A stretch of DNA of 64,000 nucleotides, from positions 737,707 through 801,706 of the forward strand of contig JACPAK010000001.1 in the NCBI GenBank assembly GCA_016180845.1, written 5' to 3'. The position numbers and the translations under genes are program-made. The notes beneath the pieces were generated by a model. It was not told the DNA's origin. It saw only the letters and a list, made by a program, of their open reading frames with translations, and ran no database searches. Every line of letters starts with the position of its first letter. The stretch's first letter is position 1. Shown here in pieces: positions 1 through 64,000 of this stretch. The stretch is from Deltaproteobacteria bacterium (GTDB lineage: Bacteria > UBA10199 > JACPAL01).

Positions 1-745
1 GGCCAAACCCCTCCCACATCGACTGGTAAAAGTTAACTTCGGTAAGGATCATTTTTCCGTTGAATGTCTTGTAGTTTCGAATTCCCCAAGGCAGAAGAGC
101 AGAGAGAATGAGTATCCCCATGAGTACGGTAGGGGTCAGCGATTTTTTCCAGCCATGAAAGAGGGAAATAAGATACCCAAAAAGCAAAGGGATTGGAATC
201 ATGGTCGACCTGAAATAGCTGGTCCAGGCCAAAACAAGTCCCACCCCGAAGCAAGTCCTCCATTTTTGATTCTCGAGGTAGCGAAGAAAAAGATAGATCG
301 CTGTTATGATTCCGAAGCTAACCCACGCATCGCGGCGCGGCCAGACCGCTAGGGTTGCAGCGGGCAGATAGAGACTGTAAAAGAGGGCCCCAAGGAGACT
401 TATCTTTTCATTAAAGATTTTTTTCCCGATCCCGTAAAGAAGAAAAACCATCAAGGAATCAAGAAATATTTGCAGAATTTTTATGGGCAGGATGCTTCGT
501 GTTCCTGTCAATTCCCACAAGGTTAGAATGATGATGCCATGACCAGGGAGATCGCGTGCCGTGGGTTGGTAGGTGAGACTCCCATCAGCTTGGGTGATGG
601 TGTCTGAAAGCCCATGCCCCTCTCTCCAATTAACCAAGTTGGCGAGTTGGCCATGATCGGGTTCGAAAGAATCTCCCACGTGGACCAAGAGGGCGACCCG
701 AACGGCAAGTGCGACGAAAAAAATAAGAATCAGTTTTTTATTCAT
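1..745 (-). CDS. GT-C/PMT-like membrane glycosyltransferase (C-terminal part outside window)
   Basis: The first 248 residues are visible and the frame stays open to the window edge. A hydrophobic N-terminal segment is followed by an extracytoplasmic loop with an acidic EPDHG stretch, then alternating hydrophobic segments and basic loops (AVWPRRDAW). This layout is typical of ArnT/PMT-like (GT39, PF13231) enzymes that use polyprenyl-phosphate sugars outside the inner membrane. ATG at 745 lies 2 bases after the stop of the RmlC-like gene, so it belongs to the same operon. The donor could come from the DPM1-like synthases upstream. Substrate is unknown; the family call is by topology and loop character only. 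Confidence 0.65.
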   Translation of the reverse strand, partial: MNKKLILIFFVALAVRVALLVHVGDSFEPDHGQLANLVNWREGHGLSDTITQADGSLTYQPTARDLPGHGIIILTLWELTGTRSILPIKILQIFLDSLMVFLLYGIGKKIFNEKISLLGALFYSLYLPAATLAVWPRRDAWVSFGIITAIYLFLRYLENQKWRTCFGVGLVLAWTSYFRSTMIPIPLLFGYLISLFHGWKKSLTPTVLMGILILSALLPWGIRNYKTFNGKMILTEVNFYQSMWEGFG

Positions 746-747
746 TA

Positions 748-1302
748 TTAACCAGTTTGTATCTGCCAAAATTCCTTTCCAACCGAAAAATCAAAGGGGA
801 GTCTCCACTCGTCTGTTCCATCAAAGGTATTGCTGACAAGGTAAAAGAGCCCAGCCGGTTGGGGGTACGGGTTGGAAAGGCCATGCGCGACCCCTCGCGG
901 TATCAAAAGTGCCTGCATCTTTCCTTGTCCCAAGGAGTAGCGCAAGACTTGATTTTTGGTCGGTGAGGAGCGGCGCAGATCCAAGAGGCCGACGATCAGT
1001 TTTGTGGTTGGCGGAATCAGCCAGATTTCGTCCTGTTTGAGATGATAGTGCCATGCCTTGATCTGGTCGGGAACCGTTTCCGAATAATTGATTTGGGCCA
1101 CTGAAAGGGGTGGAAGAGGCTTGGTGGTCTCGGCCTGGCCCGTTAATCGTGCTAGCTCCACAAAAAAACCGTCATCGCCGCGGAAAACAGGGAGTTCGAC
1201 CAGCATCGATCCCTCGATCTTCTTTTTCTCTCCATATTCTTGTTGGTGGCTTGCCTTGGCTGCCTCATCCACTAATATGTCTGTAAGAATTGATTTATCC
1301 AT
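748..1302 (-). CDS. rmlC: dTDP-4-dehydrorhamnose 3,5-epimerase-like cupin (RmlC family)
   Basis: This 184-residue cupin would epimerise dTDP-4-keto-6-deoxyglucose at C3 and C5 in dTDP-L-rhamnose synthesis. The core motif IKAWHYHLKQDEIW (about residues 81-94) takes the place of the classical GLHYQ active-site stretch, and a second His follows in IPRGVAHGLSNP (near 140). The variant motif places it in a divergent RmlC branch, so epimerisation of another dTDP sugar is possible. ATG at 1302 overlaps the rmlB stop by 8 bases, with AAGGAG upstream. Position between rmlB and a membrane glycosyltransferase supports a dTDP-sugar role. Confidence 0.75.
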   Translation of the reverse strand: MDKSILTDILVDEAAKASHQQEYGEKKKIEGSMLVELPVFRGDDGFFVELARLTGQAETTKPLPPLSVAQINYSETVPDQIKAWHYHLKQDEIWLIPPTTKLIVGLLDLRRSSPTKNQVLRYSLGQGKMQALLIPRGVAHGLSNPYPQPAGLFYLVSNTFDGTDEWRLPFDFSVGKEFWQIQTG

Positions 1303-2299
1303 GGGTGATCACCACTCCTTCCTTTCGTCCCTTGATCGGTTTCCACCACCAGCTGTTTTCCTGATACCAAGCAATTGTCTTGTCCAAAATTTCATCAATC
1401 CCGAGAGTCGGCTGCCAGTCCAACTCTTTGAGTGTTTTTGAGTAGTCCATGGCATAACGTCGATCATTACCAGGGCGATCGGAAACAAATTCAATCGCCG
1501 ACTCCTGTTTTTTCAGTTTGGCGAGGATTCGTTTCGCCAACGATAGATTATCAATTTCACTCTTTCCGCCGAACAGATAGGTCTCACCCCTCTTGCCTTT
1601 TAGAAGGACCTTCTCGATCCCCATGATGTGGTCATCTACCCAAAGCCAGTCACGGATATATTTCCCATCTCCATAAATTCGGATCGGTTTGTCTTCCAAA
1701 AGGTTCGTGATAGAAAGCGGGACGAATTTCTCCGGATCTTGGTAGGGACCGACGTTGTTTGTGCAGTTGGTAATCATAATATCGAGACCGTAAGTATGGT
1801 GATAGGCCCTCGAGAGGTGGTCGGCCGATGCCTTTGAAGCGGCATAGGGGTTTCGTGGCTGATACGGATCGCCCCATTTGAATTTTTTGGATCGATCCTC
1901 GAGGGAGAGAGAACCATAGACCTCATCAGTCGAGACTAGAACAAAACGAGTTTGAGGATGTTGTCGTGTCCATTCCAGGAGATGGGTCGTCCCTAACACA
2001 TTGGTTCTGACAAAATCGATCGGCCCATAGATGCTTCGATCGACATGGGATTCCGCTGCAAAGTGAACAATTGCGTCAATCCCCTTTTCTGCTGCATTTG
2101 CGATCGCGTCCGGATTCTGAATATCTCCTTCAAAAAAACGATGGCGAGGGTTGTTCTCGAAATCCTTCAGGGTGGAGAGATGGCCCGCATAGGTCAATTT
2201 GTCAAAATTGACAAGGCTATCCGCCGGATGGTGTTCCAGCCAGTAGCGAATAAAATTGGAGCCGATGAAGCCGGCTCCTCCGGTTACAAGAATTTTCAT
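1295..2299 (-). CDS. rmlB: dTDP-glucose 4,6-dehydratase
   Basis: Extended short-chain dehydrogenase of 334 residues that converts dTDP-glucose to dTDP-4-keto-6-deoxyglucose using bound NAD. Visible features are GGAGFIG at 7-13, AESHVDRS at 82-89, the catalytic STDEVYG at 123-129 (Thr, Asp and Glu of the dehydratase) and YAASK at 152-156. Length is normal for RmlB. It starts with ATG directly after the TAA of rmlA and overlaps the RmlC-like gene by 8 bases. Its product can feed both rhamnose synthesis (RmlC/RmlD) and, by inference, the 3-dehydratase at 5065-6342. Confidence 0.95.
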   Translation of the reverse strand: MKILVTGGAGFIGSNFIRYWLEHHPADSLVNFDKLTYAGHLSTLKDFENNPRHRFFEGDIQNPDAIANAAEKGIDAIVHFAAESHVDRSIYGPIDFVRTNVLGTTHLLEWTRQHPQTRFVLVSTDEVYGSLSLEDRSKKFKWGDPYQPRNPYAASKASADHLSRAYHHTYGLDIMITNCTNNVGPYQDPEKFVPLSITNLLEDKPIRIYGDGKYIRDWLWVDDHIMGIEKVLLKGKRGETYLFGGKSEIDNLSLAKRILAKLKKQESAIEFVSDRPGNDRRYAMDYSKTLKELDWQPTLGIDEILDKTIAWYQENSWWWKPIKGRKEGVVITHG

Positions 2300-3370
2300 T
2301 TACTTAACCTCAACAACAGAATCATCACCAATCAAAAGTCGATGACCATTCGATTTGTTTCCAGCGGCCCTGACAATAGACTTTCGGCCGCAAATGCTAT
2401 CCTCAAGCCTGTTAATACCGACTACCTGACATTCCTCCAAAAGAACACAGTGCTGGATCGTCGCATCAATAATCCGGCTCTGATTCCCGATGCTTGTGAA
2501 CGGACCGATAAAACTGTTTTCTACAGTTACCCCCTCGCCAATGACGATAGGACCGCGAAGGGTGCTATTAATGACTTTGCTCCCCTTGCCGAGTTGGACA
2601 CGCCCATTGACCTGGGAGAGAGAATCGACCTCGCCATCTATCTGCCTTTGGATCCAGTCGTCCAGGACGGCCGTATTAGCGGCAAGGATGTCATCCTTTT
2701 TCCCTGTATCGAGCCACCAGCTCTCAAGGATCTCGCTCGTTACTGGCCGTTGATGATCAACGAGCCACTGGATCGCGTCGGTAATTTCTAATTCATTACG
2801 CCAAGAAGGTTTGATGGCACGTGTCGCCTTATGGATCTCCGGAGAAAAAATGTAGAGCCCCACTAGGGCAAGGTTTGAAGGGGGAACTTTTGGTTTCTCA
2901 ACCAGTCTCTTGACATTTCCTTCCTCATCCGTTTCGGCGACGCCAAAGGCCGAGGGGTTTTCGACTCCCTTGAGAAGCACATGGGCGTCAGATTTCCTTT
3001 GTTGAAACCTCTCGACAAAGCGGCTGATCGGGCTCCCGATCAAATTATCTCCCAAGTACATCACAAAAGGATCGTTGGCCAAGAAATCCTCCGCAACCTG
3101 AACCGTATGGGCAAGTCCCCGAGGGGCATCTTGTTCCAGAAAATGAAATTGAACTCCAAAGCGGCTGCCGTCTCCCAATGCCTTGCGAACCTCACGTCCT
3201 GTTTCTGGTGAGATAATGACACCGATATTTTCGATATGGCAGGCTTTAAGCTTTTCAATAACATAGAAAAGGATCGGCTTGTTTGCGACCGGCAGGAGCT
3301 GTTTGGCTCCCGTATGGGTGAGTGGCCTCAGACGGGTGCCGGTGCCACCGGATAAGACAAGGGCCTTCAT
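2300..3370 (-). CDS. rmlA: Glucose-1-phosphate thymidylyltransferase, long form
   Basis: Transfers dTMP to glucose-1-phosphate, the entry step to dTDP sugars. The nucleotidyltransferase signature GGTGTRLRPLT lies at residues 8-18, followed by the usual KQLLPVANKP. At 356 residues it is the long form: a C-terminal left-handed beta-helix with hexapeptide repeats (GKGSKVINSTLRGPIVIGEG region, from about residue 250) extends past the roughly 290-residue RmlA core. GGAG lies upstream of ATG 3370, and the gene overlaps the preceding methyltransferase stop by 4 bases. Long forms are common in non-enteric bacteria and may be regulated differently; that is family knowledge only. Confidence 0.92.
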   Translation of the reverse strand: MKALVLSGGTGTRLRPLTHTGAKQLLPVANKPILFYVIEKLKACHIENIGVIISPETGREVRKALGDGSRFGVQFHFLEQDAPRGLAHTVQVAEDFLANDPFVMYLGDNLIGSPISRFVERFQQRKSDAHVLLKGVENPSAFGVAETDEEGNVKRLVEKPKVPPSNLALVGLYIFSPEIHKATRAIKPSWRNELEITDAIQWLVDHQRPVTSEILESWWLDTGKKDDILAANTAVLDDWIQRQIDGEVDSLSQVNGRVQLGKGSKVINSTLRGPIVIGEGVTVENSFIGPFTSIGNQSRIIDATIQHCVLLEECQVVGINRLEDSICGRKSIVRAAGNKSNGHRLLIGDDSVVEVK

Positions 3371-4326
3371 GTTAATTTCTCCTTAGGTATCGTCTTAAGT
3401 GCGTAAGCTTCAATCGTTCCTCCGCACCTTGAAAGCGACTCCAAGATGGAGGCAAAAAGCGAAATGGGCAAGAGAATTGGAAGGAGAGCGAAAGTTGGAA
3501 TCAATTTCCAGGAAAATTTGGCCCGCAGTCTTTTTGTCTTGAGCGTGTCATAGAGCGCATTGTGTCCCATATGCGACCAGTTCAGAAGGCTCTGGAGAAA
3601 TCCGAACGGATTCTGCTCCAGAGAAAAATGTTCAACCTCACCAACCCTAAATGAATTTTCCTCAAGGAAGTTTTGGAGTGTTTTAGCCGAAAAGTGATGC
3701 AGATGATGCGGAACATCCAGATGGAACCAGTGCTTTCTCGTCCATCGTGATTGCCAGCTGTTAAAATTCGGAACCGCAATGACTAGAAGCCCTCCTGGTT
3801 TCAGAATCCGATAGCACTCACGCAGTGTCACTATCGGGTCCTGAATATGCTCAAGAACATGAAAGAGAGTAATCACATCGAATGTGTTCTCGCTAAAGCC
3901 AGCTTCCTGAAGGTCACCTGTTTTAATATTCAGATTTAGAGATTCCCGGCCATAAGTTGCCATCTCTTCATTGACTTCAATTCCCGCCACTTGCCATCCA
4001 TTCTCCCGGAGAAAGACGAGGAATTGACCACCGCCACAACCGATGTCCAGAAGGGTCCCTTGCGTCGCATAGCGTCTTATTTTTTCGAGCCGTTTTTGGC
4101 GGAAGTAACGGATCATCCACTCCATTGGCTTGATAAATCTTTTGCCATTCGCCCGATAGGTATCCGTCGAGTATAGTTTTTGAAAGTTTTCGGAAGAAGG
4201 AAATGGAACGGTCCTCCCCTGGCCGCAGACATCGCAAATAAGAAGAGAATAAGAGTCAAGCGGGGTTAGCTGCCTTTGAAAGGAAGAACCCCGGCAGACA
4301 AAACAAGGATTAGTTATCGGAGGCAT
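3367..4326 (-). CDS. Class I SAM-dependent methyltransferase with N-terminal CxxC pairs
   Basis: 319 residues. The N-terminus has two Cys pairs (CFVC and CDVC) that look like a small zinc knuckle. A SAM-binding motif I (LLDIGCGGGQFL, near residue 92) and a motif with FHVLEHIQDP follow, as in UbiG/Methyltransf_11-type enzymes. Proteins of this layout are common in polysaccharide clusters, where they methylate sugars or lipid-linked intermediates. It sits between the DPM1-like synthase (13-base overlap) and rmlA (4-base overlap). A second protein of the same architecture is encoded at 14316-15254. The acceptor is unknown. Confidence 0.85.
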   Translation of the reverse strand: MPPITNPCFVCRGSSFQRQLTPLDSYSLLICDVCGQGRTVPFPSSENFQKLYSTDTYRANGKRFIKPMEWMIRYFRQKRLEKIRRYATQGTLLDIGCGGGQFLVFLRENGWQVAGIEVNEEMATYGRESLNLNIKTGDLQEAGFSENTFDVITLFHVLEHIQDPIVTLRECYRILKPGGLLVIAVPNFNSWQSRWTRKHWFHLDVPHHLHHFSAKTLQNFLEENSFRVGEVEHFSLEQNPFGFLQSLLNWSHMGHNALYDTLKTKRLRAKFSWKLIPTFALLPILLPISLFASILESLSRCGGTIEAYALKTIPKEKLT

Positions 4327-5060
4327 TGTTGACGGCGTTCGTTACGGTACTTGCAATAGATTTTTGGAACGGCAAAAAACGCCTCGGAAATCTCTGCGAG
4401 GTCCAGGTTCGATCCCCCCCGAGTTCGGTTCACAAAGATCGACGGGATTGTCCCGATTTTCGCTCCTCGGAGGTAAAATTGATAGGCCAACTCGCTCATC
4501 ACGATATATCCCTTGGCGTGAACCTTTGAAAAATCGAGTTTGCGAAGAAGGCCAAGTTTGTAGCATCGGTAACCATTGGTGTAATCACTCAAAGGGATCC
4601 GGAGGACTGAGCGTGCATAAAAATTGGCCATGGCGCTGAAAAGTTTTCTTTTGATTCCCCAGCCGAGAATCTTGCTCCCCGGCTGATAGCGGGACGCAAC
4701 GGTCAAGTCGTTTGAACTTCCCGCTTTGACCAGAGAGATTAGCTCCTTGGGATCATGCGAAAAGTCAGAATCCATTTCGATCACGAAATCATAGCCTTCC
4801 TTGTTAAGGGCATAACGAAACCCCTCGAGGACAGCCCCGCCTCGGCCGTCTTTTACCTTTCTGACAGCGAGCCAGACCTTTTGACCCAGTTGTGGATGCT
4901 TGGTGACGAGGTCCGCAGTGCCGTCAGGGGAGGAATCATCCACCACCAGGACGTCAAATTTAAAGTCACCCGTTTCCTCTGCCAGAATGGAGTCGATCAG
5001 GCGGGTGATATTCAGTGATTCGTTATAGGTTGGGATAATAACAAGGGTTTTTTTTGGCAT
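4314..5060 (-). CDS. GT2 polyprenyl-phosphate sugar synthase (DPM1-like)
   Basis: 248 residues with a GT2 fold. The N-terminal VIIPTYNES precedes VVDDSSPDGT (first Asp pair, near residue 40) and EMDSDFSHDP (the DXD-like metal site, near 95), then a conserved SRYQPG and DYTNGYRCYK region. This is the signature order of dolichyl-phosphate mannose synthase-like enzymes. No C-terminal membrane helices are seen, so it should act at the inner face of the inner membrane and make a polyprenyl-phosphate sugar for the GT-C proteins in the cluster. The sugar is not predictable from sequence. Confidence 0.88.
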   Translation of the reverse strand: MPKKTLVIIPTYNESLNITRLIDSILAEETGDFKFDVLVVDDSSPDGTADLVTKHPQLGQKVWLAVRKVKDGRGGAVLEGFRYALNKEGYDFVIEMDSDFSHDPKELISLVKAGSSNDLTVASRYQPGSKILGWGIKRKLFSAMANFYARSVLRIPLSDYTNGYRCYKLGLLRKLDFSKVHAKGYIVMSELAYQFYLRGAKIGTIPSIFVNRTRGGSNLDLAEISEAFFAVPKIYCKYRNERRQQCLR

Positions 5061-5064
5061 GGTT

Positions 5065-6342
5065 TTACCTTGAGTGTTTTTCTAAAAATTGGCTTAACGT
5101 TTTTGTAATATGACTGACCCCTTCTTCCTGAATACCGGAGTGACATCCGATGAAGAAGGCATGATCCCGCAGTCGACGGGACCTTTCGAGTTTCCCCACA
5201 ATTCGATGAGAGAGATTCCGGAAGCCTGGTTGGTCTGGGAGACAGCCGCCCATCATGGCACGGGTTTCAATTCCATGAGCTTCCAGGTGCTCACAAAGCT
5301 CTCGTCGAGTGAAGGAAGAATTTTCCTTAACGATCAAAGGGAATCCATAATAGGCAGCAAGGGTTCCAGGGGTAGGTGTGAGAGAACGTATTGATTCACC
5401 AAAGGGCTCGATTTCTCTCAAGAGCCTTCCAGCGATCTCACGCCGCCGTTTATTAAGAGATTCTAGTTTATTGAGTTGCACCAAACCGAGGGCTGCTACC
5501 ATTTCCGTCATCCGAACGTTAAACCCAAGTCGGGTAAAGACATAACGGTGATCGTAGTCTTTCAGGATCTCATCAGAATAAAAGCGGGTTGGGTGTCCTC
5601 GAAGACGACCAAACTCTCGCAGGGAACGGAGTGCGGCCTCCAGTTGTGGATCTCGAGTAAAGATCATTCCTCCCTCGCCCGTGGTGATGTTGTGTGCCAC
5701 AAAAAAACTCAAGGTGCTCACGAGTCCGAAAGAACCAACTTTTTTCCCTTGCCATTCGGCGCCGTGGGATTCACAGCAGTCTTCGAGAACAAGAAGACTG
5801 TGTCGATTCGCAATTTTCATGATCCTTTCCATATTTGCCGGGAAACCGAGATTGTGAACCGGCATGATCAGTTTTGTTTTCTTCGTGAGAGCCGCTTCAA
5901 TTTCCAGAGGATCGAGACACCAAGAGCTTTCGTCAACATCCAGATAAACCGGAACGAGTCCCAGCTGATAAATGGGGGAAGAAACCGTGGCGAAGGTGGC
6001 CGCTGGAACAATGACCTCATCGCCTCGTTTCAGATAGCCGCAATCGATCAGGGCATTCAGAGCGAGAAGGTTGGCCGATGAACCGGAATTCACGGCAATC
6101 GAGGATGGCATTCCCACATAAGCGGCGAATTGTCTTTCAAACGCCTCGGTTTTTTCCCCTTGTGAGAGTCTCAAGTCTAACAGCGTTTCCAAGGCAGCCA
6201 TAACTTCCTCGACACCGTAGACAGGATAACCGACGCTAATCCGGGTCTTCCCTTCCATCTGATTGGACTTGTTATCCCTTCTCTTGGAAAACTCTTCCTG
6301 GAGAAGCGGTTGAATCTCTTCCTGAAACTTTATCATCGTCAT
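5065..6342 (-). CDS. DegT/DnrJ-family PLP enzyme of the His-type sugar 3-dehydratase class (RfbH/ColD-like)
   Basis: 425 residues using ATG at 6342, chosen because it makes a 4-base ATGA overlap with the upstream stop and has GGAG five bases before it; an in-frame extension to 6408 is unlikely. The fold is that of aminotransferase-like sugar enzymes (NSGSSANLLAL, LEDCCESHG). The usual PLP lysine is replaced by His (about residue 217) in FFVAHNITTGEGG, as in RfbH/E1 and ColD, which remove the C3 hydroxyl of 4-keto-6-deoxy sugars. The region aligning with the E1 iron-sulfur cysteines contains none, so it resembles ColD chemistry. Probable product: a 3,6-dideoxy-4-keto hexose. Confidence 0.85.
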   Translation of the reverse strand: MTMIKFQEEIQPLLQEEFSKRRDNKSNQMEGKTRISVGYPVYGVEEVMAALETLLDLRLSQGEKTEAFERQFAAYVGMPSSIAVNSGSSANLLALNALIDCGYLKRGDEVIVPAATFATVSSPIYQLGLVPVYLDVDESSWCLDPLEIEAALTKKTKLIMPVHNLGFPANMERIMKIANRHSLLVLEDCCESHGAEWQGKKVGSFGLVSTLSFFVAHNITTGEGGMIFTRDPQLEAALRSLREFGRLRGHPTRFYSDEILKDYDHRYVFTRLGFNVRMTEMVAALGLVQLNKLESLNKRRREIAGRLLREIEPFGESIRSLTPTPGTLAAYYGFPLIVKENSSFTRRELCEHLEAHGIETRAMMGGCLPDQPGFRNLSHRIVGKLERSRRLRDHAFFIGCHSGIQEEGVSHITKTLSQFLEKHSR

Positions 6343-7223
6343 GGGAGCTCCCTTTCTATCTCCAAAGTTCTTTCTATACCCTCTCGTAAGCCAACTTGAG
6401 GGTGCCAATCCAATATTTTTTTTGCTTTGTCATAGGAAATGTTTCCCCCCACCTGATCTTTTTCTGGTCTAAAGAGGGAGGGATGACTCTCAATTTCAAT
6501 TGAATGCCCCCATATTTTTTTTGACAATTCTTGAATCAGCCGGACGATTTCGGTCATTTCGCACTCCTCCCCCGAGAGATTCCAAACCTGGAAAGTTTCC
6601 CCTTGAGGAGAACCGTGCTGAATAATTCGCAAGACCCCTTCCATAAGATCATCGATATAGAGAAAATTTCTCCTGACAGAGAGATTCCCTACCTTCGTCT
6701 TTTTTGTTCCTTTTTTAAGTTCATTGATCAGAGAAGGAATCAGCTGGATAGGCCTTTGACGAGGTCCGTAAAGATTTGAGGCCCGGATAACAACCACCGG
6801 AATTCCATAGCATTGGGAATAAGCCCTGAGAATCTCCTCGGAAATCAATTTGCTGGCTCCATAGGGATCGATCGGGGAGGGGAGGGTTTCCTCGGTGACT
6901 CTTTCCCGAGAGGAGCCGTAAATACGGTCAGAGGAGAGATAACAAACAGGCAGTTTTCTTTCATTCTTTCTCAGGCACCGGACAATCTTGAGAGTCACTT
7001 CCGTATTTTCTCGTATAAAAGATTCAGGATCTTCCAGTGATTTCTGGACAGCAATGTTAGCGGCAAGATGAAAGACAAGATTGGCCTCGTGAAGAACTGT
7101 TTCAAGTTCCTTTTCATCTGAAGACCGGCCTAATGAAACGACTCTCCATCCGAGTTTCTCCAGCCGCCCTCCTAGATGGCGACCCACAAAGCCGGTCCCG
7201 CCGCAAAGAACTGCTGTGTTCAT
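6339..7223 (-). CDS. NAD(P)-dependent sugar epimerase/reductase (extended SDR)
   Basis: 294 residues. The N-terminal GGTGFVG binds the dinucleotide, an LAANIAV stretch follows, and YGASK (Y and K four apart) is the catalytic pair. It is coupled by 4-base overlaps to the SDR upstream and the 3-dehydratase downstream. In characterised 3,6-dideoxyhexose pathways an SDR reduces the 4-keto group after the dehydratase step, so this gene is the natural candidate for that reductase. That is inference from position; the sequence only shows an extended SDR. Confidence 0.8.
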   Translation of the reverse strand: MNTAVLCGGTGFVGRHLGGRLEKLGWRVVSLGRSSDEKELETVLHEANLVFHLAANIAVQKSLEDPESFIRENTEVTLKIVRCLRKNERKLPVCYLSSDRIYGSSRERVTEETLPSPIDPYGASKLISEEILRAYSQCYGIPVVVIRASNLYGPRQRPIQLIPSLINELKKGTKKTKVGNLSVRRNFLYIDDLMEGVLRIIQHGSPQGETFQVWNLSGEECEMTEIVRLIQELSKKIWGHSIEIESHPSLFRPEKDQVGGNISYDKAKKILDWHPQVGLREGIERTLEIERELP

Positions 7224-8200
7224 GCAGCTTGACCTTCGATAAATCGTTTTTGATACCAGAGTCTCATTTCTTCGAGCCCCTCTTTCAGAGTCACGATGGA
7301 TTGATGGCCCAGCTTTTTCAGCTTTTCCGTATTAGGGCAACGACGCTTGACCGACCCTTCAGGAGCTTTTTCAATGATGATATCAGTTGGTTTGTTACAT
7401 ATCTCCAACACGAGTTTGGCCAGATCTCGTATCTTTAATTCATCTGAATTGCCGATATGAACTATCTGACCATTAGCCGATTCGCTCATCATAACACGCT
7501 CTGTCGCAGCAACGGCATCTGAAACATAACAAAAAGAACGTGTTTCTTGCCCTCCAAAAACCTTGAGCGGCAATTCTCCCTTGAAGATCCTTTCGAAAAA
7601 TTGTGGCAGGACATGATCAAATCCCATTCTTGGTCCATAAATGTTGTGATAACGAACAATTGAGAAACGGAGTGGTTGAACTCTGGCAAAGGAGAAAAGG
7701 GCGGATTCGGCCAGAAGCTTGCTGGCCCCATAAGACCAACGAACATTCGTAATATCTTCAATGCAGAGTGGAATATCCTCTCGTGAAGGGATCAGCCCCT
7801 CGACGAGCTCAGTGGTGCCGGCATAAGTTTCGGAGGACGAAGAGTAGAGGATTTTTGCTTTACTGTTTTTACGCATCCAATCGAGGAGATAGAGTGTGGA
7901 GAGGACGTTGACCTTTATCACCTGATCCGGAATCGTATAAAAGTTTTTGGTTCCGTTGATTGCGGCCAGGTGATAAATAAAATCATATTCCCCTTCTAAC
8001 TTTTTAAAAGATTCCTTTTCCGTGAGGTCGAGTGCCAGAAACTTGATTTTCGGTTGGTTCAGAAGCGATTCAAAATCCTGATCCCTTTGTCCCCGTTTCA
8101 GGTTATCGACGAGTGTCAGTGAATGTCCCTGCCTTACAAGCGAGGAGGCGAGATGGTATCCAATGAATCCCGCCGCTCCCGTAATCAAGATTTTGCTCAT
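7220..8200 (-). CDS. NAD-dependent nucleotide-sugar epimerase/decarboxylase (extended SDR)
   Basis: 326 residues. GAAGFIG at about 7-13 binds NAD, and WSYGASKLLAE carries the catalytic Tyr and Lys. The C-terminal GSVKRRCPNTEKLKKLG is like the nucleotide-binding tail of UDP-glucuronate decarboxylases and UDP-sugar 4-epimerases. The gene follows the UDP-sugar dehydrogenase with a 4-base overlap, which fits use of the uronic acid that dehydrogenase makes, but the substrate is not settled. An epimerase acting on another nucleotide sugar is equally possible. Confidence 0.8.
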   Translation of the reverse strand: MSKILITGAAGFIGYHLASSLVRQGHSLTLVDNLKRGQRDQDFESLLNQPKIKFLALDLTEKESFKKLEGEYDFIYHLAAINGTKNFYTIPDQVIKVNVLSTLYLLDWMRKNSKAKILYSSSSETYAGTTELVEGLIPSREDIPLCIEDITNVRWSYGASKLLAESALFSFARVQPLRFSIVRYHNIYGPRMGFDHVLPQFFERIFKGELPLKVFGGQETRSFCYVSDAVAATERVMMSESANGQIVHIGNSDELKIRDLAKLVLEICNKPTDIIIEKAPEGSVKRRCPNTEKLKKLGHQSIVTLKEGLEEMRLWYQKRFIEGQAA

Positions 8201-9519
8201 ATTCCGGTTCCCAAGTAGGTAATTCCCTCTAAACGACTCACCACCTGTTTGTTCAACATCCGCCAGCTATCATAAACGATGGCAGGCTTCCGCAACCGCT
8301 TCGCAATTTCATGCATATCCCAATTGCGATAGGAGCGGTGATTATTGGCAATGAGGAGCAGATCGACTTGATCAGCGCCTTCCGGCATATTGACCGGTGT
8401 TATACCTAATTTTTGAATCTCTTTGTGCGAGACGACGGGATCATACCCTTTGATATGAGGTGTGTGTTTTCCCACTTCCTCCAGGAGCCACAGGGATGTT
8501 GAATCTCTCAGGTCAGCGGTTTCCGGGTCCCCTTTGAAAGCAAATCCTGCCAACAGGACGGTTGCATTATTCAAGTTTTTACCGATTTTTCTCATCTCTT
8601 GATCAAGTCGAGTGATGATCCGTCGGGGCATCTCTTCATTGATCTTTCTTGCGGATGAAATCAGTTCGGGAGAATATCCGGCTTCCTTGGAAAAATGGAT
8701 CAGGATGTGAGGATCTTTCGACAGGCAGGCGCCCCCCACACCGGGTGATGGAACAGGGATATTGTTTCGTGGATAATGAACGTTGGCAGAGCGGATGACC
8801 TCAGTGGCATCTAAATTAAGTTTTTCTGCGATGGAGGCTATTTCGTTTGCGTAGGCAAACCGCACATCCCGATAGCTGTTATCAATGATCTTTACAAACT
8901 CCGAGGCCTCTAGGGAAGAACTGGTAATAAGAGTTGGTGTCAAGCGATGAAAAAAGGCACTCGCCATATCCACGCACTTGGGGGACAGACCGCCAACGAT
9001 TTGAGGATTTTCTCTCAGCTCAACGAGTGCCTTGCCCTCAATGGTGCGTTCAGGTGTAAAGGCCACATGGAAATCAATGCCTGCTTTGAGTGAGGAATGG
9101 TATTCAAGAGCTGGTATGACTTTTGCGCGGGTTGTTCCAACCGGAATTGTGGATCGGAGACAGACAAGGCTCCCTTTTTTCAGATGTCGACCCACATCCG
9201 CCACAACATGATCAATATACTGGAGATTAGGAATCTTTTGACCCTTAAGGAGTGGTGTCCCTACCGAAATAATATAAATAGTAAAAGAGGTCGCTGGCAT
9301 TTGGTTAACAATTTTGAGTCTCTTTTCCTTGAGTTGTTCTTTCAGGCGTGACTGGAGGTTTTCTTCATGAAAGTGGGGAATTCCATCGTTAAGAGAACGC
9401 ACAACATCCTCATTTGTTTCCACGCCGGTCACATCATAACCGACATCTGCAAGAGCTACGGCGAGGGTCAAACCGACGTAACCCATTCCCATGACACAAA
9501 CTTTGGTTTCGTCATTCAT
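8197..9519 (-). CDS. Nucleotide-sugar 6-dehydrogenase (UDP-ManNAc/UDP-Glc dehydrogenase family)
   Basis: 440 residues with the three-part layout of UDP-glucose/GDP-mannose dehydrogenases. The N-terminal Rossmann motif is GMGYVGL (11-17), the central domain has the catalytic Cys in GVGGACLSKDP, and the C-terminal domain has GFAFKGDPETADLRDS. It would oxidise C6 of a UDP-hexose to a uronate with two NAD. The length and motif style are close to WecC-type UDP-ManNAc dehydrogenases, and a WecB-like epimerase lies in the same operon at 30669-31790, so ManNAcA is the favoured product. GGAG precedes the ATG at 9519. Confidence 0.85.
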   Translation of the reverse strand: MNDETKVCVMGMGYVGLTLAVALADVGYDVTGVETNEDVVRSLNDGIPHFHEENLQSRLKEQLKEKRLKIVNQMPATSFTIYIISVGTPLLKGQKIPNLQYIDHVVADVGRHLKKGSLVCLRSTIPVGTTRAKVIPALEYHSSLKAGIDFHVAFTPERTIEGKALVELRENPQIVGGLSPKCVDMASAFFHRLTPTLITSSSLEASEFVKIIDNSYRDVRFAYANEIASIAEKLNLDATEVIRSANVHYPRNNIPVPSPGVGGACLSKDPHILIHFSKEAGYSPELISSARKINEEMPRRIITRLDQEMRKIGKNLNNATVLLAGFAFKGDPETADLRDSTSLWLLEEVGKHTPHIKGYDPVVSHKEIQKLGITPVNMPEGADQVDLLLIANNHRSYRNWDMHEIAKRLRKPAIVYDSWRMLNKQVVSRLEGITYLGTGI

Positions 9520-10381
9520 TGGGGCTCTCCTTTAGGTAGGCTTGTAGGGCCTCTTTCCACGGTCTCAGGTTCGGGAGACCTAAGGAATTGAGGCGTTTGC
9601 TTTCCAGAACAGAATAGGGAGGTCGGACAGCCGGGCGACGATAGTCCTGATAGCTGATAGGCTGGACCTGCACCTCCATTTTTCTTTGGCGAAAGATCTC
9701 CTCGGCAAAATCCATCCAGGAGCATAAGCCACTATTGGTCAAATGGTAGAGGCCAAAGGCCTCTGTTTGAAGGAGAGGAAAGATACCTGTCGCAAGATCT
9801 TTCGTATACGTTGGATTGACAATTTGGTCTGTGACGACAGAAACTTTTCCTTCCCGTCCTTTTTTAAGGAAAAGTTCTACAATGTTTGTGCCTTTCACAC
9901 TGCTTTTTGAGAGACCATAGAGACCGGAAGAGCGGACAATAAAATGACGTGGGGCTATCATCTGGACAAAGTATTCACCCAACAGTTTTGACAAGCCGTA
10001 ATTGTTCAAGGGGTTTGGTAAATCCTCTTCTGTATAGGGAAGTCCTTTCTTGCCATCAAAGACATAGTCCGTGCTGATGGATACCAATACGGCATTCTGA
10101 TCTCGACAGGTCTCTGCCAGATTTTTGACTGCAAAGGCATTTACTTCAAACGCCTCGCGCCATTCTTCTTCACACTTATCGACATTCAAGAACGCAGCTG
10201 TGTTGATCACGAAATCCGGTTTGAGTTCACGGACAGCTTTCTGGACGGCGCTGTAATCCTTCAGCTCAAGATCGGCATGGGTCATTGGAATCATTTTAAA
10301 AGAGGCAGGTGCTACTTTTAAGAGATCTTGTCCCAGTTGACCGTTGGCACCGAGCAGGAGAATTTTCTTCTGGGCATTCAT
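9512..10381 (-). CDS. rmlD: dTDP-4-dehydrorhamnose reductase
   Basis: 289 residues. GANGQLGQDL near the N-terminus is the RmlD cofactor motif, STDYVFDG carries the catalytic Thr/Asp region, and the Tyr-Lys pair is in YGLSKLLGE. It completes dTDP-L-rhamnose with RmlA, RmlB and the RmlC-like protein, although it sits 6 kb upstream of those genes in the operon. It overlaps the flanking genes by 4 and 8 bases. The spread of the rml genes across the operon, with dideoxy-sugar genes between, fits both branches sharing dTDP-4-keto-6-deoxyglucose. Confidence 0.92.
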   Translation of the reverse strand: MNAQKKILLLGANGQLGQDLLKVAPASFKMIPMTHADLELKDYSAVQKAVRELKPDFVINTAAFLNVDKCEEEWREAFEVNAFAVKNLAETCRDQNAVLVSISTDYVFDGKKGLPYTEEDLPNPLNNYGLSKLLGEYFVQMIAPRHFIVRSSGLYGLSKSSVKGTNIVELFLKKGREGKVSVVTDQIVNPTYTKDLATGIFPLLQTEAFGLYHLTNSGLCSWMDFAEEIFRQRKMEVQVQPISYQDYRRPAVRPPYSVLESKRLNSLGLPNLRPWKEALQAYLKESPNE

Positions 10382-11940
10382 GATTTGTTGAGGGATTGAG
10401 ATAACCGATAAAGCGAGACTGAGAGAGGTTTTTTGTCAAAGTTGCCCAATGGCAACTCCATCATCAGTGAACAGTGAAATTGGGTCTGGCAGATCTTTTC
10501 GAAGACTTGTGATTCTAAACGGGGATTGCCCCATTTTTCCAAGAGAAGAAAATCAGGGTTCCACTGAGCAACAATGGTGGGGAGAGTATCCGTATGAAAG
10601 CTTCTTATGTAGGTCGATTTGATTTCAGGTTGTCGCAACAAGAGGAAAGCCGAATCAACAGTGAGTATGACAGGCCCGTTTGGGCTCTTTTCAGATTTTA
10701 CCGCTTCTGCAATGCGCGATGATGTCTCATGAAGACGACCTATTTCTTCCGCAAAGAGCCACCGTTGGTGTTTGAAGAGATCCGCGCTGATCATCAGGAG
10801 GAGAAGCAGTAACGCAAGGGTCCTAGGTGCCTTTTTTTGTTGTTGAGCAAGAAGAAGAGACAGAGACAGGGTAGCAAAATAAATGACAGGAAGGAGGAAT
10901 AATATAACTGATTGGACACCCACGCCCCCAACACAGTTAACCGTTCCCAAAAGAAATGGCATCAGGATGAACCAACTCCCCATCACAATGGAAAAGGGTA
11001 AAATCTGTTTCGAGGGGAAGGACGACCTACGCAAGAGGCGAACAAAATAGCCCCAGCCACAAAAAGCGGTTGCCCAGATGAGCAGTAGACCTCCGCCCTT
11101 AATGGCATAACGGGCATACGATTTGGGAAGTTCAATAGCCCATTTTAAAGAAGGATGGAAATAACCTTGAATGGCCGACTGGGCATCATAGGCAGAAATA
11201 TTCCACCAGACCCCTTTCGCGGGTGCCAGATATACAGCGTTGTAAATCTCATAAGGGATAATAAATCCTGCAGTAAAACTAATCAGGAGAGGGTTCCAGA
11301 GCACCCTGGGCCAGTTCAATTTGTAATGCCACCGGTGAGTTGCCAGACAGGCTAAAATGCCGATCGGGAAGAAAAAAAGAGAAGTTTCTTTCACGGTTCC
11401 AATGACGGCAACAAACAGGCCTGCCAACAAGCTCCAGAAGATGCTTTGTCGTTCCAGGGCATAAGATAAGGAGAGACAAAAAAGGGCTGCTGGCAGAAGG
11501 ACGACCGGATAAGGTGAAGCGAATTTTGACCACATGACAAACGGGTAATTGATGGCAGCCAAGAGGCCGAACAAAAGAATAAAAGTTGCAGAGGTCCTTT
11601 TCCAGAGAAAGGCGAGGAGAAGAAAGAAAGAAATCATGACCGCTGTGACCGAGGCAAGACGTGCCGAAAAAAGGTTGGGATCAAAAAGATTAAAAAATGC
11701 AGCAACCCACTGTTGGTACCCTCTAATGGTCCAGCCGAGATAATAGGTTCCGGGAAGCTGCCATTCTCCAAGGCGAACCTTGTGAAAGGCGCTTAACTGA
11801 TACCCACCCTCATCGAGGAGAAAGGCGCCTGTTGGGCCCAAATCATTATAAGGGAGATCGTCTGAGAGTCGGTAAATTCTGAGGCCGAAAGCCAACAAGA
11901 CGATGCCGGCCAAAACAATGATCTGTAGTTTTTTAGACAC
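10378..11940 (-). CDS. GT-C/PMT-like integral membrane glycosyltransferase
   Basis: 520 residues starting at GTG 11940. An N-terminal helix is followed by a large first external loop with acidic residues (LLDEGGYQLSAFHK), then about ten hydrophobic segments and a soluble C-terminal domain. This matches the topology of GT39/GT83-type enzymes that take sugars from polyprenyl phosphates on the periplasmic side. It follows a GT2 synthase (11962-12738) that may supply its donor. Family membership rests on topology and the acidic loop; no specific motif fixes the substrate. Confidence 0.65.
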   Translation of the reverse strand: MSKKLQIIVLAGIVLLAFGLRIYRLSDDLPYNDLGPTGAFLLDEGGYQLSAFHKVRLGEWQLPGTYYLGWTIRGYQQWVAAFFNLFDPNLFSARLASVTAVMISFFLLLAFLWKRTSATFILLFGLLAAINYPFVMWSKFASPYPVVLLPAALFCLSLSYALERQSIFWSLLAGLFVAVIGTVKETSLFFFPIGILACLATHRWHYKLNWPRVLWNPLLISFTAGFIIPYEIYNAVYLAPAKGVWWNISAYDAQSAIQGYFHPSLKWAIELPKSYARYAIKGGGLLLIWATAFCGWGYFVRLLRRSSFPSKQILPFSIVMGSWFILMPFLLGTVNCVGGVGVQSVILFLLPVIYFATLSLSLLLAQQQKKAPRTLALLLLLLMISADLFKHQRWLFAEEIGRLHETSSRIAEAVKSEKSPNGPVILTVDSAFLLLRQPEIKSTYIRSFHTDTLPTIVAQWNPDFLLLEKWGNPRLESQVFEKICQTQFHCSLMMELPLGNFDKKPLSVSLYRLSQSLNKS

Positions 11941-11961
11941 GATATTCTTTAAAAATAGAAA

Positions 11962-12738
11962 TTATTCGAAAAGAGAAAAGTGAAGCCAACCACGTTTATG
12001 GAGGAAATATTTCAGTGTGACCATCAATATGTTCAAACCATAGACAACGCTTCTCTTGAAGCTAACGGAAGAGGAATCCTTTGCATAGCGGGTGATGACC
12101 GGGATCTCATGGATCTTGAATCCCTTCATCATCAGTTGGGCAATGATCTCGTTATCAAAAATAAAGTCATCTGAATTGGCCTGAAAATTGATCGCCTCAA
12201 GGGCCTTCCGATGAAACGCACGGTACCCCGTGTGAAATTCCGAGTAATGGGTTCCGAAGACAAAATTCTGTATAGCGGTCAGGGATTTATTAAAAATAAA
12301 TTTATAGAGAGGCATTCCTCCCTTGAGAGGGTCACCCAACATACGGGAGGCGAACACGACCTTCGCCTTCCCTTCGGCAATAGGACGGACTAATTCCGGA
12401 ACAATAGCCGGATCATACTGGTAATCCGGATGAAGCATCACAATAATGTCCATCCCCTGTCTTAGGGCGTCGGTGTAACAAGTTTTCTGGTTTCCCCCGT
12501 AACCTTTATTTTTTTCATGAACAATTGTTCTGATCCCGAGAAGTTTGGCTATTTCAACGGTGTCATCGTAACTCGCATCGTCGACAAGAAGCATTTCATC
12601 AACAGATCCTGGTGGGATCGCACGATAGGTGCGAACGAGTGTGCTCGCGGCATTGTAAGCGGGCATGACGACGCAGACCTTTGACTTCTTTTGGGGAATC
12701 GGTTCAGGAAAAATTTGTTTTTTCAATGCCTCACTCAT
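11962..12738 (-). CDS. GT2 family glycosyltransferase, polyprenyl-phosphate-sugar-synthase-like
   Basis: 258 residues if started at ATG 12738, which overlaps the NeuB-like gene stop by 8 bases; a start 48 bases further upstream is open but less likely. Visible GT2 features are VVMPAYNA, LLVDDASYDDT and the HPDYQYDP metal-site region, with a basic amphipathic C-terminus lacking clear membrane helices. The HTGYRAFHRKALEAI stretch is typical of undecaprenyl-phosphate/dolichyl-phosphate sugar synthases. It is the second such enzyme of the operon and could serve a different GT-C partner from the one at 4314-5060. Confidence 0.82.
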   Translation of the reverse strand: MSEALKKQIFPEPIPQKKSKVCVVMPAYNAASTLVRTYRAIPPGSVDEMLLVDDASYDDTVEIAKLLGIRTIVHEKNKGYGGNQKTCYTDALRQGMDIIVMLHPDYQYDPAIVPELVRPIAEGKAKVVFASRMLGDPLKGGMPLYKFIFNKSLTAIQNFVFGTHYSEFHTGYRAFHRKALEAINFQANSDDFIFDNEIIAQLMMKGFKIHEIPVITRYAKDSSSVSFKRSVVYGLNILMVTLKYFLHKRGWLHFSLFE

Positions 12739-14272
12739 GGAGGGTTCCGTTCTCCTGATAGAAGTAATATCTCCCCCAGTTTTCAAGCTGTGTCTTCCTC
12801 TCCTCCCGTTTCATGGAGGCGATGGTTTTGTCCTCGTAAAAGGAGTCGTCGTTAAAGGCTGTCGTTGAGATTTCCTCAAAAATCACGCCTGTTCTTGTAC
12901 TGAAACTATGCCAAACACCGGCTTGAACAAGGTAGAGATCCCCTGGATATAGAGTTTTCTTAACCCCCTCCGCTTCGATCTCTAGCTCTCCCCAGAGGAC
13001 CTGAAAGGTTTCCTCTTTCCTTTTATGGAAATGATTCGGATGTGCCTGATGAGGAAGTTGAATAACCAATTTCTTGCAATAACTTCTATTGATCACAGTG
13101 ATCAGAATGGCTCCAAATTCTCGAAATCGCTCGACACCATAATGATGTGACATCTCAATGTAGAACTCACGCCCAATCGGTATCTTCGCCTCATTGAGCA
13201 TCCCCTTGATCTCATGAATCATTGAATAAATGATTTCCTTCCGTGTGGGCGTTTCACTAACAAGATGGGTTGCAAGGGGCTGGTTTTTTTCATAGTCGGC
13301 ATCTGCAATAATTCCCTCACGCCACACCTCACTCTTGAGCTGCTTTTCCTGCAAGGGCATGGCAAAGAAGACATCCTCTGCTTTGACCGATTGTCCTTTT
13401 CTTATCGGGGTCCGAGCATAGACCCCTCTCTTTAAGGTATTCAGGTCAGCTTCCTCTTCACGCGTGATCGGTCTTCGGGTACGTGCGCCACAGATTTCAA
13501 CAGCCTTGCGATAGGCCTCAAGCCATTTCCTTATCTGTTCGGGAGTTGCTGAGTAGGAATTGATCTTATGTTTATCCGTGGGAATCGCGACATGTTTTTC
13601 AAAAAGTCTAGCCCCTTTTGCATAAGCAACAACGACTGGAGTGGGATCATCTGGGGCTTCATGTGTCGAGAAACCGATAGGGACCCCAGAATATCTATTT
13701 TTCATTGTCTCGATCTGGTTCAGATAGAGGTCTTTATGGGGTGTTGGATAACTGCTGACACAGTGCATGAGAGCGAAGTTGACACCTCGATGGTTAAAAA
13801 AACTAACAAGCTTATCAATATCAGCGATTTCCAGACCGCCTGTGGAGCAGATTACTGGCTTTCCTGTTTGCGAAACTTTTTCAAGAAGTGGCCAGTCTTT
13901 TGCTGAACAACTTCCAATTTTGATGATCTCTATACCTTGTCTGACAATATGATCGACTGAGGTCTCGTCAAAGGGGGTACAGATCGTGACGAGTCCTCGT
14001 TTACGGACTTCATCGAAGAGGGTCTTGAATTGATCTTGAGAGAGCCGGGTCGAGAGGAAACGAGGAATATGCTTATTCGTGGAACCTGACTGGTGATCTG
14101 GATGAATGAAGGTATCCAGGTCACGAAACTGAAACTTAAAGGCCCCCCGAACATCGGCATGATAGGCCTCCTTTGCCACTTCATTGATGATCCTCAATCC
14201 ATGCTCAAGATCACCTTGGTGATTATTAGCCATTTCGAAGATGAAAAGGCCGTCGAAATTGTATTTGCTCAT
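12731..14272 (-). CDS. NeuB-family nonulosonate synthase fused to SAF and C-terminal cupin domains
   Basis: 513 residues in three parts. Residues 1-270 are a NeuB/SpsE TIM barrel (EMANNHQGD, HCVSSYPTP at about 170-178, FEKHVAI) that condenses a hexosamine with phosphoenolpyruvate. Residues 282-340 are an SAF/antifreeze-like lid (KRGVYARTPIRKGQ). Residues 370-480 form a cupin with metal ligands in HFHKRKEE (414-421) and H455. The usual NeuB is about 340 residues, so the cupin is an extra domain. GGAGG lies seven bases before the ATG. It probably makes a sialic-acid-like sugar that the NeuA fusion (28250-30091) activates. The cupin may isomerise a substrate or a downstream sugar. Confidence 0.88.
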   Translation of the reverse strand: MSKYNFDGLFIFEMANNHQGDLEHGLRIINEVAKEAYHADVRGAFKFQFRDLDTFIHPDHQSGSTNKHIPRFLSTRLSQDQFKTLFDEVRKRGLVTICTPFDETSVDHIVRQGIEIIKIGSCSAKDWPLLEKVSQTGKPVICSTGGLEIADIDKLVSFFNHRGVNFALMHCVSSYPTPHKDLYLNQIETMKNRYSGVPIGFSTHEAPDDPTPVVVAYAKGARLFEKHVAIPTDKHKINSYSATPEQIRKWLEAYRKAVEICGARTRRPITREEEADLNTLKRGVYARTPIRKGQSVKAEDVFFAMPLQEKQLKSEVWREGIIADADYEKNQPLATHLVSETPTRKEIIYSMIHEIKGMLNEAKIPIGREFYIEMSHHYGVERFREFGAILITVINRSYCKKLVIQLPHQAHPNHFHKRKEETFQVLWGELEIEAEGVKKTLYPGDLYLVQAGVWHSFSTRTGVIFEEISTTAFNDDSFYEDKTIASMKREERKTQLENWGRYYFYQENGTLHE

Positions 14273-14315
14273 CGTCTACCTCCTCTTTGGTTCTCCAACG
14301 GGCTAGCAGCTTAGC

Positions 14316-15254
14316 TCACTGAGAGTCAATATAAGTCTGCATTTCCTTGGATGATTTTTTCTCAAGTTTTTTAGCAATGGCGAGAATCGAATAACCAATT
14401 AAAACCTTGCCGGTTGTCAGGTAATTAATCGTATTGGAGAGCGGAACAAGCAATCTCTTGAGTAAATCCTTTACAACAAAGCCTAATTTCCCTGAGAAAA
14501 CGGCCGGGGCATGTCTCATAAGAGTTGTTTGATAACCTGCCTTAGCAAGCATTTTTTTCAAAGTTCCTGGAGAAAAGGCGGTTAAGTGCAGTGGGGCATC
14601 AAAGGCAACAAGGGGCGGGGGTTTTTTCTCAATAAGAAACGGATCACTTTTCCCAAGCCACTGGCGAAGGCGTCCCACAAGAAGATGTAAAAAGAGATTT
14701 GGGACGATGATCACGAGCAAGCCGTCGTCTTTTAATTGACGATGAATCTCCTCGAGAACCACAAAAGGGTTTTTTAAATGTTCCAGAACGTTCGACAAGA
14801 TACAAATGTCGAAATTTTGTTGAGAACCATACTGTTTTCTGAATTCATCTTGTGTCCCAACAAATATTTCCAAACCGTAAACTTTTTCGGCATGTTCAAC
14901 TCCCTTCCCACGGCTGATTTCCCACCCCACTGTGCGGTGACCCTTTTGCTTGAAGAAAGATAAAAGCTGTCCATTTCCACAACCAATATCAAGAACAGAA
15001 CCGTTCGACTTAAGAGAAGAAACAATTTTGAGAATTTTCCGGTTAAAATCTGCTTCGCCATTTTGCCATTGATGATCCAAATAATACTCAGCATAACGAT
15101 GTTCCAATTCTTCAGTAGACGGTTGTGGGTTGACATAGTAAAGGTTACATTCAAGGCAACGGACAAAGGTGTAGCCAGAGACTTCAACAGCCACTTTGGA
15201 CCGCTCTGAACGGCAAATTTGGCAAGGAATTGATTCTATTTGGTTGACACCCAT
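14316..15254 (-). CDS. Class I SAM-dependent methyltransferase with N-terminal CxxC pairs
   Basis: 312 residues. It begins with two CxxC pairs (CQIC and CLEC) followed by YYVNPQPS, then motif I LDIGCGNGQLL near residue 85 and LSNVLEHLKNP. This is the same architecture as the protein at 3367-4326 and common among polysaccharide-cluster methyltransferases. It overlaps the hldE stop by 19 bases. The acceptor is unknown. The C-terminal third contains a hydrophobic segment (KVLIGYSILAIA) that may bring it to the membrane. Confidence 0.82.
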   Translation of the reverse strand: MGVNQIESIPCQICRSERSKVAVEVSGYTFVRCLECNLYYVNPQPSTEELEHRYAEYYLDHQWQNGEADFNRKILKIVSSLKSNGSVLDIGCGNGQLLSFFKQKGHRTVGWEISRGKGVEHAEKVYGLEIFVGTQDEFRKQYGSQQNFDICILSNVLEHLKNPFVVLEEIHRQLKDDGLLVIIVPNLFLHLLVGRLRQWLGKSDPFLIEKKPPPLVAFDAPLHLTAFSPGTLKKMLAKAGYQTTLMRHAPAVFSGKLGFVVKDLLKRLLVPLSNTINYLTTGKVLIGYSILAIAKKLEKKSSKEMQTYIDSQ

Positions 15255-16732
15255 TTGTTTTTCTCTTCTTGTATCGACTGAATTCTTCCTAATATTTCTG
15301 ATGTTGAGTGGTTATCAATAAAAGGGACTGTTTCAACGCTCCCACCAATCGAGCGGACAAAATCGCTACCGACGATCTTCTTTGGATCGTAATCCCCCCC
15401 TTTCACTAAAAGATCCGGACGGAGGTTCCGAATAAGAAGATCCGGCGTGAGTTCATCAAAAATAGTTACGTAATCGACATAGGCCAATGCCGAAAGAACT
15501 TGAGCCCGGTCCTGTTGCTTTTGGATAGGCCGTCCATTTCCTTTGAGTTTTTTTACAGATTGGTCGCTATTGAGCCCGACGATCAAAACATCCCCTTTCC
15601 CCTTTGCCTTTTCGAGGACGGAGAGATGACCCGGATGAATAAGATCAAAGCAGCCATTGGTAAAGACGACCCTTTTCCCTTTCTTTTGCAACTCTTGGAC
15701 AAGAGTTGACAATTCTTCTTTCAGTTTAATCTTCTGATGGAAGAGGTTTGGCCCAGTTGTTGATTCAATAAGCTCATTGGGGGTCGCTGTAGCGGCCCCA
15801 AGTTTCCCGACGACAATCCCGGCTGCGGTGTTTGCAAGTTCTGCCGTCTTGCGGAGAGGGAATCCCATTCCGATTCCGAGTCCCAAGAAGGCCAGGACAG
15901 TATCTCCCGCTCCAGTGACATCAAAGACCTCCTTTGCCATGGCGGGAACATAACAGGATTTAGTATTTCTCTCAAAGAGGGTCATGCCCTCTTTACCTCG
16001 GGTTATCAGAATAGCATTGGCTCCCGTTTCTCTGAGGAGTTTGCGACCCGCCTTTTCTACATCAGATTCATTTCGGATAGGAAAACCAACTGCCTGTTCT
16101 GCTTCCCTGGTATTAGGGGTTATGAGAAAGCAGCCTCTATAGATCTTGTAATCATATCCTTTAGGATCAATGAGAAGTGGGACTTCATGTTTTGCAGCGG
16201 ATTTAATGAGATGAGAGAGAACCTTCGGGGTTAAAATTCCTTTTCCATAATCAGAGGCAAGGACAACATCGCACTGATCAATCATCTGATCCACTTTCTT
16301 CAAGATTTGGTTTTCCCACTGAGGTGAGATGGCTTCAGCTTTTTCTCGGTCAATTCGGAGGAGATGCTGTGAACCGGCAAGAACTCTGGTTTTGATTCCA
16401 ACAGGGCGGTCCGGATCCGTTAAGATTCCATCAAGGGGGACCCCTAACCTCGTGAGCTCCTTGCGGGCAAAATCATCGTAAGCACCCTTGCCAAATATCG
16501 TGACAACAACAATTTTCGGTTCATAGGGGATTAGATTTTTTAGGACGTTTCCAGCACCGCCAAATGTTCGTTCTTCCTTTGAGACAGAGACGACGGGGAC
16601 AGGTGCCTCCGGAGAAATCCGATTTGTTTCCCCCCAAAGGTAACAATCGACCATAAAGTCGCCAATGAGCAGCAGCTTCAGTTTTCGTGCTCGTTCGATA
16701 AATCGAATAAGTTCATCTGATGTAAAGCTCAT
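15236..16732 (-). CDS. hldE: Bifunctional D-beta-D-heptose 7-phosphate kinase / 1-phosphate adenylyltransferase
   Basis: 498 residues. The N-terminal two thirds is a PfkB-type kinase (GGAGNVLKNL near 56, DVTGAGDTVLAF near 268 with the catalytic Asp). The C-terminal third is a cytidylyltransferase-like domain with GCFDLIHPGHLSVL near 360. It phosphorylates heptose-7-phosphate and later adenylates heptose-1-phosphate in ADP-L-glycero-D-manno-heptose synthesis. Partners GmhA (30088-30672) and HldD (31797-32735) are in the same operon; no GmhB phosphatase is recognisable in the window. Length and both active sites look intact. Confidence 0.95.
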   Translation of the reverse strand: MSFTSDELIRFIERARKLKLLLIGDFMVDCYLWGETNRISPEAPVPVVSVSKEERTFGGAGNVLKNLIPYEPKIVVVTIFGKGAYDDFARKELTRLGVPLDGILTDPDRPVGIKTRVLAGSQHLLRIDREKAEAISPQWENQILKKVDQMIDQCDVVLASDYGKGILTPKVLSHLIKSAAKHEVPLLIDPKGYDYKIYRGCFLITPNTREAEQAVGFPIRNESDVEKAGRKLLRETGANAILITRGKEGMTLFERNTKSCYVPAMAKEVFDVTGAGDTVLAFLGLGIGMGFPLRKTAELANTAAGIVVGKLGAATATPNELIESTTGPNLFHQKIKLKEELSTLVQELQKKGKRVVFTNGCFDLIHPGHLSVLEKAKGKGDVLIVGLNSDQSVKKLKGNGRPIQKQQDRAQVLSALAYVDYVTIFDELTPDLLIRNLRPDLLVKGGDYDPKKIVGSDFVRSIGGSVETVPFIDNHSTSEILGRIQSIQEEKNKWVSTK

Positions 16733-16741
16733 ATTAAATCT

Positions 16742-18610
16742 TCACCTGTTAATTTTATAAAGGCTCACTGACTTATTTTTAAAAAGCTTCTCCCACCCTT
16801 TTTTAAATACACTCTCTTCGGTAACATATTCCCTCTCAAGATGAGTGAACATCACATAATCCGCGCGGAAGGTTCCCGGACTCGGTACTTGCGTTGTTTC
16901 TAAAAGCTGGCGCATGGCATCAGCTCCAATAAGAACATTGGGAGTGGTGTCATACACATGTGCTTTTTCCCAAAGGGACCGTGTTAATAGGTCCCGGCGG
17001 AATTTTTCTGCAACAAAGAATCTTTTATGAACTTCATTGTAAAGATCAAGGTTCATAAAGTGTTTCTCCAGAAAATACTCTCGATTGATTCCATAGAGAG
17101 AGAGCGCGTACATTAATCTTCGGGTATTTTCTTGAATAGAAATATCAGAGAGAATGGCACTGGCATGAGCGATAAGAGTTTTGTTGTGGGTGAAAAGAGG
17201 GATATCGATGATCATTTCAGAGCTCAGAGTGACCACAACCGAATCCTCTTCTGTATGATCGTTCAGAAAATCAAAGGCCTCTTCGTAATCCCTTGGCAAT
17301 GCCGAGAAGGTGTAGCGATCCTTTGCCAGCATGATGCCACGGCTTAACATCAGAACAGCTAAAATAACGATGGAGTAACGAAAAGCGGCATAGCATGACT
17401 GCATTGATATTCGTTTGAGAAGCCAACGATACACGACAATCAATAGGAGCATAACAAGAAAGACATTTCCGAAGATTTGCCAATGTGAGAGAGAAAATTC
17501 GTAACCGGTAATTAATTGTATGTTGCTAAAGGGAAAGGCAGAGCCAATGATGGCGGCTATCCATAGAACTGTGGGATCGTCGATCTTTCTGTTTCGGAAG
17601 ACCACAATAAGATAAACAGCGAGAAATAGAAAGGAGGGCAAGAAAAAATATCTCCCCGGTTCGTGCTCTGCGATTCGAGCAATTCTGATGATGTCAGGAT
17701 CGGAATCTGAATGAAAGAAGAAGGAACCGCGCATGAGAATGACTGGAATGGCAAGGAGGAGAGTGATCGCATAAGAGAGGATAACTGAACGTTGAATTTT
17801 TCTTGTTCTTATCCATTGCCCGAAAGAGTAAAGGGGTACGGCAGCAAGATAATGTCCTAATTCGATCCAGTGAGTGATGGCAAGTAATCCGCCAAGGAAT
17901 CCCGATGCTAGTGCGAGTCGGTTCCCGCATTTTTGCTTGCTGATGACTTTCAAGAAGAGATAAATCGCCAAAAAGAACATGGCCCTTGTAAACACATAGA
18001 GGGTTTTGTCTGGACCCACACTGTCTGAGATATTGGGGAAAACAGGAAAAAGATAGTTCAGGGTTCGGAGAGCCATCTTCAGGGGTGACTGGAAAAAGAG
18101 ATCGTAGTCAAAATAATACCAAATGATAAAAAGATTCACCCAGAAGCTGGAGAAAAGACTAAAAAGTTCATCTGAGGTCGCCTGCATCATAATTTTGTAG
18201 ATCAAGATGGTTGAGATAAACATAAGGAGAAAAGTGTAAACGATGACCGTCAGATCGAGGTTGTTGAGGCATTTGTTTAAAAACCCAAGAACTGTAAATG
18301 GCAGGGCATCGGAAAGGGTGTTACCAAAATTTTTCATGTTTTCAAAAATGAAAGGATCATAGGGGAGACCATGCTCGGAGACCTCTTTGATTTTTGCCAA
18401 ATAAGGCAAGGCGCCAGTAAAATGATCAAAAGGTGCAATGTTGGTTGGACGACCATTATTTGACCAGACGTCTACGGCGCTGGGATCGTGGCTTAAATGA
18501 TAGGAGCGAAGACAGGGGGCAAGGATATTGGGGAGGATCACCAGCGCTCCCACAAGAGCGGCCATATAGAAGATTTTTCTTTTCAAGAAGTATGGGAATC
18601 GATTGCTCAT
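16742..18610 (-). CDS. Large polytopic membrane protein, possible GT-C glycosyltransferase
   Basis: 622 residues with about a dozen hydrophobic segments and a soluble C-terminal region of roughly 190 residues. I do not recognise a diagnostic family motif. The first external loop (DPSAVDVWSNNGRPTN onward) is long and polar, as in GT-C enzymes, and the C-terminal part ends in a tyrosine-rich soluble domain resembling those of YfhO-like or dolichyl-mannosyltransferase-like proteins. It starts by a TAATG overlap with the SDR upstream and lies 9 bases before hldE. A lipid-sugar-dependent glycosyltransferase is likely; an O-antigen polymerase is the main alternative. Confidence 0.5.
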   Translation of the reverse strand: MSNRFPYFLKRKIFYMAALVGALVILPNILAPCLRSYHLSHDPSAVDVWSNNGRPTNIAPFDHFTGALPYLAKIKEVSEHGLPYDPFIFENMKNFGNTLSDALPFTVLGFLNKCLNNLDLTVIVYTFLLMFISTILIYKIMMQATSDELFSLFSSFWVNLFIIWYYFDYDLFFQSPLKMALRTLNYLFPVFPNISDSVGPDKTLYVFTRAMFFLAIYLFLKVISKQKCGNRLALASGFLGGLLAITHWIELGHYLAAVPLYSFGQWIRTRKIQRSVILSYAITLLLAIPVILMRGSFFFHSDSDPDIIRIARIAEHEPGRYFFLPSFLFLAVYLIVVFRNRKIDDPTVLWIAAIIGSAFPFSNIQLITGYEFSLSHWQIFGNVFLVMLLLIVVYRWLLKRISMQSCYAAFRYSIVILAVLMLSRGIMLAKDRYTFSALPRDYEEAFDFLNDHTEEDSVVVTLSSEMIIDIPLFTHNKTLIAHASAILSDISIQENTRRLMYALSLYGINREYFLEKHFMNLDLYNEVHKRFFVAEKFRRDLLTRSLWEKAHVYDTTPNVLIGADAMRQLLETTQVPSPGTFRADYVMFTHLEREYVTEESVFKKGWEKLFKNKSVSLYKINR

Positions 18611-19467
18611 TAAGTGAAAGCTCTAAATTGAGTCCCAGCAGGATGAAGGGAAGTAAAGTCAGGGTTTGAAAGTGTAGAGGTCAAACTCACAACATTATCG
18701 CTCTTTAAACGAAGTCGAAGACCTATTTTTTCGAGGGTCTTGAGCAGTAGCCAAGGGATCCAGGCGGGGCAAGGGATCGTTGCCACCTTTTTCTGGCGCC
18801 TATTCGCAAGGATCTCAAACATTTGCTGAAACGTCTTCCCGCTAGGATGGGCTGCAATAATTGGTTTCACAGGTCTTGGAATACGCCCTTCGGCAATTTC
18901 TAAAACCAGGTGTGCCAGGTCTTCTACATGGCAAAAGAAAAGAGGTTGATCCCCCTTTCCAATAAGGGGGATCAATGGCAATGAATGGACAATTTTATCC
19001 ATAATCCCGACAATCCCCTTGGGGCTTTCATCATAAATCATGCCGGGGCGTATGCTGATCACTCCTAAAGGGGCCGATTTTTTCTCCACTTCAAGCTTTC
19101 CCTGTCCATAAAGTGATAGGCAACCGGGGAAGGCACTCATGGAGGATATGAAAACAATTTTGGGAACACCGGCCTGTGAAGCCTCGTTGAAGAGCTTGAT
19201 AGAGCCCCCTACATTAGACTTAAAAATTTCTTCCTTTGTTACTGCCGAAAAGTCGTAGGCGCAATGTATCAGGGTATCGATCTCTCTCAGGAAATCAGGG
19301 GAGACCGTCTCTCCGAGGTGATAAGGGTACACCTCTTTCTCATTGGGCGACAGGTTTCGGCCAAGTTTTATGACTCGGTGTCCCTTGTCTCTTAAAAATT
19401 TAACGAGAAAGGTCCCTAGATAACCGTTGGCCCCAGTGATAGCAAAAGATTGCCTGGTGGTGGTCAT
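18610..19467 (-). CDS. NAD-dependent epimerase/dehydratase family protein
   Basis: 285 residues, an extended SDR. GANGYLG near residue 13 is the dinucleotide motif, an FISSMSAFPG strand follows, and YGQGKLEVE gives the Tyr-Lys pair. The C-terminal substrate domain is short. It opens the tailoring block at 18.6-27.0 kb in genome order and overlaps the membrane-protein gene downstream by one base. Substrate unknown: it may act on a nucleotide sugar or on a lipid-linked or steroid-like alcohol, since SDRs of this type do both. An almost perfect inverted repeat lies inside it at 18946-18975. Confidence 0.75.
   Translation of the reverse strand: MTTTRQSFAITGANGYLGTFLVKFLRDKGHRVIKLGRNLSPNEKEVYPYHLGETVSPDFLREIDTLIHCAYDFSAVTKEEIFKSNVGGSIKLFNEASQAGVPKIVFISSMSAFPGCLSLYGQGKLEVEKKSAPLGVISIRPGMIYDESPKGIVGIMDKIVHSLPLIPLIGKGDQPLFFCHVEDLAHLVLEIAEGRIPRPVKPIIAAHPSGKTFQQMFEILANRRQKKVATIPCPAWIPWLLLKTLEKIGLRLRLKSDNVVSLTSTLSNPDFTSLHPAGTQFRAFT
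18946..18975. repeat. Intragenic inverted repeat, 12-bp perfect arms
   Basis: Arms TTGATCCCCCTT (18946-18957) and AAGGGGGATCAA (18964-18975) are perfect complements around a 6-base loop. It lies in the SDR gene and is translated without breaking the frame (the IGKGDQPLF region). The protein there looks like a normal SDR loop, so it is less clearly an insertion than the palindromes at 42-55 kb. Confidence 0.6.
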
Positions 19468-19503
19468 TTGATTTAAGTTGTTTAGAGAGTCTAGTTTAGA
19501 TTG

Positions 19504-20946
19504 TTACACATGCCGCAAGGATGTGATCGATATTTGCTGCCGATGATATTTCATTGTCAAGAAGTCCCACGCCACCCTGATATTGTTGGGCAGTTTTTTG
19601 TAAAAATCCCACTCCTTCATCTGGCGTAGCACGTATTTTGGTGAAAAATAAAAGCTTCTGTAAGCCTTTGCTGCCCAATCCCCAGCGTTTGGGTAGACAA
19701 AAGGAAGTGGCTCCAGAGTTTTCCCGAGCACGAAGTTTCTCCAATAATCCTTTGGCACTAAGCCACGGGCCTCGCTTTCGTATAAGAGCGCCGTATTCGG
19801 CATAGGTGTTGCCGGGAAAAAGGCCGCATAACTCAGCTTCAATGCCTTTGCAAATCGGATGGTCTCCTGTATCGTTTCAGGTGTTTCATCTAAATACCCG
19901 ACAATGAAATAGCCAACCGTCTTGATCCCATATTGCCTGCAAAGCTTTACCGCCCTTCTTGTCGCCTCCAGATTAATATGCTTGTCAATTTTCTCCAAAA
20001 TCCTTGGGGAGCCTGATTCAAGACCAAATCGGAACGTATGACAACCCGCCTTTTTTGCCGCCTTCACAATTTCTTCATCAATGCTTGTGACCCGGGTTGG
20101 CGATTGCCACTTTAAATCCCAATTTTTTGCGGCAAGTTTCTCGCAGAACTCGAGGAACCATTTTTTCTTGATCGAGATTGTCTCATCCACAAAATTAATT
20201 GATTTGATTCCATATTTTTCAACAAGCAGACCGATCTCTTCCAGGGCTCGATCGACACTCTTGAACCGGACCTGGAGCAGTTGTGGATTTCTGTAGCAAA
20301 ACCCACATTTATAGGGGCAGCCACGTGACAGATACAACGAGATGAGGCGTTTGTCTGAATTAGGCATTTGATAAAAATCCAAATCCAAAAGGTCATAAGC
20401 TGGCAGAGGGAGAACATCCAAATTTTCGTTCATTGCCTCGTCAGAATTTGCAATAATCTCATCTCCTTTTCTCCAGACGAAGCCGGGTATTTCAGCCTCA
20501 TTTAAAGAATCGAGATTGTCTAGAAATTGAACTAATGGCCCTTCTCCTTCGCCGGAGAAGGCGTAATCGAATTCAGAATATTCCAATGTCTCTTTTGGGA
20601 AAATGGTTAAATGGGTTCCACCACAAATAATTTTTGCATTGGGGACCGCCTTCCGGGCTAATTTTGCTGAATGATGCGCACCATGAAAATTAGGGGTCAT
20701 AATGCTGATCCCAATGACATCCGGATTATGTTCCTTTAAGAATTTTTGATATCCTGCCTCAGTTGAATCTGATCGTTCACAATCGTAGATGAGGACCTCA
20801 TGACCCGCTTCTCGTACCGCTCCAGACAAGCAAACGATGTTCAGCGGAGGAACTAAGCCAATGTTTGACTCAAAACTCTCTGACGATTGGCTATTGACAT
20901 ACTCACGAATGAAGGGTCGAACCAGAACTATCTTACGTTTTGTCAT
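19504..20946 (-). CDS. B12-binding-domain radical SAM protein (BchE/class B type)
   Basis: 480 residues. The N-terminal 150 residues form a cobalamin-binding-like domain (IICGGTH near 107). The radical SAM motif CPYKCGFC (C210, C214, C217; CX3CX2C) follows, then FVDETISIKK and GLESGSPRILEKI. Such proteins catalyse radical methylations, cyclisations or rearrangements. A second protein of the same class is encoded at 23037-24695. AGGA precedes the ATG. Between SDR, flavoprotein and phosphodiesterase genes it probably modifies a lipid or sugar of the envelope polymer, but no substrate can be named. Confidence 0.9.
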   Translation of the reverse strand: MTKRKIVLVRPFIREYVNSQSSESFESNIGLVPPLNIVCLSGAVREAGHEVLIYDCERSDSTEAGYQKFLKEHNPDVIGISIMTPNFHGAHHSAKLARKAVPNAKIICGGTHLTIFPKETLEYSEFDYAFSGEGEGPLVQFLDNLDSLNEAEIPGFVWRKGDEIIANSDEAMNENLDVLPLPAYDLLDLDFYQMPNSDKRLISLYLSRGCPYKCGFCYRNPQLLQVRFKSVDRALEEIGLLVEKYGIKSINFVDETISIKKKWFLEFCEKLAAKNWDLKWQSPTRVTSIDEEIVKAAKKAGCHTFRFGLESGSPRILEKIDKHINLEATRRAVKLCRQYGIKTVGYFIVGYLDETPETIQETIRFAKALKLSYAAFFPATPMPNTALLYESEARGLVPKDYWRNFVLGKTLEPLPFVYPNAGDWAAKAYRSFYFSPKYVLRQMKEWDFYKKLPNNIRVAWDFLTMKYHRQQISITSLRHV

Positions 20947-20999
20947 AAAAATTTATTCCTCAATCTATCATCAGGCCGAAAAGAATCAAGCAGAATGTC

Positions 21000-21407
21000 T
21001 CATGACCTCCAAAACTGCCACCATGCCTTTTTATCTGACATCAGGCCTCCCCAGTCCGTAGTGCCGTCTTTGCCATAAATTTCACATTCATTGCCTTGAA
21101 CTTTAGCCTTGAGGGCCTCGGCGATTCGAAACATCTTTTTTAATATCTCCTGGTCCGGCTTGAAGACCGTGATGTTTCCGCTGAGATATTTAAAGATCAC
21201 CGGCTCATCGCTATTTGAAGAGTTTGGATGTGCGATCCAGGTGGCACGCCCATCACCCTTAAAAAGGGCCGCGGGCAGTTTTTTATCCTGATCGATCAAT
21301 TGCATTTCCGGATCCTTTTCCAGATATTCCACCCATTCCTGTAAGGAAATGTTATTGGTCTTGTCGAACCAATCATCTTTTCTTGTAATATGAACATCAA
21401 ATCCCAC
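21000..21407 (-). CDS. Small soluble protein of unknown function
   Basis: 135 residues starting at GTG 21407, supported by a strong GGGAGGT five bases upstream. The start MGFDVHITR and a following polar SLQEWVEYLEKDPEM helix are seen in scattered hypothetical proteins I have met in other bacteria, but I know of no assigned function. The C-terminus is rich in Trp (KKAWWQFWRS). It is soluble, acidic in the middle and has no signal peptide. It stands between a B12-radical-SAM gene and the GMC-like flavoprotein, with 27- and 53-base gaps. It could be a late arrival or an immunity-like protein. Confidence 0.7.
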   Translation of the reverse strand: MGFDVHITRKDDWFDKTNNISLQEWVEYLEKDPEMQLIDQDKKLPAALFKGDGRATWIAHPNSSNSDEPVIFKYLSGNITVFKPDQEILKKMFRIAEALKAKVQGNECEIYGKDGTTDWGGLMSDKKAWWQFWRS

Positions 21408-21434
21408 AGCTTACCTCCCTTGGTTTCCTCATGT

Positions 21435-23018
21435 TTAATTCGGAGACTCCATGCCGATACGATAAGCATTTGCCATTGTGGTGAGTGTCATTGTCGTACC
21501 AGGAATCGATGGAAAGATGGATGAGTCGACGGCATGTACCCTCGAGTATCCCTTCAAGCGTCCCAAGCGATCTGTTTCAAATGTCCTTTGCGGCTTCTCC
21601 CTCATGGGGAAGGTTCCCCCAATATGGTTGCTTGCCCCCGGGGCAAAAATTTGAGTCTTTGGAATCACGGGGACCCCTCCAAGCAGTTTCCATTGTCGGA
21701 GGAGAAATTTTGAGATCCGCCGAATTGTTATTTTTACCTCTTCGTTTACATTTTTTTTAAGGGACAATTGATCGAGACCTTCATCCCCCTTTTCAAGACT
21801 CACATCGATGGTAGAAGAAAAGTCTGAATGAAGATAGCCCTGTACGAGATAAACGCGCCCCATGAACCGTCGTATTGGTTTTTCAAAGAGTGAATAGAAA
21901 CGACCTAACATCGACTGAAATGCCTTGGGATAGGCGTTATTATAGGAATAAAACTGCAAATGCACAGTTCGGGAGCAGATCTCCTTGTTAACAACCTCCA
22001 TAAAAATCTGCGAAAGGGTGTGGAGCCTTTCTTGTTCAACATCCTTTTGCCCCTTTAAAGAGATAAATGGGAAAAGAAAGTACTGACTATCCAGCATCTT
22101 GAAGGTTCTGCCGTAGGCATTCATCGACTTGAGCAGGATCTTCGTTGTTGAAATCGGACCAGCAGCCAAAAAAAGGCGCTCACCCTTGAATTCAAGCTTT
22201 TCTCCTTGTGTTGAATGAGCTTCAATCAGCACTGAGTTCTCACTTTCCGAGACGCGTTCGACGATGACTCCTGGGGTGTAAGTCAGCCGCTTGTCCTGCA
22301 ATAAATCCTGGAGACTGTGACGGCTCGTATAGATCAGTTCATTGGGACAACCATAAAGGCACATGCCGCAAAATTCGCAGGGGAGGCCTCTTTTTTTATT
22401 GAGATCGACGGCTAATCGGGAGGAGCCGAAGATGAACCCTTTTTTCAGGAGTTCATCACGTTTTGAGGACAGTTGTCGGTGAAGATGCTCACCCTGTCGG
22501 CTTCGACGAAAGGCTTGGGCCTGTGTGGTATGTAATGGGAACTGGGACTCCAGATGATCATGCTCACCTGTTGTCGGGACAAACTGAAGAACAGATTCAT
22601 AGTGAGGGGCCATTTCCTTTGATTTAATAGGCCATTTGTCGTCAATATCATTGGAGCAGTAAGGGAGCATGTTGGCGCCCCAGACATTGCTGAAACCTCC
22701 TTGCGCAAAAGAAACGTGGGTTTGGACACCCACTTCGTCACGGGGGCAGTATTTTTCATGGTCGCGGTAGGGAAAATCCGAACCGTAAACCAGTTTTTTT
22801 TCGAATCCTTTCTGACTGATTGATGATTTCGCTTGAAAAGCCTTGAGTGTATCCCAATTCCATTCTTCAAAAGGTCTCTTTTGGTTGCTGTTAAGGAACT
22901 CTTGTATGGAGGTCTCTAGTGTATTTCCTGCATCCAAAAGGGTGACCGCTTTGCCACGACTCAATAAGGATTTTGTGCAAGCTATTCCAGCAGGTCCTGA
23001 GCCGATTACGTAATTCAT
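21435..23018 (-). CDS. GMC-like FAD oxidoreductase with an internal [4Fe-4S] ferredoxin motif
   Basis: 527 residues. GSGPAG at 6-11 and VTLLDAG form the FAD-binding Rossmann fold. A C-terminal segment with HIGGTFPM and VDSSIFPSIPGTTMTLT matches the GMC oxidoreductase C-domain (choline/cholesterol oxidase type). Inserted at 214-224 is CEFCGMCLYGCP, a CX2CX2CX3CP cluster-binding motif, so electrons may pass to a carrier rather than to oxygen. It probably oxidises or reduces an alcohol or sugar hydroxyl. It lies between the unknown 135-residue protein and the second B12-radical-SAM protein in the tailoring block. Confidence 0.82.
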   Translation of the reverse strand: MNYVIGSGPAGIACTKSLLSRGKAVTLLDAGNTLETSIQEFLNSNQKRPFEEWNWDTLKAFQAKSSISQKGFEKKLVYGSDFPYRDHEKYCPRDEVGVQTHVSFAQGGFSNVWGANMLPYCSNDIDDKWPIKSKEMAPHYESVLQFVPTTGEHDHLESQFPLHTTQAQAFRRSRQGEHLHRQLSSKRDELLKKGFIFGSSRLAVDLNKKRGLPCEFCGMCLYGCPNELIYTSRHSLQDLLQDKRLTYTPGVIVERVSESENSVLIEAHSTQGEKLEFKGERLFLAAGPISTTKILLKSMNAYGRTFKMLDSQYFLFPFISLKGQKDVEQERLHTLSQIFMEVVNKEICSRTVHLQFYSYNNAYPKAFQSMLGRFYSLFEKPIRRFMGRVYLVQGYLHSDFSSTIDVSLEKGDEGLDQLSLKKNVNEEVKITIRRISKFLLRQWKLLGGVPVIPKTQIFAPGASNHIGGTFPMREKPQRTFETDRLGRLKGYSRVHAVDSSIFPSIPGTTMTLTTMANAYRIGMESPN

Positions 23019-23036
23019 GGGAATGATGATGAGTTA

Positions 23037-24695
23037 CTATTCGCCGATCTGACTGAGGCCGATTTGGAGCGACGGCAATTGGGTCAAGCCCCCAACGCCT
23101 TGTTCACTGGTAGTCACCTTGCCTTTGATTCTGAAAGGCGCTAGCCAATCAATCTGGAAATGGATGAGCCGCTTCCAGGCATCCTTGAGAACCGATCGAA
23201 CAGCCATCTTGGCGTAATGGTCATTTTTAATGTAGGAAACCACCACGTCAATTGCTGCAATGATCAAGGTCTGCATCGGGACATATTTAAAGACCCTCTG
23301 AAACTTGTGTTTGAGGATAAACTCAAGCAACCGGTAGGGCATCACGGGAGCAAGTCGGAAAAGAATGTGATACATCTTCAGAAAGTGAATCCTTTCACTC
23401 TCCAACACGGAGCCGGTTGACATGTAATGATCTTGAAGACCTCGATTAATAGCACTGAGATCTATCGATTGATTAATAAAGCCCTTTTCAAGGGCATGTT
23501 TCGTAATTCCAGCTCCTGGAAGATACTGGAGCCAGAAAACAGAGGCCCGTCGAAGCTTCTTTGCCTTTGTGACCATCCGGAGGGCCCTAACGATATCCTC
23601 CTCAGTCTCTCCTGGGAGTCCCAGGATAAAGTCGCACGAATACTCGAGCCCGACCTCATCCATGTTGGCGACCGACTGGTAAACATGTTCATTGGTCTCA
23701 TCCCGATCAAGCAACTTTCGGACATCCGAATTCATTGTCTCAACACCCATCTGAACGTGCCAGCAATGCGCGTCTTTTAATAGTTGGCAGTATTCTTTAT
23801 CGGCCATCTGCAGGGGATGACCCATGATGCGAAATGGAACAGCAACTTCATCCTTGTATCGGGTCAAAAATTCTCTCCGCCATGTTTTTGAACCTGAGAG
23901 GATATTGTTTTTGATATCAGCAATCTTGATATCATATCTCGCTTTCATCTTTTTGAATTCAGAAAGGACTGTTTCAACCGGCTTTTCTCTCAAGAATTTC
24001 CCTAATTTATTGTCGGTGTTTTCATGGTCCCAGAGGAAGCTTTCTCCGCAAAAGGTGCATTTTTGAATGCAACCCTTTAGGGTGACCGTGAGGTAATAGT
24101 TTTTGATGTCGATAAAAGACTCAAAGATTTCTTTGTCAGGCTCGGGCCATGTATTGGGATCTGCATTTGGTAAGAGGCTATTTTTGACAGCTTGGCCATA
24201 CCGTTTGTAGTAGATATTCCCAACGGGGTATTCTTCATCTTGATACCAGCCAGGCACCCCTTGTTTTTCTTCCTTCTTCTTCTCAAGAATTTTGAGAAGT
24301 TGCACAAGAGCGACTTCTCCTTCTCCGACGCAAACAAAGTCGAATGGCCCTTCCTCTAAACAGGTATCCGGTGCACTCGTGGGATGATAACCACCAATGA
24401 TGACCGGGATGTCGAGGGCCTTCTTAACCTCTCGCGCAATGCTTGCATTCCATTGATAGTTATCCGTAAAGCAGGAGAGGGCTAAAACGTCAGGTTGTTT
24501 TTGAATAATATTTCGGATCACCCTTTTTTTGTCTGAAAACATCTTGGCCAGGAAATTTACGGAGAAATACTGTTTGTCATTGAAAAGGGCACGATCGAAT
24601 TCCAGCATCACTGTATGACCCTGTTGTTTGAGGACTGTTGAGAGATACTCGATCGAGACATTCTCGGCCCCCATCGCTATAAACATGACTTTCAT
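23037..24695 (-). CDS. B12-binding-domain radical SAM protein
   Basis: 552 residues. A cobalamin-binding-like N-terminal domain (IIGGYHPTS near 100, VGEGE near 123) precedes the radical SAM cluster motif CIQKCTFC (C209, C213, C216). The C-terminal 150 residues are basic and partly hydrophobic, so it may sit at the membrane. It is distinct in sequence from the paralogue at 19504-20946. The pair, one on each side of an Fe-S flavoprotein, suggests two successive radical steps on one substrate; that is inference. Confidence 0.9.
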   Translation of the reverse strand: MKVMFIAMGAENVSIEYLSTVLKQQGHTVMLEFDRALFNDKQYFSVNFLAKMFSDKKRVIRNIIQKQPDVLALSCFTDNYQWNASIAREVKKALDIPVIIGGYHPTSAPDTCLEEGPFDFVCVGEGEVALVQLLKILEKKKEEKQGVPGWYQDEEYPVGNIYYKRYGQAVKNSLLPNADPNTWPEPDKEIFESFIDIKNYYLTVTLKGCIQKCTFCGESFLWDHENTDNKLGKFLREKPVETVLSEFKKMKARYDIKIADIKNNILSGSKTWRREFLTRYKDEVAVPFRIMGHPLQMADKEYCQLLKDAHCWHVQMGVETMNSDVRKLLDRDETNEHVYQSVANMDEVGLEYSCDFILGLPGETEEDIVRALRMVTKAKKLRRASVFWLQYLPGAGITKHALEKGFINQSIDLSAINRGLQDHYMSTGSVLESERIHFLKMYHILFRLAPVMPYRLLEFILKHKFQRVFKYVPMQTLIIAAIDVVVSYIKNDHYAKMAVRSVLKDAWKRLIHFQIDWLAPFRIKGKVTTSEQGVGGLTQLPSLQIGLSQIGE

Positions 24696-24707
24696 ATTAT
24701 TCTCCTC

Positions 24708-27047
24708 TTAGACACTTCTTACTACATAAGAGAGCAGGTTGCCAGACTTAAATAGGGAATGGAACAGTCTCTCAAGTATTTTTTGAACAACAGGAAACTT
24801 CTTTAAGTTCTTTCTGTGGAAAAACGATGTGTAACTTTTCAACTCAAGCACCTCGAAATCTTTATAAAACTCATTTTCTAGCACATTAGAGTCGAAGCCG
24901 ATTTCCCTGTCAACACCATATTGAGATTGTTCTATCGGACTATGAAATTCGGCAATCTGAAAGATTTCTTCTTTTGAATAATGAAGCTTTTGCCCATATA
25001 AATTTGATAGATAGTGATTCATTGTCTCCAATTTTTGATCGTCGAACGTCTTCCCCCCTCCCAGGCGCTTAAAAAGGCTTGCCAGGAGGGCAGCGATTCT
25101 GTTCCTAAAAAAACGTTTGTTTGGTTCATGCGCCCCGATGAAAATCCCACCTGGTTTTAGTAGCTTTTTCAATCGCTCAAGAATTGTCTTGGGATCGTAA
25201 AAATGATGAAGAACACTATTGATGGCGATAATATCAAAATACTTTTCGTTTTTCTCAATGGTTTCGAAGCTGGATTCAAACCTAAAATAGCCTTTTTTAA
25301 GGTATGATTTCGCTGTTTCAAGAATTTCCTTATTAGAATCGTAAACCACGAAATCCTGAACACGATCCTGGAGCTGATGCAGCCCCTGGAATGTCTGCCC
25401 GACAAATCCTGCTCCCGCACCGAAATCGAGGATATTGATTTTTTTGTCTTTTAGGGGACCCGAGAGGAGCCGATGAAACTGGTGACTCCACCATTGGCCA
25501 TCGCCTTCATAGATCTCCGGGTGTTCCTCGATGTAGTCGTTTGAGAAGGCGGAATAAAAAGCATTGTTCATATCGGCGACCCATTTTGTCTTTTCTGCCT
25601 CGGCATCGATATTCGCAAAGGCCTCGAGGAAGACCCGACCTCGAGCCTTATTGGGATAAGGGATCCCCAAAAGGTAAGCAATATTACACGGGATATCCAT
25701 AATGCTGTAGCGTTCTTCATACACGTATCCCTTTTTGAGATGTTTGCCCCATAGGATACAGGGGACATATTTTTCCCCCGGCCGAATTTTGTAAGAGTGG
25801 TCGATCTCGCTCGTGCCATGATCCGAGGTGACAATCAATGCGGTGTCCTCTGCCAGATTGTTTAATTTGAGCCACTCCACAAACTCACCAATTCGCCGGT
25901 CGATTCGGATAATAGCGTTTTTGTAGTCCTCTGAAGTCGATCCATAGGCATGTCCGAGAAAGTCGGCCTCACTGAAATCGGTGACAAATAATCGTGTTTT
26001 TGAATCTCGTAAGAGATCTTCTTTAAGAAGCTTCATCATCTCATCGTCAGAATGATAAATTGAATGGGTTGGTAGCGAGATAACCTTTACCTCCCATTCC
26101 TTTTTGGCAAAGTGCTTCATGTGCATCGAACCATAAATCTTCGTGGGGGTAATGTCTGGAAGCCCTTCGACGCGGATCTCCTGTCCGAAATTGTTGTCTC
26201 GAATCCCATGAACCTCGGGGGGACAACCGGTCATCAAGCTGGCAAAGCCGGGGTTTGTCAAGGCACGATAGATTGTCTCCAGACCGTTTTTGAAACGAGC
26301 CCCTTCCGAGGCAAGTTTTTCCAGATTCGGGAGTTTTAGGGTCCGAAAGACATCATAACGACATCCATCAATAGCAAGAAGGATAACCCGTTTGTATTGA
26401 GCTCCGTGGTGAGGAACCCTGAAGTTTTTTGAGTATTTGTTTCGGGGACGGACAGCGTAAGTCAAAAGGCCGGCGAGGAGGATCAGGCCCCAGAGGGCGA
26501 GGTTTATTGTTGGTGATTTGGGAATTTGAGATACGTAGAGGAGGAGAGTCAAATGAAGAGAAAAATAAACGCTGATCAAAAATGAGACTGTTGTTGGCGC
26601 AATAGTGATTAATGACCACAGGAATTTCTTCGGGATGATGCCCAAATTTCGCCCCACGATGGAGTCAGGAACTCCCATAAAAATCGCCTGAATGAGAGCA
26701 AAAATAATGATATTTGGGATAAGAGATTGAAGGGCGATACTTCCTCCAGCGTAAGAAATGAGAAGAATGAAAGCTGGGAGATTAAACAAGATGAAAGTAG
26801 GGTAGAAGTCGGCAATTCTAAGAATGATGAAAAAGGCGATCAAGGAGACGAACATCGTCAAGAGGGCAATCGGGTTCAAGTAAACATCCGTTAATTTCAA
26901 GTACCAAACAAGAAACGTCAGAGAGGCGAGTCCGGAAAAGATGAAGAACGAGTTTAAGGTATTGAAGAAGTAAAGGAGGCGTGTACAGGCATCCTCCACT
27001 TTTTCGTTATAGAATAAGCGGACTAATTTGAGAATTATTGTTGTCAT
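24708..27047 (-). CDS. Membrane protein fused to a type I phosphodiesterase/alkaline phosphatase domain and a SAM methyltransferase domain
   Basis: 779 residues in three parts. Residues 30-205 hold about six membrane helices. Residues 217-475 are an alkaline-phosphatase-superfamily domain with metal and catalytic residues in LLAIDGCRYD (D227), RALTNPGF (T264 as nucleophile), DFSEADFLGH (about 357-366) and VTSDHG with H417. Residues 535-690 are a class I methyltransferase with motif I ILDFGAGAGFVG (539-550). Domains on both faces of a membrane, or all on one face, are hard to reconcile, since phosphodiesterases of this kind are often periplasmic and SAM is cytoplasmic. It overlaps the GT9 gene stop by 4 bases. 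Confidence 0.82.
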   Translation of the reverse strand: MTTIILKLVRLFYNEKVEDACTRLLYFFNTLNSFFIFSGLASLTFLVWYLKLTDVYLNPIALLTMFVSLIAFFIILRIADFYPTFILFNLPAFILLISYAGGSIALQSLIPNIIIFALIQAIFMGVPDSIVGRNLGIIPKKFLWSLITIAPTTVSFLISVYFSLHLTLLLYVSQIPKSPTINLALWGLILLAGLLTYAVRPRNKYSKNFRVPHHGAQYKRVILLAIDGCRYDVFRTLKLPNLEKLASEGARFKNGLETIYRALTNPGFASLMTGCPPEVHGIRDNNFGQEIRVEGLPDITPTKIYGSMHMKHFAKKEWEVKVISLPTHSIYHSDDEMMKLLKEDLLRDSKTRLFVTDFSEADFLGHAYGSTSEDYKNAIIRIDRRIGEFVEWLKLNNLAEDTALIVTSDHGTSEIDHSYKIRPGEKYVPCILWGKHLKKGYVYEERYSIMDIPCNIAYLLGIPYPNKARGRVFLEAFANIDAEAEKTKWVADMNNAFYSAFSNDYIEEHPEIYEGDGQWWSHQFHRLLSGPLKDKKINILDFGAGAGFVGQTFQGLHQLQDRVQDFVVYDSNKEILETAKSYLKKGYFRFESSFETIEKNEKYFDIIAINSVLHHFYDPKTILERLKKLLKPGGIFIGAHEPNKRFFRNRIAALLASLFKRLGGGKTFDDQKLETMNHYLSNLYGQKLHYSKEEIFQIAEFHSPIEQSQYGVDREIGFDSNVLENEFYKDFEVLELKSYTSFFHRKNLKKFPVVQKILERLFHSLFKSGNLLSYVVRSV

Positions 27048-28240
27048 CTCACGGCTGTCTGGAATGTTGTTGAAGCCTCGTTCGGTTGTCTAAGCATTTC
27101 ATAAACTTTGGTCAGGACAGCTTGAGGGGGGATCTGCTTCAGGCACTGATTGTCTCTGCAGGTCGTTATTTTATTATAAAGGATATTCATGCAAGGGCTG
27201 CAATAGATTCCTTTATAAAAACTAAAATGCTTTTCTCCGGAGTGACCATAAAGTTCGGGTGTCTCAGGGCCAAAAAGGCCCACCGTTTTTGTTCCCAGAG
27301 CGGCTGCCCAATGAAGCGGTCCTGAATCATTGGTGACAAGCAAATCAGCGATACTGAGGAGAGCAAAAGTTTCGTTGAGAGAAAGCTTGCCAGAGAGATT
27401 CTCAACGTTGACTCCTTCAATTCCACTCAAAATATCCTCCCCCGTGTCAAAATCTTCCTTACCGCCGATAAGAAGAACTTTTCGATCTGGTTTTGTCAGG
27501 AGATGTTGAATGACATATTTAAAATATTCACCAGGCCATTTTCGTAAGTCTGAAAGCTCAGAGGCGTTCGGATTCACCAGGACAATTTCATTGAAGTTGT
27601 CTGCAAGCGATTCGGCTTTTTTAAGGTCATTCGTGTTAAATTTGAGCTGGCTATAATCATCAAGAGGAAATTTTGGTGCGCCTAGATAAATTGCGTAGTT
27701 GGCGAATATCTCTGTAATGTGTCTTCGGTAATTAAAGTAGACGGGGATCGTCGTATAGAGTCTTCTCATCAATTGTTTTTCAACAAAGGCCATTCGAAGC
27801 TTGGCCAGAGAGAGAATGATGATGATCAATGGAAAGTTGCAGTAAAATTCAAGATCCATGAAGATATCTGGTTTGTGAAACGAGAAGAAAAACCGAAAAA
27901 CATCCCGTGTGAATTTGAAAAAGTTGCTTCGGTCAAAAGTGATAATTCGATCAACCTCGCTTATGTTTTGGCAGAAGGACCGATTTTGATCAAAGGTGAC
28001 AAAGGTAATTCTCGCATTTTTGAAATGAGATTTAAGGCCTCTGATCATCGGTGTTGCGAGGAGGATACTTCCCATTCCAAAATATTTGGAGATAAAGATG
28101 TTTCGCACCTCCAGAGGTTTTGTCACCGGATTGCTATTTCTACGGCCGACAAGACATTGTATCAGATGAAGGGGAAGCAGAAGTGTAAGAACAATAGTTC
28201 CAAAATAGTGATCAATCTTGCTCATGAGGCCAAATTTCAT
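27044..28240 (-). CDS. Glycosyltransferase family 9 (heptosyltransferase-like)
   Basis: 398 residues. The N-terminal IFISKYFGMGSILLATP and the C-terminal NDSGPLHWAAALGTKTVGLFGP motif with the following TPELYGHSG are hallmarks of ADP-heptose:LPS heptosyltransferases. A Cys-rich tail (CSPCMN...CRDNQC) is common in this family. A short hydrophobic segment near residue 20 may anchor it. With GmhA, HldE and HldD in the same operon, heptose transfer to an LPS core is the simplest role; transfer of another NDP sugar remains possible. Confidence 0.88.
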   Translation of the reverse strand: MKFGLMSKIDHYFGTIVLTLLLPLHLIQCLVGRRNSNPVTKPLEVRNIFISKYFGMGSILLATPMIRGLKSHFKNARITFVTFDQNRSFCQNISEVDRIITFDRSNFFKFTRDVFRFFFSFHKPDIFMDLEFYCNFPLIIIILSLAKLRMAFVEKQLMRRLYTTIPVYFNYRRHITEIFANYAIYLGAPKFPLDDYSQLKFNTNDLKKAESLADNFNEIVLVNPNASELSDLRKWPGEYFKYVIQHLLTKPDRKVLLIGGKEDFDTGEDILSGIEGVNVENLSGKLSLNETFALLSIADLLVTNDSGPLHWAAALGTKTVGLFGPETPELYGHSGEKHFSFYKGIYCSPCMNILYNKITTCRDNQCLKQIPPQAVLTKVYEMLRQPNEASTTFQTAVR

Positions 28241-28249
28241 GGAGGGACC

Positions 28250-30091
28250 TTAGGAAATAGCTTCGGTGCAATACCCTTTACTATAGTCGATTTTTACCAT
28301 GCGTCGCTCGCGATGCGAACGATGTGCCGCAGAAATGACGAGGGCTGTGTCGAGACCTCTTTGGAGAGAAATCGGAGATGACTCTGGTTTAAGCTCGCCG
28401 GTCAGAAGGCGTTCAAAATGGAGCATTTCTCGAAAAAAATCATCCGGTCGTTTTTTGGGGATGAGGATTTCGCTTTTATCTCCTGTTTCACTGTAACAAA
28501 AAACAGCATCCTCGGAGGGTTTCCAACCACATACCCATTCGATGGCCGCCTTGTTGCCTTGGATTCGTGCCCACTTCCGGGGTGGACGTGTCACAACATC
28601 CTGGATGATTCTTCCTAAGAGTCCCTTTTCCGTTTTGACAGAGAGGCTTGCAAGCCGATCATAATCGGCCCCATCTTTTTGAGAGAAATCGATTACCGCG
28701 GTTACTTCAGAGATCCTTCCTGCACCCAAGCAATGTGCAAAGTGTTGCCAGAGATTGGTTGCATGGGAATGCTCGCCGCTAGCCCCGCCCCCTTTCTTCC
28801 AGAAGCCCAGGTAACTACTCGAAATACTTGGCAGCCAGGGATGCGCAGCGAAGATTCCTCCCCAATATTCTCGAAATTCGACATCCAATGTTTCGATTTT
28901 ACCGATGATCTCTTCTGACAGAAGTTTTTCCACCTGAAGCGTATTTTCCCCCAGGACATGGTCAAATCCAACGCAGACGGCAACGCCTTTCTTTTTGGCC
29001 TTTTCAAAAAAAGCTTGTGCTCCTTCCAAGGAAGGTGGGCAAACTGGCTTCTCCAGCTGGATCAGTCGTGGTGACTCCTCAAGACAATCGATGGCAATTT
29101 TCATTCGAATGTCGGGAGGGGTTCCAAGAAAAATCATGTCGAATCCGCCACGAGGGGCTTCGGCGACCGTACACAGTTGGATACCTTTATCCCACTGACC
29201 ATAGCGACTTGGGTAGATGGATGCTTGAGTTCTTCGAAGCGCTTCTGGATCGACATCACAAAGAGTGACATCCCATCCCATTCGTCGGGCTGCCTGAGCA
29301 AGATGGTTACCGATCGATCCGGCACCAAGAATCTTCACCTTGCGTATTGGGCGGTTTCCCAAGGTCATCGCTTCGTTTCGCTTTTTGAGGAGCAATTCTG
29401 CAAGCTCAAAGTCAAGCGGGCTGTCGATGTTTACGGAAACCTCTTCTGGCATGACATAACCAAGAATCCTGTCCCCAGATAATGACTTCTTTTCGAGAAT
29501 CGATTTTGCGCGAATAATTTCTACCGAACCATTTTGAGTGTAGGCACCGGGTAGCTTTTGGCGTGGGTAGTTGTAAGACTCCCGAATTCCATAAGCATTT
29601 TCCGGTGTAAATGGGATTAAAGAGCAGTCTTCGAGACGCCACATTTTTAGTGGATGTTCACTGGCTAAGGTCACGGATCGAACGCAGTCAGCCTTTTGAT
29701 TTTTCAGGAAGATCTTGAGGGCCTCCTGAATGTGAGTCGCTTGACGAAGGGGGGATGTTGGTCTCAGTTGAATGACAATGTCGGGAATGTAATTCTCATT
29801 TTCTTGAAGCCATTGAAGACAGTGAAGGAAAACAGGAAGATCCTGAACATGATCTTCTGCAAGTTCTTTTGGCCGGAGAAAGGGGACCTCGGCTCCATAC
29901 TGTTTGGCAACCTTGGCGATTTCTTCATCATCAGTACTCACGATCACCCTCTCAACTTCAGGGCATTTTCTGGCCTCCTCAATCGAATAAGCGATCATCG
30001 GCTTTCCAGCCAACATCTTGATGTTCTTTCGGGGGATCGATTTGGATCCTCCACGAGCCGGGATCAGCACAATAATTTTTGTATTTGTCAT
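28250..30091 (-). CDS. Fusion of CMP-nonulosonate cytidylyltransferase (NeuA-like) and Gfo/Idh/MocA oxidoreductase
   Basis: 613 residues using ATG 30091: it makes an ATGA overlap with gmhA and has GGAGG eight bases upstream; a GTG at 30106 is also open. Residues 1-235 are NeuA-like (PARGGSKSIPRKN at 11-23, STDDEEIA near 52, QLRPTSPLR near 108). Residues 250-613 are a Gfo/Idh/MocA oxidoreductase (ILGAGSIGNHLAQA, and LEKPVCP with the conserved EKP). It would activate a sialic-acid-like sugar with CMP and oxidise or reduce a related sugar. The NeuB fusion is 14 kb downstream in the same operon. Confidence 0.9.
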   Translation of the reverse strand: MTNTKIIVLIPARGGSKSIPRKNIKMLAGKPMIAYSIEEARKCPEVERVIVSTDDEEIAKVAKQYGAEVPFLRPKELAEDHVQDLPVFLHCLQWLQENENYIPDIVIQLRPTSPLRQATHIQEALKIFLKNQKADCVRSVTLASEHPLKMWRLEDCSLIPFTPENAYGIRESYNYPRQKLPGAYTQNGSVEIIRAKSILEKKSLSGDRILGYVMPEEVSVNIDSPLDFELAELLLKKRNEAMTLGNRPIRKVKILGAGSIGNHLAQAARRMGWDVTLCDVDPEALRRTQASIYPSRYGQWDKGIQLCTVAEAPRGGFDMIFLGTPPDIRMKIAIDCLEESPRLIQLEKPVCPPSLEGAQAFFEKAKKKGVAVCVGFDHVLGENTLQVEKLLSEEIIGKIETLDVEFREYWGGIFAAHPWLPSISSSYLGFWKKGGGASGEHSHATNLWQHFAHCLGAGRISEVTAVIDFSQKDGADYDRLASLSVKTEKGLLGRIIQDVVTRPPRKWARIQGNKAAIEWVCGWKPSEDAVFCYSETGDKSEILIPKKRPDDFFREMLHFERLLTGELKPESSPISLQRGLDTALVISAAHRSHRERRMVKIDYSKGYCTEAIS

Positions 30092-30672
30092 ACGATTGGC
30101 CTCCACGAAACTGTGTCAATAATTTCACAGAAGGTGTGAAGAATCATCATGTGACCTTCCTGAATTCTGGCTGTTTCATCTGAATCAACCTGCAAGAGAA
30201 GACAACGCCCCTTCATTTCGCCCCCCGATCTTCCAGTGAGTCCAATTACGTTAGTTTTCTTGCTCTTAGCTGCCTCAATGGCGTTAAGGATATTACGCGA
30301 ATTCCCGCTAGTACTTAACGCGATCAGGGTATCTTCCTCCTGACCTAAAGCCAGAACTTGGCGGGAAAAGACGTCGTTGAAGTGGTAGTCGTTCGAGATT
30401 GAAGTCAAGATCGAACTGTCTGTTGTCAAGGCAACGCAAGGGAGCGGAGAGCGATCTTCCTTGTATTTGCAGACAAACTCTGCCGCAAAGTGCTGTGCAT
30501 CAGCGGAACTGCCACCATTTCCTGCAATAAGGATTTTTCTCCCTTTTTTTAGAGTCTCAAGGATCAAATGTGAAGCCTGTTCGAAAGAGGCCATGAAACC
30601 ATCACTTTCAAGTGACTCAATGGTCGCTTGATGACGTCTCAATGAATTTTTTAGCGTAGAACGAAAAGTCAT
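30088..30672 (-). CDS. gmhA: Sedoheptulose-7-phosphate isomerase
   Basis: 194 residues, a single SIS domain. The phosphate-binding stretch AGNGGSSADAQHFAAEF and LIALSTSGNSRN match GmhA, as does the C-terminal HTFCEIID with its conserved His and Glu region. It converts sedoheptulose-7-phosphate to D-glycero-D-manno-heptose-7-phosphate, the substrate of HldE. It overlaps wecB upstream and the NeuA fusion downstream by 4 bases each. Confidence 0.94.
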   Translation of the reverse strand: MTFRSTLKNSLRRHQATIESLESDGFMASFEQASHLILETLKKGRKILIAGNGGSSADAQHFAAEFVCKYKEDRSPLPCVALTTDSSILTSISNDYHFNDVFSRQVLALGQEEDTLIALSTSGNSRNILNAIEAAKSKKTNVIGLTGRSGGEMKGRCLLLQVDSDETARIQEGHMMILHTFCEIIDTVSWRPIV

Positions 30673-31790
30673 GCTTGAAACGACTCCAGAGTCAAAGCAA
30701 TGCGATCACTCGCGGTTCCGTCTCCATAAGGGTTTCTAACCCGAGACATTTTTTTGTAAAGGGTTTCGTTTTGTAGAAGATGCCTCGTTTCCCGCACAAT
30801 GTCTTGGGTGGAACGACCGATGACCTTAGCCGCTCCTGCTTCAACTCCTTCCGGCCTTTCTGTTTTATTTCGAATGACAAGGACCGGTTTGCCCAGGGAG
30901 GGGGCCTCCTCTTGAATGCCTCCAGAATCGGTTAAGATGATGTAGGATTGGTCCATTAAGTAGACAAAAGGTTCATATTCCAGAGGTTCTAGGAGATGGA
31001 TTCGAGGATGTTGCCCCAGGATTTGATGAGCAGGGATTCGGATATTCGGATTCAGATGAACGGGGTAGACGATTTCAACATCAGGCTCTTGTTCGGCAAT
31101 CTGGTATAGCGAGTTACAAATATTTTCAAAATGTTCCCCAAAACTCTCCCGGCGATGGCCTGTCACCAGAATGAGTTTCTTGCTTGAATCCAGCATAGAG
31201 AAGCGCTCTTGAAAGATTTTTCTTCGGCCATCGCGGACTTTATGGACAACAGACAGCAAGGCATCGATCACCGTATTTCCTGTGACGACAATTTTCTCGC
31301 TGGCAACCCCCTCCCGGATCAAATTTTCACGGGCCTTTTCTGTCGCCGCAAAATGAAAATCAGTTAACACCCCTGTCAAACGACGATTAATTTCTTCCGG
31401 ATAAGGATGGTACTTATCATCGGTCCTCAAGCCTGCTTCGACGTGGGCGACGCGTATCTTCGAATAGAACCCGGCGAGACTGGCTGCAAATGTCGTTGTT
31501 GTGTCTCCTTGGACAATTAGCCAGTCCGGTTTGACCTCTTCAAAAACCTTTTTCAAAGCGACTAGGATTTCTGACGTGAGTTGCATCAAGTTCTGATTGG
31601 GTTTCATGACATTGAGATCGATATCGGGTTGAATGTTAAAGAGAGACAGGACTTGATCCAGCATTTCCCGATGTTGAGAGGTGACACAGACAACGACCTC
31701 AAATCCTTTCCGGTTTTTCAAGGCATGAATCACCGGAGCCAGTTTAATGGCTTCCGGACGGGTACCAAAAGTGACAAGAACTTTGATCAT
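30669..31790 (-). CDS. wecB: UDP-N-acetylglucosamine 2-epimerase (non-hydrolysing, WecB type)
   Basis: 373 residues. VTFGTRPEAIKLAPV at the N-terminus, HVEAGLRT near 138, VTGHRRESFG near 212 and LTDSGGIQEEAPSLGKPVLV near 285 are all WecB signatures. It makes UDP-ManNAc from UDP-GlcNAc at the cytoplasmic side. Two uses exist in the operon: oxidation to UDP-ManNAcA by the dehydrogenase at 8197-9519, or, if it is a hydrolysing NeuC relative, release of ManNAc for the NeuB-like synthase. Length and motifs favour the non-hydrolysing form. Confidence 0.9.
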   Translation of the reverse strand: MIKVLVTFGTRPEAIKLAPVIHALKNRKGFEVVVCVTSQHREMLDQVLSLFNIQPDIDLNVMKPNQNLMQLTSEILVALKKVFEEVKPDWLIVQGDTTTTFAASLAGFYSKIRVAHVEAGLRTDDKYHPYPEEINRRLTGVLTDFHFAATEKARENLIREGVASEKIVVTGNTVIDALLSVVHKVRDGRRKIFQERFSMLDSSKKLILVTGHRRESFGEHFENICNSLYQIAEQEPDVEIVYPVHLNPNIRIPAHQILGQHPRIHLLEPLEYEPFVYLMDQSYIILTDSGGIQEEAPSLGKPVLVIRNKTERPEGVEAGAAKVIGRSTQDIVRETRHLLQNETLYKKMSRVRNPYGDGTASDRIALTLESFQA

Positions 31791-31796
31791 TAGTGA

Positions 31797-32735
31797 CTAT
31801 GAACGAATGAGAAGATGGTGGGCGCAATAGTCGCGAATTCCATCTTCGATTTGATAAGAGGCAGTAAAGTTCAATTCCCGTTTTGCCCGACTCATGTCGG
31901 CCTCGGTATGAGGTTGAAAAAAAGAATAGGGGTTTTCAAAGTACTCCGGAGAAAAATCTGTCTTTAGGACATCGTTCAGAATGGCGATGATCCTGTTAAA
32001 AGAGGTCGGGTTTCCTGTCCCAACATTATAAACGGCATTGGAAGGAATCGAAGAGGTCTCCGCTGCCCTGAGAGTCATCTCAACGACGTCCTTGACATGG
32101 ATGAAGTCCCTTTTTTGTTCACCGTCCCGATAGATCCTTGGCCGGCGATTCGCGAGCATTTGCTGGCTCAGTTGATAGATCATGCTCGCATAATCTTTTT
32201 TGTGAGTTTCTCCAGGCCCATAAACGTTAAAATACCTCAATCCGACAATCCGCAGTGAAGGAGATTCGTTGACGGCGAGCGCTGCAAGATTTTCGAGCAG
32301 CAGCTTTGAAAAACCATACACATTAGCTGGTTGACGTTGTTTTTCCTCGCTTAATCGACCTTGGGTGACACCGTAAACAGCGGCGGAGGAGGCATAGACA
32401 ACGCGGCATCCGGTCTGACGGGCAACCTCGATGACATGCCGAAATCCTTCAACATTTTTCTGCAGCATCCTCGTCTGATCAATGACACGCGTGTCAGAAA
32501 TCGACGCGAGATGAAAAATAACGTCAGGATTTCGTTCGGTCAGTTTTGGGGTCATAAGGGGATCAGAAATATCCTGACAGAGGAGGTCTCCCTTGAAGCC
32601 GATCAGGTTTTTGAAATCGCCTGACTCAAGGGTGTCGACCACCGTGATGGAAGCGGCATTATATTTCTCTTGGAGTTTTAGAGTTAGGTTGGATCCAATG
32701 AATCCTGCCCCGCCTGTTACAATGATTTTCTTCAT
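31797..32735 (-). CDS. hldD: ADP-L-glycero-D-manno-heptose 6-epimerase
   Basis: 312 residues from ATG 32735, chosen because GGAGG lies six bases upstream; an extension of nine codons is open but lacks a site. TGGAGFIGSN binds NADP, YGFSK has the catalytic Tyr-Lys, and FNVYGPGETHKKDYASM with RDFIHVKDV and a C-terminal FFQPHTEADMS are characteristic of HldD. It finishes ADP-heptose made by GmhA and HldE. A 17-base gap separates it from the SDR gene upstream. Confidence 0.88.
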   Translation of the reverse strand: MKKIIVTGGAGFIGSNLTLKLQEKYNAASITVVDTLESGDFKNLIGFKGDLLCQDISDPLMTPKLTERNPDVIFHLASISDTRVIDQTRMLQKNVEGFRHVIEVARQTGCRVVYASSAAVYGVTQGRLSEEKQRQPANVYGFSKLLLENLAALAVNESPSLRIVGLRYFNVYGPGETHKKDYASMIYQLSQQMLANRRPRIYRDGEQKRDFIHVKDVVEMTLRAAETSSIPSNAVYNVGTGNPTSFNRIIAILNDVLKTDFSPEYFENPYSFFQPHTEADMSRAKRELNFTASYQIEDGIRDYCAHHLLIRS

Positions 32736-32752
32736 GTCTAACCTCCGCTGGC

Positions 32753-33622
32753 CTATTGCCAATCAAATCCCCTGTCACGAGGCACAATGCGTCTCATGGT
32801 AAAAATATCCGTCGTGCCGATTTCCTTCGCATGTTCTGTATGACGATGCCACTCATCATATTTGGCACTGATGACCCGTCCGTTCACCACCTCGGCATTG
32901 GAACCACTCACGAGGAAAAGGGCAAGAGAGGCTGCTGCCTCTATAGAGTCTCCACCGGTTTTTTTTCTTGCCTCAAGTAAATCCCATATTTCTTTTGGCA
33001 ATTTGTTCTTTCCTCCCGCGAGAGTCTCTTCAAACATCTTTGTATTGATAGCGCCAGGGGATATCGCACAGACCGTAACGCCGGTTTGTTTCAATTCTAA
33101 TGAGAGGTTTTCGGTTAGTCTGACAATAGCTGCCTTGGAGACGCTATAGGCGTCAATGAAAGGATTTGGAAGCAGCGCCCCACCACCCGAAAAGTTCAGG
33201 ATGCGCCCAAAGCGCCTTTTGAGCATCTCCGGCAAAACGGCCTTGATGCAATAAAAAGTGCCGTTGAGGTTTGTGTCGAGAGTTCTTTGCCACTCATCGC
33301 TCTTAATCTCAGACAGGGGCCCTATCGGACCGATCATTCCAGCTCCATTGATGAGGATGTCAATTTTTCCAAAGGCTTCTCGTGTTGAAGAGATCGCTTT
33401 CTGAACTTGTTGTTCGTTGCTGATATCGATTGGCAGGGTCATGACAGATGCCTTCCAGCTTTTTTTGATTTCGTCCGCCGAGGCCTCTAATTCATTTTGA
33501 CTTCGGGCAATGAGCGCTAGCGAACATCCCTCGGCTGCAAGTTTATTGGCGATTGCGAACCCGATTCCGCGATTTCCCCCGGTGATGACAGCTACTTTTT
33601 CTTTAAGAACAAGACCTGACAT
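32753..33622 (-). CDS. Classical short-chain dehydrogenase/reductase (3-ketoacyl-ACP reductase-like)
   Basis: 289 residues from ATG 33622, preceded by AAAGG; longer in-frame starts overlap the HAD gene and are unlikely. TGGNRGIG is the cofactor motif, NGAG follows, and YSVSKAA carries the catalytic Tyr and Lys. It resembles FabG-like reductases that also reduce keto sugars such as those in legionaminic and related nonulosonate pathways. In this operon a sugar ketone is the more likely substrate than a fatty acid, but the sequence does not prove it. Confidence 0.8.
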   Translation of the reverse strand: MSGLVLKEKVAVITGGNRGIGFAIANKLAAEGCSLALIARSQNELEASADEIKKSWKASVMTLPIDISNEQQVQKAISSTREAFGKIDILINGAGMIGPIGPLSEIKSDEWQRTLDTNLNGTFYCIKAVLPEMLKRRFGRILNFSGGGALLPNPFIDAYSVSKAAIVRLTENLSLELKQTGVTVCAISPGAINTKMFEETLAGGKNKLPKEIWDLLEARKKTGGDSIEAAASLALFLVSGSNAEVVNGRVISAKYDEWHRHTEHAKEIGTTDIFTMRRIVPRDRGFDWQ

Positions 33623-33632
33623 GATCGACCTT

Positions 33633-34016
33633 TTAATAGATATCCAGATTTTCCTTTTTTTTGATTTCTCGATAGATCTTCGTCCATGAGGGGTTAAAAA
33701 AAAGCGCCTTATCGTCAACCATGATGTGGTGAGGTGGTTTTCCCAGGTGAAGTTCGTGGAATTTAAACCCCCATTTTTTCAACTGTCGGTAGGTCATCTG
33801 ATATCCCATTTGATAGGTTTTTTCTCTGTCTCCGTTATAGCGTCCCATATAGCGGGCCGTAAAAAAGATAATTTTAAATCCTTCCTCGTAGAGCTTATTG
33901 ACGATTTTTTTTGCCTCAGGGAAGGGGCGGGCAAATTCGTATTCACCGCGTGTCTGCTCACAAATAGTGCCGTCAATGTCGAAACAGATTGTTTTTTTTG
34001 TAGAAATTCTACGCAA
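33633..34016 (-). CDS. Small HAD-superfamily phosphatase of capsule-cluster type
   Basis: 127 residues starting from TTG at 34016. The HAD nucleophile motif FDIDGT is at about 11-16, FTARY holds motif II, and IMVDDKA near 98 holds the acidic pair of motif IV. Small HAD proteins like this are found next to capsule and LPS sugar genes. It lacks the zinc-binding Cys cluster of GmhB, so it is not an obvious replacement, although it could supply the missing heptose-bisphosphate phosphatase step. The TTG start lies inside the ops element, and the frame continues upstream to a UGA that closes the 16-residue leader frame. Confidence 0.78.
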   Translation of the reverse strand: MRRISTKKTICFDIDGTICEQTRGEYEFARPFPEAKKIVNKLYEEGFKIIFFTARYMGRYNGDREKTYQMGYQMTYRQLKKWGFKFHELHLGKPPHHIMVDDKALFFNPSWTKIYREIKKKENLDIY

Positions 34017-34025
34017 GCTACCGCC
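34013..34025 (-). promoter_or_regulatory. ops-like element (RfaH recruitment site)
   Basis: The minus strand reads GGCGGTAGCTTGC, which differs from the enterobacterial ops consensus GGCGGTAGCGTGC at one base. It lies 64 bases downstream of the stop of the RfaH-like gene and at the first codon of the first enzyme gene of a 34-kb operon, exactly where a pause site for loading an antiterminator would be expected. The strand agrees with transcription. Ops function outside gamma-proteobacteria is inference here. Confidence 0.75.
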
Positions 34026-34031
34026 CGTGAA

Positions 34032-34082
34032 TCATTTAAGATTCTTTAAATATTTCATCAACTTAGCGGCTTTTTGAGCCAT
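34032..34082 (-). CDS. Possible 16-residue leader peptide
   Basis: An ATG at 34082 with AAAGG four bases upstream opens a 16-codon frame, MAQKAAKLMKYLKNLK, ending in UGA at 34034-34032, seven bases before the ops-like element. It is basic and amphipathic. It is in frame with the HAD gene, which starts at TTG five codons after the UGA. It could be a translated leader that couples ribosomes to RNA polymerase pausing at ops, or a chance frame; the good ribosome-binding site is the main support. Confidence 0.4.
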   Translation of the reverse strand: MAQKAAKLMKYLKNLK

Positions 34083-34089
34083 CAAACCT

Positions 34090-34569
34090 TTAGGCAACCT
34101 TTTCCAACTCGGTATATTTCAGATCGGCACGCATACAGTTATTGAACCATTTAAAAAGGACACGAACCCGACCCGAGGCAGAGATATTTTTCTCAATAAT
34201 TCCAATTAAATCCATCAGCATCCCCCGCTTGACCCGGACCTCGATCCCTTCCTTGAAGAGGAGGTCCTGTTCAATGAGCGAACCATCTCGAGTTTTTTCA
34301 CGGAGGGTATCAACAATAGTTTCGGGAATAGGTACCGGTCCATCTGCACTCCCGAGAATTCTCGAAACTCCGCGGGTGAAGCGGATATTTTGAAAGGTCC
34401 TCGCATTACTAAAATCCGTCTTGATGAAAAGGTAGGAGGGGAACAACGGTTTTTGCGACGCCATCACCTTAATCTTCGGGGAAAAAAGCTCAAAGGAGGA
34501 GAGACAGAGTCTCTTGAGGACCTGGTCTTCCTTCTTTGGCTTCGTTTGGAGAACATACCAACGACTCAT
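34090..34569 (-). CDS. RfaH/NusG-like (NusG-SP) transcription antiterminator
   Basis: 159 residues. The N-terminal NGN domain is recognisable (WYVLQTKPKKEDQVL, LFPSYLFIK, FTRGVSRILG), and a KOW-like C-terminal domain follows (VRVKRGMLMDLIGIIE). This is the length and layout of specialised NusG paralogues (RfaH, LoaP, UpxY) encoded at the head of long polysaccharide operons, rather than of housekeeping NusG. It is co-transcribed with the MarR-like regulator (4-base overlap). An ops-like site 64 bases downstream supports an RfaH-like mode: loading at a paused polymerase and suppressing termination through the operon. Confidence 0.9.
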   Translation of the reverse strand: MSRWYVLQTKPKKEDQVLKRLCLSSFELFSPKIKVMASQKPLFPSYLFIKTDFSNARTFQNIRFTRGVSRILGSADGPVPIPETIVDTLREKTRDGSLIEQDLLFKEGIEVRVKRGMLMDLIGIIEKNISASGRVRVLFKWFNNCMRADLKYTELEKVA

Positions 34570-35093
34570 ACCTCACTCCCCAACCTTTCCAATACGTTGA
34601 TGACGCCCCCCTTGAACCCTTGATCGATCGGATCGGCCGATATCTTCAGGACAACTGCACGAGGTTGGACAGAATGTTCAGTACCTAAGGTGACAGGGGC
34701 CTCCACCAGGCAATTCTTGAAGGTCGTCTCGACAAACTCACGCAAATCCCCATTCCCATGGATCGAGAAGTAATTGAAGCCGGCCTGATAAAGATCGAGG
34801 AGAAGCTTCACCAACTCTTTTTCAATTTCTTTGTAATTCCGTATAGTTGTATTCAATTTCTGATAAGATCTCTTGGTCGTAATTTCAACCCCTTCCGGAG
34901 TCAGGAGGTACTTGATTTTTCGCTTATTAACGCGAGCTGTATTAATATATCCATCTTCTACGAATTTCTTAATGGTGACATTGATAAGCCCAAGGGAAAT
35001 CCCTGATTTTCTAGCAAGTTCCCGTTGAGAAATGGTCGGTTGCCTGGAAATATCATTAAGAATTGCTAAATCTCTGTTACTCAAGTCTGCCAT
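34566..35093 (-). CDS. MarR-type winged-helix regulator of the EPS-associated class with a C-terminal extension
   Basis: 175 residues. Residues 5-75 form a winged helix (TISQRELARKSGISLGLIN is the recognition region; KYLLTPEGVEI the wing and end). This half is like the EPS-associated MarR-family regulators found at the start of polysaccharide clusters. The roughly 80-residue C-terminal part (HGNGDLREFVE, VVLKISADP) is an unfamiliar domain that might sense a sugar nucleotide or another cofactor. It is the promoter-proximal gene of the 35-kb operon. Two tandem GAACGTTC palindromes just upstream of its start suggest self-repression. Confidence 0.82.
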   Translation of the reverse strand: MADLSNRDLAILNDISRQPTISQRELARKSGISLGLINVTIKKFVEDGYINTARVNKRKIKYLLTPEGVEITTKRSYQKLNTTIRNYKEIEKELVKLLLDLYQAGFNYFSIHGNGDLREFVETTFKNCLVEAPVTLGTEHSVQPRAVVLKISADPIDQGFKGGVINVLERLGSEV

Positions 35094-35109
35094 ATGGATG
35101 TTTTTAAGT

Positions 35110-35131
35110 TATGAACGTTCTATGAACGTTC
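35110..35131. promoter_or_regulatory. Tandem operator: two copies of TATGAACGTTC
   Basis: The 11-mer TATGAACGTTC is repeated head to tail (35110-35120 and 35121-35131). Each copy contains the perfect palindrome GAACGTTC. The pair lies between the predicted minus-strand -10 (35142-35147) and the regulator start, at about +4 to +25, where a bound repressor would block transcription. One more GAACGTTC lies upstream of the collagen-like gene (58064-58071). Confidence 0.65.
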
Positions 35132-35141
35132 GAGGGGCGAA

Positions 35142-35170
35142 CCTATATTCAATATCTTTTGGGTCCGCAA
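35142..35170 (-). promoter_or_regulatory. Predicted sigma-70-type promoter of the polysaccharide operon
   Basis: On the minus strand TTGCGG (35170-35165) and TATAGG (35147-35142) are separated by 17 bases. The start point would fall near 35135, giving a leader of about 42 bases with no clear Shine-Dalgarno sequence before the regulator ATG at 35093. The tandem operator sits just downstream of the -10. Confidence 0.5.
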
Positions 35171-35223
35171 GCGAAAATACAGTTAAAATGGAGAAAAATG
35201 TTTAGTGACCGAACATTATTCGT

Positions 35224-35252
35224 TTGACAAAAAAAAGAATGGTTAGTAGAGA
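35224..35252 (+). promoter_or_regulatory. Predicted sigma-70-type promoter of the SLBB export gene
   Basis: TTGACA at 35224-35229 is a perfect -35 box. A weak TAGAGA at 35247-35252 follows after 17 bases. Transcription would start near 35259, about 23 bases before the ATG at 35282, which has AAGGGA upstream. The rest of the 188-bp divergent gap is AT-rich and holds the operator and opposite promoter listed separately. Confidence 0.5.
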
Positions 35253-35281
35253 TCGCCACCAATTTTTTAAGGGAAACTTCT

Positions 35282-36403
35282 ATGAGGACACGCTCGGCGT
35301 ATTTAAAAAAAACTATTTTACTTCTGATAGTTAGCTTGATTTCTTGGAATCAACCTCTCTATACACAGATGAGCCACAGCGCCGCTAAGGCAGCCACACA
35401 GAACGCGCAGAACGATTCCCGTATAGAAGGAAGCAGTTTTGGTAGTAAAGAGGATAAAGGGAGTTCTTCACTCCCCGGCTTTGGTGGCTATCCTGTGTTT
35501 CAGGAGTCGACCTACGGTGGTTTGACCTATCAGGTTCATGTCTTGGGGGAGGTTAGTAAACCGGGGACCTATCGGGTTCCAGCCTCAACCCGCCTCGCGG
35601 AGGTCCTTCAAAAAGCCGAATCGATAACGGAACGTGGTTCACAACGCCGTATTCAGATACGCCGCAAAGAAGGGGGAACCCGGGAAGTCGATTTCCTATC
35701 CTTTACGATGTTTGGCAATCTCGATGCAAACCCCTATCTACTTGACAACGATGTTGTTTTTATCCCTTTAAGACAAAAGGTAGTTCAAATAGCGGGCCCT
35801 GTCAAAAGACCCGGTAGCTATGAGATAAAAAATGAAAAGACATTGAAGGATCTTGTTGACCTTGGTGGAGGATTCACTCCAGGGGTTGGGAATCCGGCGA
35901 TGGTGAAGATTATTCGTTTTAATCACGGCGTCAAGGAAGTGCTTGAGGTGGAGAATGTTCCAGAGAACCGGGAGAAGTTTGAGATTGAGAATGCGGACGT
36001 TGTCGTCATTCCTCACATCCTGACCGAGGACAAGAAGTTTGATTACAACCTTGCCAACCTGCCGGGTGACAACGCCCTCTTCTACCCCTCTTATGAGGAG
36101 AGGATCTTTGTCTTGGGCGCTGTGGGTGTGCCGGGGCCTTATCCCTATAGCCCCTACTATGGTACTCGACAATATCTGACCCTGGCGGGGGGGCTGACGA
36201 AGCTTGCTAAGAGGAGGAAGATAGTTGTCTTGACAACGGATGGCAGACGGATAAAGGCAAAGGATGACACGTCAATCAATCCGGGTGATTCGATTATCGT
36301 CCCCGAAAAATATATGGCACCGGAGAGTTTGTTGTCTCTAGTCCTTGGTATTTCTACTTCTGCCCTTGGGATTACAACAACGGTTTTGACCCTTACGAGA
36401 TAA
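35282..36403 (+). CDS. Polysaccharide export protein with SLBB domains (Wza-related)
   Basis: 373 residues. An N-terminal signal sequence without a lipobox Cys precedes three SLBB-type beta-grasp repeats with the pattern VLGEVSKPGTYRV (near 90), IAGPVKRPGSYEI (near 170) and VLGAVGVPGPYPY (near 280). The C-terminus is a hydrophobic segment (LVLGISTSALGI). The N-terminal poly-export (PES) domain that forms the ring base of Wza is not evident, so this is either a shortened exporter or an accessory periplasmic ring. It is followed after 28 bases by the Wzz-like gene. Confidence 0.82.
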   Translation: MRTRSAYLKKTILLLIVSLISWNQPLYTQMSHSAAKAATQNAQNDSRIEGSSFGSKEDKGSSSLPGFGGYPVFQESTYGGLTYQVHVLGEVSKPGTYRVPASTRLAEVLQKAESITERGSQRRIQIRRKEGGTREVDFLSFTMFGNLDANPYLLDNDVVFIPLRQKVVQIAGPVKRPGSYEIKNEKTLKDLVDLGGGFTPGVGNPAMVKIIRFNHGVKEVLEVENVPENREKFEIENADVVVIPHILTEDKKFDYNLANLPGDNALFYPSYEERIFVLGAVGVPGPYPYSPYYGTRQYLTLAGGLTKLAKRRKIVVLTTDGRRIKAKDDTSINPGDSIIVPEKYMAPESLLSLVLGISTSALGITTTVLTLTR

Positions 36404-36431
36404 ATATATTATGGAAAGTGGGAGAGAATCA

Positions 36432-37619
36432 ATGGAACAAGAAATCAGTTTATCTGGTTATGTACGAATTGCCTTACGCTACAAGAAAATAATTTTTGGT
36501 TGTGTTGGTTTTGTGACAGCTGCATCGATTATCATCAGCCTCATGTTACCCAAGTCATTTAAGGCCCTGGGGACGATCTATCCTGTCGGTGGAAAGTCGG
36601 TGGGAAGTTTCATGTCAAGTGCTCAGATGGGCTTATTGGGATTTCTTGCTGGGGCTGGTGGGGCCAATACCTCTGTGAACCAGATCTTGGCTGTCCTGAA
36701 GAGTCGCGCCCTCGCTGAAAAAGTTATTAAAAAGCATGACCTTTTGAAGATTCTCTATCCACAATATTGGAACAAAAAAGAACTTCGTTGGAAGGTTGCG
36801 GAAAATGAATTGCCGGGGACAGAAGTGGCTATTAATCTTCTTTTGACAAAAGTCTCCTTTAAGGAGGACAGGAAGAGCCAGTTGGTCGAGATCGAATCTG
36901 AAGTGGAGAACCCTGAGTTGGCAGCCAAGTTGGTTAATATTTATATTGAAGAACTCGCGGATCATATTCGTGAGAGTGTATTTTCGTCTGCAAAGCGAAA
37001 CCGTATTTTCATTGAAACCCAGTTAGCACGGAACAACCGAGATCTCTTGGAGTCAGGTAAAGAATTGTCCGATTTTTATGGAGCCAAGAAGATTTCGAAT
37101 GTTGATGCTAAAGTAGATGTGGATATCTCCACACAGGAAGACTTTGCCCTGCTTAAAGAGATAGGTGCTCCTGAAATAAAGGAGAGGGAGGAGAAAGCCG
37201 ACAACTCGACTATTCCTTCTCTTTTGGCTGGTGTTTCCAATGCCTATGCAGGCATAGAAAAGGCAGATGAATTACAACAAGAAGTAAAAAAAATAGATGA
37301 GAAAATCAAAAATGCCCGAATTGTTTCTGATGTTCCCCAGCAGGTTTATTTGCAGTACCTCACATACAAGAGAGAACTTTTGGGCCAAGTGAATTCACTT
37401 CTGACACAACAGTATGAGATGGCGAAAATTGATGAAACAAAAGAAGAGTTAAATTTTCAGATCATTGACTGGGCAAGGATTCCTACGAAAAAGGATAAGC
37501 CCAATCGAATGCAGTTTGTTATCGTTTTCTTTTTTCTCTCCCTCATCCTCTCACTCACCTACGTCTTCCTGAAGGACTATGCTGAATCAAAGATGGGAAA
37601 AGTTTCAGTGAGAAGCTAA
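36432..37619 (+). CDS. Wzz-type chain-length determinant / polysaccharide co-polymerase
   Basis: 395 residues from ATG 36432, preferred because GGGAGAG precedes it, whereas an ATG 21 bases upstream has no site. It has the two-helix topology of the family: helix 1 at about 20-42, a long periplasmic coiled-coil-rich region, and helix 2 near the C-terminus after the Pro-rich KDKPNRMQ. No Walker motifs or tyrosine-kinase domain follow, so it is a kinase-free co-polymerase. Its last 65 bases overlap the 3' end of the convergent wzi gene. Confidence 0.85.
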   Translation: MEQEISLSGYVRIALRYKKIIFGCVGFVTAASIIISLMLPKSFKALGTIYPVGGKSVGSFMSSAQMGLLGFLAGAGGANTSVNQILAVLKSRALAEKVIKKHDLLKILYPQYWNKKELRWKVAENELPGTEVAINLLLTKVSFKEDRKSQLVEIESEVENPELAAKLVNIYIEELADHIRESVFSSAKRNRIFIETQLARNNRDLLESGKELSDFYGAKKISNVDAKVDVDISTQEDFALLKEIGAPEIKEREEKADNSTIPSLLAGVSNAYAGIEKADELQQEVKKIDEKIKNARIVSDVPQQVYLQYLTYKRELLGQVNSLLTQQYEMAKIDETKEELNFQIIDWARIPTKKDKPNRMQFVIVFFFLSLILSLTYVFLKDYAESKMGKVSVRS

Positions 37620-39267
37620 GTTTGAGATTGTTTCTGTCATCTCCAGCGACAAAGCCGAAATCATTGACCCTTTCATAACCAAATCCAATTTTTGCTTCTA
37701 ATCCATTTCTTATTTCTTTGGAAATATTGTTTTGAATTCGCCATCTTTGTTCTGATGGATTGTCCTGTCTTTTTAAAATATCCAGAATGCTGCTTCCCTC
37801 AGTTATCGTTGTAAAGAGATCACTATCTCTCCACTCATAGGCAACGCTCAGGTTATAGGAATAATAGTCGGGGAGGTCGATTTGGAGCAGGGCTGTGGCG
37901 CTATCACTATCTGGGCCTGTATTGGCACCCAACATCTTTTGGTTGAGGGTAAAACCGGACAGATACTGAGTATGCCGATAGGTTAGGGCAGGGATATGCC
38001 GATATTCCAGCCTTAGGTCTGTGGAACCGGAGGAGGAGAGCCTCGGGATGTAAAATCCGGTTAAGTAGGTAGCATCATCCTGCAAAAGGACGTCGATTTC
38101 GGTATTGGTATCATCGAATCCAGCTTCTACATAAAAAGCAGAATTTCGAAGAGGTGGAATAACAACCCTCGCTTCTCCACTGAAAAGGCGATTTGTGAAC
38201 GCTCCCTGGTGTCGATTGCCAGTGGCGGTGCTCAGAATCCCCGTGTATTCTCCGATCGCTTCCATCGGTGTTGGATCATCTGCGCCGTTGCCTCCCATCA
38301 TCACCACATGGTTGAGGGAGATCTCGAAAAAAGTGACGGGTAGAAGCGAAACTCTATATCCCGACAGGATGGCGTGCGGAAATTCACGCTCCGGTCCCAT
38401 ATCCGCAAAAAAAAGCTGAAAGGTCGTCGGACCGACATATTTCAAAAAACCTGGTAAATAAAAAGGAGAGATCGTTCCCGCCTTAAGCATGTCGAGGGGT
38501 CGTGCGTTATCGGAAAGAATCAGTCCTCCATGGGGACTCTGCCCCCAGATCAGCTCATCACGACCGACTTCAAGCTCCAGATTTTTATAGGCAACCTTCC
38601 CATAGAGTTTTTGTGCGAGCAGATTCAGGTCTGATGACCCTGTGTTGGGGGCCAAGGCCTCAACTTGAGGTTCCGCATAGAGTGAGAAATATTTTGACAA
38701 TTTTACCCAATGGGTTGTTTCAAGTCTCAAGCTGTTTCCATCAACAAAGTGTTTTCCATTCTGATTCTCGACGAATGGATTTATAGTGGCATCAATCTGC
38801 CCCAAGCCGTTGGATGTTGGAACCAACCGGGAGGGACTATCAAGAAGCGTGTAATCGAACTGAGCCGTTTCTAGAGGACGAATAATAATCTTGGGGGATT
38901 CTCCTTCTAGGGTTCCGAGGTCGATGAGTTCCTGTCGAAACCTGCTTTGTAATTTGGTCAATAGGCGATCGATCGTTATCCAAACAGTTTGTCTTGCCTC
39001 TTCACTGGGGATCTCCTTTCGGTTTTCTATCGCCCTTGCTAAAATCCTCGCAATCTCGCTCCGACTCCAAGGACGTTGAGACAGAATAACTTCTTTGACG
39101 AGTCCAACGGCCATTAGCTTATCGATCTCCCGGTAAACAGGATCTTCGATCGGGACATTTGGTGTGCTGTCACTCAAGAGGGGTGGTGAAATAAAGACCA
39201 AGGCGACCAGGATAAAGAGGCGTTTAAGCAAGGGATTAAGAAGTGGGGGATTCATCAAAAGTTTCAA
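37555..39267 (-). CDS. Wzi-family capsule assembly outer-membrane protein
   Basis: 570 residues with a short N-terminal signal sequence (LLKRLFILVALVFISPPLLS). Conserved Wzi motifs are visible: ELIWGQSPHGGLILSDNARP, FLKYVGP, FFADMGPEREFP. Alternating hydrophobic strands run to the end. A typical barrel would stop after LSFSLKLF, yet 13 further residues follow; these are coded within the 65-base overlap with wzz on the opposite strand. Wzi proteins bind capsule or polysaccharide at the cell surface. The start overlaps the MMPL gene by 32 bases. Confidence 0.85.
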   Translation of the reverse strand: MKLLMNPPLLNPLLKRLFILVALVFISPPLLSDSTPNVPIEDPVYREIDKLMAVGLVKEVILSQRPWSRSEIARILARAIENRKEIPSEEARQTVWITIDRLLTKLQSRFRQELIDLGTLEGESPKIIIRPLETAQFDYTLLDSPSRLVPTSNGLGQIDATINPFVENQNGKHFVDGNSLRLETTHWVKLSKYFSLYAEPQVEALAPNTGSSDLNLLAQKLYGKVAYKNLELEVGRDELIWGQSPHGGLILSDNARPLDMLKAGTISPFYLPGFLKYVGPTTFQLFFADMGPEREFPHAILSGYRVSLLPVTFFEISLNHVVMMGGNGADDPTPMEAIGEYTGILSTATGNRHQGAFTNRLFSGEARVVIPPLRNSAFYVEAGFDDTNTEIDVLLQDDATYLTGFYIPRLSSSGSTDLRLEYRHIPALTYRHTQYLSGFTLNQKMLGANTGPDSDSATALLQIDLPDYYSYNLSVAYEWRDSDLFTTITEGSSILDILKRQDNPSEQRWRIQNNISKEIRNGLEAKIGFGYERVNDFGFVAGDDRNNLKLSFSLKLFPSLIQHSPSGRRR

Positions 39268-41698
39268 TGAGAGCGGGCGCTCTTTTTTCTTCTCTCTTTT
39301 TCATGAGAGTCAAAAGGGCAGGGAACCAAAGCAGGGTTGATACCGCACAAAAAAAGATTCCGATGACACAAACGTAACCAAAGGATCGAACCGCTCCCAT
39401 ATTGGCTGCCCCAAGTGATACAAATCCAATGAGTGTCGTGAGGACGGAGCCGATAATAGGACGGAAACAGTTGTTAAGAATCTCTCGTGGGGCAAGATCA
39501 GGATTTTCATGCACCCGCTGGAAAAGATGGACATTATAATCGTCGGCAATGCCAAAAAGGATAGGAATGGCGGCGAGATTAATGATGTTAAAGGGGATAT
39601 TCAGGAGCCCCATCCAGCCAAGCGTCGCTGCCATGCCGACTCCCAGGGGCATGAAGACAAGGAGAGTTTTTTGCAGGGACCGATAATGGATCCCGAAAGA
39701 GATCAGGATCGCCAGCAGAGAAAAACCGATAACAAACTTTCCTTCACGAAAGAGCATCTTAACGATTTCATGAAAGAGGGTCCATTCACCTGCGGTGTCA
39801 AAGGAAGCCTGGCAGGCCTCACAATGTGTCTCTCGAATCTCCTCATAGAACTGCATGAACTTTTCCCCCTCATGCATATCAAAATTAGGAAAAACAAAGA
39901 CCATTCTGCCCAACTCTCCATTTTGGTCCGTAAATTTGTCCAGAATTTGAGGGGGGAGGATCTCCAGCGTCACGTCGCCGGGGGTTAGTAGTGATTTGAA
40001 TTCATCAAAGATCTCCTTTTTCTTTAGGGGGAGCTTATGGAGGAGTTCTGGCGTGAAGAGGGAGGCTATTTTAGAGATTTTTTTCCTTTTTTGGTCTTGG
40101 TCTTTCGGGATGAAGTCATTTAAGGAGAGTGCCTCTGCAATCATTGACCGATCTTTTGGCTTTGAGCGTTGATTCGATCGGAGGGCCTCTGCAATATGCC
40201 CTGCCTCTGTCCTGTCACGTGACAGGATAATTTCAGGGTTCACGGTGTGGTTGAAGATCCCATCTATTTCCTGATCCAGGCTTTTTGTCTCTTGAGTGCC
40301 AAAGAGGTTGTTCAGATTGTAATCAAATCTTAATTTACCAAAGCCGAGTGTGAGGAGGGGGAGAAAGAGCAAAGCGCTTATCAGGGCAAACCCTTTTATT
40401 GAGAGGATTTTTCCTGAGAGTTTGGAGAGGTTGTTGAATTCGAAACGGAAAAGGTTTTTGAAGGCGCGAATCGGAGCTTTCCCCGGTCTCATTTTATTTG
40501 CAGTGAGGACAAGGGGTGGGAAGATGAATAAGAAGGCGAGGGCACAAAGAATGATTCCCACCCCTGCAATGACTCCCATTTCAAAAAGGGCCTTGAACCG
40601 ACTTAAGGAAAGGGCAAAAAAAGAGGCGGCTGTTGTTGAGCAGGCAACGACAAAGGTTCTCCCCAGGTATTTTGCCGAGCGCTTTAGAGCCATTGGAGGT
40701 GGTTCTCCCTCAGAACAGTATCTTCCGTATTCAGTATAAAAATGAATCCCATACTCGACGCCTATTCCCAGAAGGATGGCGGCAGCAGCGGAACTGAAGA
40801 AATTCAAACTACCGAAGATGAGGTAGGTCACCCCCAGCGACCAGGAGACACTGATGACAAGCGGGATTGAGATCAGGAGGACCGCTCTCAACTCGCCGAA
40901 GTGGAGGAGGAGATAAAGAAGGGCCCCTGCAAAGGCAATGAGCGAGACAAGGAAGGCATCTTTTAAAAGGATCTTCTGTTGGGTCAGTGTTTTGACATAA
41001 GGTCCCGTGAATCGGACAGAGAGGGAAGGGGCGTAAGATTTCGGGTTCAGGTCTGCGATCACCTGTTCCAACTTCCCAAGGAAGGCCTTCGTCGAGGAGA
41101 CATCTGTAGCCCTCCAGGCTGGTTTTATCAGCGAAACGAAAAGGTTCCCTTTTTGATTTTGATATCGAGGCAGGATCTGGAATTGTCCACGATACTGATC
41201 CGGAAACTTCTCTATTTCAGCGGCGAGTCCGTCCCCCTCTTCGAGGTCGATAAAGAGCCGCGTCTTTTTTAATTTTTCTTTTTCAATCCCTTTTTGGATT
41301 TTCTCATGAAGCTGGTCGAGCTCTTCGAGGGAGAGATAAAGAAGGCCATTTTTTCTGAAAAATTCATGGGGAGGGTGATCGTCGATCGTTCGGATCTCTT
41401 CCCATCCGTCAATCTTATGGCGCAAGTCGGTCAGGAAGCGGTCTGCCGCCTCCGGTCGATCGGTCTGGACAGCCACCACAACAAAACTGGCCCCCCCAAC
41501 AATTTTTTCGAGTTCTTTTGCCCGAATGACAGCAGGATGATCCTGAGGCAGGAGGTCGGCGAAGTTGCTTATAAGCCGGATTTTTTGGGAACCGTAAATC
41601 GATGCGATCGTTACCAGTGCGGTTGCAATCAGAATGAGGGTCGGGTGTTGGATAGTCCAATTCAGGAGTCTTCCAAGCGATCGGTATAAAAAGCCCAT
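39236..41698 (-). CDS. RND/MMPL-family lipid exporter (HpnN-like)
   Basis: 820 residues with the duplicated RND topology: one helix, a periplasmic domain, five helices, and the same again. Motifs such as GIGVEYGIHFYTEY (near 310) and GIADDYNVHLFQR (near 735) mark the proton-relay helices 4 and 10 of the MMPL/SSD group. Hopanoid and lipid exporters share this architecture and work without a TolC partner. It is flanked by a Wzi-like barrel and a lipid-kinase-like enzyme, so it likely carries a lipid, perhaps the product of the neighbouring module, across the inner membrane. Confidence 0.88.
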   Translation of the reverse strand: MGFLYRSLGRLLNWTIQHPTLILIATALVTIASIYGSQKIRLISNFADLLPQDHPAVIRAKELEKIVGGASFVVVAVQTDRPEAADRFLTDLRHKIDGWEEIRTIDDHPPHEFFRKNGLLYLSLEELDQLHEKIQKGIEKEKLKKTRLFIDLEEGDGLAAEIEKFPDQYRGQFQILPRYQNQKGNLFVSLIKPAWRATDVSSTKAFLGKLEQVIADLNPKSYAPSLSVRFTGPYVKTLTQQKILLKDAFLVSLIAFAGALLYLLLHFGELRAVLLISIPLVISVSWSLGVTYLIFGSLNFFSSAAAAILLGIGVEYGIHFYTEYGRYCSEGEPPPMALKRSAKYLGRTFVVACSTTAASFFALSLSRFKALFEMGVIAGVGIILCALAFLFIFPPLVLTANKMRPGKAPIRAFKNLFRFEFNNLSKLSGKILSIKGFALISALLFLPLLTLGFGKLRFDYNLNNLFGTQETKSLDQEIDGIFNHTVNPEIILSRDRTEAGHIAEALRSNQRSKPKDRSMIAEALSLNDFIPKDQDQKRKKISKIASLFTPELLHKLPLKKKEIFDEFKSLLTPGDVTLEILPPQILDKFTDQNGELGRMVFVFPNFDMHEGEKFMQFYEEIRETHCEACQASFDTAGEWTLFHEIVKMLFREGKFVIGFSLLAILISFGIHYRSLQKTLLVFMPLGVGMAATLGWMGLLNIPFNIINLAAIPILFGIADDYNVHLFQRVHENPDLAPREILNNCFRPIIGSVLTTLIGFVSLGAANMGAVRSFGYVCVIGIFFCAVSTLLWFPALLTLMKKREEKRAPALIETFDESPTS

Positions 41699-41744
41699 AG
41701 AGGGGCTCAGAAATACAGGGGGGCTCTCGTAAAATCAAGCGATG

Positions 41745-42659
41745 TTAGGGGACCCTGACAGACAGGGCCTGCGGGCGAATTTTGAAGGAGACAGGGAGAG
41801 ACCCGACAAGCTCCCCATCAATATCAAGAAAAACCTCCTCTTTGGATGAGATCTCAATCTGTTTGGCCTTTTTTATTTCGACCTGTGGCAACAGGTTAAT
41901 CTTCTTGAGATAGAGACAGGGGAGGGCGAAGGGGAGCCACCAGGGAGGGAGGTCGCGGACCACAACCAGATCGAGGAGGCCGTCTCGAAGATCTGCGTGA
42001 GGGGCGATCTGCATCCCTCCACCGAAAGATTTTCCATTGGCAACGGCAATCAAGAGCGCCTTTTCGGACCATGATTCATCTCCATCAATCAGGATCTTCA
42101 TCTCAGCCGGTTTTCGGTTTCGGTAGGAATGTAACGTTGAAAAGAGGTAGGCGAGTCGCCGTCCCAAGAGGGTACGAGAGTGCCCCAGCCGTCTCAGGAC
42201 ATCGGCCCCCATCCCGGCGTCGGCAATATTTAAGAAAAAACTTTTACCCCTTCCGTTGGGTGTCGCATAGTCAATCTCACCGACATCGATTTGCGTCTCC
42301 CGTTTTCTTCCGAGGATTTCAATCTGCTGAAATGGATCTGACGGGATGCCGAGACTTTTGATCAGATCACTTCCTGTTCCTAATGAAATGATGCCGAGTG
42401 ATGGCAATTTTCCAGACTCTGCCTGTTGTAACATTCCATTGGCTACCTCGTGGATTGTGCCGTCTCCTCCACAGGCGAGGACCAGATCGGCCTCCCCGGA
42501 ATGGGATTTCGCAAGTTGGCAGGCATCCCCCCTGGCGACTGTCCAGAAAATCTCCAGATCGGGAAAGAGCTTGCGAAGAGGTTTTTCAAGCTGCGGCCAG
42601 AGCCTTTTGGTGCGATACCCGCCGGCGGTAGGATTGATGATGGCGATGGTTTTTCCCAT
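41745..42659 (-). CDS. Diacylglycerol kinase family lipid kinase (YegS/DgkB-like)
   Basis: 304 residues. INPTAGG at about 8-14 and the catalytic GGDGTIHEVANGML near 65 are the signature of the DAGK catalytic domain; SLGTGSDLIKSLG follows, and FLDIDGELV near the C-terminus matches the second lobe. It phosphorylates the free hydroxyl of a diacylglycerol-like or sphingoid lipid. It lies between the MMPL exporter and the CCG/FAD genes, so an alkyl- or acylglycerol is a natural substrate here. It starts 2 bases after the preceding gene. Confidence 0.88.
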   Translation of the reverse strand: MGKTIAIINPTAGGYRTKRLWPQLEKPLRKLFPDLEIFWTVARGDACQLAKSHSGEADLVLACGGDGTIHEVANGMLQQAESGKLPSLGIISLGTGSDLIKSLGIPSDPFQQIEILGRKRETQIDVGEIDYATPNGRGKSFFLNIADAGMGADVLRRLGHSRTLLGRRLAYLFSTLHSYRNRKPAEMKILIDGDESWSEKALLIAVANGKSFGGGMQIAPHADLRDGLLDLVVVRDLPPWWLPFALPCLYLKKINLLPQVEIKKAKQIEISSKEEVFLDIDGELVGSLPVSFKIRPQALSVRVP

Positions 42660-42661
42660 AA

Positions 42662-43831
42662 CTATATTGCTATGAAATCAATCAAACTCACCACATCCAG
42701 TTTCGGATCCACCTTCTTAAACTGATGCACGCATCCTGGACAAGCTGTTACCAATGTTGTTGCCCCGGTCGCCCGAAACTCCTCAAGGCGATTTTCAGTA
42801 ATTTTACGCGATGTCTCCGGAGATGTGATCGGCAAGAGCCCCCCAGCGCCACAGCAGTAACTATTTTCGCGGTTTCGAAAAAATTCGAGGGGGGGTTGAC
42901 CGGTCACAGACTCAATGATTTTGCGCGGCGCCTCATAAACTCCGCGATAGCGACCGAGGAAACAGGGGTCGTGGTAGGCAACTGAGGCGGGTCCTGTCTG
43001 GGGGTTCCGCCCACCCGTGCTCACCCGTTGCGCGCGGGCGGGCGCCCGACCCCCAGCCACCCGCCTCAGATCCAATTTCTCACTCACATGAAAAAACTGC
43101 GTCGAAATCTTATACCCCATCTCCCGATACAGCGTCTCCATTGTGTAGAGGCATTCGGCGCAGCTGCTCCAGACCTCGCGGTATCTTTTTAAAGCCGGGA
43201 TATTGATCTCGGCCAACTCTCGAAAAGACTCGAGATCGCCGGCAGCATAAAGGGGGTAGCCACAGCAGAGGATCGGTTCTTGGTAAAGGCTGATTTTGAT
43301 CTTGAGTCCCCTCAATAACTTTAGCGTCTTCCCGATTGTCTCCGGAAAATAACGGATTTCCGTGCAGCCGGGGAAATAGGTGATCTTAGAATCCCCCCCC
43401 AGCCCCCTCTTTGTCAAAGAGGGGGAGTGGGGGAGATTTGAAATGATCTCCTCCGGGAAGTTCGTTTTTAATTTATCAAACAGATCGATCGGATACGGGT
43501 TGTTATGATTCTGAAAAATTTTCACATTTTCATAGACAGGGGCCGGGGCGATCCCGGTTCGAAACGCCTTGATACGGTACTGTTCCAGGGTTTCCGGAAC
43601 AGGATTGCCAAGCTCGCAGACGGTTTCCGATGCGCGGCACTGAAGACACTTGTAGGCGAGGGAGGCTGTTTCAGGGTTCCAGGTCAGTTTACCCTCATCA
43701 ACAAGTTTCATGGTGCTCATCTTGCCCCATGGGGTCGTCGCCTCATCCCGATCGGCATCGGAAACAGGACAGCTGAAACGACAGAGCTTGGGACAGGAGT
43801 TGCAGAGTGAAGTGGTCTGTTTAGGATCCAA
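42662..43831 (-). CDS. (Fe-S)-binding protein with CCG domains (GlpC/GlcF-like)
   Basis: 389 residues from TTG 43831; a later start would remove the N-terminal CNSCPKLCRFSC cluster. A second motif CLQCRASETVC follows, then two CCG domains, YFPGCTE...ILCCGYP and YHDPCFLGR...YCCGAGG, which usually hold an electron-transfer cluster reducing a quinone. Two intragenic palindromes are inserted in frame: one at 43390-43437 and one at 42982-43069. The latter adds about 25 residues (from RRVAGGRAPARA) just before the conserved YHDPC. The gene overlaps the FAD gene by 11 bases. Confidence 0.85.
   Translation of the reverse strand: MDPKQTTSLCNSCPKLCRFSCPVSDADRDEATTPWGKMSTMKLVDEGKLTWNPETASLAYKCLQCRASETVCELGNPVPETLEQYRIKAFRTGIAPAPVYENVKIFQNHNNPYPIDLFDKLKTNFPEEIISNLPHSPSLTKRGLGGDSKITYFPGCTEIRYFPETIGKTLKLLRGLKIKISLYQEPILCCGYPLYAAGDLESFRELAEINIPALKRYREVWSSCAECLYTMETLYREMGYKISTQFFHVSEKLDLRRVAGGRAPARAQRVSTGGRNPQTGPASVAYHDPCFLGRYRGVYEAPRKIIESVTGQPPLEFFRNRENSYCCGAGGLLPITSPETSRKITENRLEEFRATGATTLVTACPGCVHQFKKVDPKLDVVSLIDFIAI
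42982..43069. repeat. 88-bp intragenic nested palindrome in the CCG-protein gene
   Basis: Outer arms CTGAGGCGGGT (42982-42992) and ACCCGCCTCAG (43059-43069) are perfect complements. Inner arms CTGGGGGT (42998-43005) and ACCCCCAG (43049-43056) are also perfect, and more GC-rich pairing lies inside. The element is read in frame and adds a Gly/Arg-rich tract before the YHDPC motif. It is far richer in GC than the flanking gene. Confidence 0.8.
43390..43437. repeat. Intragenic palindromic element (family A copy 1)
   Basis: A perfect 11-bp stem CCCCCTCTTTG/CAAAGAGGGGG (43403-43413 and 43415-43425, one-base loop) is flanked by AATCCCCCC and GGGGGAGATT. It is in frame in the CCG gene and encodes the SPSLTKRGLGG-type peptide that I know as a recurrent in-frame insert in several bacterial genomes. 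A degenerate second copy is at 50095-50132. Confidence 0.8.
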
Positions 43832-44399
43832 GACGAGCCCCCATGTTTTTCACAATTTTTTTCAATGTTGCCTCCTCGGCGTGAACGATTGAGGAAGGGC
43901 CGTGGAGATTGAAGGAAAACCGGAGTCCTTTTTCTTGAATCTCCGCCGGTCGGAGACCACTCTCGAGGACCTTCAAGAGGAAGGGTTTTTTGTGCTGTTT
44001 CTGTTTGAGCACAATTCTGACCATTTTCTGTTTTTCTGGAAGAGGGGAGATTCGAAAGGTCGCCTCGAGGATCTTCCCGTAGCTACCTCGTGATCCAATA
44101 AAAATCTTCTTGAGATCGGGCCCGGTCGCCGCTCGAGGAACTTTTTTGGTCTGGATCTTCCCCATTTTGCTTTCAACGAGCAGGGCCATGCAGATGTCAC
44201 CGATTTCCCCATATCGGGCAGCCCAATGATTCAGAATCGCCTGGTCGAGGAGTTGGCGGAGGGTCGCGTTGTTTCCGCTGATCGGTTCATAGCCGAGCGT
44301 GTACCCCCTCTGCTCAAGTTTCTTCTCGAGTTCAGCGAGCCTCAGAGTGACATCACAAGTGACGGTGAGCGAGATATCATCAATGGAAAATTCTTTCAT
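43821..44399 (-). CDS. Short FAD-oxidase-like subunit (GlcE-like, lacking the first half)
   Basis: 192 residues from ATG 44399 (ATGA overlap with the preceding gene). The sequence aligns by eye with the second part of an FAD_binding_4 domain (RYGEIGDICMALLVES, IFIGSRGSYGKILEATFRI) but has no GGGSG pyrophosphate loop, so it probably cannot bind FAD in the usual way. GlcE subunits of glycolate oxidase are about 350 residues. It may be a structural partner of the full-length FAD enzyme next to it or a decaying copy. It shares an 11-base overlap with the CCG-protein gene. Confidence 0.65.
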   Translation of the reverse strand: MKEFSIDDISLTVTCDVTLRLAELEKKLEQRGYTLGYEPISGNNATLRQLLDQAILNHWAARYGEIGDICMALLVESKMGKIQTKKVPRAATGPDLKKIFIGSRGSYGKILEATFRISPLPEKQKMVRIVLKQKQHKKPFLLKVLESGLRPAEIQEKGLRFSFNLHGPSSIVHAEEATLKKIVKNMGARLGS

Positions 44400-45919
44400 A
44401 ACCCCATTTTCCCCGGATTCATGATTCCATTCGGGTCCAATTTTTTCTTCATTGCCTGGAAAAATTTCAGACCCTCTCCTAACTCCCTCGGCATCCATTT
44501 TGATTTTAGAAGACCGATCCCGTGATGATGGCTGATCGTCCCGCCAGCCTCGAGGCAATTCTCCATCGCCCGATTCCAGATTGTTTGATAAGTCTCGTAA
44601 TCTTTTTCGCGGGACGCTGTTTGGCCGACGACGGTAAAGTAAATAGAACATCCCTCCGGGTAGGCGTGGGAGAAGTGGGCGAGGACGAGACAGTATTTCT
44701 CAAGTGTTGCACGGACCTTGTGATAAAGTGTCAGAAGCTTGTCCCATGTCGCTGCGACCTCAATCGTATCGACGAAACAGCCCTTTTCGATCAGATCCGG
44801 CATTTTGAAGGAGACGCTATATCTGTGTTTTAACCAATGACGTCCCGGCCCCTCTCCTTCATCCTTGGCGAGTTGGTGGTTGCAAATCTCGATCGCCTTC
44901 TTCTCCTGCTCCTCGATCAGGTTGGCATCTCCTTCGAAGCCGAGGATCAAGAGGGCATCAGAGGGGATCAGGGAGAATATTTTTTGAGGCAGGAGGGGGT
45001 TGCGGATCAGGAGGTGAAAGAGATTATTTTTCAGGGGGCCCAACAATTTCCCGATTTTTTTTGGAAAAGTGCGATTGCCCGTCTCATATCCGAATTGCAG
45101 GAGAAGGGTATCCAAAGGGTCGTAGAGGCGGATCACAGAAGGACGAAGACCTGACTGCATGATCTCGCGGATGGCGGTCAAGGCGTGGGGAATCTGATTG
45201 AAGGAGATGCCACGGTATCGTGCCGCAGGGGCCTTGGGATAGATTTTCAACCGGGCTCGCGTGATAATACCGAGGGTCCCCTCGGTTCCGACGAGAAGAT
45301 CCCGCGGCAGGGCGGATTTGTAATCCCTTATCCGGCCATCAAACGAGATGATCTGGCCGGAGGGGAGCACCGCCTCGATCGCCTCGACCATATCCTCGAT
45401 TTTTCCATAGCGGGAGGAGAGTTGACCTGCCGATCGGGCTGCCAAGTAACCACCAAGGGTTGCGCAGAGGATCGAGGAGGGGAAGTGCCCCAGCGTAAAT
45501 CCTTTTCGATTGAGTTGTGATTCCAGATGTTCGCCGAGGATTCCGGATTGGGCAGTCGCGCGGTAGTGAGGGATCCCTTTCAGGAAGGGGCCGTCGATTT
45601 TCTCGATCCGATTCATCCGCTTGAGGTCAATGATCAGTCCGCCATGGAGGGGTAGAGTTCCTCCAGAGACACCAGATCCTCCCCCGAAGGGGATCACAGG
45701 GATCCGAAATCGATTGGCTGTTTTTAAAACCTGGGAGATCTCTCGGACGTTTTCCGGCCAACAGATGATGTCCGGAAGGTGGGGTTGATGCCCTGCCTTG
45801 AGCTCCAGAAGGGAGCCTGTCATCATGTCTCGACAGTAAAGGTGACGATTCGTCTGATCGACTGTTACCCGCTCGGATCCCATGATTTTCTGTAAGGCCT
45901 TGAGGAACTCGGTTTTCAC
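44396..45919 (-). CDS. FAD-linked oxidase, alkylglycerone-phosphate synthase-like
   Basis: 507 residues from GTG 45919 (GTGA overlap, GGGGAG upstream). The FAD-binding motif PFGGGSGVSGGT is near 75 and ATLGGYLAARSAG near 150. The C-terminal part has HFSHAYPEGCSIYF and GGTISHHHGIG. The triple-His loop and the TLGHFPSS stretch are those of alkyl-DHAP synthases rather than of D-lactate or glycolate oxidases, which usually read GEHGIG. It might therefore exchange an acyl for an alkyl group on dihydroxyacetone phosphate. A GlcD-type oxidase passing electrons to the CCG protein is the main alternative. Confidence 0.78.
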   Translation of the reverse strand: MKTEFLKALQKIMGSERVTVDQTNRHLYCRDMMTGSLLELKAGHQPHLPDIICWPENVREISQVLKTANRFRIPVIPFGGGSGVSGGTLPLHGGLIIDLKRMNRIEKIDGPFLKGIPHYRATAQSGILGEHLESQLNRKGFTLGHFPSSILCATLGGYLAARSAGQLSSRYGKIEDMVEAIEAVLPSGQIISFDGRIRDYKSALPRDLLVGTEGTLGIITRARLKIYPKAPAARYRGISFNQIPHALTAIREIMQSGLRPSVIRLYDPLDTLLLQFGYETGNRTFPKKIGKLLGPLKNNLFHLLIRNPLLPQKIFSLIPSDALLILGFEGDANLIEEQEKKAIEICNHQLAKDEGEGPGRHWLKHRYSVSFKMPDLIEKGCFVDTIEVAATWDKLLTLYHKVRATLEKYCLVLAHFSHAYPEGCSIYFTVVGQTASREKDYETYQTIWNRAMENCLEAGGTISHHHGIGLLKSKWMPRELGEGLKFFQAMKKKLDPNGIMNPGKMGL

Positions 45920-46335
45920 AGGCTCCCCTTTTCTTTCTTGTTTTTTATAAATGCAATGACCTTTCTGATCGGGACCTTCTCCGGACAGATCGCCTCACAT
46001 CCGCGACATTCTTGGCAGGCCTCATCGAAGTCTTCGGGGAGGGAAGGGACAAAATCAGGAACCGACCGGGCGATCATCGGGAAAAAAGAGGGGCCGAGGA
46101 TCTTCTTGCCAGAATTCGTTTTGAGGGCCGGGCAGAGTGAGTCACAGAGGCCACAGAGAATACATCGAGCGAGGCTGGGGTCTTTGTCCTCAAGGGAATA
46201 GGGGAGGATGAAGTCATCCTTATAGAAAGACAAAAATTGCTTAAGGGCGGGGGGCTGGAAACTGACAGCCCTTTTCATCATCATTGTGGTCAGGTGAAAG
46301 CCGAGGTTCAGATAGGCATGGAGTGATTTAAGCAT
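45916..46335 (-). CDS. Small 2x[4Fe-4S] ferredoxin-like protein (GlpC/SdhB N-domain type)
   Basis: 139 residues from ATG 46335, supported by GGGAGG ten bases upstream; a TTG seven codons earlier is open. Two cluster motifs are visible, CILCGLCDSLCP and CQECRGCEAICP, as in the ferredoxin half of GlpC and succinate dehydrogenase B. No CCG domain is present; that function is in the separate 389-residue protein. It probably carries electrons from GlpAB or the FAD enzyme to the CCG protein and the quinone pool. Confidence 0.8.
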   Translation of the reverse strand: MLKSLHAYLNLGFHLTTMMMKRAVSFQPPALKQFLSFYKDDFILPYSLEDKDPSLARCILCGLCDSLCPALKTNSGKKILGPSFFPMIARSVPDFVPSLPEDFDEACQECRGCEAICPEKVPIRKVIAFIKNKKEKGSL

Positions 46336-47611
46336 GTACGGCAAGCCTCCCGGCAAGGGTCCCTGTCGCTACAGCGACTCCCATCCCGCACCCTTCGGTA
46401 GTTGCCTGGTATCCCCCGATGACTGAACCGGCCGCCCAGAGATTTTCATAAGCAAGCCGTCCTTTCTCATCGACCGGTTGCAACAGCGGTCCTACACGCA
46501 GCCCGGCAGACAAGAGCCTGTGATCACCAAAAAAATGAGGGGCAAGAAGGGGCGAAGGGGAAGGGACGGGGAGATCAAAGAGGGACTCTCGAAGGGGAGA
46601 GGGGTTCAATCCCCCTCCGATGAACTTTCCTGTGGCTAAAACGAGCCTGTCAATCAGGAGCTCCTCTTCTTGACCTTGAGCATTGCGTGTTTTGACAGCG
46701 AGGACGCGTCGTTTCTCTGTCCTCGTTTGGGAAACCTCGGCTTCGATGAAATGAACCTTCCCGTTTTTCAAAAAGGCTTCGAGGCGGTGATGAAGTCGCA
46801 GGCCGGGGATAGAGGGGGGGATCGCAAGCGATTCAAACCAGACGATTTCCTTCGACTCACGCAGTCGCGAAAAAATATGAGAGGTTCTTTGAAGGCCGAT
46901 GACAGGGGGGAGGAGGACGTGGGTCGCCTGGGCCTGTTCGGTCTCTCGAAGGAGTGTTTCATGAAAAGAATCGATCAGCGGATCCTCATCCAATTTCATT
47001 GCCAGTTCCATGGAGGTAGTTGTTGGCAAATGTTTTATCGAAATTTCGCGGACCATGATGTCAGAACAATAAGGGTTCGGCTGTCGGGTGGTCTGATCTT
47101 TTAAGGTGGCGGCGAGTTGCTGGGCGGGGAACGAGAGGCCTTTGATCCCAATGATCAGGAGCCGTCCTCCCTGCATCTCAAGCAGATTCCCACCCTGAGT
47201 CGGTCCCACAAAGGCGGTAGTTTTCACTGTCCCGAGAGGGGTTGGGATGAGAAAGTTTTTTTCGAGAGAACCATGAAGAGGGTACGAGAGTTCCTTTTCC
47301 AGCCGTTTAAGAGTTTGAACAAGAAAAGAAGCGAGATTGGGGATCTGTCCGTTCTGGGCAATCAGATGATAGAGATGATTTGGTTGGCGTTTCTTCAACT
47401 CCTCTAACGAATGAAGTGGCGAGAGGATTTCGTTCCAGGGCTGATGAGGGTAGCGTGTCGGGTCAGAGGCGATATCCCAGGCGCCCGAATGAAGGGCGGT
47501 CGCTCCAGGACGCCCTCCGATAACGGTGACCGTGGCCCCTTGTGACACCACTTCGATGGCCGCCGAGATCGCGGCAATCCCTGACCCAATGATGGCAACA
47601 TGAGTCGTCAT
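46328..47611 (-). CDS. glpB: Anaerobic glycerol-3-phosphate dehydrogenase subunit B-like flavoprotein
   Basis: 427 residues. An N-terminal FAD/FMN-binding Rossmann motif (IGSGIAAISAA) is followed by GGRPGATALHSGAWDIA, which is distinctive for GlpB, and by VLATGKFIGGGL and AGSVIGGYQATTEGCGMGVAVATG at the C-terminus. It forms part of the membrane-associated GlpABC complex that oxidises glycerol-3-phosphate to dihydroxyacetone phosphate with quinone as acceptor. It overlaps glpA and the ferredoxin gene by 4 and 8 bases. Confidence 0.88.
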   Translation of the reverse strand: MTTHVAIIGSGIAAISAAIEVVSQGATVTVIGGRPGATALHSGAWDIASDPTRYPHQPWNEILSPLHSLEELKKRQPNHLYHLIAQNGQIPNLASFLVQTLKRLEKELSYPLHGSLEKNFLIPTPLGTVKTTAFVGPTQGGNLLEMQGGRLLIIGIKGLSFPAQQLAATLKDQTTRQPNPYCSDIMVREISIKHLPTTTSMELAMKLDEDPLIDSFHETLLRETEQAQATHVLLPPVIGLQRTSHIFSRLRESKEIVWFESLAIPPSIPGLRLHHRLEAFLKNGKVHFIEAEVSQTRTEKRRVLAVKTRNAQGQEEELLIDRLVLATGKFIGGGLNPSPLRESLFDLPVPSPSPLLAPHFFGDHRLLSAGLRVGPLLQPVDEKGRLAYENLWAAGSVIGGYQATTEGCGMGVAVATGTLAGRLAVHA

Positions 47612-49254
47612 TGATTTCCCAAATCCAGCACACCTTTATATATCATCTGAAGCATCTCCTCCTGCGCGAGCAGCGGTTGTGAGGCGGTGCTCTTGCAGCA
47701 GAGCAGTGTCGACCGCGCCTTCCACGATTCCTCCAGAAAATTTTTCAGTTCACGTATCGGATCATGAGGATTCAGAATTTCGAGGGAAGGGAGCAGGCAT
47801 TGAGATCCCTGACAGGGGCCTTTTGCGAGGGAAGTGCGTCTCTGAAGATCACCCAAAGTCTTCGCCATCTCCTCTTCCACCGCATAGCGGATCTCGGCTG
47901 CCGTGATCGGTTCACACGGACAGAGGATCCTTTTCTCTTCCGGTCTTTCTTTTGTTGGCGTGAGAACGGTTGAGGTGAGGGCTCCATGTCGTGTCAAGAG
48001 GCGCTCGGCGACGTAAGGATGGAGGTCAAATTCCTTCGAGATGGTATCGGGTGTCGGAAGGTTCTCGCCCCCTGGCAAGGGAACGAGATGGGTGGAGCAG
48101 GCGGACCAATGATTTAATTTTTCGCAAATCTTGTCCGTCGCCTCCTCGGCCATCTGTCGGTAGGCCGCCAATTTCCCGCCAGCCATCGAGAGGATCCCTT
48201 TGACCCCGTCCTCTTTTTCGTGATCAAAAATCCGGTGATCTCGTGACAGCGCACTCTCATAGACCCCATCTCCAAAAAGGGTGGGACGGACTCCGCGTGT
48301 CGTGCTGATCACGCGGGCCTTCCGGATTTCGGGATAGGTCTTCTCCATCCCTTGCAAGAGATACTCTACTTCATCCTCGGTGACAGAAATATTATCCGGA
48401 TCTCCATAAAAATCGTCGTCAGTGGTTCCAAGCAGCGTGAAATTTTCATGTGGGTTGATAAAAATCTCTCGACCATCGATGCACTGGGAGACGACGGCGA
48501 CATTTGTGATCCTTCGATCCAGGATCAGGTGAATTCCTTTTGAGGGGCGGAGCTTTATCTGAAGATCGGCCATGGCAGCAAACCGTGGAGTCCAGGGGCC
48601 AGTGGCATTGAAGAGAATCGACGAGCGGTATTCGGATTCGTCTCCAAGCATACAGTCTCGAGCGGTAAGGCCGATGACGACATCCCCCTCGCGGATAATT
48701 TTAGTGACTTCTGTATGATTTCTTATCGTTGCCCCATGCTTTTGGGCATCGAGGGCATTCAGGAGGCAGAGCCTTTCCGTATCAATTCCCCATTCGTCGA
48801 AGGTGACCGAACCGACGATCTCTTTTGAGACACAAGGTTCAAGCTCCCAGGTTTCCTCTTTGGAGAGACGGGTGTGTGGCTTGCCCCCTTTCAGTTTCGA
48901 GTAGGAGTCGTACGCCTGGAAGAAGGTTTCGACGAGACTCAGTCGGATCCGTTGTTTGATGAAGTTCTTTTTCCCTTTTGTCACTGGATAGAGGAAAGGG
49001 ATCCGGAAGCAGAGGTGCGGGGCGATCTTTCGGATATAGCCGGCATCTTGCGAAGAGAGCTTTGTGGTCTTCGGGTCGCTCAGGAGGTAGCGGGGACCGC
49101 CGTGGATCATCCCCGACGAGGCGCCGGTCGTGCCGGCGGCGAAGTCATTTTTTTCGAGGAGCAGCGTTTTGAAACCGCGCATCGCACAATCACGCGCAAT
49201 ACCGGTGCCGTTGCAACCACCGCCGACGACAATGACGTCAAAGGATTCTGGCAT
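47608..49254 (-). CDS. glpA: Glycerol-3-phosphate dehydrogenase, GlpA type
   Basis: 548 residues. DVIVVGGGCNGTGIARDCAMRG is the FAD motif, GTTGASSGMIHGGPRYL the conserved GlpA/GlpD stretch, and the C-terminus carries a BFD-like [2Fe-2S] domain with CPCEPIT and GPCQGSQC. This C-terminal domain separates GlpA from the aerobic GlpD. It oxidises glycerol-3-phosphate, giving the dihydroxyacetone phosphate that an alkyl-DHAP synthase branch would need. It overlaps ppx by 17 bases. Confidence 0.9.
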   Translation of the reverse strand: MPESFDVIVVGGGCNGTGIARDCAMRGFKTLLLEKNDFAAGTTGASSGMIHGGPRYLLSDPKTTKLSSQDAGYIRKIAPHLCFRIPFLYPVTKGKKNFIKQRIRLSLVETFFQAYDSYSKLKGGKPHTRLSKEETWELEPCVSKEIVGSVTFDEWGIDTERLCLLNALDAQKHGATIRNHTEVTKIIREGDVVIGLTARDCMLGDESEYRSSILFNATGPWTPRFAAMADLQIKLRPSKGIHLILDRRITNVAVVSQCIDGREIFINPHENFTLLGTTDDDFYGDPDNISVTEDEVEYLLQGMEKTYPEIRKARVISTTRGVRPTLFGDGVYESALSRDHRIFDHEKEDGVKGILSMAGGKLAAYRQMAEEATDKICEKLNHWSACSTHLVPLPGGENLPTPDTISKEFDLHPYVAERLLTRHGALTSTVLTPTKERPEEKRILCPCEPITAAEIRYAVEEEMAKTLGDLQRRTSLAKGPCQGSQCLLPSLEILNPHDPIRELKNFLEESWKARSTLLCCKSTASQPLLAQEEMLQMIYKGVLDLGNQ

Positions 49255-50209
49255 TCAAAAACTCCTGATAAAACAGTCCGTAACGCAACCCCCGGTCACT
49301 CACAATGACAAAATGAGCACCCAGTTTTTCCATCACCGCCTTCAGGATCAGGGCGCCAGCCAAGAGCGTGTCTTCGCGTCCCGGGACCATTCCGGGCGTC
49401 ATGCGTAATGCATCATGTGTCATGCGACGGAACATTGAGATCATTTGATCAAGTTCTTTCATTGAAATTTGGGATCCTTGGATTTTTGAGGGATCCCAGA
49501 TCGCAAGTTTCTGATTTATGGAGGAGAGGGTGGTGGCTGTTCCAGCCAAGGCGACGAGGGTGACAGAGGAGGGGCGGGTGACCCGCCCCAATTGGGACAG
49601 AATTATTTCATCAATTTCCAAAATCTCACTTTCAGTCGGGGGGGCATGCCTCAAATGCCTCTCCGTCAACACCACCGTTCCCAGCTCCAGGCTGACTCCG
49701 CCCTCTTTTGAAATGATCTCCGTACTTCCACCGCCGATGTCGAGTGTCACCAAGTTTTGATAGCGATCCCCTCCGCCGAAGGCGGATCCGCCTTCGGCGG
49801 AAAAATCATGTTCAACCGATAGATACGAGAGCCCCGCCTCTTCCTCTCCCGAGATGATCCTCGTCTCCCACCCGAATCTTTTTTGGATCTCGGAGATAAA
49901 TTCTTGTCCGTTTTGTGCCTTTCGAAACGCAGCGGTCCCGACACAGATAATTTTTTTTACATGATGTTTCTCACAGAGGGTGTTGTATTCCTCGAGCGCT
50001 TGTAAGGTCCGTTTCATCGCGGATGGCAGAAAGGATTCGGATTGATGGAGCCCCTCGCCGAGGCGGGTGATTCGGGCCTGATCGGTCACGATACACACCC
50101 CACTTTGAAAAAGGGGGGCCGGGGGGGATTTCTTTATCGAGGGAGGTGAGGGCAAATCAGCAATCAGCAAGAGAACAGAATTTGTCCCGATATCAATCGT
50201 TGCAAACAT
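49238..50209 (-). CDS. Ppx/GppA exopolyphosphatase family protein
   Basis: 323 residues from ATG 50209, which overlaps the tolB stop as TGATG. ATIDIGTNSVLLLI is the N-terminal phosphate-binding motif, VGTAAFRKA and TLDIGGGSTEI follow as in all Ppx/GppA proteins. It hydrolyses polyphosphate or pppGpp. Two palindromic elements lie in the gene, at 50095-50132 (adds a KKSPPAPLFQSG loop) and at 49772-49801 (adds a Gly-rich SAEGGSAFGGG loop). Its place after tolB instead of pal is unusual. Confidence 0.88.
   Translation of the reverse strand: MFATIDIGTNSVLLLIADLPSPPSIKKSPPAPLFQSGVCIVTDQARITRLGEGLHQSESFLPSAMKRTLQALEEYNTLCEKHHVKKIICVGTAAFRKAQNGQEFISEIQKRFGWETRIISGEEEAGLSYLSVEHDFSAEGGSAFGGGDRYQNLVTLDIGGGSTEIISKEGGVSLELGTVVLTERHLRHAPPTESEILEIDEIILSQLGRVTRPSSVTLVALAGTATTLSSINQKLAIWDPSKIQGSQISMKELDQMISMFRRMTHDALRMTPGMVPGREDTLLAGALILKAVMEKLGAHFVIVSDRGLRYGLFYQEFLNARIL
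49772..49801. repeat. 30-bp perfect palindrome inside ppx
   Basis: TCCGCCGAAGGCGGA and its exact reverse complement TCCGCCTTCGGCGGA stand back to back, and each half is itself a hairpin with a GAA or TTC loop. It is in frame in the Ppx/GppA gene and encodes a small Gly-rich loop ahead of the conserved TLDIGGGSTE. It looks like a REP-type element placed in an exposed protein loop. Confidence 0.85.
50095..50132. repeat. Intragenic palindromic element (family A copy 2)
   Basis: On the minus strand it reads AATCCCCCCCGGCCCCCC then TTTTTCAAAGTGGGGTG, closely matching the copy at 43390-43437 but with a degraded stem. It is in frame in ppx and encodes KKSPPAPLFQSG between the first strands of the protein. 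Confidence 0.7.
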
Positions 50210-51501
50210 CACTTAAACCAGGGAGACCAATCAGGCTGTCTCGATTCAATGCGCGGCCCGACATGGATCTGATTCGACCCATCCTCGCGCATGATGAAGA
50301 TTTGGGAGGGGCCGTTGCGGGTGGAGGCAAATGTAATATACCGGCCGTTGGGGGCCCAGGAGGGGCTTTCATTATTTCCCGATTCACTTGTGAGACGCTG
50401 GATCATCGAGCCGTCGCTATTCATGATGAAAAGGTCCCAGACCCCCTGATCCCTTCCTTGAAAGACAATCTTATCTCCGCGAGGGGACCAGTCCGGGTTG
50501 TCATTGTGATAGCCGACGAAGGTCAGCCGGCGGACCTGCCTCCCTGAAGAATCGGCTCGAAAGATGTGGAGTCGCCCCGCGCGCTCTGAGGCGAAGACAA
50601 AGGCCCGCCCGTCAGGAGAGAGCGAAGGATTGATATCAATCCCAAAACTATCGGTGAGTTGCTGAAGGACCTTCCCCTTAAGATTCAGGAGGAAGAGATC
50701 GGCGTCTCCCGACATTCCCATTGCAACAGCCAGCTGTCCCTTCGGTGTCCAGGTCGGTGAGAGATTGATCCCTCCGGTTGCTGTGACCTGTTCCGGTTCT
50801 CCCCCTGCCGTAAGCACAAAGATCTCCGGATTTTCTCCGGACTTAAAAGTGGTGTAGGCGATCTGTTTTCCAGAGGGAGACCAGGCCGGCGAAATGGCGA
50901 TCGATCGATGACGTGTCAACTGTCGCTGGTTCCCCCCGTCCATATCCATGGAACAGATCTCCTTTTTCTTTCCGATCAGACAAACGAATGCGATCTGTGT
51001 GGAAAAAACCCCTCGCTCTCCGGTCAGGGCCTGTAAGATTTCATCAGAGAAATGATGGGCAATAATGCCGATTTCGCTCTCCTTTGCATTGTAGTTTCGA
51101 CCGACGAGATGCTGGCCCAGAAACGGATCATAAAGGTGGAGAGAGATCTTCGCCCCTTCTTCTGTCAGGCTGTAACTTCCGGTCACGAGCGCTTGGGCCC
51201 CAATAAGAGTCCAGGGACCAAATTGGATTGTTGCCGGGTTGGGGGATAGCGCCTCTGGATTGGAAGGATAACTGGACGAGTCGATCAAATCAAAGAGTCC
51301 CGAGAGCTCAAGATCATCCCTGATTTTTTTGGTGAGCTGTTGGGACCACGGTTTTGATTTCTTCCCTTCTTCAGGAACAAGATCCGTTACAGCGATCGGA
51401 AACCTGTTTTCGGATGGTTGGTCAACAACAATATAAAGACGGGCCTCGCTAGGTTTGGCCGTTAAGAAGAGCAGGATGAAACTCAAAAATAAAACCTTCA
51501 T
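50209..51501 (-). CDS. tolB: Tol-Pal system beta-propeller protein
   Basis: 430 residues with a signal peptide (MKVLFLSFILLFLTAKPSEA). An N-terminal TolB domain (DDLELSGLFDLID) precedes about six propeller repeats of the WSPSGKQIAYTT type. It works in the periplasm, linking TolA to outer-membrane lipoproteins. The start lies 53 bases inside the end of the tolA-like gene; the signal peptide supports ATG 51501. No pal or ybgF gene follows; a Ppx/GppA gene does. Confidence 0.93.
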   Translation of the reverse strand: MKVLFLSFILLFLTAKPSEARLYIVVDQPSENRFPIAVTDLVPEEGKKSKPWSQQLTKKIRDDLELSGLFDLIDSSSYPSNPEALSPNPATIQFGPWTLIGAQALVTGSYSLTEEGAKISLHLYDPFLGQHLVGRNYNAKESEIGIIAHHFSDEILQALTGERGVFSTQIAFVCLIGKKKEICSMDMDGGNQRQLTRHRSIAISPAWSPSGKQIAYTTFKSGENPEIFVLTAGGEPEQVTATGGINLSPTWTPKGQLAVAMGMSGDADLFLLNLKGKVLQQLTDSFGIDINPSLSPDGRAFVFASERAGRLHIFRADSSGRQVRRLTFVGYHNDNPDWSPRGDKIVFQGRDQGVWDLFIMNSDGSMIQRLTSESGNNESPSWAPNGRYITFASTRNGPSQIFIMREDGSNQIHVGPRIESRQPDWSPWFK

Positions 51502-52240
51502 GAATCGCTTCCATTTTAAGCCTCTCGGGCGGCGGTTTTAGAGGAGAGGCCTTCATGATAGCCCGCAGGGCAGAGAGATCAAAAGATTCATTTCCCGATC
51601 TCTGATCCCAGCGGGTTTCGATCACCTCGCCCCGTTCGTTAATACGGACTATAACCTTACAAATCAATCCTAAACTCGGGCTTCGTGTGTTTAAGGGAGG
51701 TATCCACTCCTTCACAATCAGATTGCGCACTTCGAGCGTGTATTGAGCCCTTTCAAGATCATTGGGAGAAGAAAAGGGACCTTGTGTAGAACCATACGGG
51801 ACACCGCCCTGTGTTCCTTTTACGATCTGGGCTGCCTCAGGTTCGGCCACTTTACGCTTGGTGACCTCTTGCTTGGCGCGTGAAAGGATCTCCTCCATTT
51901 TTTTCTCTTCTTCGGTTTTTTCTTTTAGCTTCTTGACCCCCTTCTCCTTTGGTTTTTCATTGGTCTTATAAGTCATCGAAGGGGTCTTTTTTTGTGGTTC
52001 TTCTTTTTCCAAAAGAGGTTTTTTTTGCTCCTGGATTGTTGATTTCGGAAGCCACTCTGACTTCTTCATGCTGGTTGCAGGAAGTCCCGTGGCACCCTTT
52101 GGGAGATTGATCCAGGTGACTTTTTCATTGCGTCGCGAATAAGGTTTGAATGGCAGGAAAGGGGAGGCGATCAGGAAGATAAAAATTCCTGCATGCAAAA
52201 TAGCTGACCAAGAGAGGGCTTTGTTGAACGAATAGACCAC
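51449..52240 (-). CDS. tolA: TolA/TonB-family energy transducer
   Basis: 263 residues from GTG 52240. One N-terminal helix (WSAILHAGIFIFLIASPF) spans the inner membrane. A Lys/Glu-rich middle of about 80 residues (TNEKPKEKGVKK, EEEKKMEEILSRAKQE) would form a short extended helix. The C-terminal TonB-like domain has RNLIVKEWIPP and VIVRINERGEVIE. It is shorter than E. coli TolA. It uses the proton-driven TolQR motor encoded just upstream. It overlaps tolB by 53 bases. Confidence 0.85.
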   Translation of the reverse strand: MVYSFNKALSWSAILHAGIFIFLIASPFLPFKPYSRRNEKVTWINLPKGATGLPATSMKKSEWLPKSTIQEQKKPLLEKEEPQKKTPSMTYKTNEKPKEKGVKKLKEKTEEEKKMEEILSRAKQEVTKRKVAEPEAAQIVKGTQGGVPYGSTQGPFSSPNDLERAQYTLEVRNLIVKEWIPPLNTRSPSLGLICKVIVRINERGEVIETRWDQRSGNESFDLSALRAIMKASPLKPPPERLKMEAIHEGFIFEFHPALLNGQT

Positions 52241-52241
52241 A

Positions 52242-52664
52242 TTAAGAACCTTTTTTCTCTTTTTCCTCTTCCGTAATCATGCCGACACGTTCAATACCCG
52301 ATGCCTTGAAGAGGGCGATCGCCTTAACGACGGTACCGTACGGGGTGATCTTATCTGCCCTCAGCAGGAGTTCCTTTTTTTCTCGATGCGAAAAGATCGT
52401 CTTCAATTTCTCCTCGATCGTCTTGAGAGTATACGCCTCCGGATCGTCCATAATGAACATCTCCCCCTGCTTGTTCATCGTAATGATAATGTCTTGCTCG
52501 CTGATCTGCAAGGCGGGCGCGGTCGCCTCAGGGAGATCGACATCGAGTCCCTGAGAAAGAAGGGGAGCGGTGATCATGAAGATGATGAGCAGGACCAGAA
52601 CAACATCAACAAATGGAGTGACGTTGATCTCAGAGAGTGTTTGGCCATGCGTATGCGCTTTCAT
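52242..52664 (-). CDS. tolR: Biopolymer transport protein TolR/ExbD
   Basis: 140 residues. One N-terminal helix with the essential Asp in INVTPFVDVVLVLLIIFM, then a periplasmic domain (DLPEATAPALQ, LRADKITPYGTVVKAI). It forms the proton channel with TolQ and drives TolA. It overlaps tolQ as TGATG. Confidence 0.93.
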   Translation of the reverse strand: MKAHTHGQTLSEINVTPFVDVVLVLLIIFMITAPLLSQGLDVDLPEATAPALQISEQDIIITMNKQGEMFIMDDPEAYTLKTIEEKLKTIFSHREKKELLLRADKITPYGTVVKAIALFKASGIERVGMITEEEKEKKGS

Positions 52665-53323
52665 CAGGTGCCGTATTCCCTCTCAAGTCGTAGGACAAGA
52701 TCTTCCCCGAAGCTTTCGATATCGCGGGAAAAAAGCCGGATTTTGTTCACGAAATGATTATAAAAAATAACGGCGGGGATCGCCGCGGCGAGACCAAAGG
52801 CGGTAGCGATCAGTGCCTCAGCAATGAAAGGACCGACAACGGCAAGGCTCGTGGAACCGGCGCGACCGATCTGCCAGAAGGCAGCGAGGATCCCCCAGAC
52901 GGTCCCGAAAAGTCCGATGAAGGGGGCCGAGCTCCCGGTGGTTGCAAGGAAAGGTATGTAACGTTCGATCCGTTCGATCTCTTCATCGACTGCCCTCTCC
53001 ACCTTCCGTCGAATTTGAGCAAGCGGGGTCTTGCGGTTCATGTCCCCCAAGACCATCCGGAAGATATTGGAGAGGGGGCTTTCTGCACGGGCCTGTTTTT
53101 TCAAAAGCTCATCGAGATTCGTGGAACGCAAGAACGACTCGAAAAAGTGCAGTGAGGATTCCTTGAGTCGATTAATCTCCTTATGTTTGTAGACAATGAT
53201 CGCCCAGCAGACAATTGACATCGAGATCAGGATCAGCAAGGTCAGTTTGACAACAGGATCTGATCCCCAGAAGATTTGGAAGAGGTGGCCGTTACCGTTT
53301 GCAGCGTGTGCGGTGGAAAACAT
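52664..53323 (-). CDS. tolQ: MotA/TolQ/ExbB proton channel
   Basis: 219 residues with three membrane helices: one at about 22-45, then TGSSAPFIGLFGTVWGIL and AEALIATAFGLAAAIPAV, which line the channel. It is the TolQ branch of the family judging by its partner genes. It starts with ATG 53323, only 13 bases after the stop of sat, so the tol genes are probably read from an upstream promoter. Confidence 0.93.
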   Translation of the reverse strand: MFSTAHAANGNGHLFQIFWGSDPVVKLTLLILISMSIVCWAIIVYKHKEINRLKESSLHFFESFLRSTNLDELLKKQARAESPLSNIFRMVLGDMNRKTPLAQIRRKVERAVDEEIERIERYIPFLATTGSSAPFIGLFGTVWGILAAFWQIGRAGSTSLAVVGPFIAEALIATAFGLAAAIPAVIFYNHFVNKIRLFSRDIESFGEDLVLRLEREYGT

Positions 53324-53336
53324 GGGGCAAAAGGTA

Positions 53337-54503
53337 TCAAGGTCGTTTCATAGATTCAATTAAAATTCTGGCCACCTCGGGGCGTGAGAATTCCTGAGGG
53401 GGCAATTCCCCCTTCGCGAGCATCTCCCGGACCTTGGTGCCTGACAAGATCACACGACTTTCAGCGCCATGCGGGCAGGTCTTGTTTGAGGCCATCTCTT
53501 CGCATTTATGACAGAAGAAGGAATGGTCGAAAAAGAGTGGGGTGATCCCGATCTCTTCGGGCTTGAATTCATCGAAGATAAAATGGGCATCAAAAGTTCC
53601 GTAATAGTTTCCGACGCCGGCATGATCGCGGCCAACGATAAAATGGGTGCAGCCATAGTTTTTCCGGATCAGGGCATGAAAAATCGCCTCGCGAGGACCG
53701 GCATAGCGCATCGCCGCCGGGTTGACCGAGAGAACGACCCGATCTTTCGGGTAATAATTTTCGATCAATACCTCGTAGCATCGCATCCGGACATCGGCGG
53801 GGATGTCATCTCCCTTCGTTTCGCCGACGATCGGATGGATCAAGAGTCCGTCGCAAATCTCAAGGGCCGATTTGGTGAGATATTCGTGGGCGCGGTGGAT
53901 CGGATTTCGGGTCTGAAACGCGACGATCCGCCGCCATTTCTTTCCGGCAAATAGAGTGCGGAGTTCCGCCGGGTCTTTTCGGGAGTCAAGGAAATCGGAA
54001 TAAGAAACCCGGTTTAGGACCTCGACCTTTCCCCCCAGACAGATCTCCCCTTCCTTCTTAATAGCAGCGACACCGGGGTGGGCCGTGTCGGTCGTTTTGT
54101 AGACCTTTTCCGCTTCGAGGTCGCGCTGGGCATTATATTTTTCTTCGAGGTGGAGGATGGCGAGTAGGGGCGACCGGCCGGTCGCCCCTACAAGCGCCAC
54201 ACCATTTCCAATTTTAATTTTTTTTGCCTCTTCCTCCGTTACCGCCAGCGTAATCGGAATTGTCCACGGCAGTCCGTTTGTCAGCCTCATTGTGTTGATC
54301 ACGGAGAGATAATCTTTCTCCCCCATAAATCCTTCGAGAGGGGAGAGGGCACCGCAGGCGATCATGTCGAGGTCGCTCTGTTGACGGGCGGAAAGGGTGA
54401 TTTTTGGAAGGGAGCGGGCCAGTTCCAGTTTTTTCTCTTGTTCGGAAGCGCCAAGGAGACGGTTGATCAGTTTTCCGCCATGAGGGGTAATAGAACTTGT
54501 CAT
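53337..54503 (-). CDS. sat: Sulfate adenylyltransferase (ATP sulfurylase, single-subunit type)
   Basis: 388 residues. It makes adenosine 5'-phosphosulfate from ATP and sulfate. QTRNPIHRAHEYL has the HXXH motif, and FIVGRDHAGVG is the second catalytic stretch. A C-terminal Cys-rich FFCHKCEEMASNKTC region matches dissimilatory-type and archaeal enzymes. A 28-bp palindrome at 54164-54191 is in frame and replaces part of a surface loop (LVGATGRSPL). Assimilation via the DASS transporter and cysteine operon nearby is likely; a dissimilatory role cannot be excluded. Confidence 0.93.
   Translation of the reverse strand: MTSSITPHGGKLINRLLGASEQEKKLELARSLPKITLSARQQSDLDMIACGALSPLEGFMGEKDYLSVINTMRLTNGLPWTIPITLAVTEEEAKKIKIGNGVALVGATGRSPLLAILHLEEKYNAQRDLEAEKVYKTTDTAHPGVAAIKKEGEICLGGKVEVLNRVSYSDFLDSRKDPAELRTLFAGKKWRRIVAFQTRNPIHRAHEYLTKSALEICDGLLIHPIVGETKGDDIPADVRMRCYEVLIENYYPKDRVVLSVNPAAMRYAGPREAIFHALIRKNYGCTHFIVGRDHAGVGNYYGTFDAHFIFDEFKPEEIGITPLFFDHSFFCHKCEEMASNKTCPHGAESRVILSGTKVREMLAKGELPPQEFSRPEVARILIESMKRP
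54164..54191. repeat. 28-bp perfect palindrome inside sat
   Basis: GTAGGGGCGACCGG and its exact complement CCGGTCGCCCCTAC stand back to back. The GTAGGGGCGACC unit is one I recognise as a recurring dispersed element in several bacterial genomes. It is in frame and encodes part of a loop between the N-terminal strands of Sat. Confidence 0.85.
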
Positions 54504-55085
54504 TTAGTAGAGCTCCTTTCCGTGCAGGACCGAAACCTGTTTGGACTCCCATTGCTTTCCGTTCCATTGATGAACCGTCCTTCGATCGAGACGGTAGTCA
54601 TCCGGATTGACCTCCATGATATCCCACACTTTAGGAGTACAGATTACAATGCCAAAGTTTGGGCAACAGGAGTCAACATCCATCTCCGGCCACGGTTTTT
54701 TTGTGAGCGAGATTTTTTTAGAGTCAAGCCAGTAGGCCGATCGGACATCGGGGCGGACAAGACCCCACATTTTTTGAACAATATCTCCCTCGTTTTCGTC
54801 TTTACGATCGACGAGCCTTGCGTCTCCTTCCCACCGAAACTGGATCAAACGATGGGAATCAAAATAACAGCCGGCGATACGGTGGCTCTTCGCAATCTGC
54901 GACCATTTTGAGGATTTTATGTTTGCCGCAAAGGAAATCTTGTCCTGATCCTCGAGGTAGCGGAAATGGACGGTGCGAACTTGTGGGTGTCCCTTTTCAT
55001 CCACAGTGGCCGCCTGACCGTAGGCGGGATGGTCGTCATCCGAGAAGGATTTGACGATCATCGGGTGGAAGAGCTCATTAAACAT
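54504..55085 (-). CDS. Pyridoxamine 5'-phosphate oxidase-like FMN protein (Alr4036 type)
   Basis: 193 residues. The N-terminal half is a PNPOx-like split barrel (GHPQVRTVHFRYLEDQ, SSKWSQIAKSHRIAGCYF). The C-terminal half resembles the second segment of the Alr4036 group (PNFGIVICTPKVWDIMEVN, VHQWNGKQWESKQ). It probably binds FMN; a substrate is not known for this subgroup. It ends directly before sat (TAA then ATG). Confidence 0.8.
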   Translation of the reverse strand: MFNELFHPMIVKSFSDDDHPAYGQAATVDEKGHPQVRTVHFRYLEDQDKISFAANIKSSKWSQIAKSHRIAGCYFDSHRLIQFRWEGDARLVDRKDENEGDIVQKMWGLVRPDVRSAYWLDSKKISLTKKPWPEMDVDSCCPNFGIVICTPKVWDIMEVNPDDYRLDRRTVHQWNGKQWESKQVSVLHGKELY

Positions 55086-55173
55086 TTCTTCTTCTTAAAT
55101 TGAACTGTTTCGATGCATCAAGGGCAATCTTTGACGTTCTTCTTGATCTTTTTGGAGGAGGAGAGCAGCATTT

Positions 55174-55192
55174 AGCCCACTATGAGTGGGCT
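55174..55192 (+). promoter_or_regulatory. Start-codon hairpin of the carbinolamine dehydratase gene
   Basis: AGCCCACT (55174-55181) and AGTGGGCT (55185-55192) pair perfectly, leaving only the ATG (55182-55184) in the loop. A strong GGAGGAGGAGAG lies at 55154-55165, 16 bases from the ATG in linear distance. Folding would shorten this to about eight. The structure could control initiation. The rest of the 96-bp divergent gap (55086-55181) shows no clear promoter. Confidence 0.6.
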
Positions 55193-55520
55193 TTCGCAAA
55201 AAAAATGCATCCCCTGTCGTGGCGATGTTTCACCATTATCAATGGAACAGATTGAGCCTCTTTTGCCACAGGTGCCGAATTGGGTTTTGGTCCGCCGGGA
55301 GCCGATGAAGCTCCAGCGCGAGTTCAAGTTCAAGGACTTCAAAGAGGCGCTTTCCTTTGTGAACCGTGTCGGGGATCTCGCCGAGGCGGAGGGGCATCAT
55401 CCGAATATCCTGATTCATAACTGGAACCGTGTGAATCTGGAACTCTACACACACAAGATCAATGGACTCCATGAAAACGATTTCATCCTCGCTGCGAAAA
55501 TTGAGAGGCTTCTCACCTAG
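55182..55520 (+). CDS. phhB: Pterin-4a-carbinolamine dehydratase
   Basis: 112 residues. The family motif GHHPN (71-75) holds the catalytic histidines, followed by W81 and the Thr-His region YTHKINGLHEND. An N-terminal CIPC is common. The ATG at 55182 follows an in-frame stop and matches the usual N-terminus. It recycles 4a-hydroxytetrahydropterins or, in many bacteria, has unknown roles linked to molybdenum cofactors. No pterin-dependent hydroxylase is in the window. It overlaps the next gene by 59 bases. Confidence 0.9.
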   Translation: MSGLSQKKCIPCRGDVSPLSMEQIEPLLPQVPNWVLVRREPMKLQREFKFKDFKEALSFVNRVGDLAEAEGHHPNILIHNWNRVNLELYTHKINGLHENDFILAAKIERLLT

Positions 55521-57153
55521 TTTTGTCCTCCTCTTAATCTGGTGGCAGGCGCTCTACTGGACCTATTCGACCGCCTGGCCACGGCCTTTTGATGATTGGA
55601 AGAATACTTTATTCTATGTTGGTTCCGGCCTCTTTGCACTTTGGTTCCTCTGGCGCGATCGGGCCTCTCTCCAGTTTCGTTTGAACGCGCCGTTTCTTTT
55701 TTTCATCGGTTATCTTTTGGCCTGTCTGATCTCTCTCAATAAACCGGTCTACGAGGAGTGGCTCGCAATCGCGCGTCTGATCTTATGGGGAGGAACGGTC
55801 TGGCTTTTGACCCGAACAAGCAATGCTGAGTGGAAGTTCCTGATCAAAATGGCTGTTCTCTCAGCCGCCCTGATCGCACTTTTGAATTGGCTCAGCCTGC
55901 ATGGGATCGATCCATGGCCCCATTTTCCGAGGGAGATCTACCCACCGATTGGGCATATGACCTACTACGGGGATTTTATCGGGCTTCACCTGCCGTTTGC
56001 CCTCTATCTCATTTGGGTTTCTGGGAAATGGAGGGAGAGGCTTCTTTGGTTGAGTGCATTGGCTTTGCTTGTTGCTGGCCTCTGGATCTCGGGGACCCGT
56101 GCAAGTCTCGTCGGTATTTTCTCAGCCTTTGTTCTGGGCGGGATTCTTTCGGTTACTTCAGGGATTATTTCTTGGAAGAGGCTCTCACTTATCGGGATGG
56201 TTTTGATGGCGCTTTTCGGGGTTGTCCATCAACTCCAGCCGCAGGGGAGACGGGATCAACCGACATTCGAGAGGTTAAGGCTGATCTTCCAGGGGGGGAA
56301 GGACCCGAACATTTCAGATCGTCTTTTGGAATATGGTGCGACCTTAAAGATGATCGAGCAAAAGCCCCTGAAGGGGTGGGGGATTGGGAGTTTTCGGTTT
56401 GTTTATCCTGAGTTTGGCCAGCCCTCCATTTTTAGCTGGTTTTATCACCCCCACAACGAGGTTTTGCACCAAGCCTCTGAGGTTGGATTCGTTGGTTTGT
56501 TTTTCTTCTTATTTTTTTGGGGCTGGTTTTTTGTTTGGGGAGCAAAGAAAGTGGCACACCCGATTGATCGATCCAATAAAATTGAATTAATCGTTCCCCT
56601 CATGGGGATCACGGTTGGTTTGATGAGTTGGCAGTTCAGTACAACATTTCTGTCTCCCTTGATCCGGTCCTTGACCGCTCTTTATTTGGCGATTTTTTTA
56701 AAGGGAATCTTGCCAGTCGACAAAGTAAAATCTCACAAGGCGTTTGGTTTTTTTTTCGGAGTCGTTTTGTTTTTAGCTACTTTGTTTTTGGCAGCTTATC
56801 AGGCAAGTCTCTATGCCGTTGCGAAGAGTTATTATCAACAAGATGCCGTTCAAGGGAAGAGATGGGTAGATTTGGCCTACCGATTGGCGCCGGGTGCGTT
56901 TGATCCTCTTCTTCGTATTGTGGAGACCGAAACCGGACAGGAAGATTATCTTTATGCTGAACAAAAGATAAGGCTCCTTTATCAAGAGTATCCTCATGTA
57001 TCTTGGGCCCTTTTTTATCAGGCAATGTTGGAAAGGGAGAGGAACCATACTGAAAGTGCTATCGGTTTGCTACAGCATGCCCTAGAGAACGCCGCTTTCT
57101 TTGAAAGAGCTAGGAGCGAACTTGAGCTTTTGAAGAAAAGGAGACACCATTGA
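55462..57153 (+). CDS. O-antigen ligase/polymerase-family membrane protein with C-terminal helical repeats
   Basis: 563 residues. About 11-12 membrane helices are followed by a large periplasmic loop with the Wzy_C motif HNEVLHQASEVGFVG (near 333) and GWGIGSFRFVYPEF just before it. The last 110 residues are soluble and TPR-like. WaaL-type ligases join lipid-linked glycans to lipid A core, and some members glycosylate proteins. It starts inside phhB; an ATG three codons later is an alternative. Together with the operon at 1-35 kb it could be the ligase, since no ligase was seen there. Confidence 0.8.
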   Translation: MDSMKTISSSLRKLRGFSPSFVLLLIWWQALYWTYSTAWPRPFDDWKNTLFYVGSGLFALWFLWRDRASLQFRLNAPFLFFIGYLLACLISLNKPVYEEWLAIARLILWGGTVWLLTRTSNAEWKFLIKMAVLSAALIALLNWLSLHGIDPWPHFPREIYPPIGHMTYYGDFIGLHLPFALYLIWVSGKWRERLLWLSALALLVAGLWISGTRASLVGIFSAFVLGGILSVTSGIISWKRLSLIGMVLMALFGVVHQLQPQGRRDQPTFERLRLIFQGGKDPNISDRLLEYGATLKMIEQKPLKGWGIGSFRFVYPEFGQPSIFSWFYHPHNEVLHQASEVGFVGLFFFLFFWGWFFVWGAKKVAHPIDRSNKIELIVPLMGITVGLMSWQFSTTFLSPLIRSLTALYLAIFLKGILPVDKVKSHKAFGFFFGVVLFLATLFLAAYQASLYAVAKSYYQQDAVQGKRWVDLAYRLAPGAFDPLLRIVETETGQEDYLYAEQKIRLLYQEYPHVSWALFYQAMLERERNHTESAIGLLQHALENAAFFERARSELELLKKRRHH

Positions 57154-57173
57154 AAACAGCAGTGTCTCCTTTT
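57136..57173. terminator. Bidirectional rho-independent terminator
   Basis: A perfect 12-bp stem AAAAGGAGACAC/GTGTCTCCTTTT (57136-57147 and 57162-57173), with A- and T-tracts on its two sides. It separates the convergent ligase and collagen-like genes. The ligase stop codon (57151-57153) lies in its loop. Confidence 0.9.
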
Positions 57174-57184
57174 AATTTTCAACC

Positions 57185-57949
57185 TTAGGGGGTATCTGAG
57201 GGAGGAGGGAAGAGAGAGCTCGCATCAATACAGACGGAAACTTTCTTTATCGCGGTAGCTGTTGGAAAATTGAGATAGACTCCGGGATACCCAACCAATT
57301 GTCTGCTAGCAGGAGGTGTTGATACAGTGCTCAGGCTAACTCCTACAGGCGATCGATCAGATTCACGAAAATAGTAATACTGAGGACCAGCATATGTTAT
57401 GGCAAGGTAACTAGTGCCACAAACTCCACCTGATACGGTTGTCAATGTCCTACAGGAAGGTAGAGAGGGTGGTGCGTAGGGAGGAATCGGTCTCGTACCA
57501 CCATAGGTATCGACAACAGTGCCAGAGGCATCCGAGTAAAAGGCTGTAATTTCCCCTGTCTCGATATTTCTATCGCAATAGACGGTGACGGGGTCACTGC
57601 TTGCAAATACTGGAAGTGTGGTTAGCGCTGTGCAAGAGGGATCGCCCACCATACACCCCGCCGGTCCTGGATCCCCACGTGCTCCCGGGGCTCCATCTGT
57701 CCCCGCCGGTCCTCTCACATCGGAACTCGTTGCCCCAGCACCTGTGCCACAGGTGACAATGCCTTCCGAGATACTACAACTAGCCCCTGCTGCCCCGGGT
57801 AGTCCTCTTGGGCCAGCAATGACAGGTATCTTATCCCCCCTCGTTGTGGTACATTCATTCTCGACGCATCGGGGTGGTGCCCCGACATCCTGACTATAGA
57901 AAAATAGTCCGACAGTCAGAAGAGCAATCAATAGAAGAGAGAACCTCAT
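57185..57949 (-). CDS. Secreted protein with short collagen-like Gly-X-Y tracts
   Basis: 254 residues from ATG 57949, with AAGGAGG four bases upstream. The signal peptide MRFSLLLIALLTVGLFFYS is followed by Cys-bearing CVENECTT, then collagen-like triplets GPRGLPGAAGAS and RGPAGTDGAPGARGDPGPAG, broken by a Cys-containing insert (CSISEGIVTC). The C-terminal 130 residues contain several Cys and aromatic residues. The layout resembles bacterial collagen-like surface proteins. It is monocistronic with its own promoter. Function unknown; surface trimerisation through the triplets is inference. Confidence 0.85.
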   Translation of the reverse strand: MRFSLLLIALLTVGLFFYSQDVGAPPRCVENECTTTRGDKIPVIAGPRGLPGAAGASCSISEGIVTCGTGAGATSSDVRGPAGTDGAPGARGDPGPAGCMVGDPSCTALTTLPVFASSDPVTVYCDRNIETGEITAFYSDASGTVVDTYGGTRPIPPYAPPSLPSCRTLTTVSGGVCGTSYLAITYAGPQYYYFRESDRSPVGVSLSTVSTPPASRQLVGYPGVYLNFPTATAIKKVSVCIDASSLFPPPSDTP

Positions 57950-57977
57950 GAGACCTCCTTTTCTGAATTCGAGTTCA

Positions 57978-58006
57978 ACTAAAGCATAAAGCAATTCTGA
58001 TGCCAA
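57978..58006 (-). promoter_or_regulatory. Predicted promoter of the collagen-like gene
   Basis: On the minus strand TTGGCA (58006-58001) and TTTAGT (57983-57978) are 17 bases apart. The start would be near 57971, 22 bases before the ATG. A GAACGTTC palindrome lies about 60 bases upstream at 58064-58071 in AT-rich DNA, matching the tandem operator of the polysaccharide operon. The rest of the 165-bp gap shows nothing else clear. Confidence 0.45.
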
Positions 58007-58063
58007 GATGATTTTTGGAATCGAGCGATGATTTATCTTGATTTTTCAACAAGTTTATTTTTT

Positions 58064-58071
58064 GAACGTTC
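58064..58071. promoter_or_regulatory. GAACGTTC palindrome upstream of the collagen-like gene
   Basis: The same 8-bp palindrome as in the tandem operator at 35110-35131, here in the context TTTGAACGTTCTT. It could be a second site of the regulator encoded at 34566-35093. The same 8-mer also occurs once inside a coding sequence (14786-14793), so chance is possible. Confidence 0.35.
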
Positions 58072-58114
58072 TTTTTTGTGATTATCAAATTGAGAATTTT
58101 ATCAATATGAGAAA

Positions 58115-58588
58115 TCAGATCTTGTCTTCTTCGACAACCTCGACCGGGCATCGCGCGTTCGATTCGATCTGTTTGATCGGGGAGCCGAAGATAAATTGAG
58201 ACAGTTTCGATATCTTTTTCTTCCCGATGATCACGACGTACGCCTTTTCTTCCTCAATTGCATTCAGGCATTCCTTGATAAAATCTCCCTCCCGCAAGAT
58301 CCCTTTTGTTGGGATAGAAAGTTTCTCTGCCGCTTGGCAAATCTCCTGAAGCTTCCTTTCGCCGCGTTGACGATACTCCTCCATGACATCTTTAAAAAAG
58401 CCCTCGCCCGGTTTGTCTCCGACAAAACCGGAGTCCGCGAGCTTTTCCTGGATTGCCTGGGGGAGCTTTGTATCGATCACGCAGAGGGTCACGAGACGGG
58501 CGTTGAGTTCCTTCACTCGCTTCAAGGCATATTCAACTGTCTTGGGGGATTCGCGGGTGGTGGAGACAACTAAAAGGACAGTAAGCAT
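58115..58588 (-). CDS. Universal stress protein (UspA family)
   Basis: 157 residues. VLLVVSTTRESPKTVEYALKRV starts the alpha/beta fold, and the end VIIGKKKISKLSQFIFGSPIK...CPVEVV matches the family's C-terminal strand with a partial ATP-binding pattern. It lies 10 bases after the DASS transporter gene in the same direction. USP proteins often accompany SLC13-like or other transporters and may regulate them; that is inference. Confidence 0.85.
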   Translation of the reverse strand: MLTVLLVVSTTRESPKTVEYALKRVKELNARLVTLCVIDTKLPQAIQEKLADSGFVGDKPGEGFFKDVMEEYRQRGERKLQEICQAAEKLSIPTKGILREGDFIKECLNAIEEEKAYVVIIGKKKISKLSQFIFGSPIKQIESNARCPVEVVEEDKI

Positions 58589-58598
58589 AAATTTCTCC

Positions 58599-60041
58599 TT
58601 AGAATATTTTGATCCCTAAAACGGGCCACCAATAGTGGCCGACCAACAGTAACGCCAAAAGAGAGACAAGACTCATCACAAGGGCTGGGGTGATCGTGTC
58701 TCGCATCCGAAAATAGCCGGAAGAAAAGGCGATCGCCATCGCGGGGGTGCTCATCGGCAGGGCATTTCCCAATCCGGAGGCGAGCGCGATCAGGAGGGCC
58801 ATCCCTTTTGGATCGAGTCCCAAGGGAGAACAGAGACTGATCGCGACAGGGGTCATGACGGCGACGACGGCGGAATTGCTGATCGCCTCCGTCAGGATCA
58901 GGGCGCCCGTCGTGAAAAGGATTGTCGCCCAGAAGGGATCTCCTCCAATCCCCTGAATGACAGAATCGGCCATCCACTTCCCTGCGCCTGTTTTGTCCAG
59001 GACGGAGGAGAGACAGATCGCCCCTCCATACATCAGAAAAACACCCCAGTTCACATACTCTTCCAGATCCTTCCAGCTCACGATCCGGAAGACGAAGAGG
59101 ACGACAACGGCAAGGATCGAAATAACCGCCATGCCGGTTTTCATTCCATAAAAAATCCAGAAAAAGATCGTGATGAAAAAGGTAAGTGAGATAAACCATT
59201 CCGTCGGAGACGGTTTCCCTTGGGCACGGATTTTGGAGGTGAGGATCCGGTCGGCCTCCTCGACGGTCGTGACATCGATCTTGAAATAACGGGTCATCAT
59301 CAGATAGGCGGCGGCGAACATTATCAGAACGACAGGAAAACTGGCCAAGGTCCATTGAATAAAAGAAAGGCTTTCTCCTGTCAGCTCAGAAAGGATTCCG
59401 ACGGAAAGAATCGCGCGTCCACTCCCGAGAAAGGTAGCGATCCCACCGACGATACATCCCCATGCCATGGCAAAGAAAAGCAGTCGTCCATAGCTCCCGC
59501 CGTAGGGGATAAACTCCAAGGCGCGCGCGATCTCCAGGATAATAGGAAACATCATCGCGGCGACCGCATGCTCGCTCATGACAAAGGAGAGGAGGGCCGC
59601 GGTCAGCAGGATCTGGAAAAGGAGTTTTTTGGGTCTCATCCCGGCCCGTCGCAGGAGTTTTAGCGCGATACGCGTGGAGAGACCGGATTTCATCATCGCC
59701 GCCGCGAGGATAAAGACGCCCAGGATAAAGAAGACCGTTTCGTTGCCGAAGAGGGCGAAGGACTCACGCGGGCTTAAGATCTGAAGGAGCGGAGGGACAG
59801 CGACAGCCAATAACCCGGTGATTGCGAGTGGGAGGAGTTGCGTGACCCAGAGAAAGACACAATCTCCAAAGACGATGATCGCCTTCCATCCTTCGGAGGA
59901 GAGCCCTTCAGGGGGTACCTGGACGAGGAGGAATTGGTTGACCAAAATCAAAAGGGCGAAGAGGAGATAGCGATAGCTTTTGGAGAGAAGAATGACCGGG
60001 ATCGATCGGCTATCAATAATGATTCGTGATGATTCTGGCAT
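58599..60041 (-). CDS. DASS/SLC13-family sodium-coupled anion transporter
   Basis: 480 residues with about 12 membrane helices. The family motif SNSAVVAVMTPVAIS near the C-terminal half and ALPMSTPAMAIAFSSGYF after it are the substrate and sodium sites of DASS carriers. It imports dicarboxylates, phosphate or sulfate. Nearby sulfate adenylyltransferase and the cysteine operon make sulfate the preferred guess. It begins directly after the stop of the radical SAM gene (TAA then ATG). Confidence 0.88.
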   Translation of the reverse strand: MPESSRIIIDSRSIPVILLSKSYRYLLFALLILVNQFLLVQVPPEGLSSEGWKAIIVFGDCVFLWVTQLLPLAITGLLAVAVPPLLQILSPRESFALFGNETVFFILGVFILAAAMMKSGLSTRIALKLLRRAGMRPKKLLFQILLTAALLSFVMSEHAVAAMMFPIILEIARALEFIPYGGSYGRLLFFAMAWGCIVGGIATFLGSGRAILSVGILSELTGESLSFIQWTLASFPVVLIMFAAAYLMMTRYFKIDVTTVEEADRILTSKIRAQGKPSPTEWFISLTFFITIFFWIFYGMKTGMAVISILAVVVLFVFRIVSWKDLEEYVNWGVFLMYGGAICLSSVLDKTGAGKWMADSVIQGIGGDPFWATILFTTGALILTEAISNSAVVAVMTPVAISLCSPLGLDPKGMALLIALASGLGNALPMSTPAMAIAFSSGYFRMRDTITPALVMSLVSLLALLLVGHYWWPVLGIKIF

Positions 60042-61172
60042 TTAACCTTTGACCTCGCGAACTTTCAGTTTTCTTCGAATTGCCGAGAGACCAAAGGCTG
60101 CCTTTCGACCGATCGATGTGTGATAGAAATTCTTCATCGCAACCGTCAGACCCGATTTTCCACCGACGAAATGGCGTCCTTCGAGGGGGGTCAGGACAAC
60201 GTCTATCTGCCGGATCCAGTTCGTTGAGAGCTTCTTCTCCTGGGTCCTTTGGTACAGATACGAAAAGATCGGGATAATCTCTTTCAGATTGGGCTGCCAA
60301 CGCATCGCGAGCGAGCTTTCTGGTTGAGGAGGGAAGAAGGTGATCAGCGGGACGACTCCAAGGTCTGTCAGGGCATCAATCCCTTTTTGGGTCGATTCGA
60401 GTGGTTCCAGCCCGAGGACGAGGTGCGAGGTGACCGCCCCTTTTGGAAATATTTTCACAGCGTACTCGAGTGCCTCAAGATATCTTTTTTGACGGATTGT
60501 TTTGTCCTTTTCCGGGTAGAGCGCGGCAAAAAGTGTCGGATCAAAGACATCGAGGTCATAATAAACCATATCAACACCCGCGGCGTAGGTTCGATCGATC
60601 CATTGATTTGTCGCCGGCGGCATCACGTCGACGGAGATGAGAATATTCAAGTGCTTCCGGATCTCGCGGACGAGAGGCTCGATCATCGCGATGCCTCCAT
60701 CCTCCGTTTCGACAAAACCGGATGAGAGATGGATGATCTCTGCCGGTGTTTCTTTTAAGAGGATTTGCATCGCCTCCACGAAATCTTCATTTGAATAATC
60801 AGTCCGACGTGGTGTCTCTTTCGTCCCGCAGTATTTGCAGGCAAATCCGGACTTGGCGAATCGGCACGGACCCCGAGGCGCAGCGGCGAGGAAGCCTCCA
60901 TGGACATGGATCAGGTCTCCGACCCGGTATCCCCTCGATGTTTTTTCCCTTGAAGCCGAGGGGGGGAAGAGGGCCTGGACATCAAGATTCCCCTCTCGTG
61001 ATTTTAGCAGAAGGCCTTCTCCCTTCTTCTCAAGCGAATAGGGAGAATGTGGATTCGACGTGACAGTAACGTGGGTGTTCTCAGGGAGGATCAGAATAAA
61101 ATCTTCAGGAAAATCGTGAGGCGGATTTAAACCGCGGAGAAGAAGATCGAGTTTGAGGATTCCCACATTCAT
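60042..61172 (-). CDS. Radical SAM protein with non-canonical CX8CX2C cluster motif
   Basis: 376 residues. The cluster cysteines appear to be C103, C112 and C115 in CRFAKSGFACKYC, a CX8CX2C spacing instead of CX3CX2C. Downstream, HLSSGF, GVDMVYYDLDVFDP and VLGLEPLESTQKGIDAL resemble the barrel of biotin synthase and HydE-like enzymes. The first 95 residues form an added domain with beta-strands. It lies 9 bases after the MoaD-like gene in the cysteine operon, suggesting a sulfur-related reaction. I know of no named family with this spacing. Confidence 0.8.
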   Translation of the reverse strand: MNVGILKLDLLLRGLNPPHDFPEDFILILPENTHVTVTSNPHSPYSLEKKGEGLLLKSREGNLDVQALFPPSASREKTSRGYRVGDLIHVHGGFLAAAPRGPCRFAKSGFACKYCGTKETPRRTDYSNEDFVEAMQILLKETPAEIIHLSSGFVETEDGGIAMIEPLVREIRKHLNILISVDVMPPATNQWIDRTYAAGVDMVYYDLDVFDPTLFAALYPEKDKTIRQKRYLEALEYAVKIFPKGAVTSHLVLGLEPLESTQKGIDALTDLGVVPLITFFPPQPESSLAMRWQPNLKEIIPIFSYLYQRTQEKKLSTNWIRQIDVVLTPLEGRHFVGGKSGLTVAMKNFYHTSIGRKAAFGLSAIRRKLKVREVKG

Positions 61173-61181
61173 GGGATTATT

Positions 61182-61460
61182 TTATTTACCTCCCGCAATC
61201 GCAGGGACAATTGAAATCTCATCACCATCCTTGACGGCTGTCGTCTCCCCTTTCAGGAAGCGGATATCTTCATTGTTAACATAAAAATTGATAAACCGTC
61301 GCAGAGATCCTTTTTCGTCGTAGAGGCGTTCTTTGAGGCCAGGAAACTGGCGCTCCAAGTCAGCCAAGATCTCTTTGACGGAAGACCCTTTGGCCGAGAC
61401 CTCCGATTGATTTTTCGTGATTTTTTGAAGTGGGGTTGGAATTCTGATTTTGATAGACAT
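61182..61460 (-). CDS. MoaD/ThiS/CysO-family sulfur carrier protein, C-terminus GGK
   Basis: 92 residues of the ubiquitin-like beta-grasp type, ending VPAIAGGK. Active sulfur carriers end in a bare GG, so the extra Lys must be removed before thiocarboxylation. A JAMM peptidase gene lies just upstream (61562-62023), as in CysO/Mec+ and QbsE/QbsD systems. The thiocarboxylate would feed cysteine synthase (62024-62953). No ThiF/MoeB-like activating enzyme is in the window. Confidence 0.88.
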   Translation of the reverse strand: MSIKIRIPTPLQKITKNQSEVSAKGSSVKEILADLERQFPGLKERLYDEKGSLRRFINFYVNNEDIRFLKGETTAVKDGDEISIVPAIAGGK

Positions 61461-61491
61461 ACTAGCCTCCTTTACTTCTGCTTCTTAATAA

Positions 61492-61560
61492 CTCACCCCC
61501 AACCCCTCTCTTACCCCTCGACTTCGCTCGGGGCAGGCATTAAGAGGGGGAGGGGATAGA
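61492..61560. repeat. Intergenic C/G-tract palindromic element
   Basis: CACCCCCAACCCCTCTCTTA on one side and TAAGAGGGGGAGGGG on the other form an imperfect stem around CCCCTCGACTTCGCTCGGGG. It fills most of the 101-bp gap between the JAMM and MoaD-like genes. The CCCCCAACCCCTCTC type is a widespread dispersed repeat. Confidence 0.7.
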
Positions 61561-61561
61561 G

Positions 61562-62023
61562 CTATGAGACCTTGTTTAGGACAAATTCCTTTTTCTTGTC
61601 ATCCCAATAATATTCATTCGCCTCTTTAAATTTCCCATCCCAGATCGAAATCACAATATAAGAAATTTTGGGATACATCGGTTCTCCCCAGGGGGCGGCG
61701 ACCAATCGATCCTCTTCCGAGAAATAGGCATCGTGGTCGGTATGAGAGTGGACGATCGCCTTCACCTCCATCTGGTTTTTCTCGACCTCGTCGAATATTT
61801 TTTGCTGCTCTCTGGAATCAATCAAATAGGCGGTCTTAGAGGTGCGGGGGTAGGTTTCGGGATCTTTTTTGTGCATCTCGTCGTAAATGTTGTGCATCGG
61901 ATGAAACTCGGTGACCGAATTTTGCCCCTTCGAACCGACGAGGAGGCCACACGCCTCGTAGGGATAGGCTTTTACAGCGTACGAGATCATTCTTTCGAGA
62001 ATTTCAGAGCAGATGGTTAACAT
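61562..62023 (-). CDS. JAMM/Mov34 metallopeptidase (Mec+-like)
   Basis: 153 residues. The JAMM motif is complete: E23 in YEACGLLVG, then HSHTDHDAYFSEED with H92, H94, S102 and D105 as zinc ligands and active site. In M. tuberculosis Mec+ frees cysteine from the CysO-Cys adduct, and in Pseudomonas QbsD trims a two-residue tail from its carrier. Here it may do one or both on the GGK carrier. It sits directly between cysK and the carrier gene. Confidence 0.88.
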   Translation of the reverse strand: MLTICSEILERMISYAVKAYPYEACGLLVGSKGQNSVTEFHPMHNIYDEMHKKDPETYPRTSKTAYLIDSREQQKIFDEVEKNQMEVKAIVHSHTDHDAYFSEEDRLVAAPWGEPMYPKISYIVISIWDGKFKEANEYYWDDKKKEFVLNKVS

Positions 62024-62953
62024 TTAGGCACGAAAATCCTTTTCCCATTCCAGCATCGTAAAATACCTGTCTCCATGATCAGGAAATATTGTCACAATCA
62101 CCCCTTCTTTGATCTTCAGAGCGATCTGAATCGCTCCAAGTATCGCGGCTCCAGAGGAATGCCCGACAATCAACCCTTCTTCACGGGCCAGTCGCTCCGC
62201 CATGTCATAGGCTGGTTCGGTCTCCATCGGGATTTTACCGTCGAGTTCTTCTTCCTTATAGATGCCGGGTCGAATCGAAGAGGCCATATGTTTTAACCCC
62301 TCAAGCCCATGGAGTGCATTCTCAGGTTCGATAGCGATCACCTGGATCTTTCTGTTGTGGTCTTTCAATCGGCGTCCTGTCCCCATAATAGTCCCGCCGG
62401 TCCCGATACCGGCGAGAAAATGAGTCACCTTCCCATCGGTTTGTCGCCAGATCTCTTCGCCAGTTGTATCGTAGTGGGCCTTTGGGTTGAACTCATTATT
62501 ATATTGATCCGGCATGAAATATTTCCCTGGATATTTCTTGAAGAGCTCTCGGGCGATCCGGATCGCTCCATCGGACCCCTCCATTGGTGAGGAGTAAATT
62601 ATCTTTGCCCCAAATCGATTGATAATCTGTTTCCTTTGTTTGCTGACATTTTCGGGCATGACCAGTTCACATGGGAGATCGAGGGCGGCACTGATCATCG
62701 CATAGGCAACGCCGGTATTTCCGGAGGTCGAGTCAAGAATCACCTTGTCATGGGTCAGTTTTCCGGAGCGGAGCCCTTCCTGGATCATCCGATAGGCCGG
62801 ACGATCTTTTACAGACCCACCCGGATTGAAGTATTCGATCTTCGCAAAAATTTTAACCTTGCCGGATTTCACTTGAGGTACGTGGTTTGCCACCTCGCGA
62901 ATCCGGACCAGAGGGGTGTTGCCGATTTTGTCGAGGATGGAGGAAATGAGCAT
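62024..62953 (-). CDS. Cysteine synthase (CysK/CysM family)
   Basis: 309 residues. The PLP lysine is K49 in NPGGSVKDR; STSGNTG binds phosphate-side atoms and GIGTGGTIMGTGR the cofactor phosphate. It is close to the CysM branch that uses a thiocarboxylated carrier protein as sulfur donor, judged from its operon partners. It would convert O-phospho- or O-acetylserine into a carrier-bound cysteine. TAATG overlap with the NIL gene. Confidence 0.92.
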   Translation of the reverse strand: MLISSILDKIGNTPLVRIREVANHVPQVKSGKVKIFAKIEYFNPGGSVKDRPAYRMIQEGLRSGKLTHDKVILDSTSGNTGVAYAMISAALDLPCELVMPENVSKQRKQIINRFGAKIIYSSPMEGSDGAIRIARELFKKYPGKYFMPDQYNNEFNPKAHYDTTGEEIWRQTDGKVTHFLAGIGTGGTIMGTGRRLKDHNRKIQVIAIEPENALHGLEGLKHMASSIRPGIYKEEELDGKIPMETEPAYDMAERLAREEGLIVGHSSGAAILGAIQIALKIKEGVIVTIFPDHGDRYFTMLEWEKDFRA

Positions 62954-63207
62954 TATTCAATGACGTTAATTTCTATCGGTTCGACTTTGACCCCCCGTTT
63001 CCGGAAAAACTCGAAGGCCTGATTTAACTTGTCTTCTGTCCCTTCGAGTTCCAGAGAGATCAATCCGACATGTTCGTCGACGCTGGCGGAGCGGATATTG
63101 AACCTGACCCTGTATTTTTCGTACATATCACAGATGATCGCCTCTTTTGTCCTGGGACCCGGGAAGGTGAGATAGACCTTCCGGCGGATGGTTTTGGATT
63201 TTTTCAT
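62953..63207 (-). CDS. NIL-domain protein
   Basis: 84 residues. The KVYLTFPGPRTKEAIICDMYEKYRVRFNIRSASVDE region matches the NIL fold, a small ferredoxin-like domain found at the end of methionine-transporter ATPases where it binds methionine. Stand-alone NIL proteins are found in cysteine and methionine operons and probably sense or carry a sulfur amino acid. It overlaps the cysteine synthase gene by one base. Confidence 0.85.
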   Translation of the reverse strand: MKKSKTIRRKVYLTFPGPRTKEAIICDMYEKYRVRFNIRSASVDEHVGLISLELEGTEDKLNQAFEFFRKRGVKVEPIEINVIE

Positions 63208-63217
63208 GAGCCCCCCT

Positions 63218-64000
63218 TTACTTCATTAATCTATCAAACTCCTCCAACTTCGCATCAATAATATCCGGTGCTCTCAAATGATCCCGGACCGCCTCCTGGG
63301 TTTTCAGCCCATTTCCGGTAATCAAGATAACGACTGATTCGTCTTCCTTGATCCTTCCTTGTTTAACCAGTTTTCGTGTGACACCCAGGGTGACGCCCCC
63401 CGCTGTCTCCGTAAAAATCCCTTCTGTCTCTGCGAGGAGCTTCATCGAATCAATAATATCCTCATCACTCACATCATCGCTCCAACCGCCGGATTTTCGG
63501 ATTGCCTGCATCGCGTAAAAACCATCTGCCGGGTTTCCGATCGCGAGCGATTTTGCGACGGTGTGTGGTTTGACCGGTTTGAAAAGGTCCCATCCCTCTT
63601 TGAGGGCTGCCGAGATCGGTGAGCATCCGGTCGCCTGGGCCCCATGCACCTTGCATTTTTTCGTCTGGATCAGATCCAGATTGTAGAATTCCTCGATCGA
63701 CTTGCTAACCTTCGTTAGCAGAGAACCGCTCGCCATCGGGACGACAACATGACGGGGGAGTTTCCAGCCCAGTTGTTCCATGGTTTCAAAAAAAATTGTT
63801 TTCGAACCTTCGGCGTAATACGGCCGGATGTTGATATTCACAAAGGCCCATTTGTATTTCGAGGCGATTTCGCTACAGAGTCGATTGACCTCGTCATAGG
63901 TTCCATGGATGCCGACGACATTGGCCCCGAAGATCAGAGTTCCCAAGACCTTTCCATGTTCCAGGTCGTAAGGGATAAAAACGTAACTTTTCATTCCGGC
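63218..64000 (-). CDS. thrC: Threonine synthase (C-terminal 260 residues; start outside window)
   Basis: The visible part includes VNINIRPYYAEGSKTIFFETMEQLG, KSLAIGNPADG and TAGGVTLGVTRKLV, which match fold-type II threonine synthase (the C-terminal domain and phosphate-binding loop). The PLP lysine lies beyond the window. It leads the cysteine operon as far as can be seen. Homologues in such operons may take part in homoserine or cysteine metabolism; a plain threonine-synthase role is the default. Confidence 0.88.
   Translation of the reverse strand, partial: AGMKSYVFIPYDLEHGKVLGTLIFGANVVGIHGTYDEVNRLCSEIASKYKWAFVNINIRPYYAEGSKTIFFETMEQLGWKLPRHVVVPMASGSLLTKVSKSIEEFYNLDLIQTKKCKVHGAQATGCSPISAALKEGWDLFKPVKPHTVAKSLAIGNPADGFYAMQAIRKSGGWSDDVSDEDIIDSMKLLAETEGIFTETAGGVTLGVTRKLVKQGRIKEDESVVILITGNGLKTQEAVRDHLRAPDIIDAKLEEFDRLMK

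Follow-up and report, generated by a model that had tools for sequence, protein, structure and literature searches.

Gene content of the block and its operon

We examined a block of six genes in a 64,000-nucleotide stretch of DNA, which we refer to as the window. All six open reading frames lie on the minus strand within one polysaccharide operon, separated by intergenic gaps of 12 to 53 bases. A preliminary description had reported six tightly linked genes, a tailoring set without glycosyltransferases inside a polysaccharide operon, and both statements agree with our results, including coordinates, strand, and domains; however, the block is an excerpt of a longer operon. Its upstream end overlaps a GT9 heptosyltransferase-like gene by 4 bases, its other end overlaps MEM622 by 1 base, and HldE follows directly after MEM622. 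The genes and motifs discussed here are:

10378..11940, minus strand: PMT_2 GT-C-type membrane glycosyltransferase, same operon; PF13231 at cutoff, 8 TM peaks
11962..12786, minus strand: GT2 without a TM anchor; profile A3, E 3.3e-39, no TM peak
16742..18610, minus strand: MEM622, multi-TM protein of 622 aa; 7 hydropathy TM peaks, no Pfam match
18610..19467, minus strand: SDR285, atypical/extended SDR, conserved partner of GMC; PF01370, TGxxGxxG and YxxxK present
19504..20946, minus strand: rSAM480, B12-binding radical-SAM enzyme; PF02310 and PF04055
20296..20319, minus strand: CxxxCxxC motif of rSAM480, CPYKCGFC at residue 210
21000..21407, minus strand: U135, 135 aa, scattered uncharacterized family; no Pfam or NCBIfam match
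21435..23018, minus strand: GMC527, cytosolic Fe-S GMC-family flavoprotein, core of the module; Pfam GMC_oxred_C 4.7e-6, divergent
22347..22379, minus strand: Fe-S motif C214-x2-C217-x2-C220-x3-C224 of GMC527, residues 214-224
23037..24695, minus strand: rSAM552, second B12-binding radical-SAM protein; PF02310 and PF04055, CIQKCTFC at residue 209
24708..27047, minus strand: PDE-MT, phosphodiesterase-methyltransferase of 779 aa; PF01663 7e-33 and a methyltransferase domain
27044..28240, minus strand: GT9 heptosyltransferase-like gene, overlapping the upstream end of the block

MEM622 is possibly a GT-C-type glycosyltransferase; no significant similarity links it to the membrane proteins of other GMC loci or to plasmid proteins. 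The operon contains one DegT gene (5065-6408), approximately 15 kb from GMC527, and GmhA, HldE, HldD, and GT9 genes are all found within the window. GT9 genes also occur immediately upstream of GMC at L024, L038, and L069. Elsewhere, heptose-type genes take the form of GmhA with GHMP-kinase and HAD genes in Rhizobium, and of HldE with GT9 in a planctomycete.

GMC527 and its SDR partner

GMC527 is probably a sugar dehydrogenase, judging from its sequence and predicted structure. Its Pfam matches are limited to GMC and generic FAD/NAD-binding families, and a Foldseek search with its AF2 model (pLDDT 93.9) returned B. cepacia FAD-GDH, fructose dehydrogenase, and pyranose oxidases as best matches. 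The GMC profile also matches 6'''-hydroxyparomomycin C oxidase, an aminoglycoside oxidase (7dve). The active-site His465 is invariant among relatives (40/40), and the protein begins directly at its FAD motif (MNYVIGSGPAG). The earlier assignment of this flavoprotein to an Fe-S type is supported by its C-x2-C-x2-C-x3-C motif, which aligns with the cysteine loop of FAD-GDH, where Cys212, Cys218, and Cys222 bind a 3Fe-4S cluster (PMC6719666). GMC527 has all three equivalent cysteines, usually accompanied in its family by a fourth; C214, C220, and C224 are kept in 39 of 40 relatives and C217 in 33 of 40.

GMC527 resembles Burkholderia cepacia FAD-GDH (6a2u) and Gluconobacter fructose dehydrogenase (7w2j) in fold, catalytic His, and the three Fe-S cysteines. 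Unlike these enzymes, it lacks an export signal and has neither a hitchhiker (gamma) subunit gene nor a multihaem cytochrome c gene beside it, its neighbors being radical-SAM proteins, U135, the SDR, and a glycosyltransferase; its family also differs in having an SDR partner and, in most members, the fourth cysteine. We found no gene for an electron acceptor next to GMC.

We obtained other GMC loci by scanning with a three-sequence alignment, and every locus was selected by GMC; a genome scan with a single GMC protein gave no matches. The loci span Acidobacteria, Verrucomicrobia, Planctomycetota, Omnitrophota, Nitrospirae, Proteobacteria, and Dormibacterota. A gene of the SDR285 family adjoins GMC in 37 of 52 loci, always on the same strand and often with a 4-base overlap, and no non-adjacent gene at those loci scores as high for this family. 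The remaining 15 loci have no SDR of the SDR285 family. Two loci, L031 and L033, carry natural GMC-SDR fusions. GMC and SDR are the conserved two-gene core of the block, although two genes stand between them in the window; at L046 (Nitrospirae), a B12-radical-SAM gene likewise stands between the two, in the order GMC-rSAM-SDR.

The preliminary description had named co-occurrence in other genomes as the check on whether the six genes belong together, and the outcome is divided: GMC and SDR co-occur strongly, and B12-radical-SAM genes are found near GMC at about 5 of 57 other loci, but the whole six-gene block was not found. The last result is what would be expected if the genes had come together largely by chance, as is common in fast-changing polysaccharide islands, as are the sporadic distribution of GMC (8 of 385 genomes, and missing from a same-family genome) and the lack of linkage of U135 and PDE-MT to GMC. 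However, the GMC-SDR adjacency and the two fusions are not chance, and the gene order of the window recurs in L046; we consider a chance collection improbable.

A DegT aminotransferase replaces the SDR at seven loci, which would fit a GMC enzyme that provides a carbonyl. A kinase-GMC-SDR-MFS operon recurs in four Alphaproteobacteria, an arrangement that one would predict for a converter of free sugars. Membrane GT2s matching polyprenyl-phosphate-sugar synthases (AglJ, DPMS, ArnC, GtrB) are recurrent near GMC elsewhere. In the window, no membrane GT2 of the AglJ/DPM-like kind lies beside GMC; the window GT2 (11962..12786) is a family-level relative of these proteins. The conserved GMC-SDR module appears to be uncharacterized, and we found no paper on the pair within the open-access literature.

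Radical-SAM proteins, U135, and PDE-MT

The features of class B (B12) radical SAM enzymes are all present in the block: a B12-binding domain, a radical SAM domain, and CxxxCxxC. rSAM480 shares its B12-binding and radical SAM architecture with HpnJ and BchE, whose NCBIfam equivalogs are the nearest, at scores far under the cutoffs (160 vs 577 and 205 vs 481 bits). We rejected a hopanoid link based on HpnA/HpnJ matches for the same reason. The position of rSAM480 matches that of the L046 radical-SAM gene, yet the two are only 28% identical, and rSAM480 was rejected as an ortholog of the L046/L065/L074 group (27-29% identity, vs 58-66% within the group). The closest relative of rSAM552 (G026, 32%) comes from a genome without this GMC, and no linkage of rSAM552 to GMC was found at other loci. 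The GMC-adjacent B12-radical-SAM genes belong to at least three lineages, a pattern that suggests recurrent addition.

The preliminary description had raised an unusual C-methylated sugar as a product. In such a pathway, rSAM480 and/or rSAM552 would C-methylate a sugar carbon, GMC would oxidize the adjacent hydroxyl, and the SDR would reduce the ketone, giving a branched or chain-extended sugar. In gentamicin biosynthesis, the radical SAM enzyme GenK and the flavin dehydrogenase GenQ both act at one sugar carbon (PMC4039129), so the earlier statement that no described pathway comes to mind was too strong. As with GenQ/NeoQ and GenK, a flavin oxidase and a radical-SAM enzyme would tailor one sugar, and a PLP-enzyme partner is present at the seven DegT loci; the GMC profile match to 7dve, the radical-SAM genes near GMC or GMC-SDR in L046, L055, L065, L074, and G252, and the intervening position of such a gene in L046 and the window also agree with C-methylation. 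Unlike the GenQ/NeoQ 6'-dehydrogenases, the window system has an SDR instead of a dedicated aminotransferase partner, lies in a surface glycan operon, and has low sequence similarity to them. A B12-radical-SAM gene is missing from the neighborhood of roughly nine in ten GMC loci, which argues that methylation is not the core function, and rSAM480 reaches the cutoff of no curated methylase; HpnJ, BchE, and AprD4 also score, so another reaction is possible. Overall, gentamicin-like C-methylation is a possible but somewhat unlikely account of the block.

U135 has relatives (27-36%) in Variovorax, E. coli, Pantoea, Paraburkholderia, and Paenibacillus plasmids and none at other GMC loci. Its family has no linkage to GMC elsewhere, and we rejected it as a pathway member; it probably lies outside the pathway. 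PDE-MT has six TM segments in residues 1-200, a type I phosphodiesterase domain at approximately 217-480, and a methyltransferase domain at approximately 525-700, with metal/nucleophile motifs (DGCR, TNPG, DFLGH, SDHG) and a SAM motif (DFGAG) recognizable in its sequence. From the six TM segments and the positive-inside charge, we predict an N-in/C-in topology with both catalytic domains cytosolic. PDE-MT is like EptA, LtaS, and type I phosphodiesterases in combining N-terminal TM segments with an alkaline-phosphatase-superfamily domain; unlike EptA and LtaS, its best match is PF01663 rather than PF00884, it is predicted to be cytosolic, and it carries a fused methyltransferase. No other GMC locus has a PDE-MT of the same architecture, and relatives elsewhere are only partial, with either the phosphodiesterase or the methyltransferase domain. 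Given the distribution of U135, PDE-MT, and rSAM552 relatives, the view that all six genes form one pathway is not supported.

The membrane anchor and intact phosphodiesterase motif set of PDE-MT would suit a pathway acting on a lipid carrier, polyprenyl or otherwise, in which a phosphodiester is added or trimmed, as would the polyprenyl-phosphate-sugar synthases recurrent near GMC elsewhere. However, the closest GMC relatives are sugar oxidases, the phosphodiesterase domain is predicted to face the cytosol, and PDE-MT was not found at other GMC loci. For the phosphodiester step proposed earlier, the domain name is the sole support, and we regard the lipid-carrier pathway as very improbable.

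A possible split redox epimerase

With moderate confidence, we propose that the functional core of the block consists of two redox enzymes that act on sugars and together form a split redox epimerase, in which GMC oxidizes and the SDR re-reduces. GMC527 would bind FAD and an Fe-S cluster and turn a single secondary hydroxyl on a glycosyl intermediate into a ketone, with the electrons passing via the cluster to a putative acceptor. SDR285, whose motifs are intact, would then use NAD(P)H to reduce this ketone, most probably on its other face, which would yield the epimer. We infer that the inversion would run in one direction only, as it does for DprE1/DprE2, because oxidation and reduction would use different cofactors. 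The GT9 or a GT-C enzyme would then take the product. The same sugar is probably also the target of rSAM480 here, through C-methylation or radical chemistry next to the ketone; PDE-MT, rSAM552, and U135 would be lineage-specific additions, with PDE-MT working at the cytosolic face. Points against the proposal are the two genes that part GMC527 from SDR285 in the window, the 15 loci lacking this SDR family, the missing acceptor gene, and the AF2 model of a natural GMC-SDR fusion (pTM 0.69, flexible linker), which does not demonstrate channelling. Alternatively, an SDR beside a sugar oxidase could have a different role, either as a dehydratase or as a reductase with some other substrate. We rejected heptose as the specific substrate: the gene context is suggestive, but most GMC loci have no heptose genes.

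DprE1/DprE2 provide the precedent for epimerization by a flavoprotein and an SDR (PMC5964476). As in this decaprenylphosphoryl-ribose 2'-epimerase of Mycobacterium, the flavoprotein and SDR are separate genes in a cell-envelope glycan context, and a hydroxyl would be inverted by successive oxidation and reduction. DprE1 belongs to the VAO/FAD_binding_4 type of flavoproteins. Unlike DprE1, with its FAD_binding_4/ALO domains, GMC527 combines a GMC fold with an Fe-S motif.

More speculatively, and with considerable doubt, GMC-SDR may be an unrecognized, horizontally spread epimerase whose substrates are sugars linked to polyprenyl phosphate. It would be the Fe-S-flavoenzyme counterpart of DprE1/DprE2, derived from sugar dehydrogenases, and B12-radical-SAM enzymes would have joined it independently at least three times, yielding branched or otherwise rare surface sugars.

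If the split redox epimerase is real, it would solve the DprE1/DprE2 problem a second time by unrelated means, and would do so in at least seven phyla. It would also assign a role to a family whose annotation currently reads just "GMC oxidoreductase" plus "NAD-dependent epimerase," and would offer a way into the unusual surface sugars of uncultured bacteria. The natural fusions and the compact four-gene operon should be easy to express and assay.

Conservation of a GMC-SDR pair

The preliminary description treated six genes of a polysaccharide operon as one tailoring block. An ORF check confirmed all six on the minus strand (18610-27047), with intergenic gaps of 12-53 bases, whereas the interpretation placed on them was supported in part. 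The new content is a conserved Fe-S GMC/SDR pair rather than the block:

18610-19467, minus strand, SDR285, short-chain dehydrogenase/reductase
21435-23018, minus strand, GMC527, GMC-family flavoprotein

We collected GMC527 relatives at 48 loci from named genomes, 2 plasmid loci, and 3 loci from the window's class; one locus lacked a usable GMC ORF and was dropped, leaving 52 for the first tally. Four further GMC loci came from a wider genome sample, in which GMC is rare (8/385 genomes). ORFs around GMC were compared with the window proteins and with an SDR profile, itself made from GMC-neighbouring SDRs. By profile search, an SDR285-family protein (>150 bits; remaining SDRs at GMC loci reach 103 at most) is present at 37 of the 52 loci; every locus was chosen by the presence of GMC, and SDR285 tallies apply to GMC loci only. 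With the window SDR alone as query, 35 loci gave a nearby match, compared to 37 by profile. The SDR285-family gene lies on the GMC strand in all 37 loci, often with a 4-base overlap: it is adjacent to GMC at 33, fused at 2 (L031, L033), and at +2 in L046, where a radical-SAM gene intervenes, and L068, where GMC is split over two ORFs. The AF2 model of a natural fusion has two good domains but a pTM of 0.69.

In structure, GMC527 (AF2 model, pLDDT 93.9) most resembles B. cepacia FAD-GDH, Gluconobacter fructose dehydrogenase, and pyranose oxidases. C214, C220, and C224 align with the FAD-GDH cysteine loop, in which a 3Fe-4S cluster is coordinated by Cys212, Cys218, and Cys222 (PMC6719666). A fourth cysteine, C217, occurs in 33 of 40 relatives and might permit a 4Fe-4S cluster. 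GMC527 is probably cytosolic, because it has no signal peptide and its first residues already form the FAD motif. SDR285 retains TGxxGxxG and YxxxK; among solved structures, sugar/sterol SDRs and complex I NDUFA9 are closest to it.

Other genes of the block and operon

The six-gene block did not hold as a unit: neighbouring-ORF comparison found U135 (135 aa), a close relative of the B12-radical-SAM protein rSAM552, and the phosphodiesterase-methyltransferase (PDE-MT) at no other GMC locus. The closest rSAM552 relative is in G026, a genome without this GMC, in a different SDR/GT2/multi-radical-SAM cluster. At L133 (G026:C9:25500-45400; same class as the window), four B12-radical-SAM-like genes lie beside GT2 and SDR genes. 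Weakly U135-like ORFs adjoin RHS-repeat proteins at L085 (G014) and L086 (G027), neighbours hinting that the U135 family might have an immunity-type or other unrelated role. PDE-MT has intact PDE and SAM motifs and six hydropathy TM peaks, which with an N-in/C-in charge pattern predict that both domains lie on the cytosolic side of the membrane, the side on which SAM is present.

B12-radical-SAM genes do occur near GMC, in G252 (a separate lineage) and as one ortholog group (58-66% identity) that spans Nitrospirae, Gamma- and Alphaproteobacteria and travels with the GMC gene:

L046, 6834-8420
L055, 2285-3136
L065, 11548-13110
L074, 13367-14965

The other B12-radical-SAM protein of the window, rSAM480, shares just 27-30% identity with any GMC-linked radical-SAM protein. 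Judged from these sequences, the separate lineages imply more than one acquisition of radical-SAM enzymes, a pattern that speaks for a link to GMC that is genuine but optional.

The block's ends overlap its neighbours within a long polysaccharide operon, next to Wza/Wzz/Wzi-like genes, in a 2.1-Mb genome:

34090-34569, NusG-like (RfaH/LoaP-type) regulator gene at the operon head, probably an antiterminator for the long transcript
28250-30106, PseF-like cytidylyltransferase fused to a GFO/IDH/MocA-type oxidoreductase (unusual fusion)
27044-28240, GT9, overlapping upstream
16742-18610, MEM622, 622-aa multi-TM protein, overlapping downstream
12731-14272, NeuB-like synthase fused to a cupin domain (unusual fusion)
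Same operon: UDP-GlcNAc 2-epimerase (wecB model passed)
Same operon: HldD (TIGR02197 passed)
Same operon: HldE
Same operon: GmhA-like isomerase (slightly below cutoff)
Same operon: RmlD (model passed)
Same operon: GT2
Same operon: PMT_2

Proposed chemistry and known systems

By analogy with DprE1/DprE2, which carry out oxidation and then stereo-inverting reduction (PMC5964476), the simplest reading is that GMC would first oxidise a sugar and the SDR would then reduce it with inversion. The pair may work alike, but it is not a member of the DprE1/DprE2 family because the flavoprotein family differs. The second step could be interchangeable: a DegT-type aminotransferase replaces the SDR beside GMC at seven loci (L048, L053, L054, L058, L061, L062, and L125 in G372), and four Alphaproteobacteria (L047, L049, L050, L068) carry a PfkB kinase-GMC-SDR-MFS transporter operon (Pfam on L050 only, as representative). 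Both arrangements fit a carbonyl-forming GMC followed by either an SDR or an aminotransferase, and the compact alphaproteobacterial operon is well suited to experimental work on the pair.

The preliminary description named no known pathway for this gene set, yet gentamicin biosynthesis likewise combines a radical-SAM enzyme and a flavin oxidase: GenK adds a methyl group at C-6' of one sugar, GenQ oxidises that carbon, and amination by GenB1 follows (PMC4039129). The set is therefore unusual rather than unprecedented.

The membrane GT2s encoded close to GMC hit models of AglJ, dolichyl-phosphate hexose transferase, and PpgS (19/19 members; the member shown is below cutoff), as well as DPMS, ArnC, and GtrB structures. 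The substrate may vary: we infer polyprenyl-phosphate sugars at other loci, a free sugar for the alphaproteobacterial operon, and in the window perhaps an intermediate that contains a heptose or hexose. At L046, L056, and L065, an asparagine-synthase-like amidotransferase (~627 aa) lies two or three genes upstream of GMC, which suggests amidated sugars at these loci.
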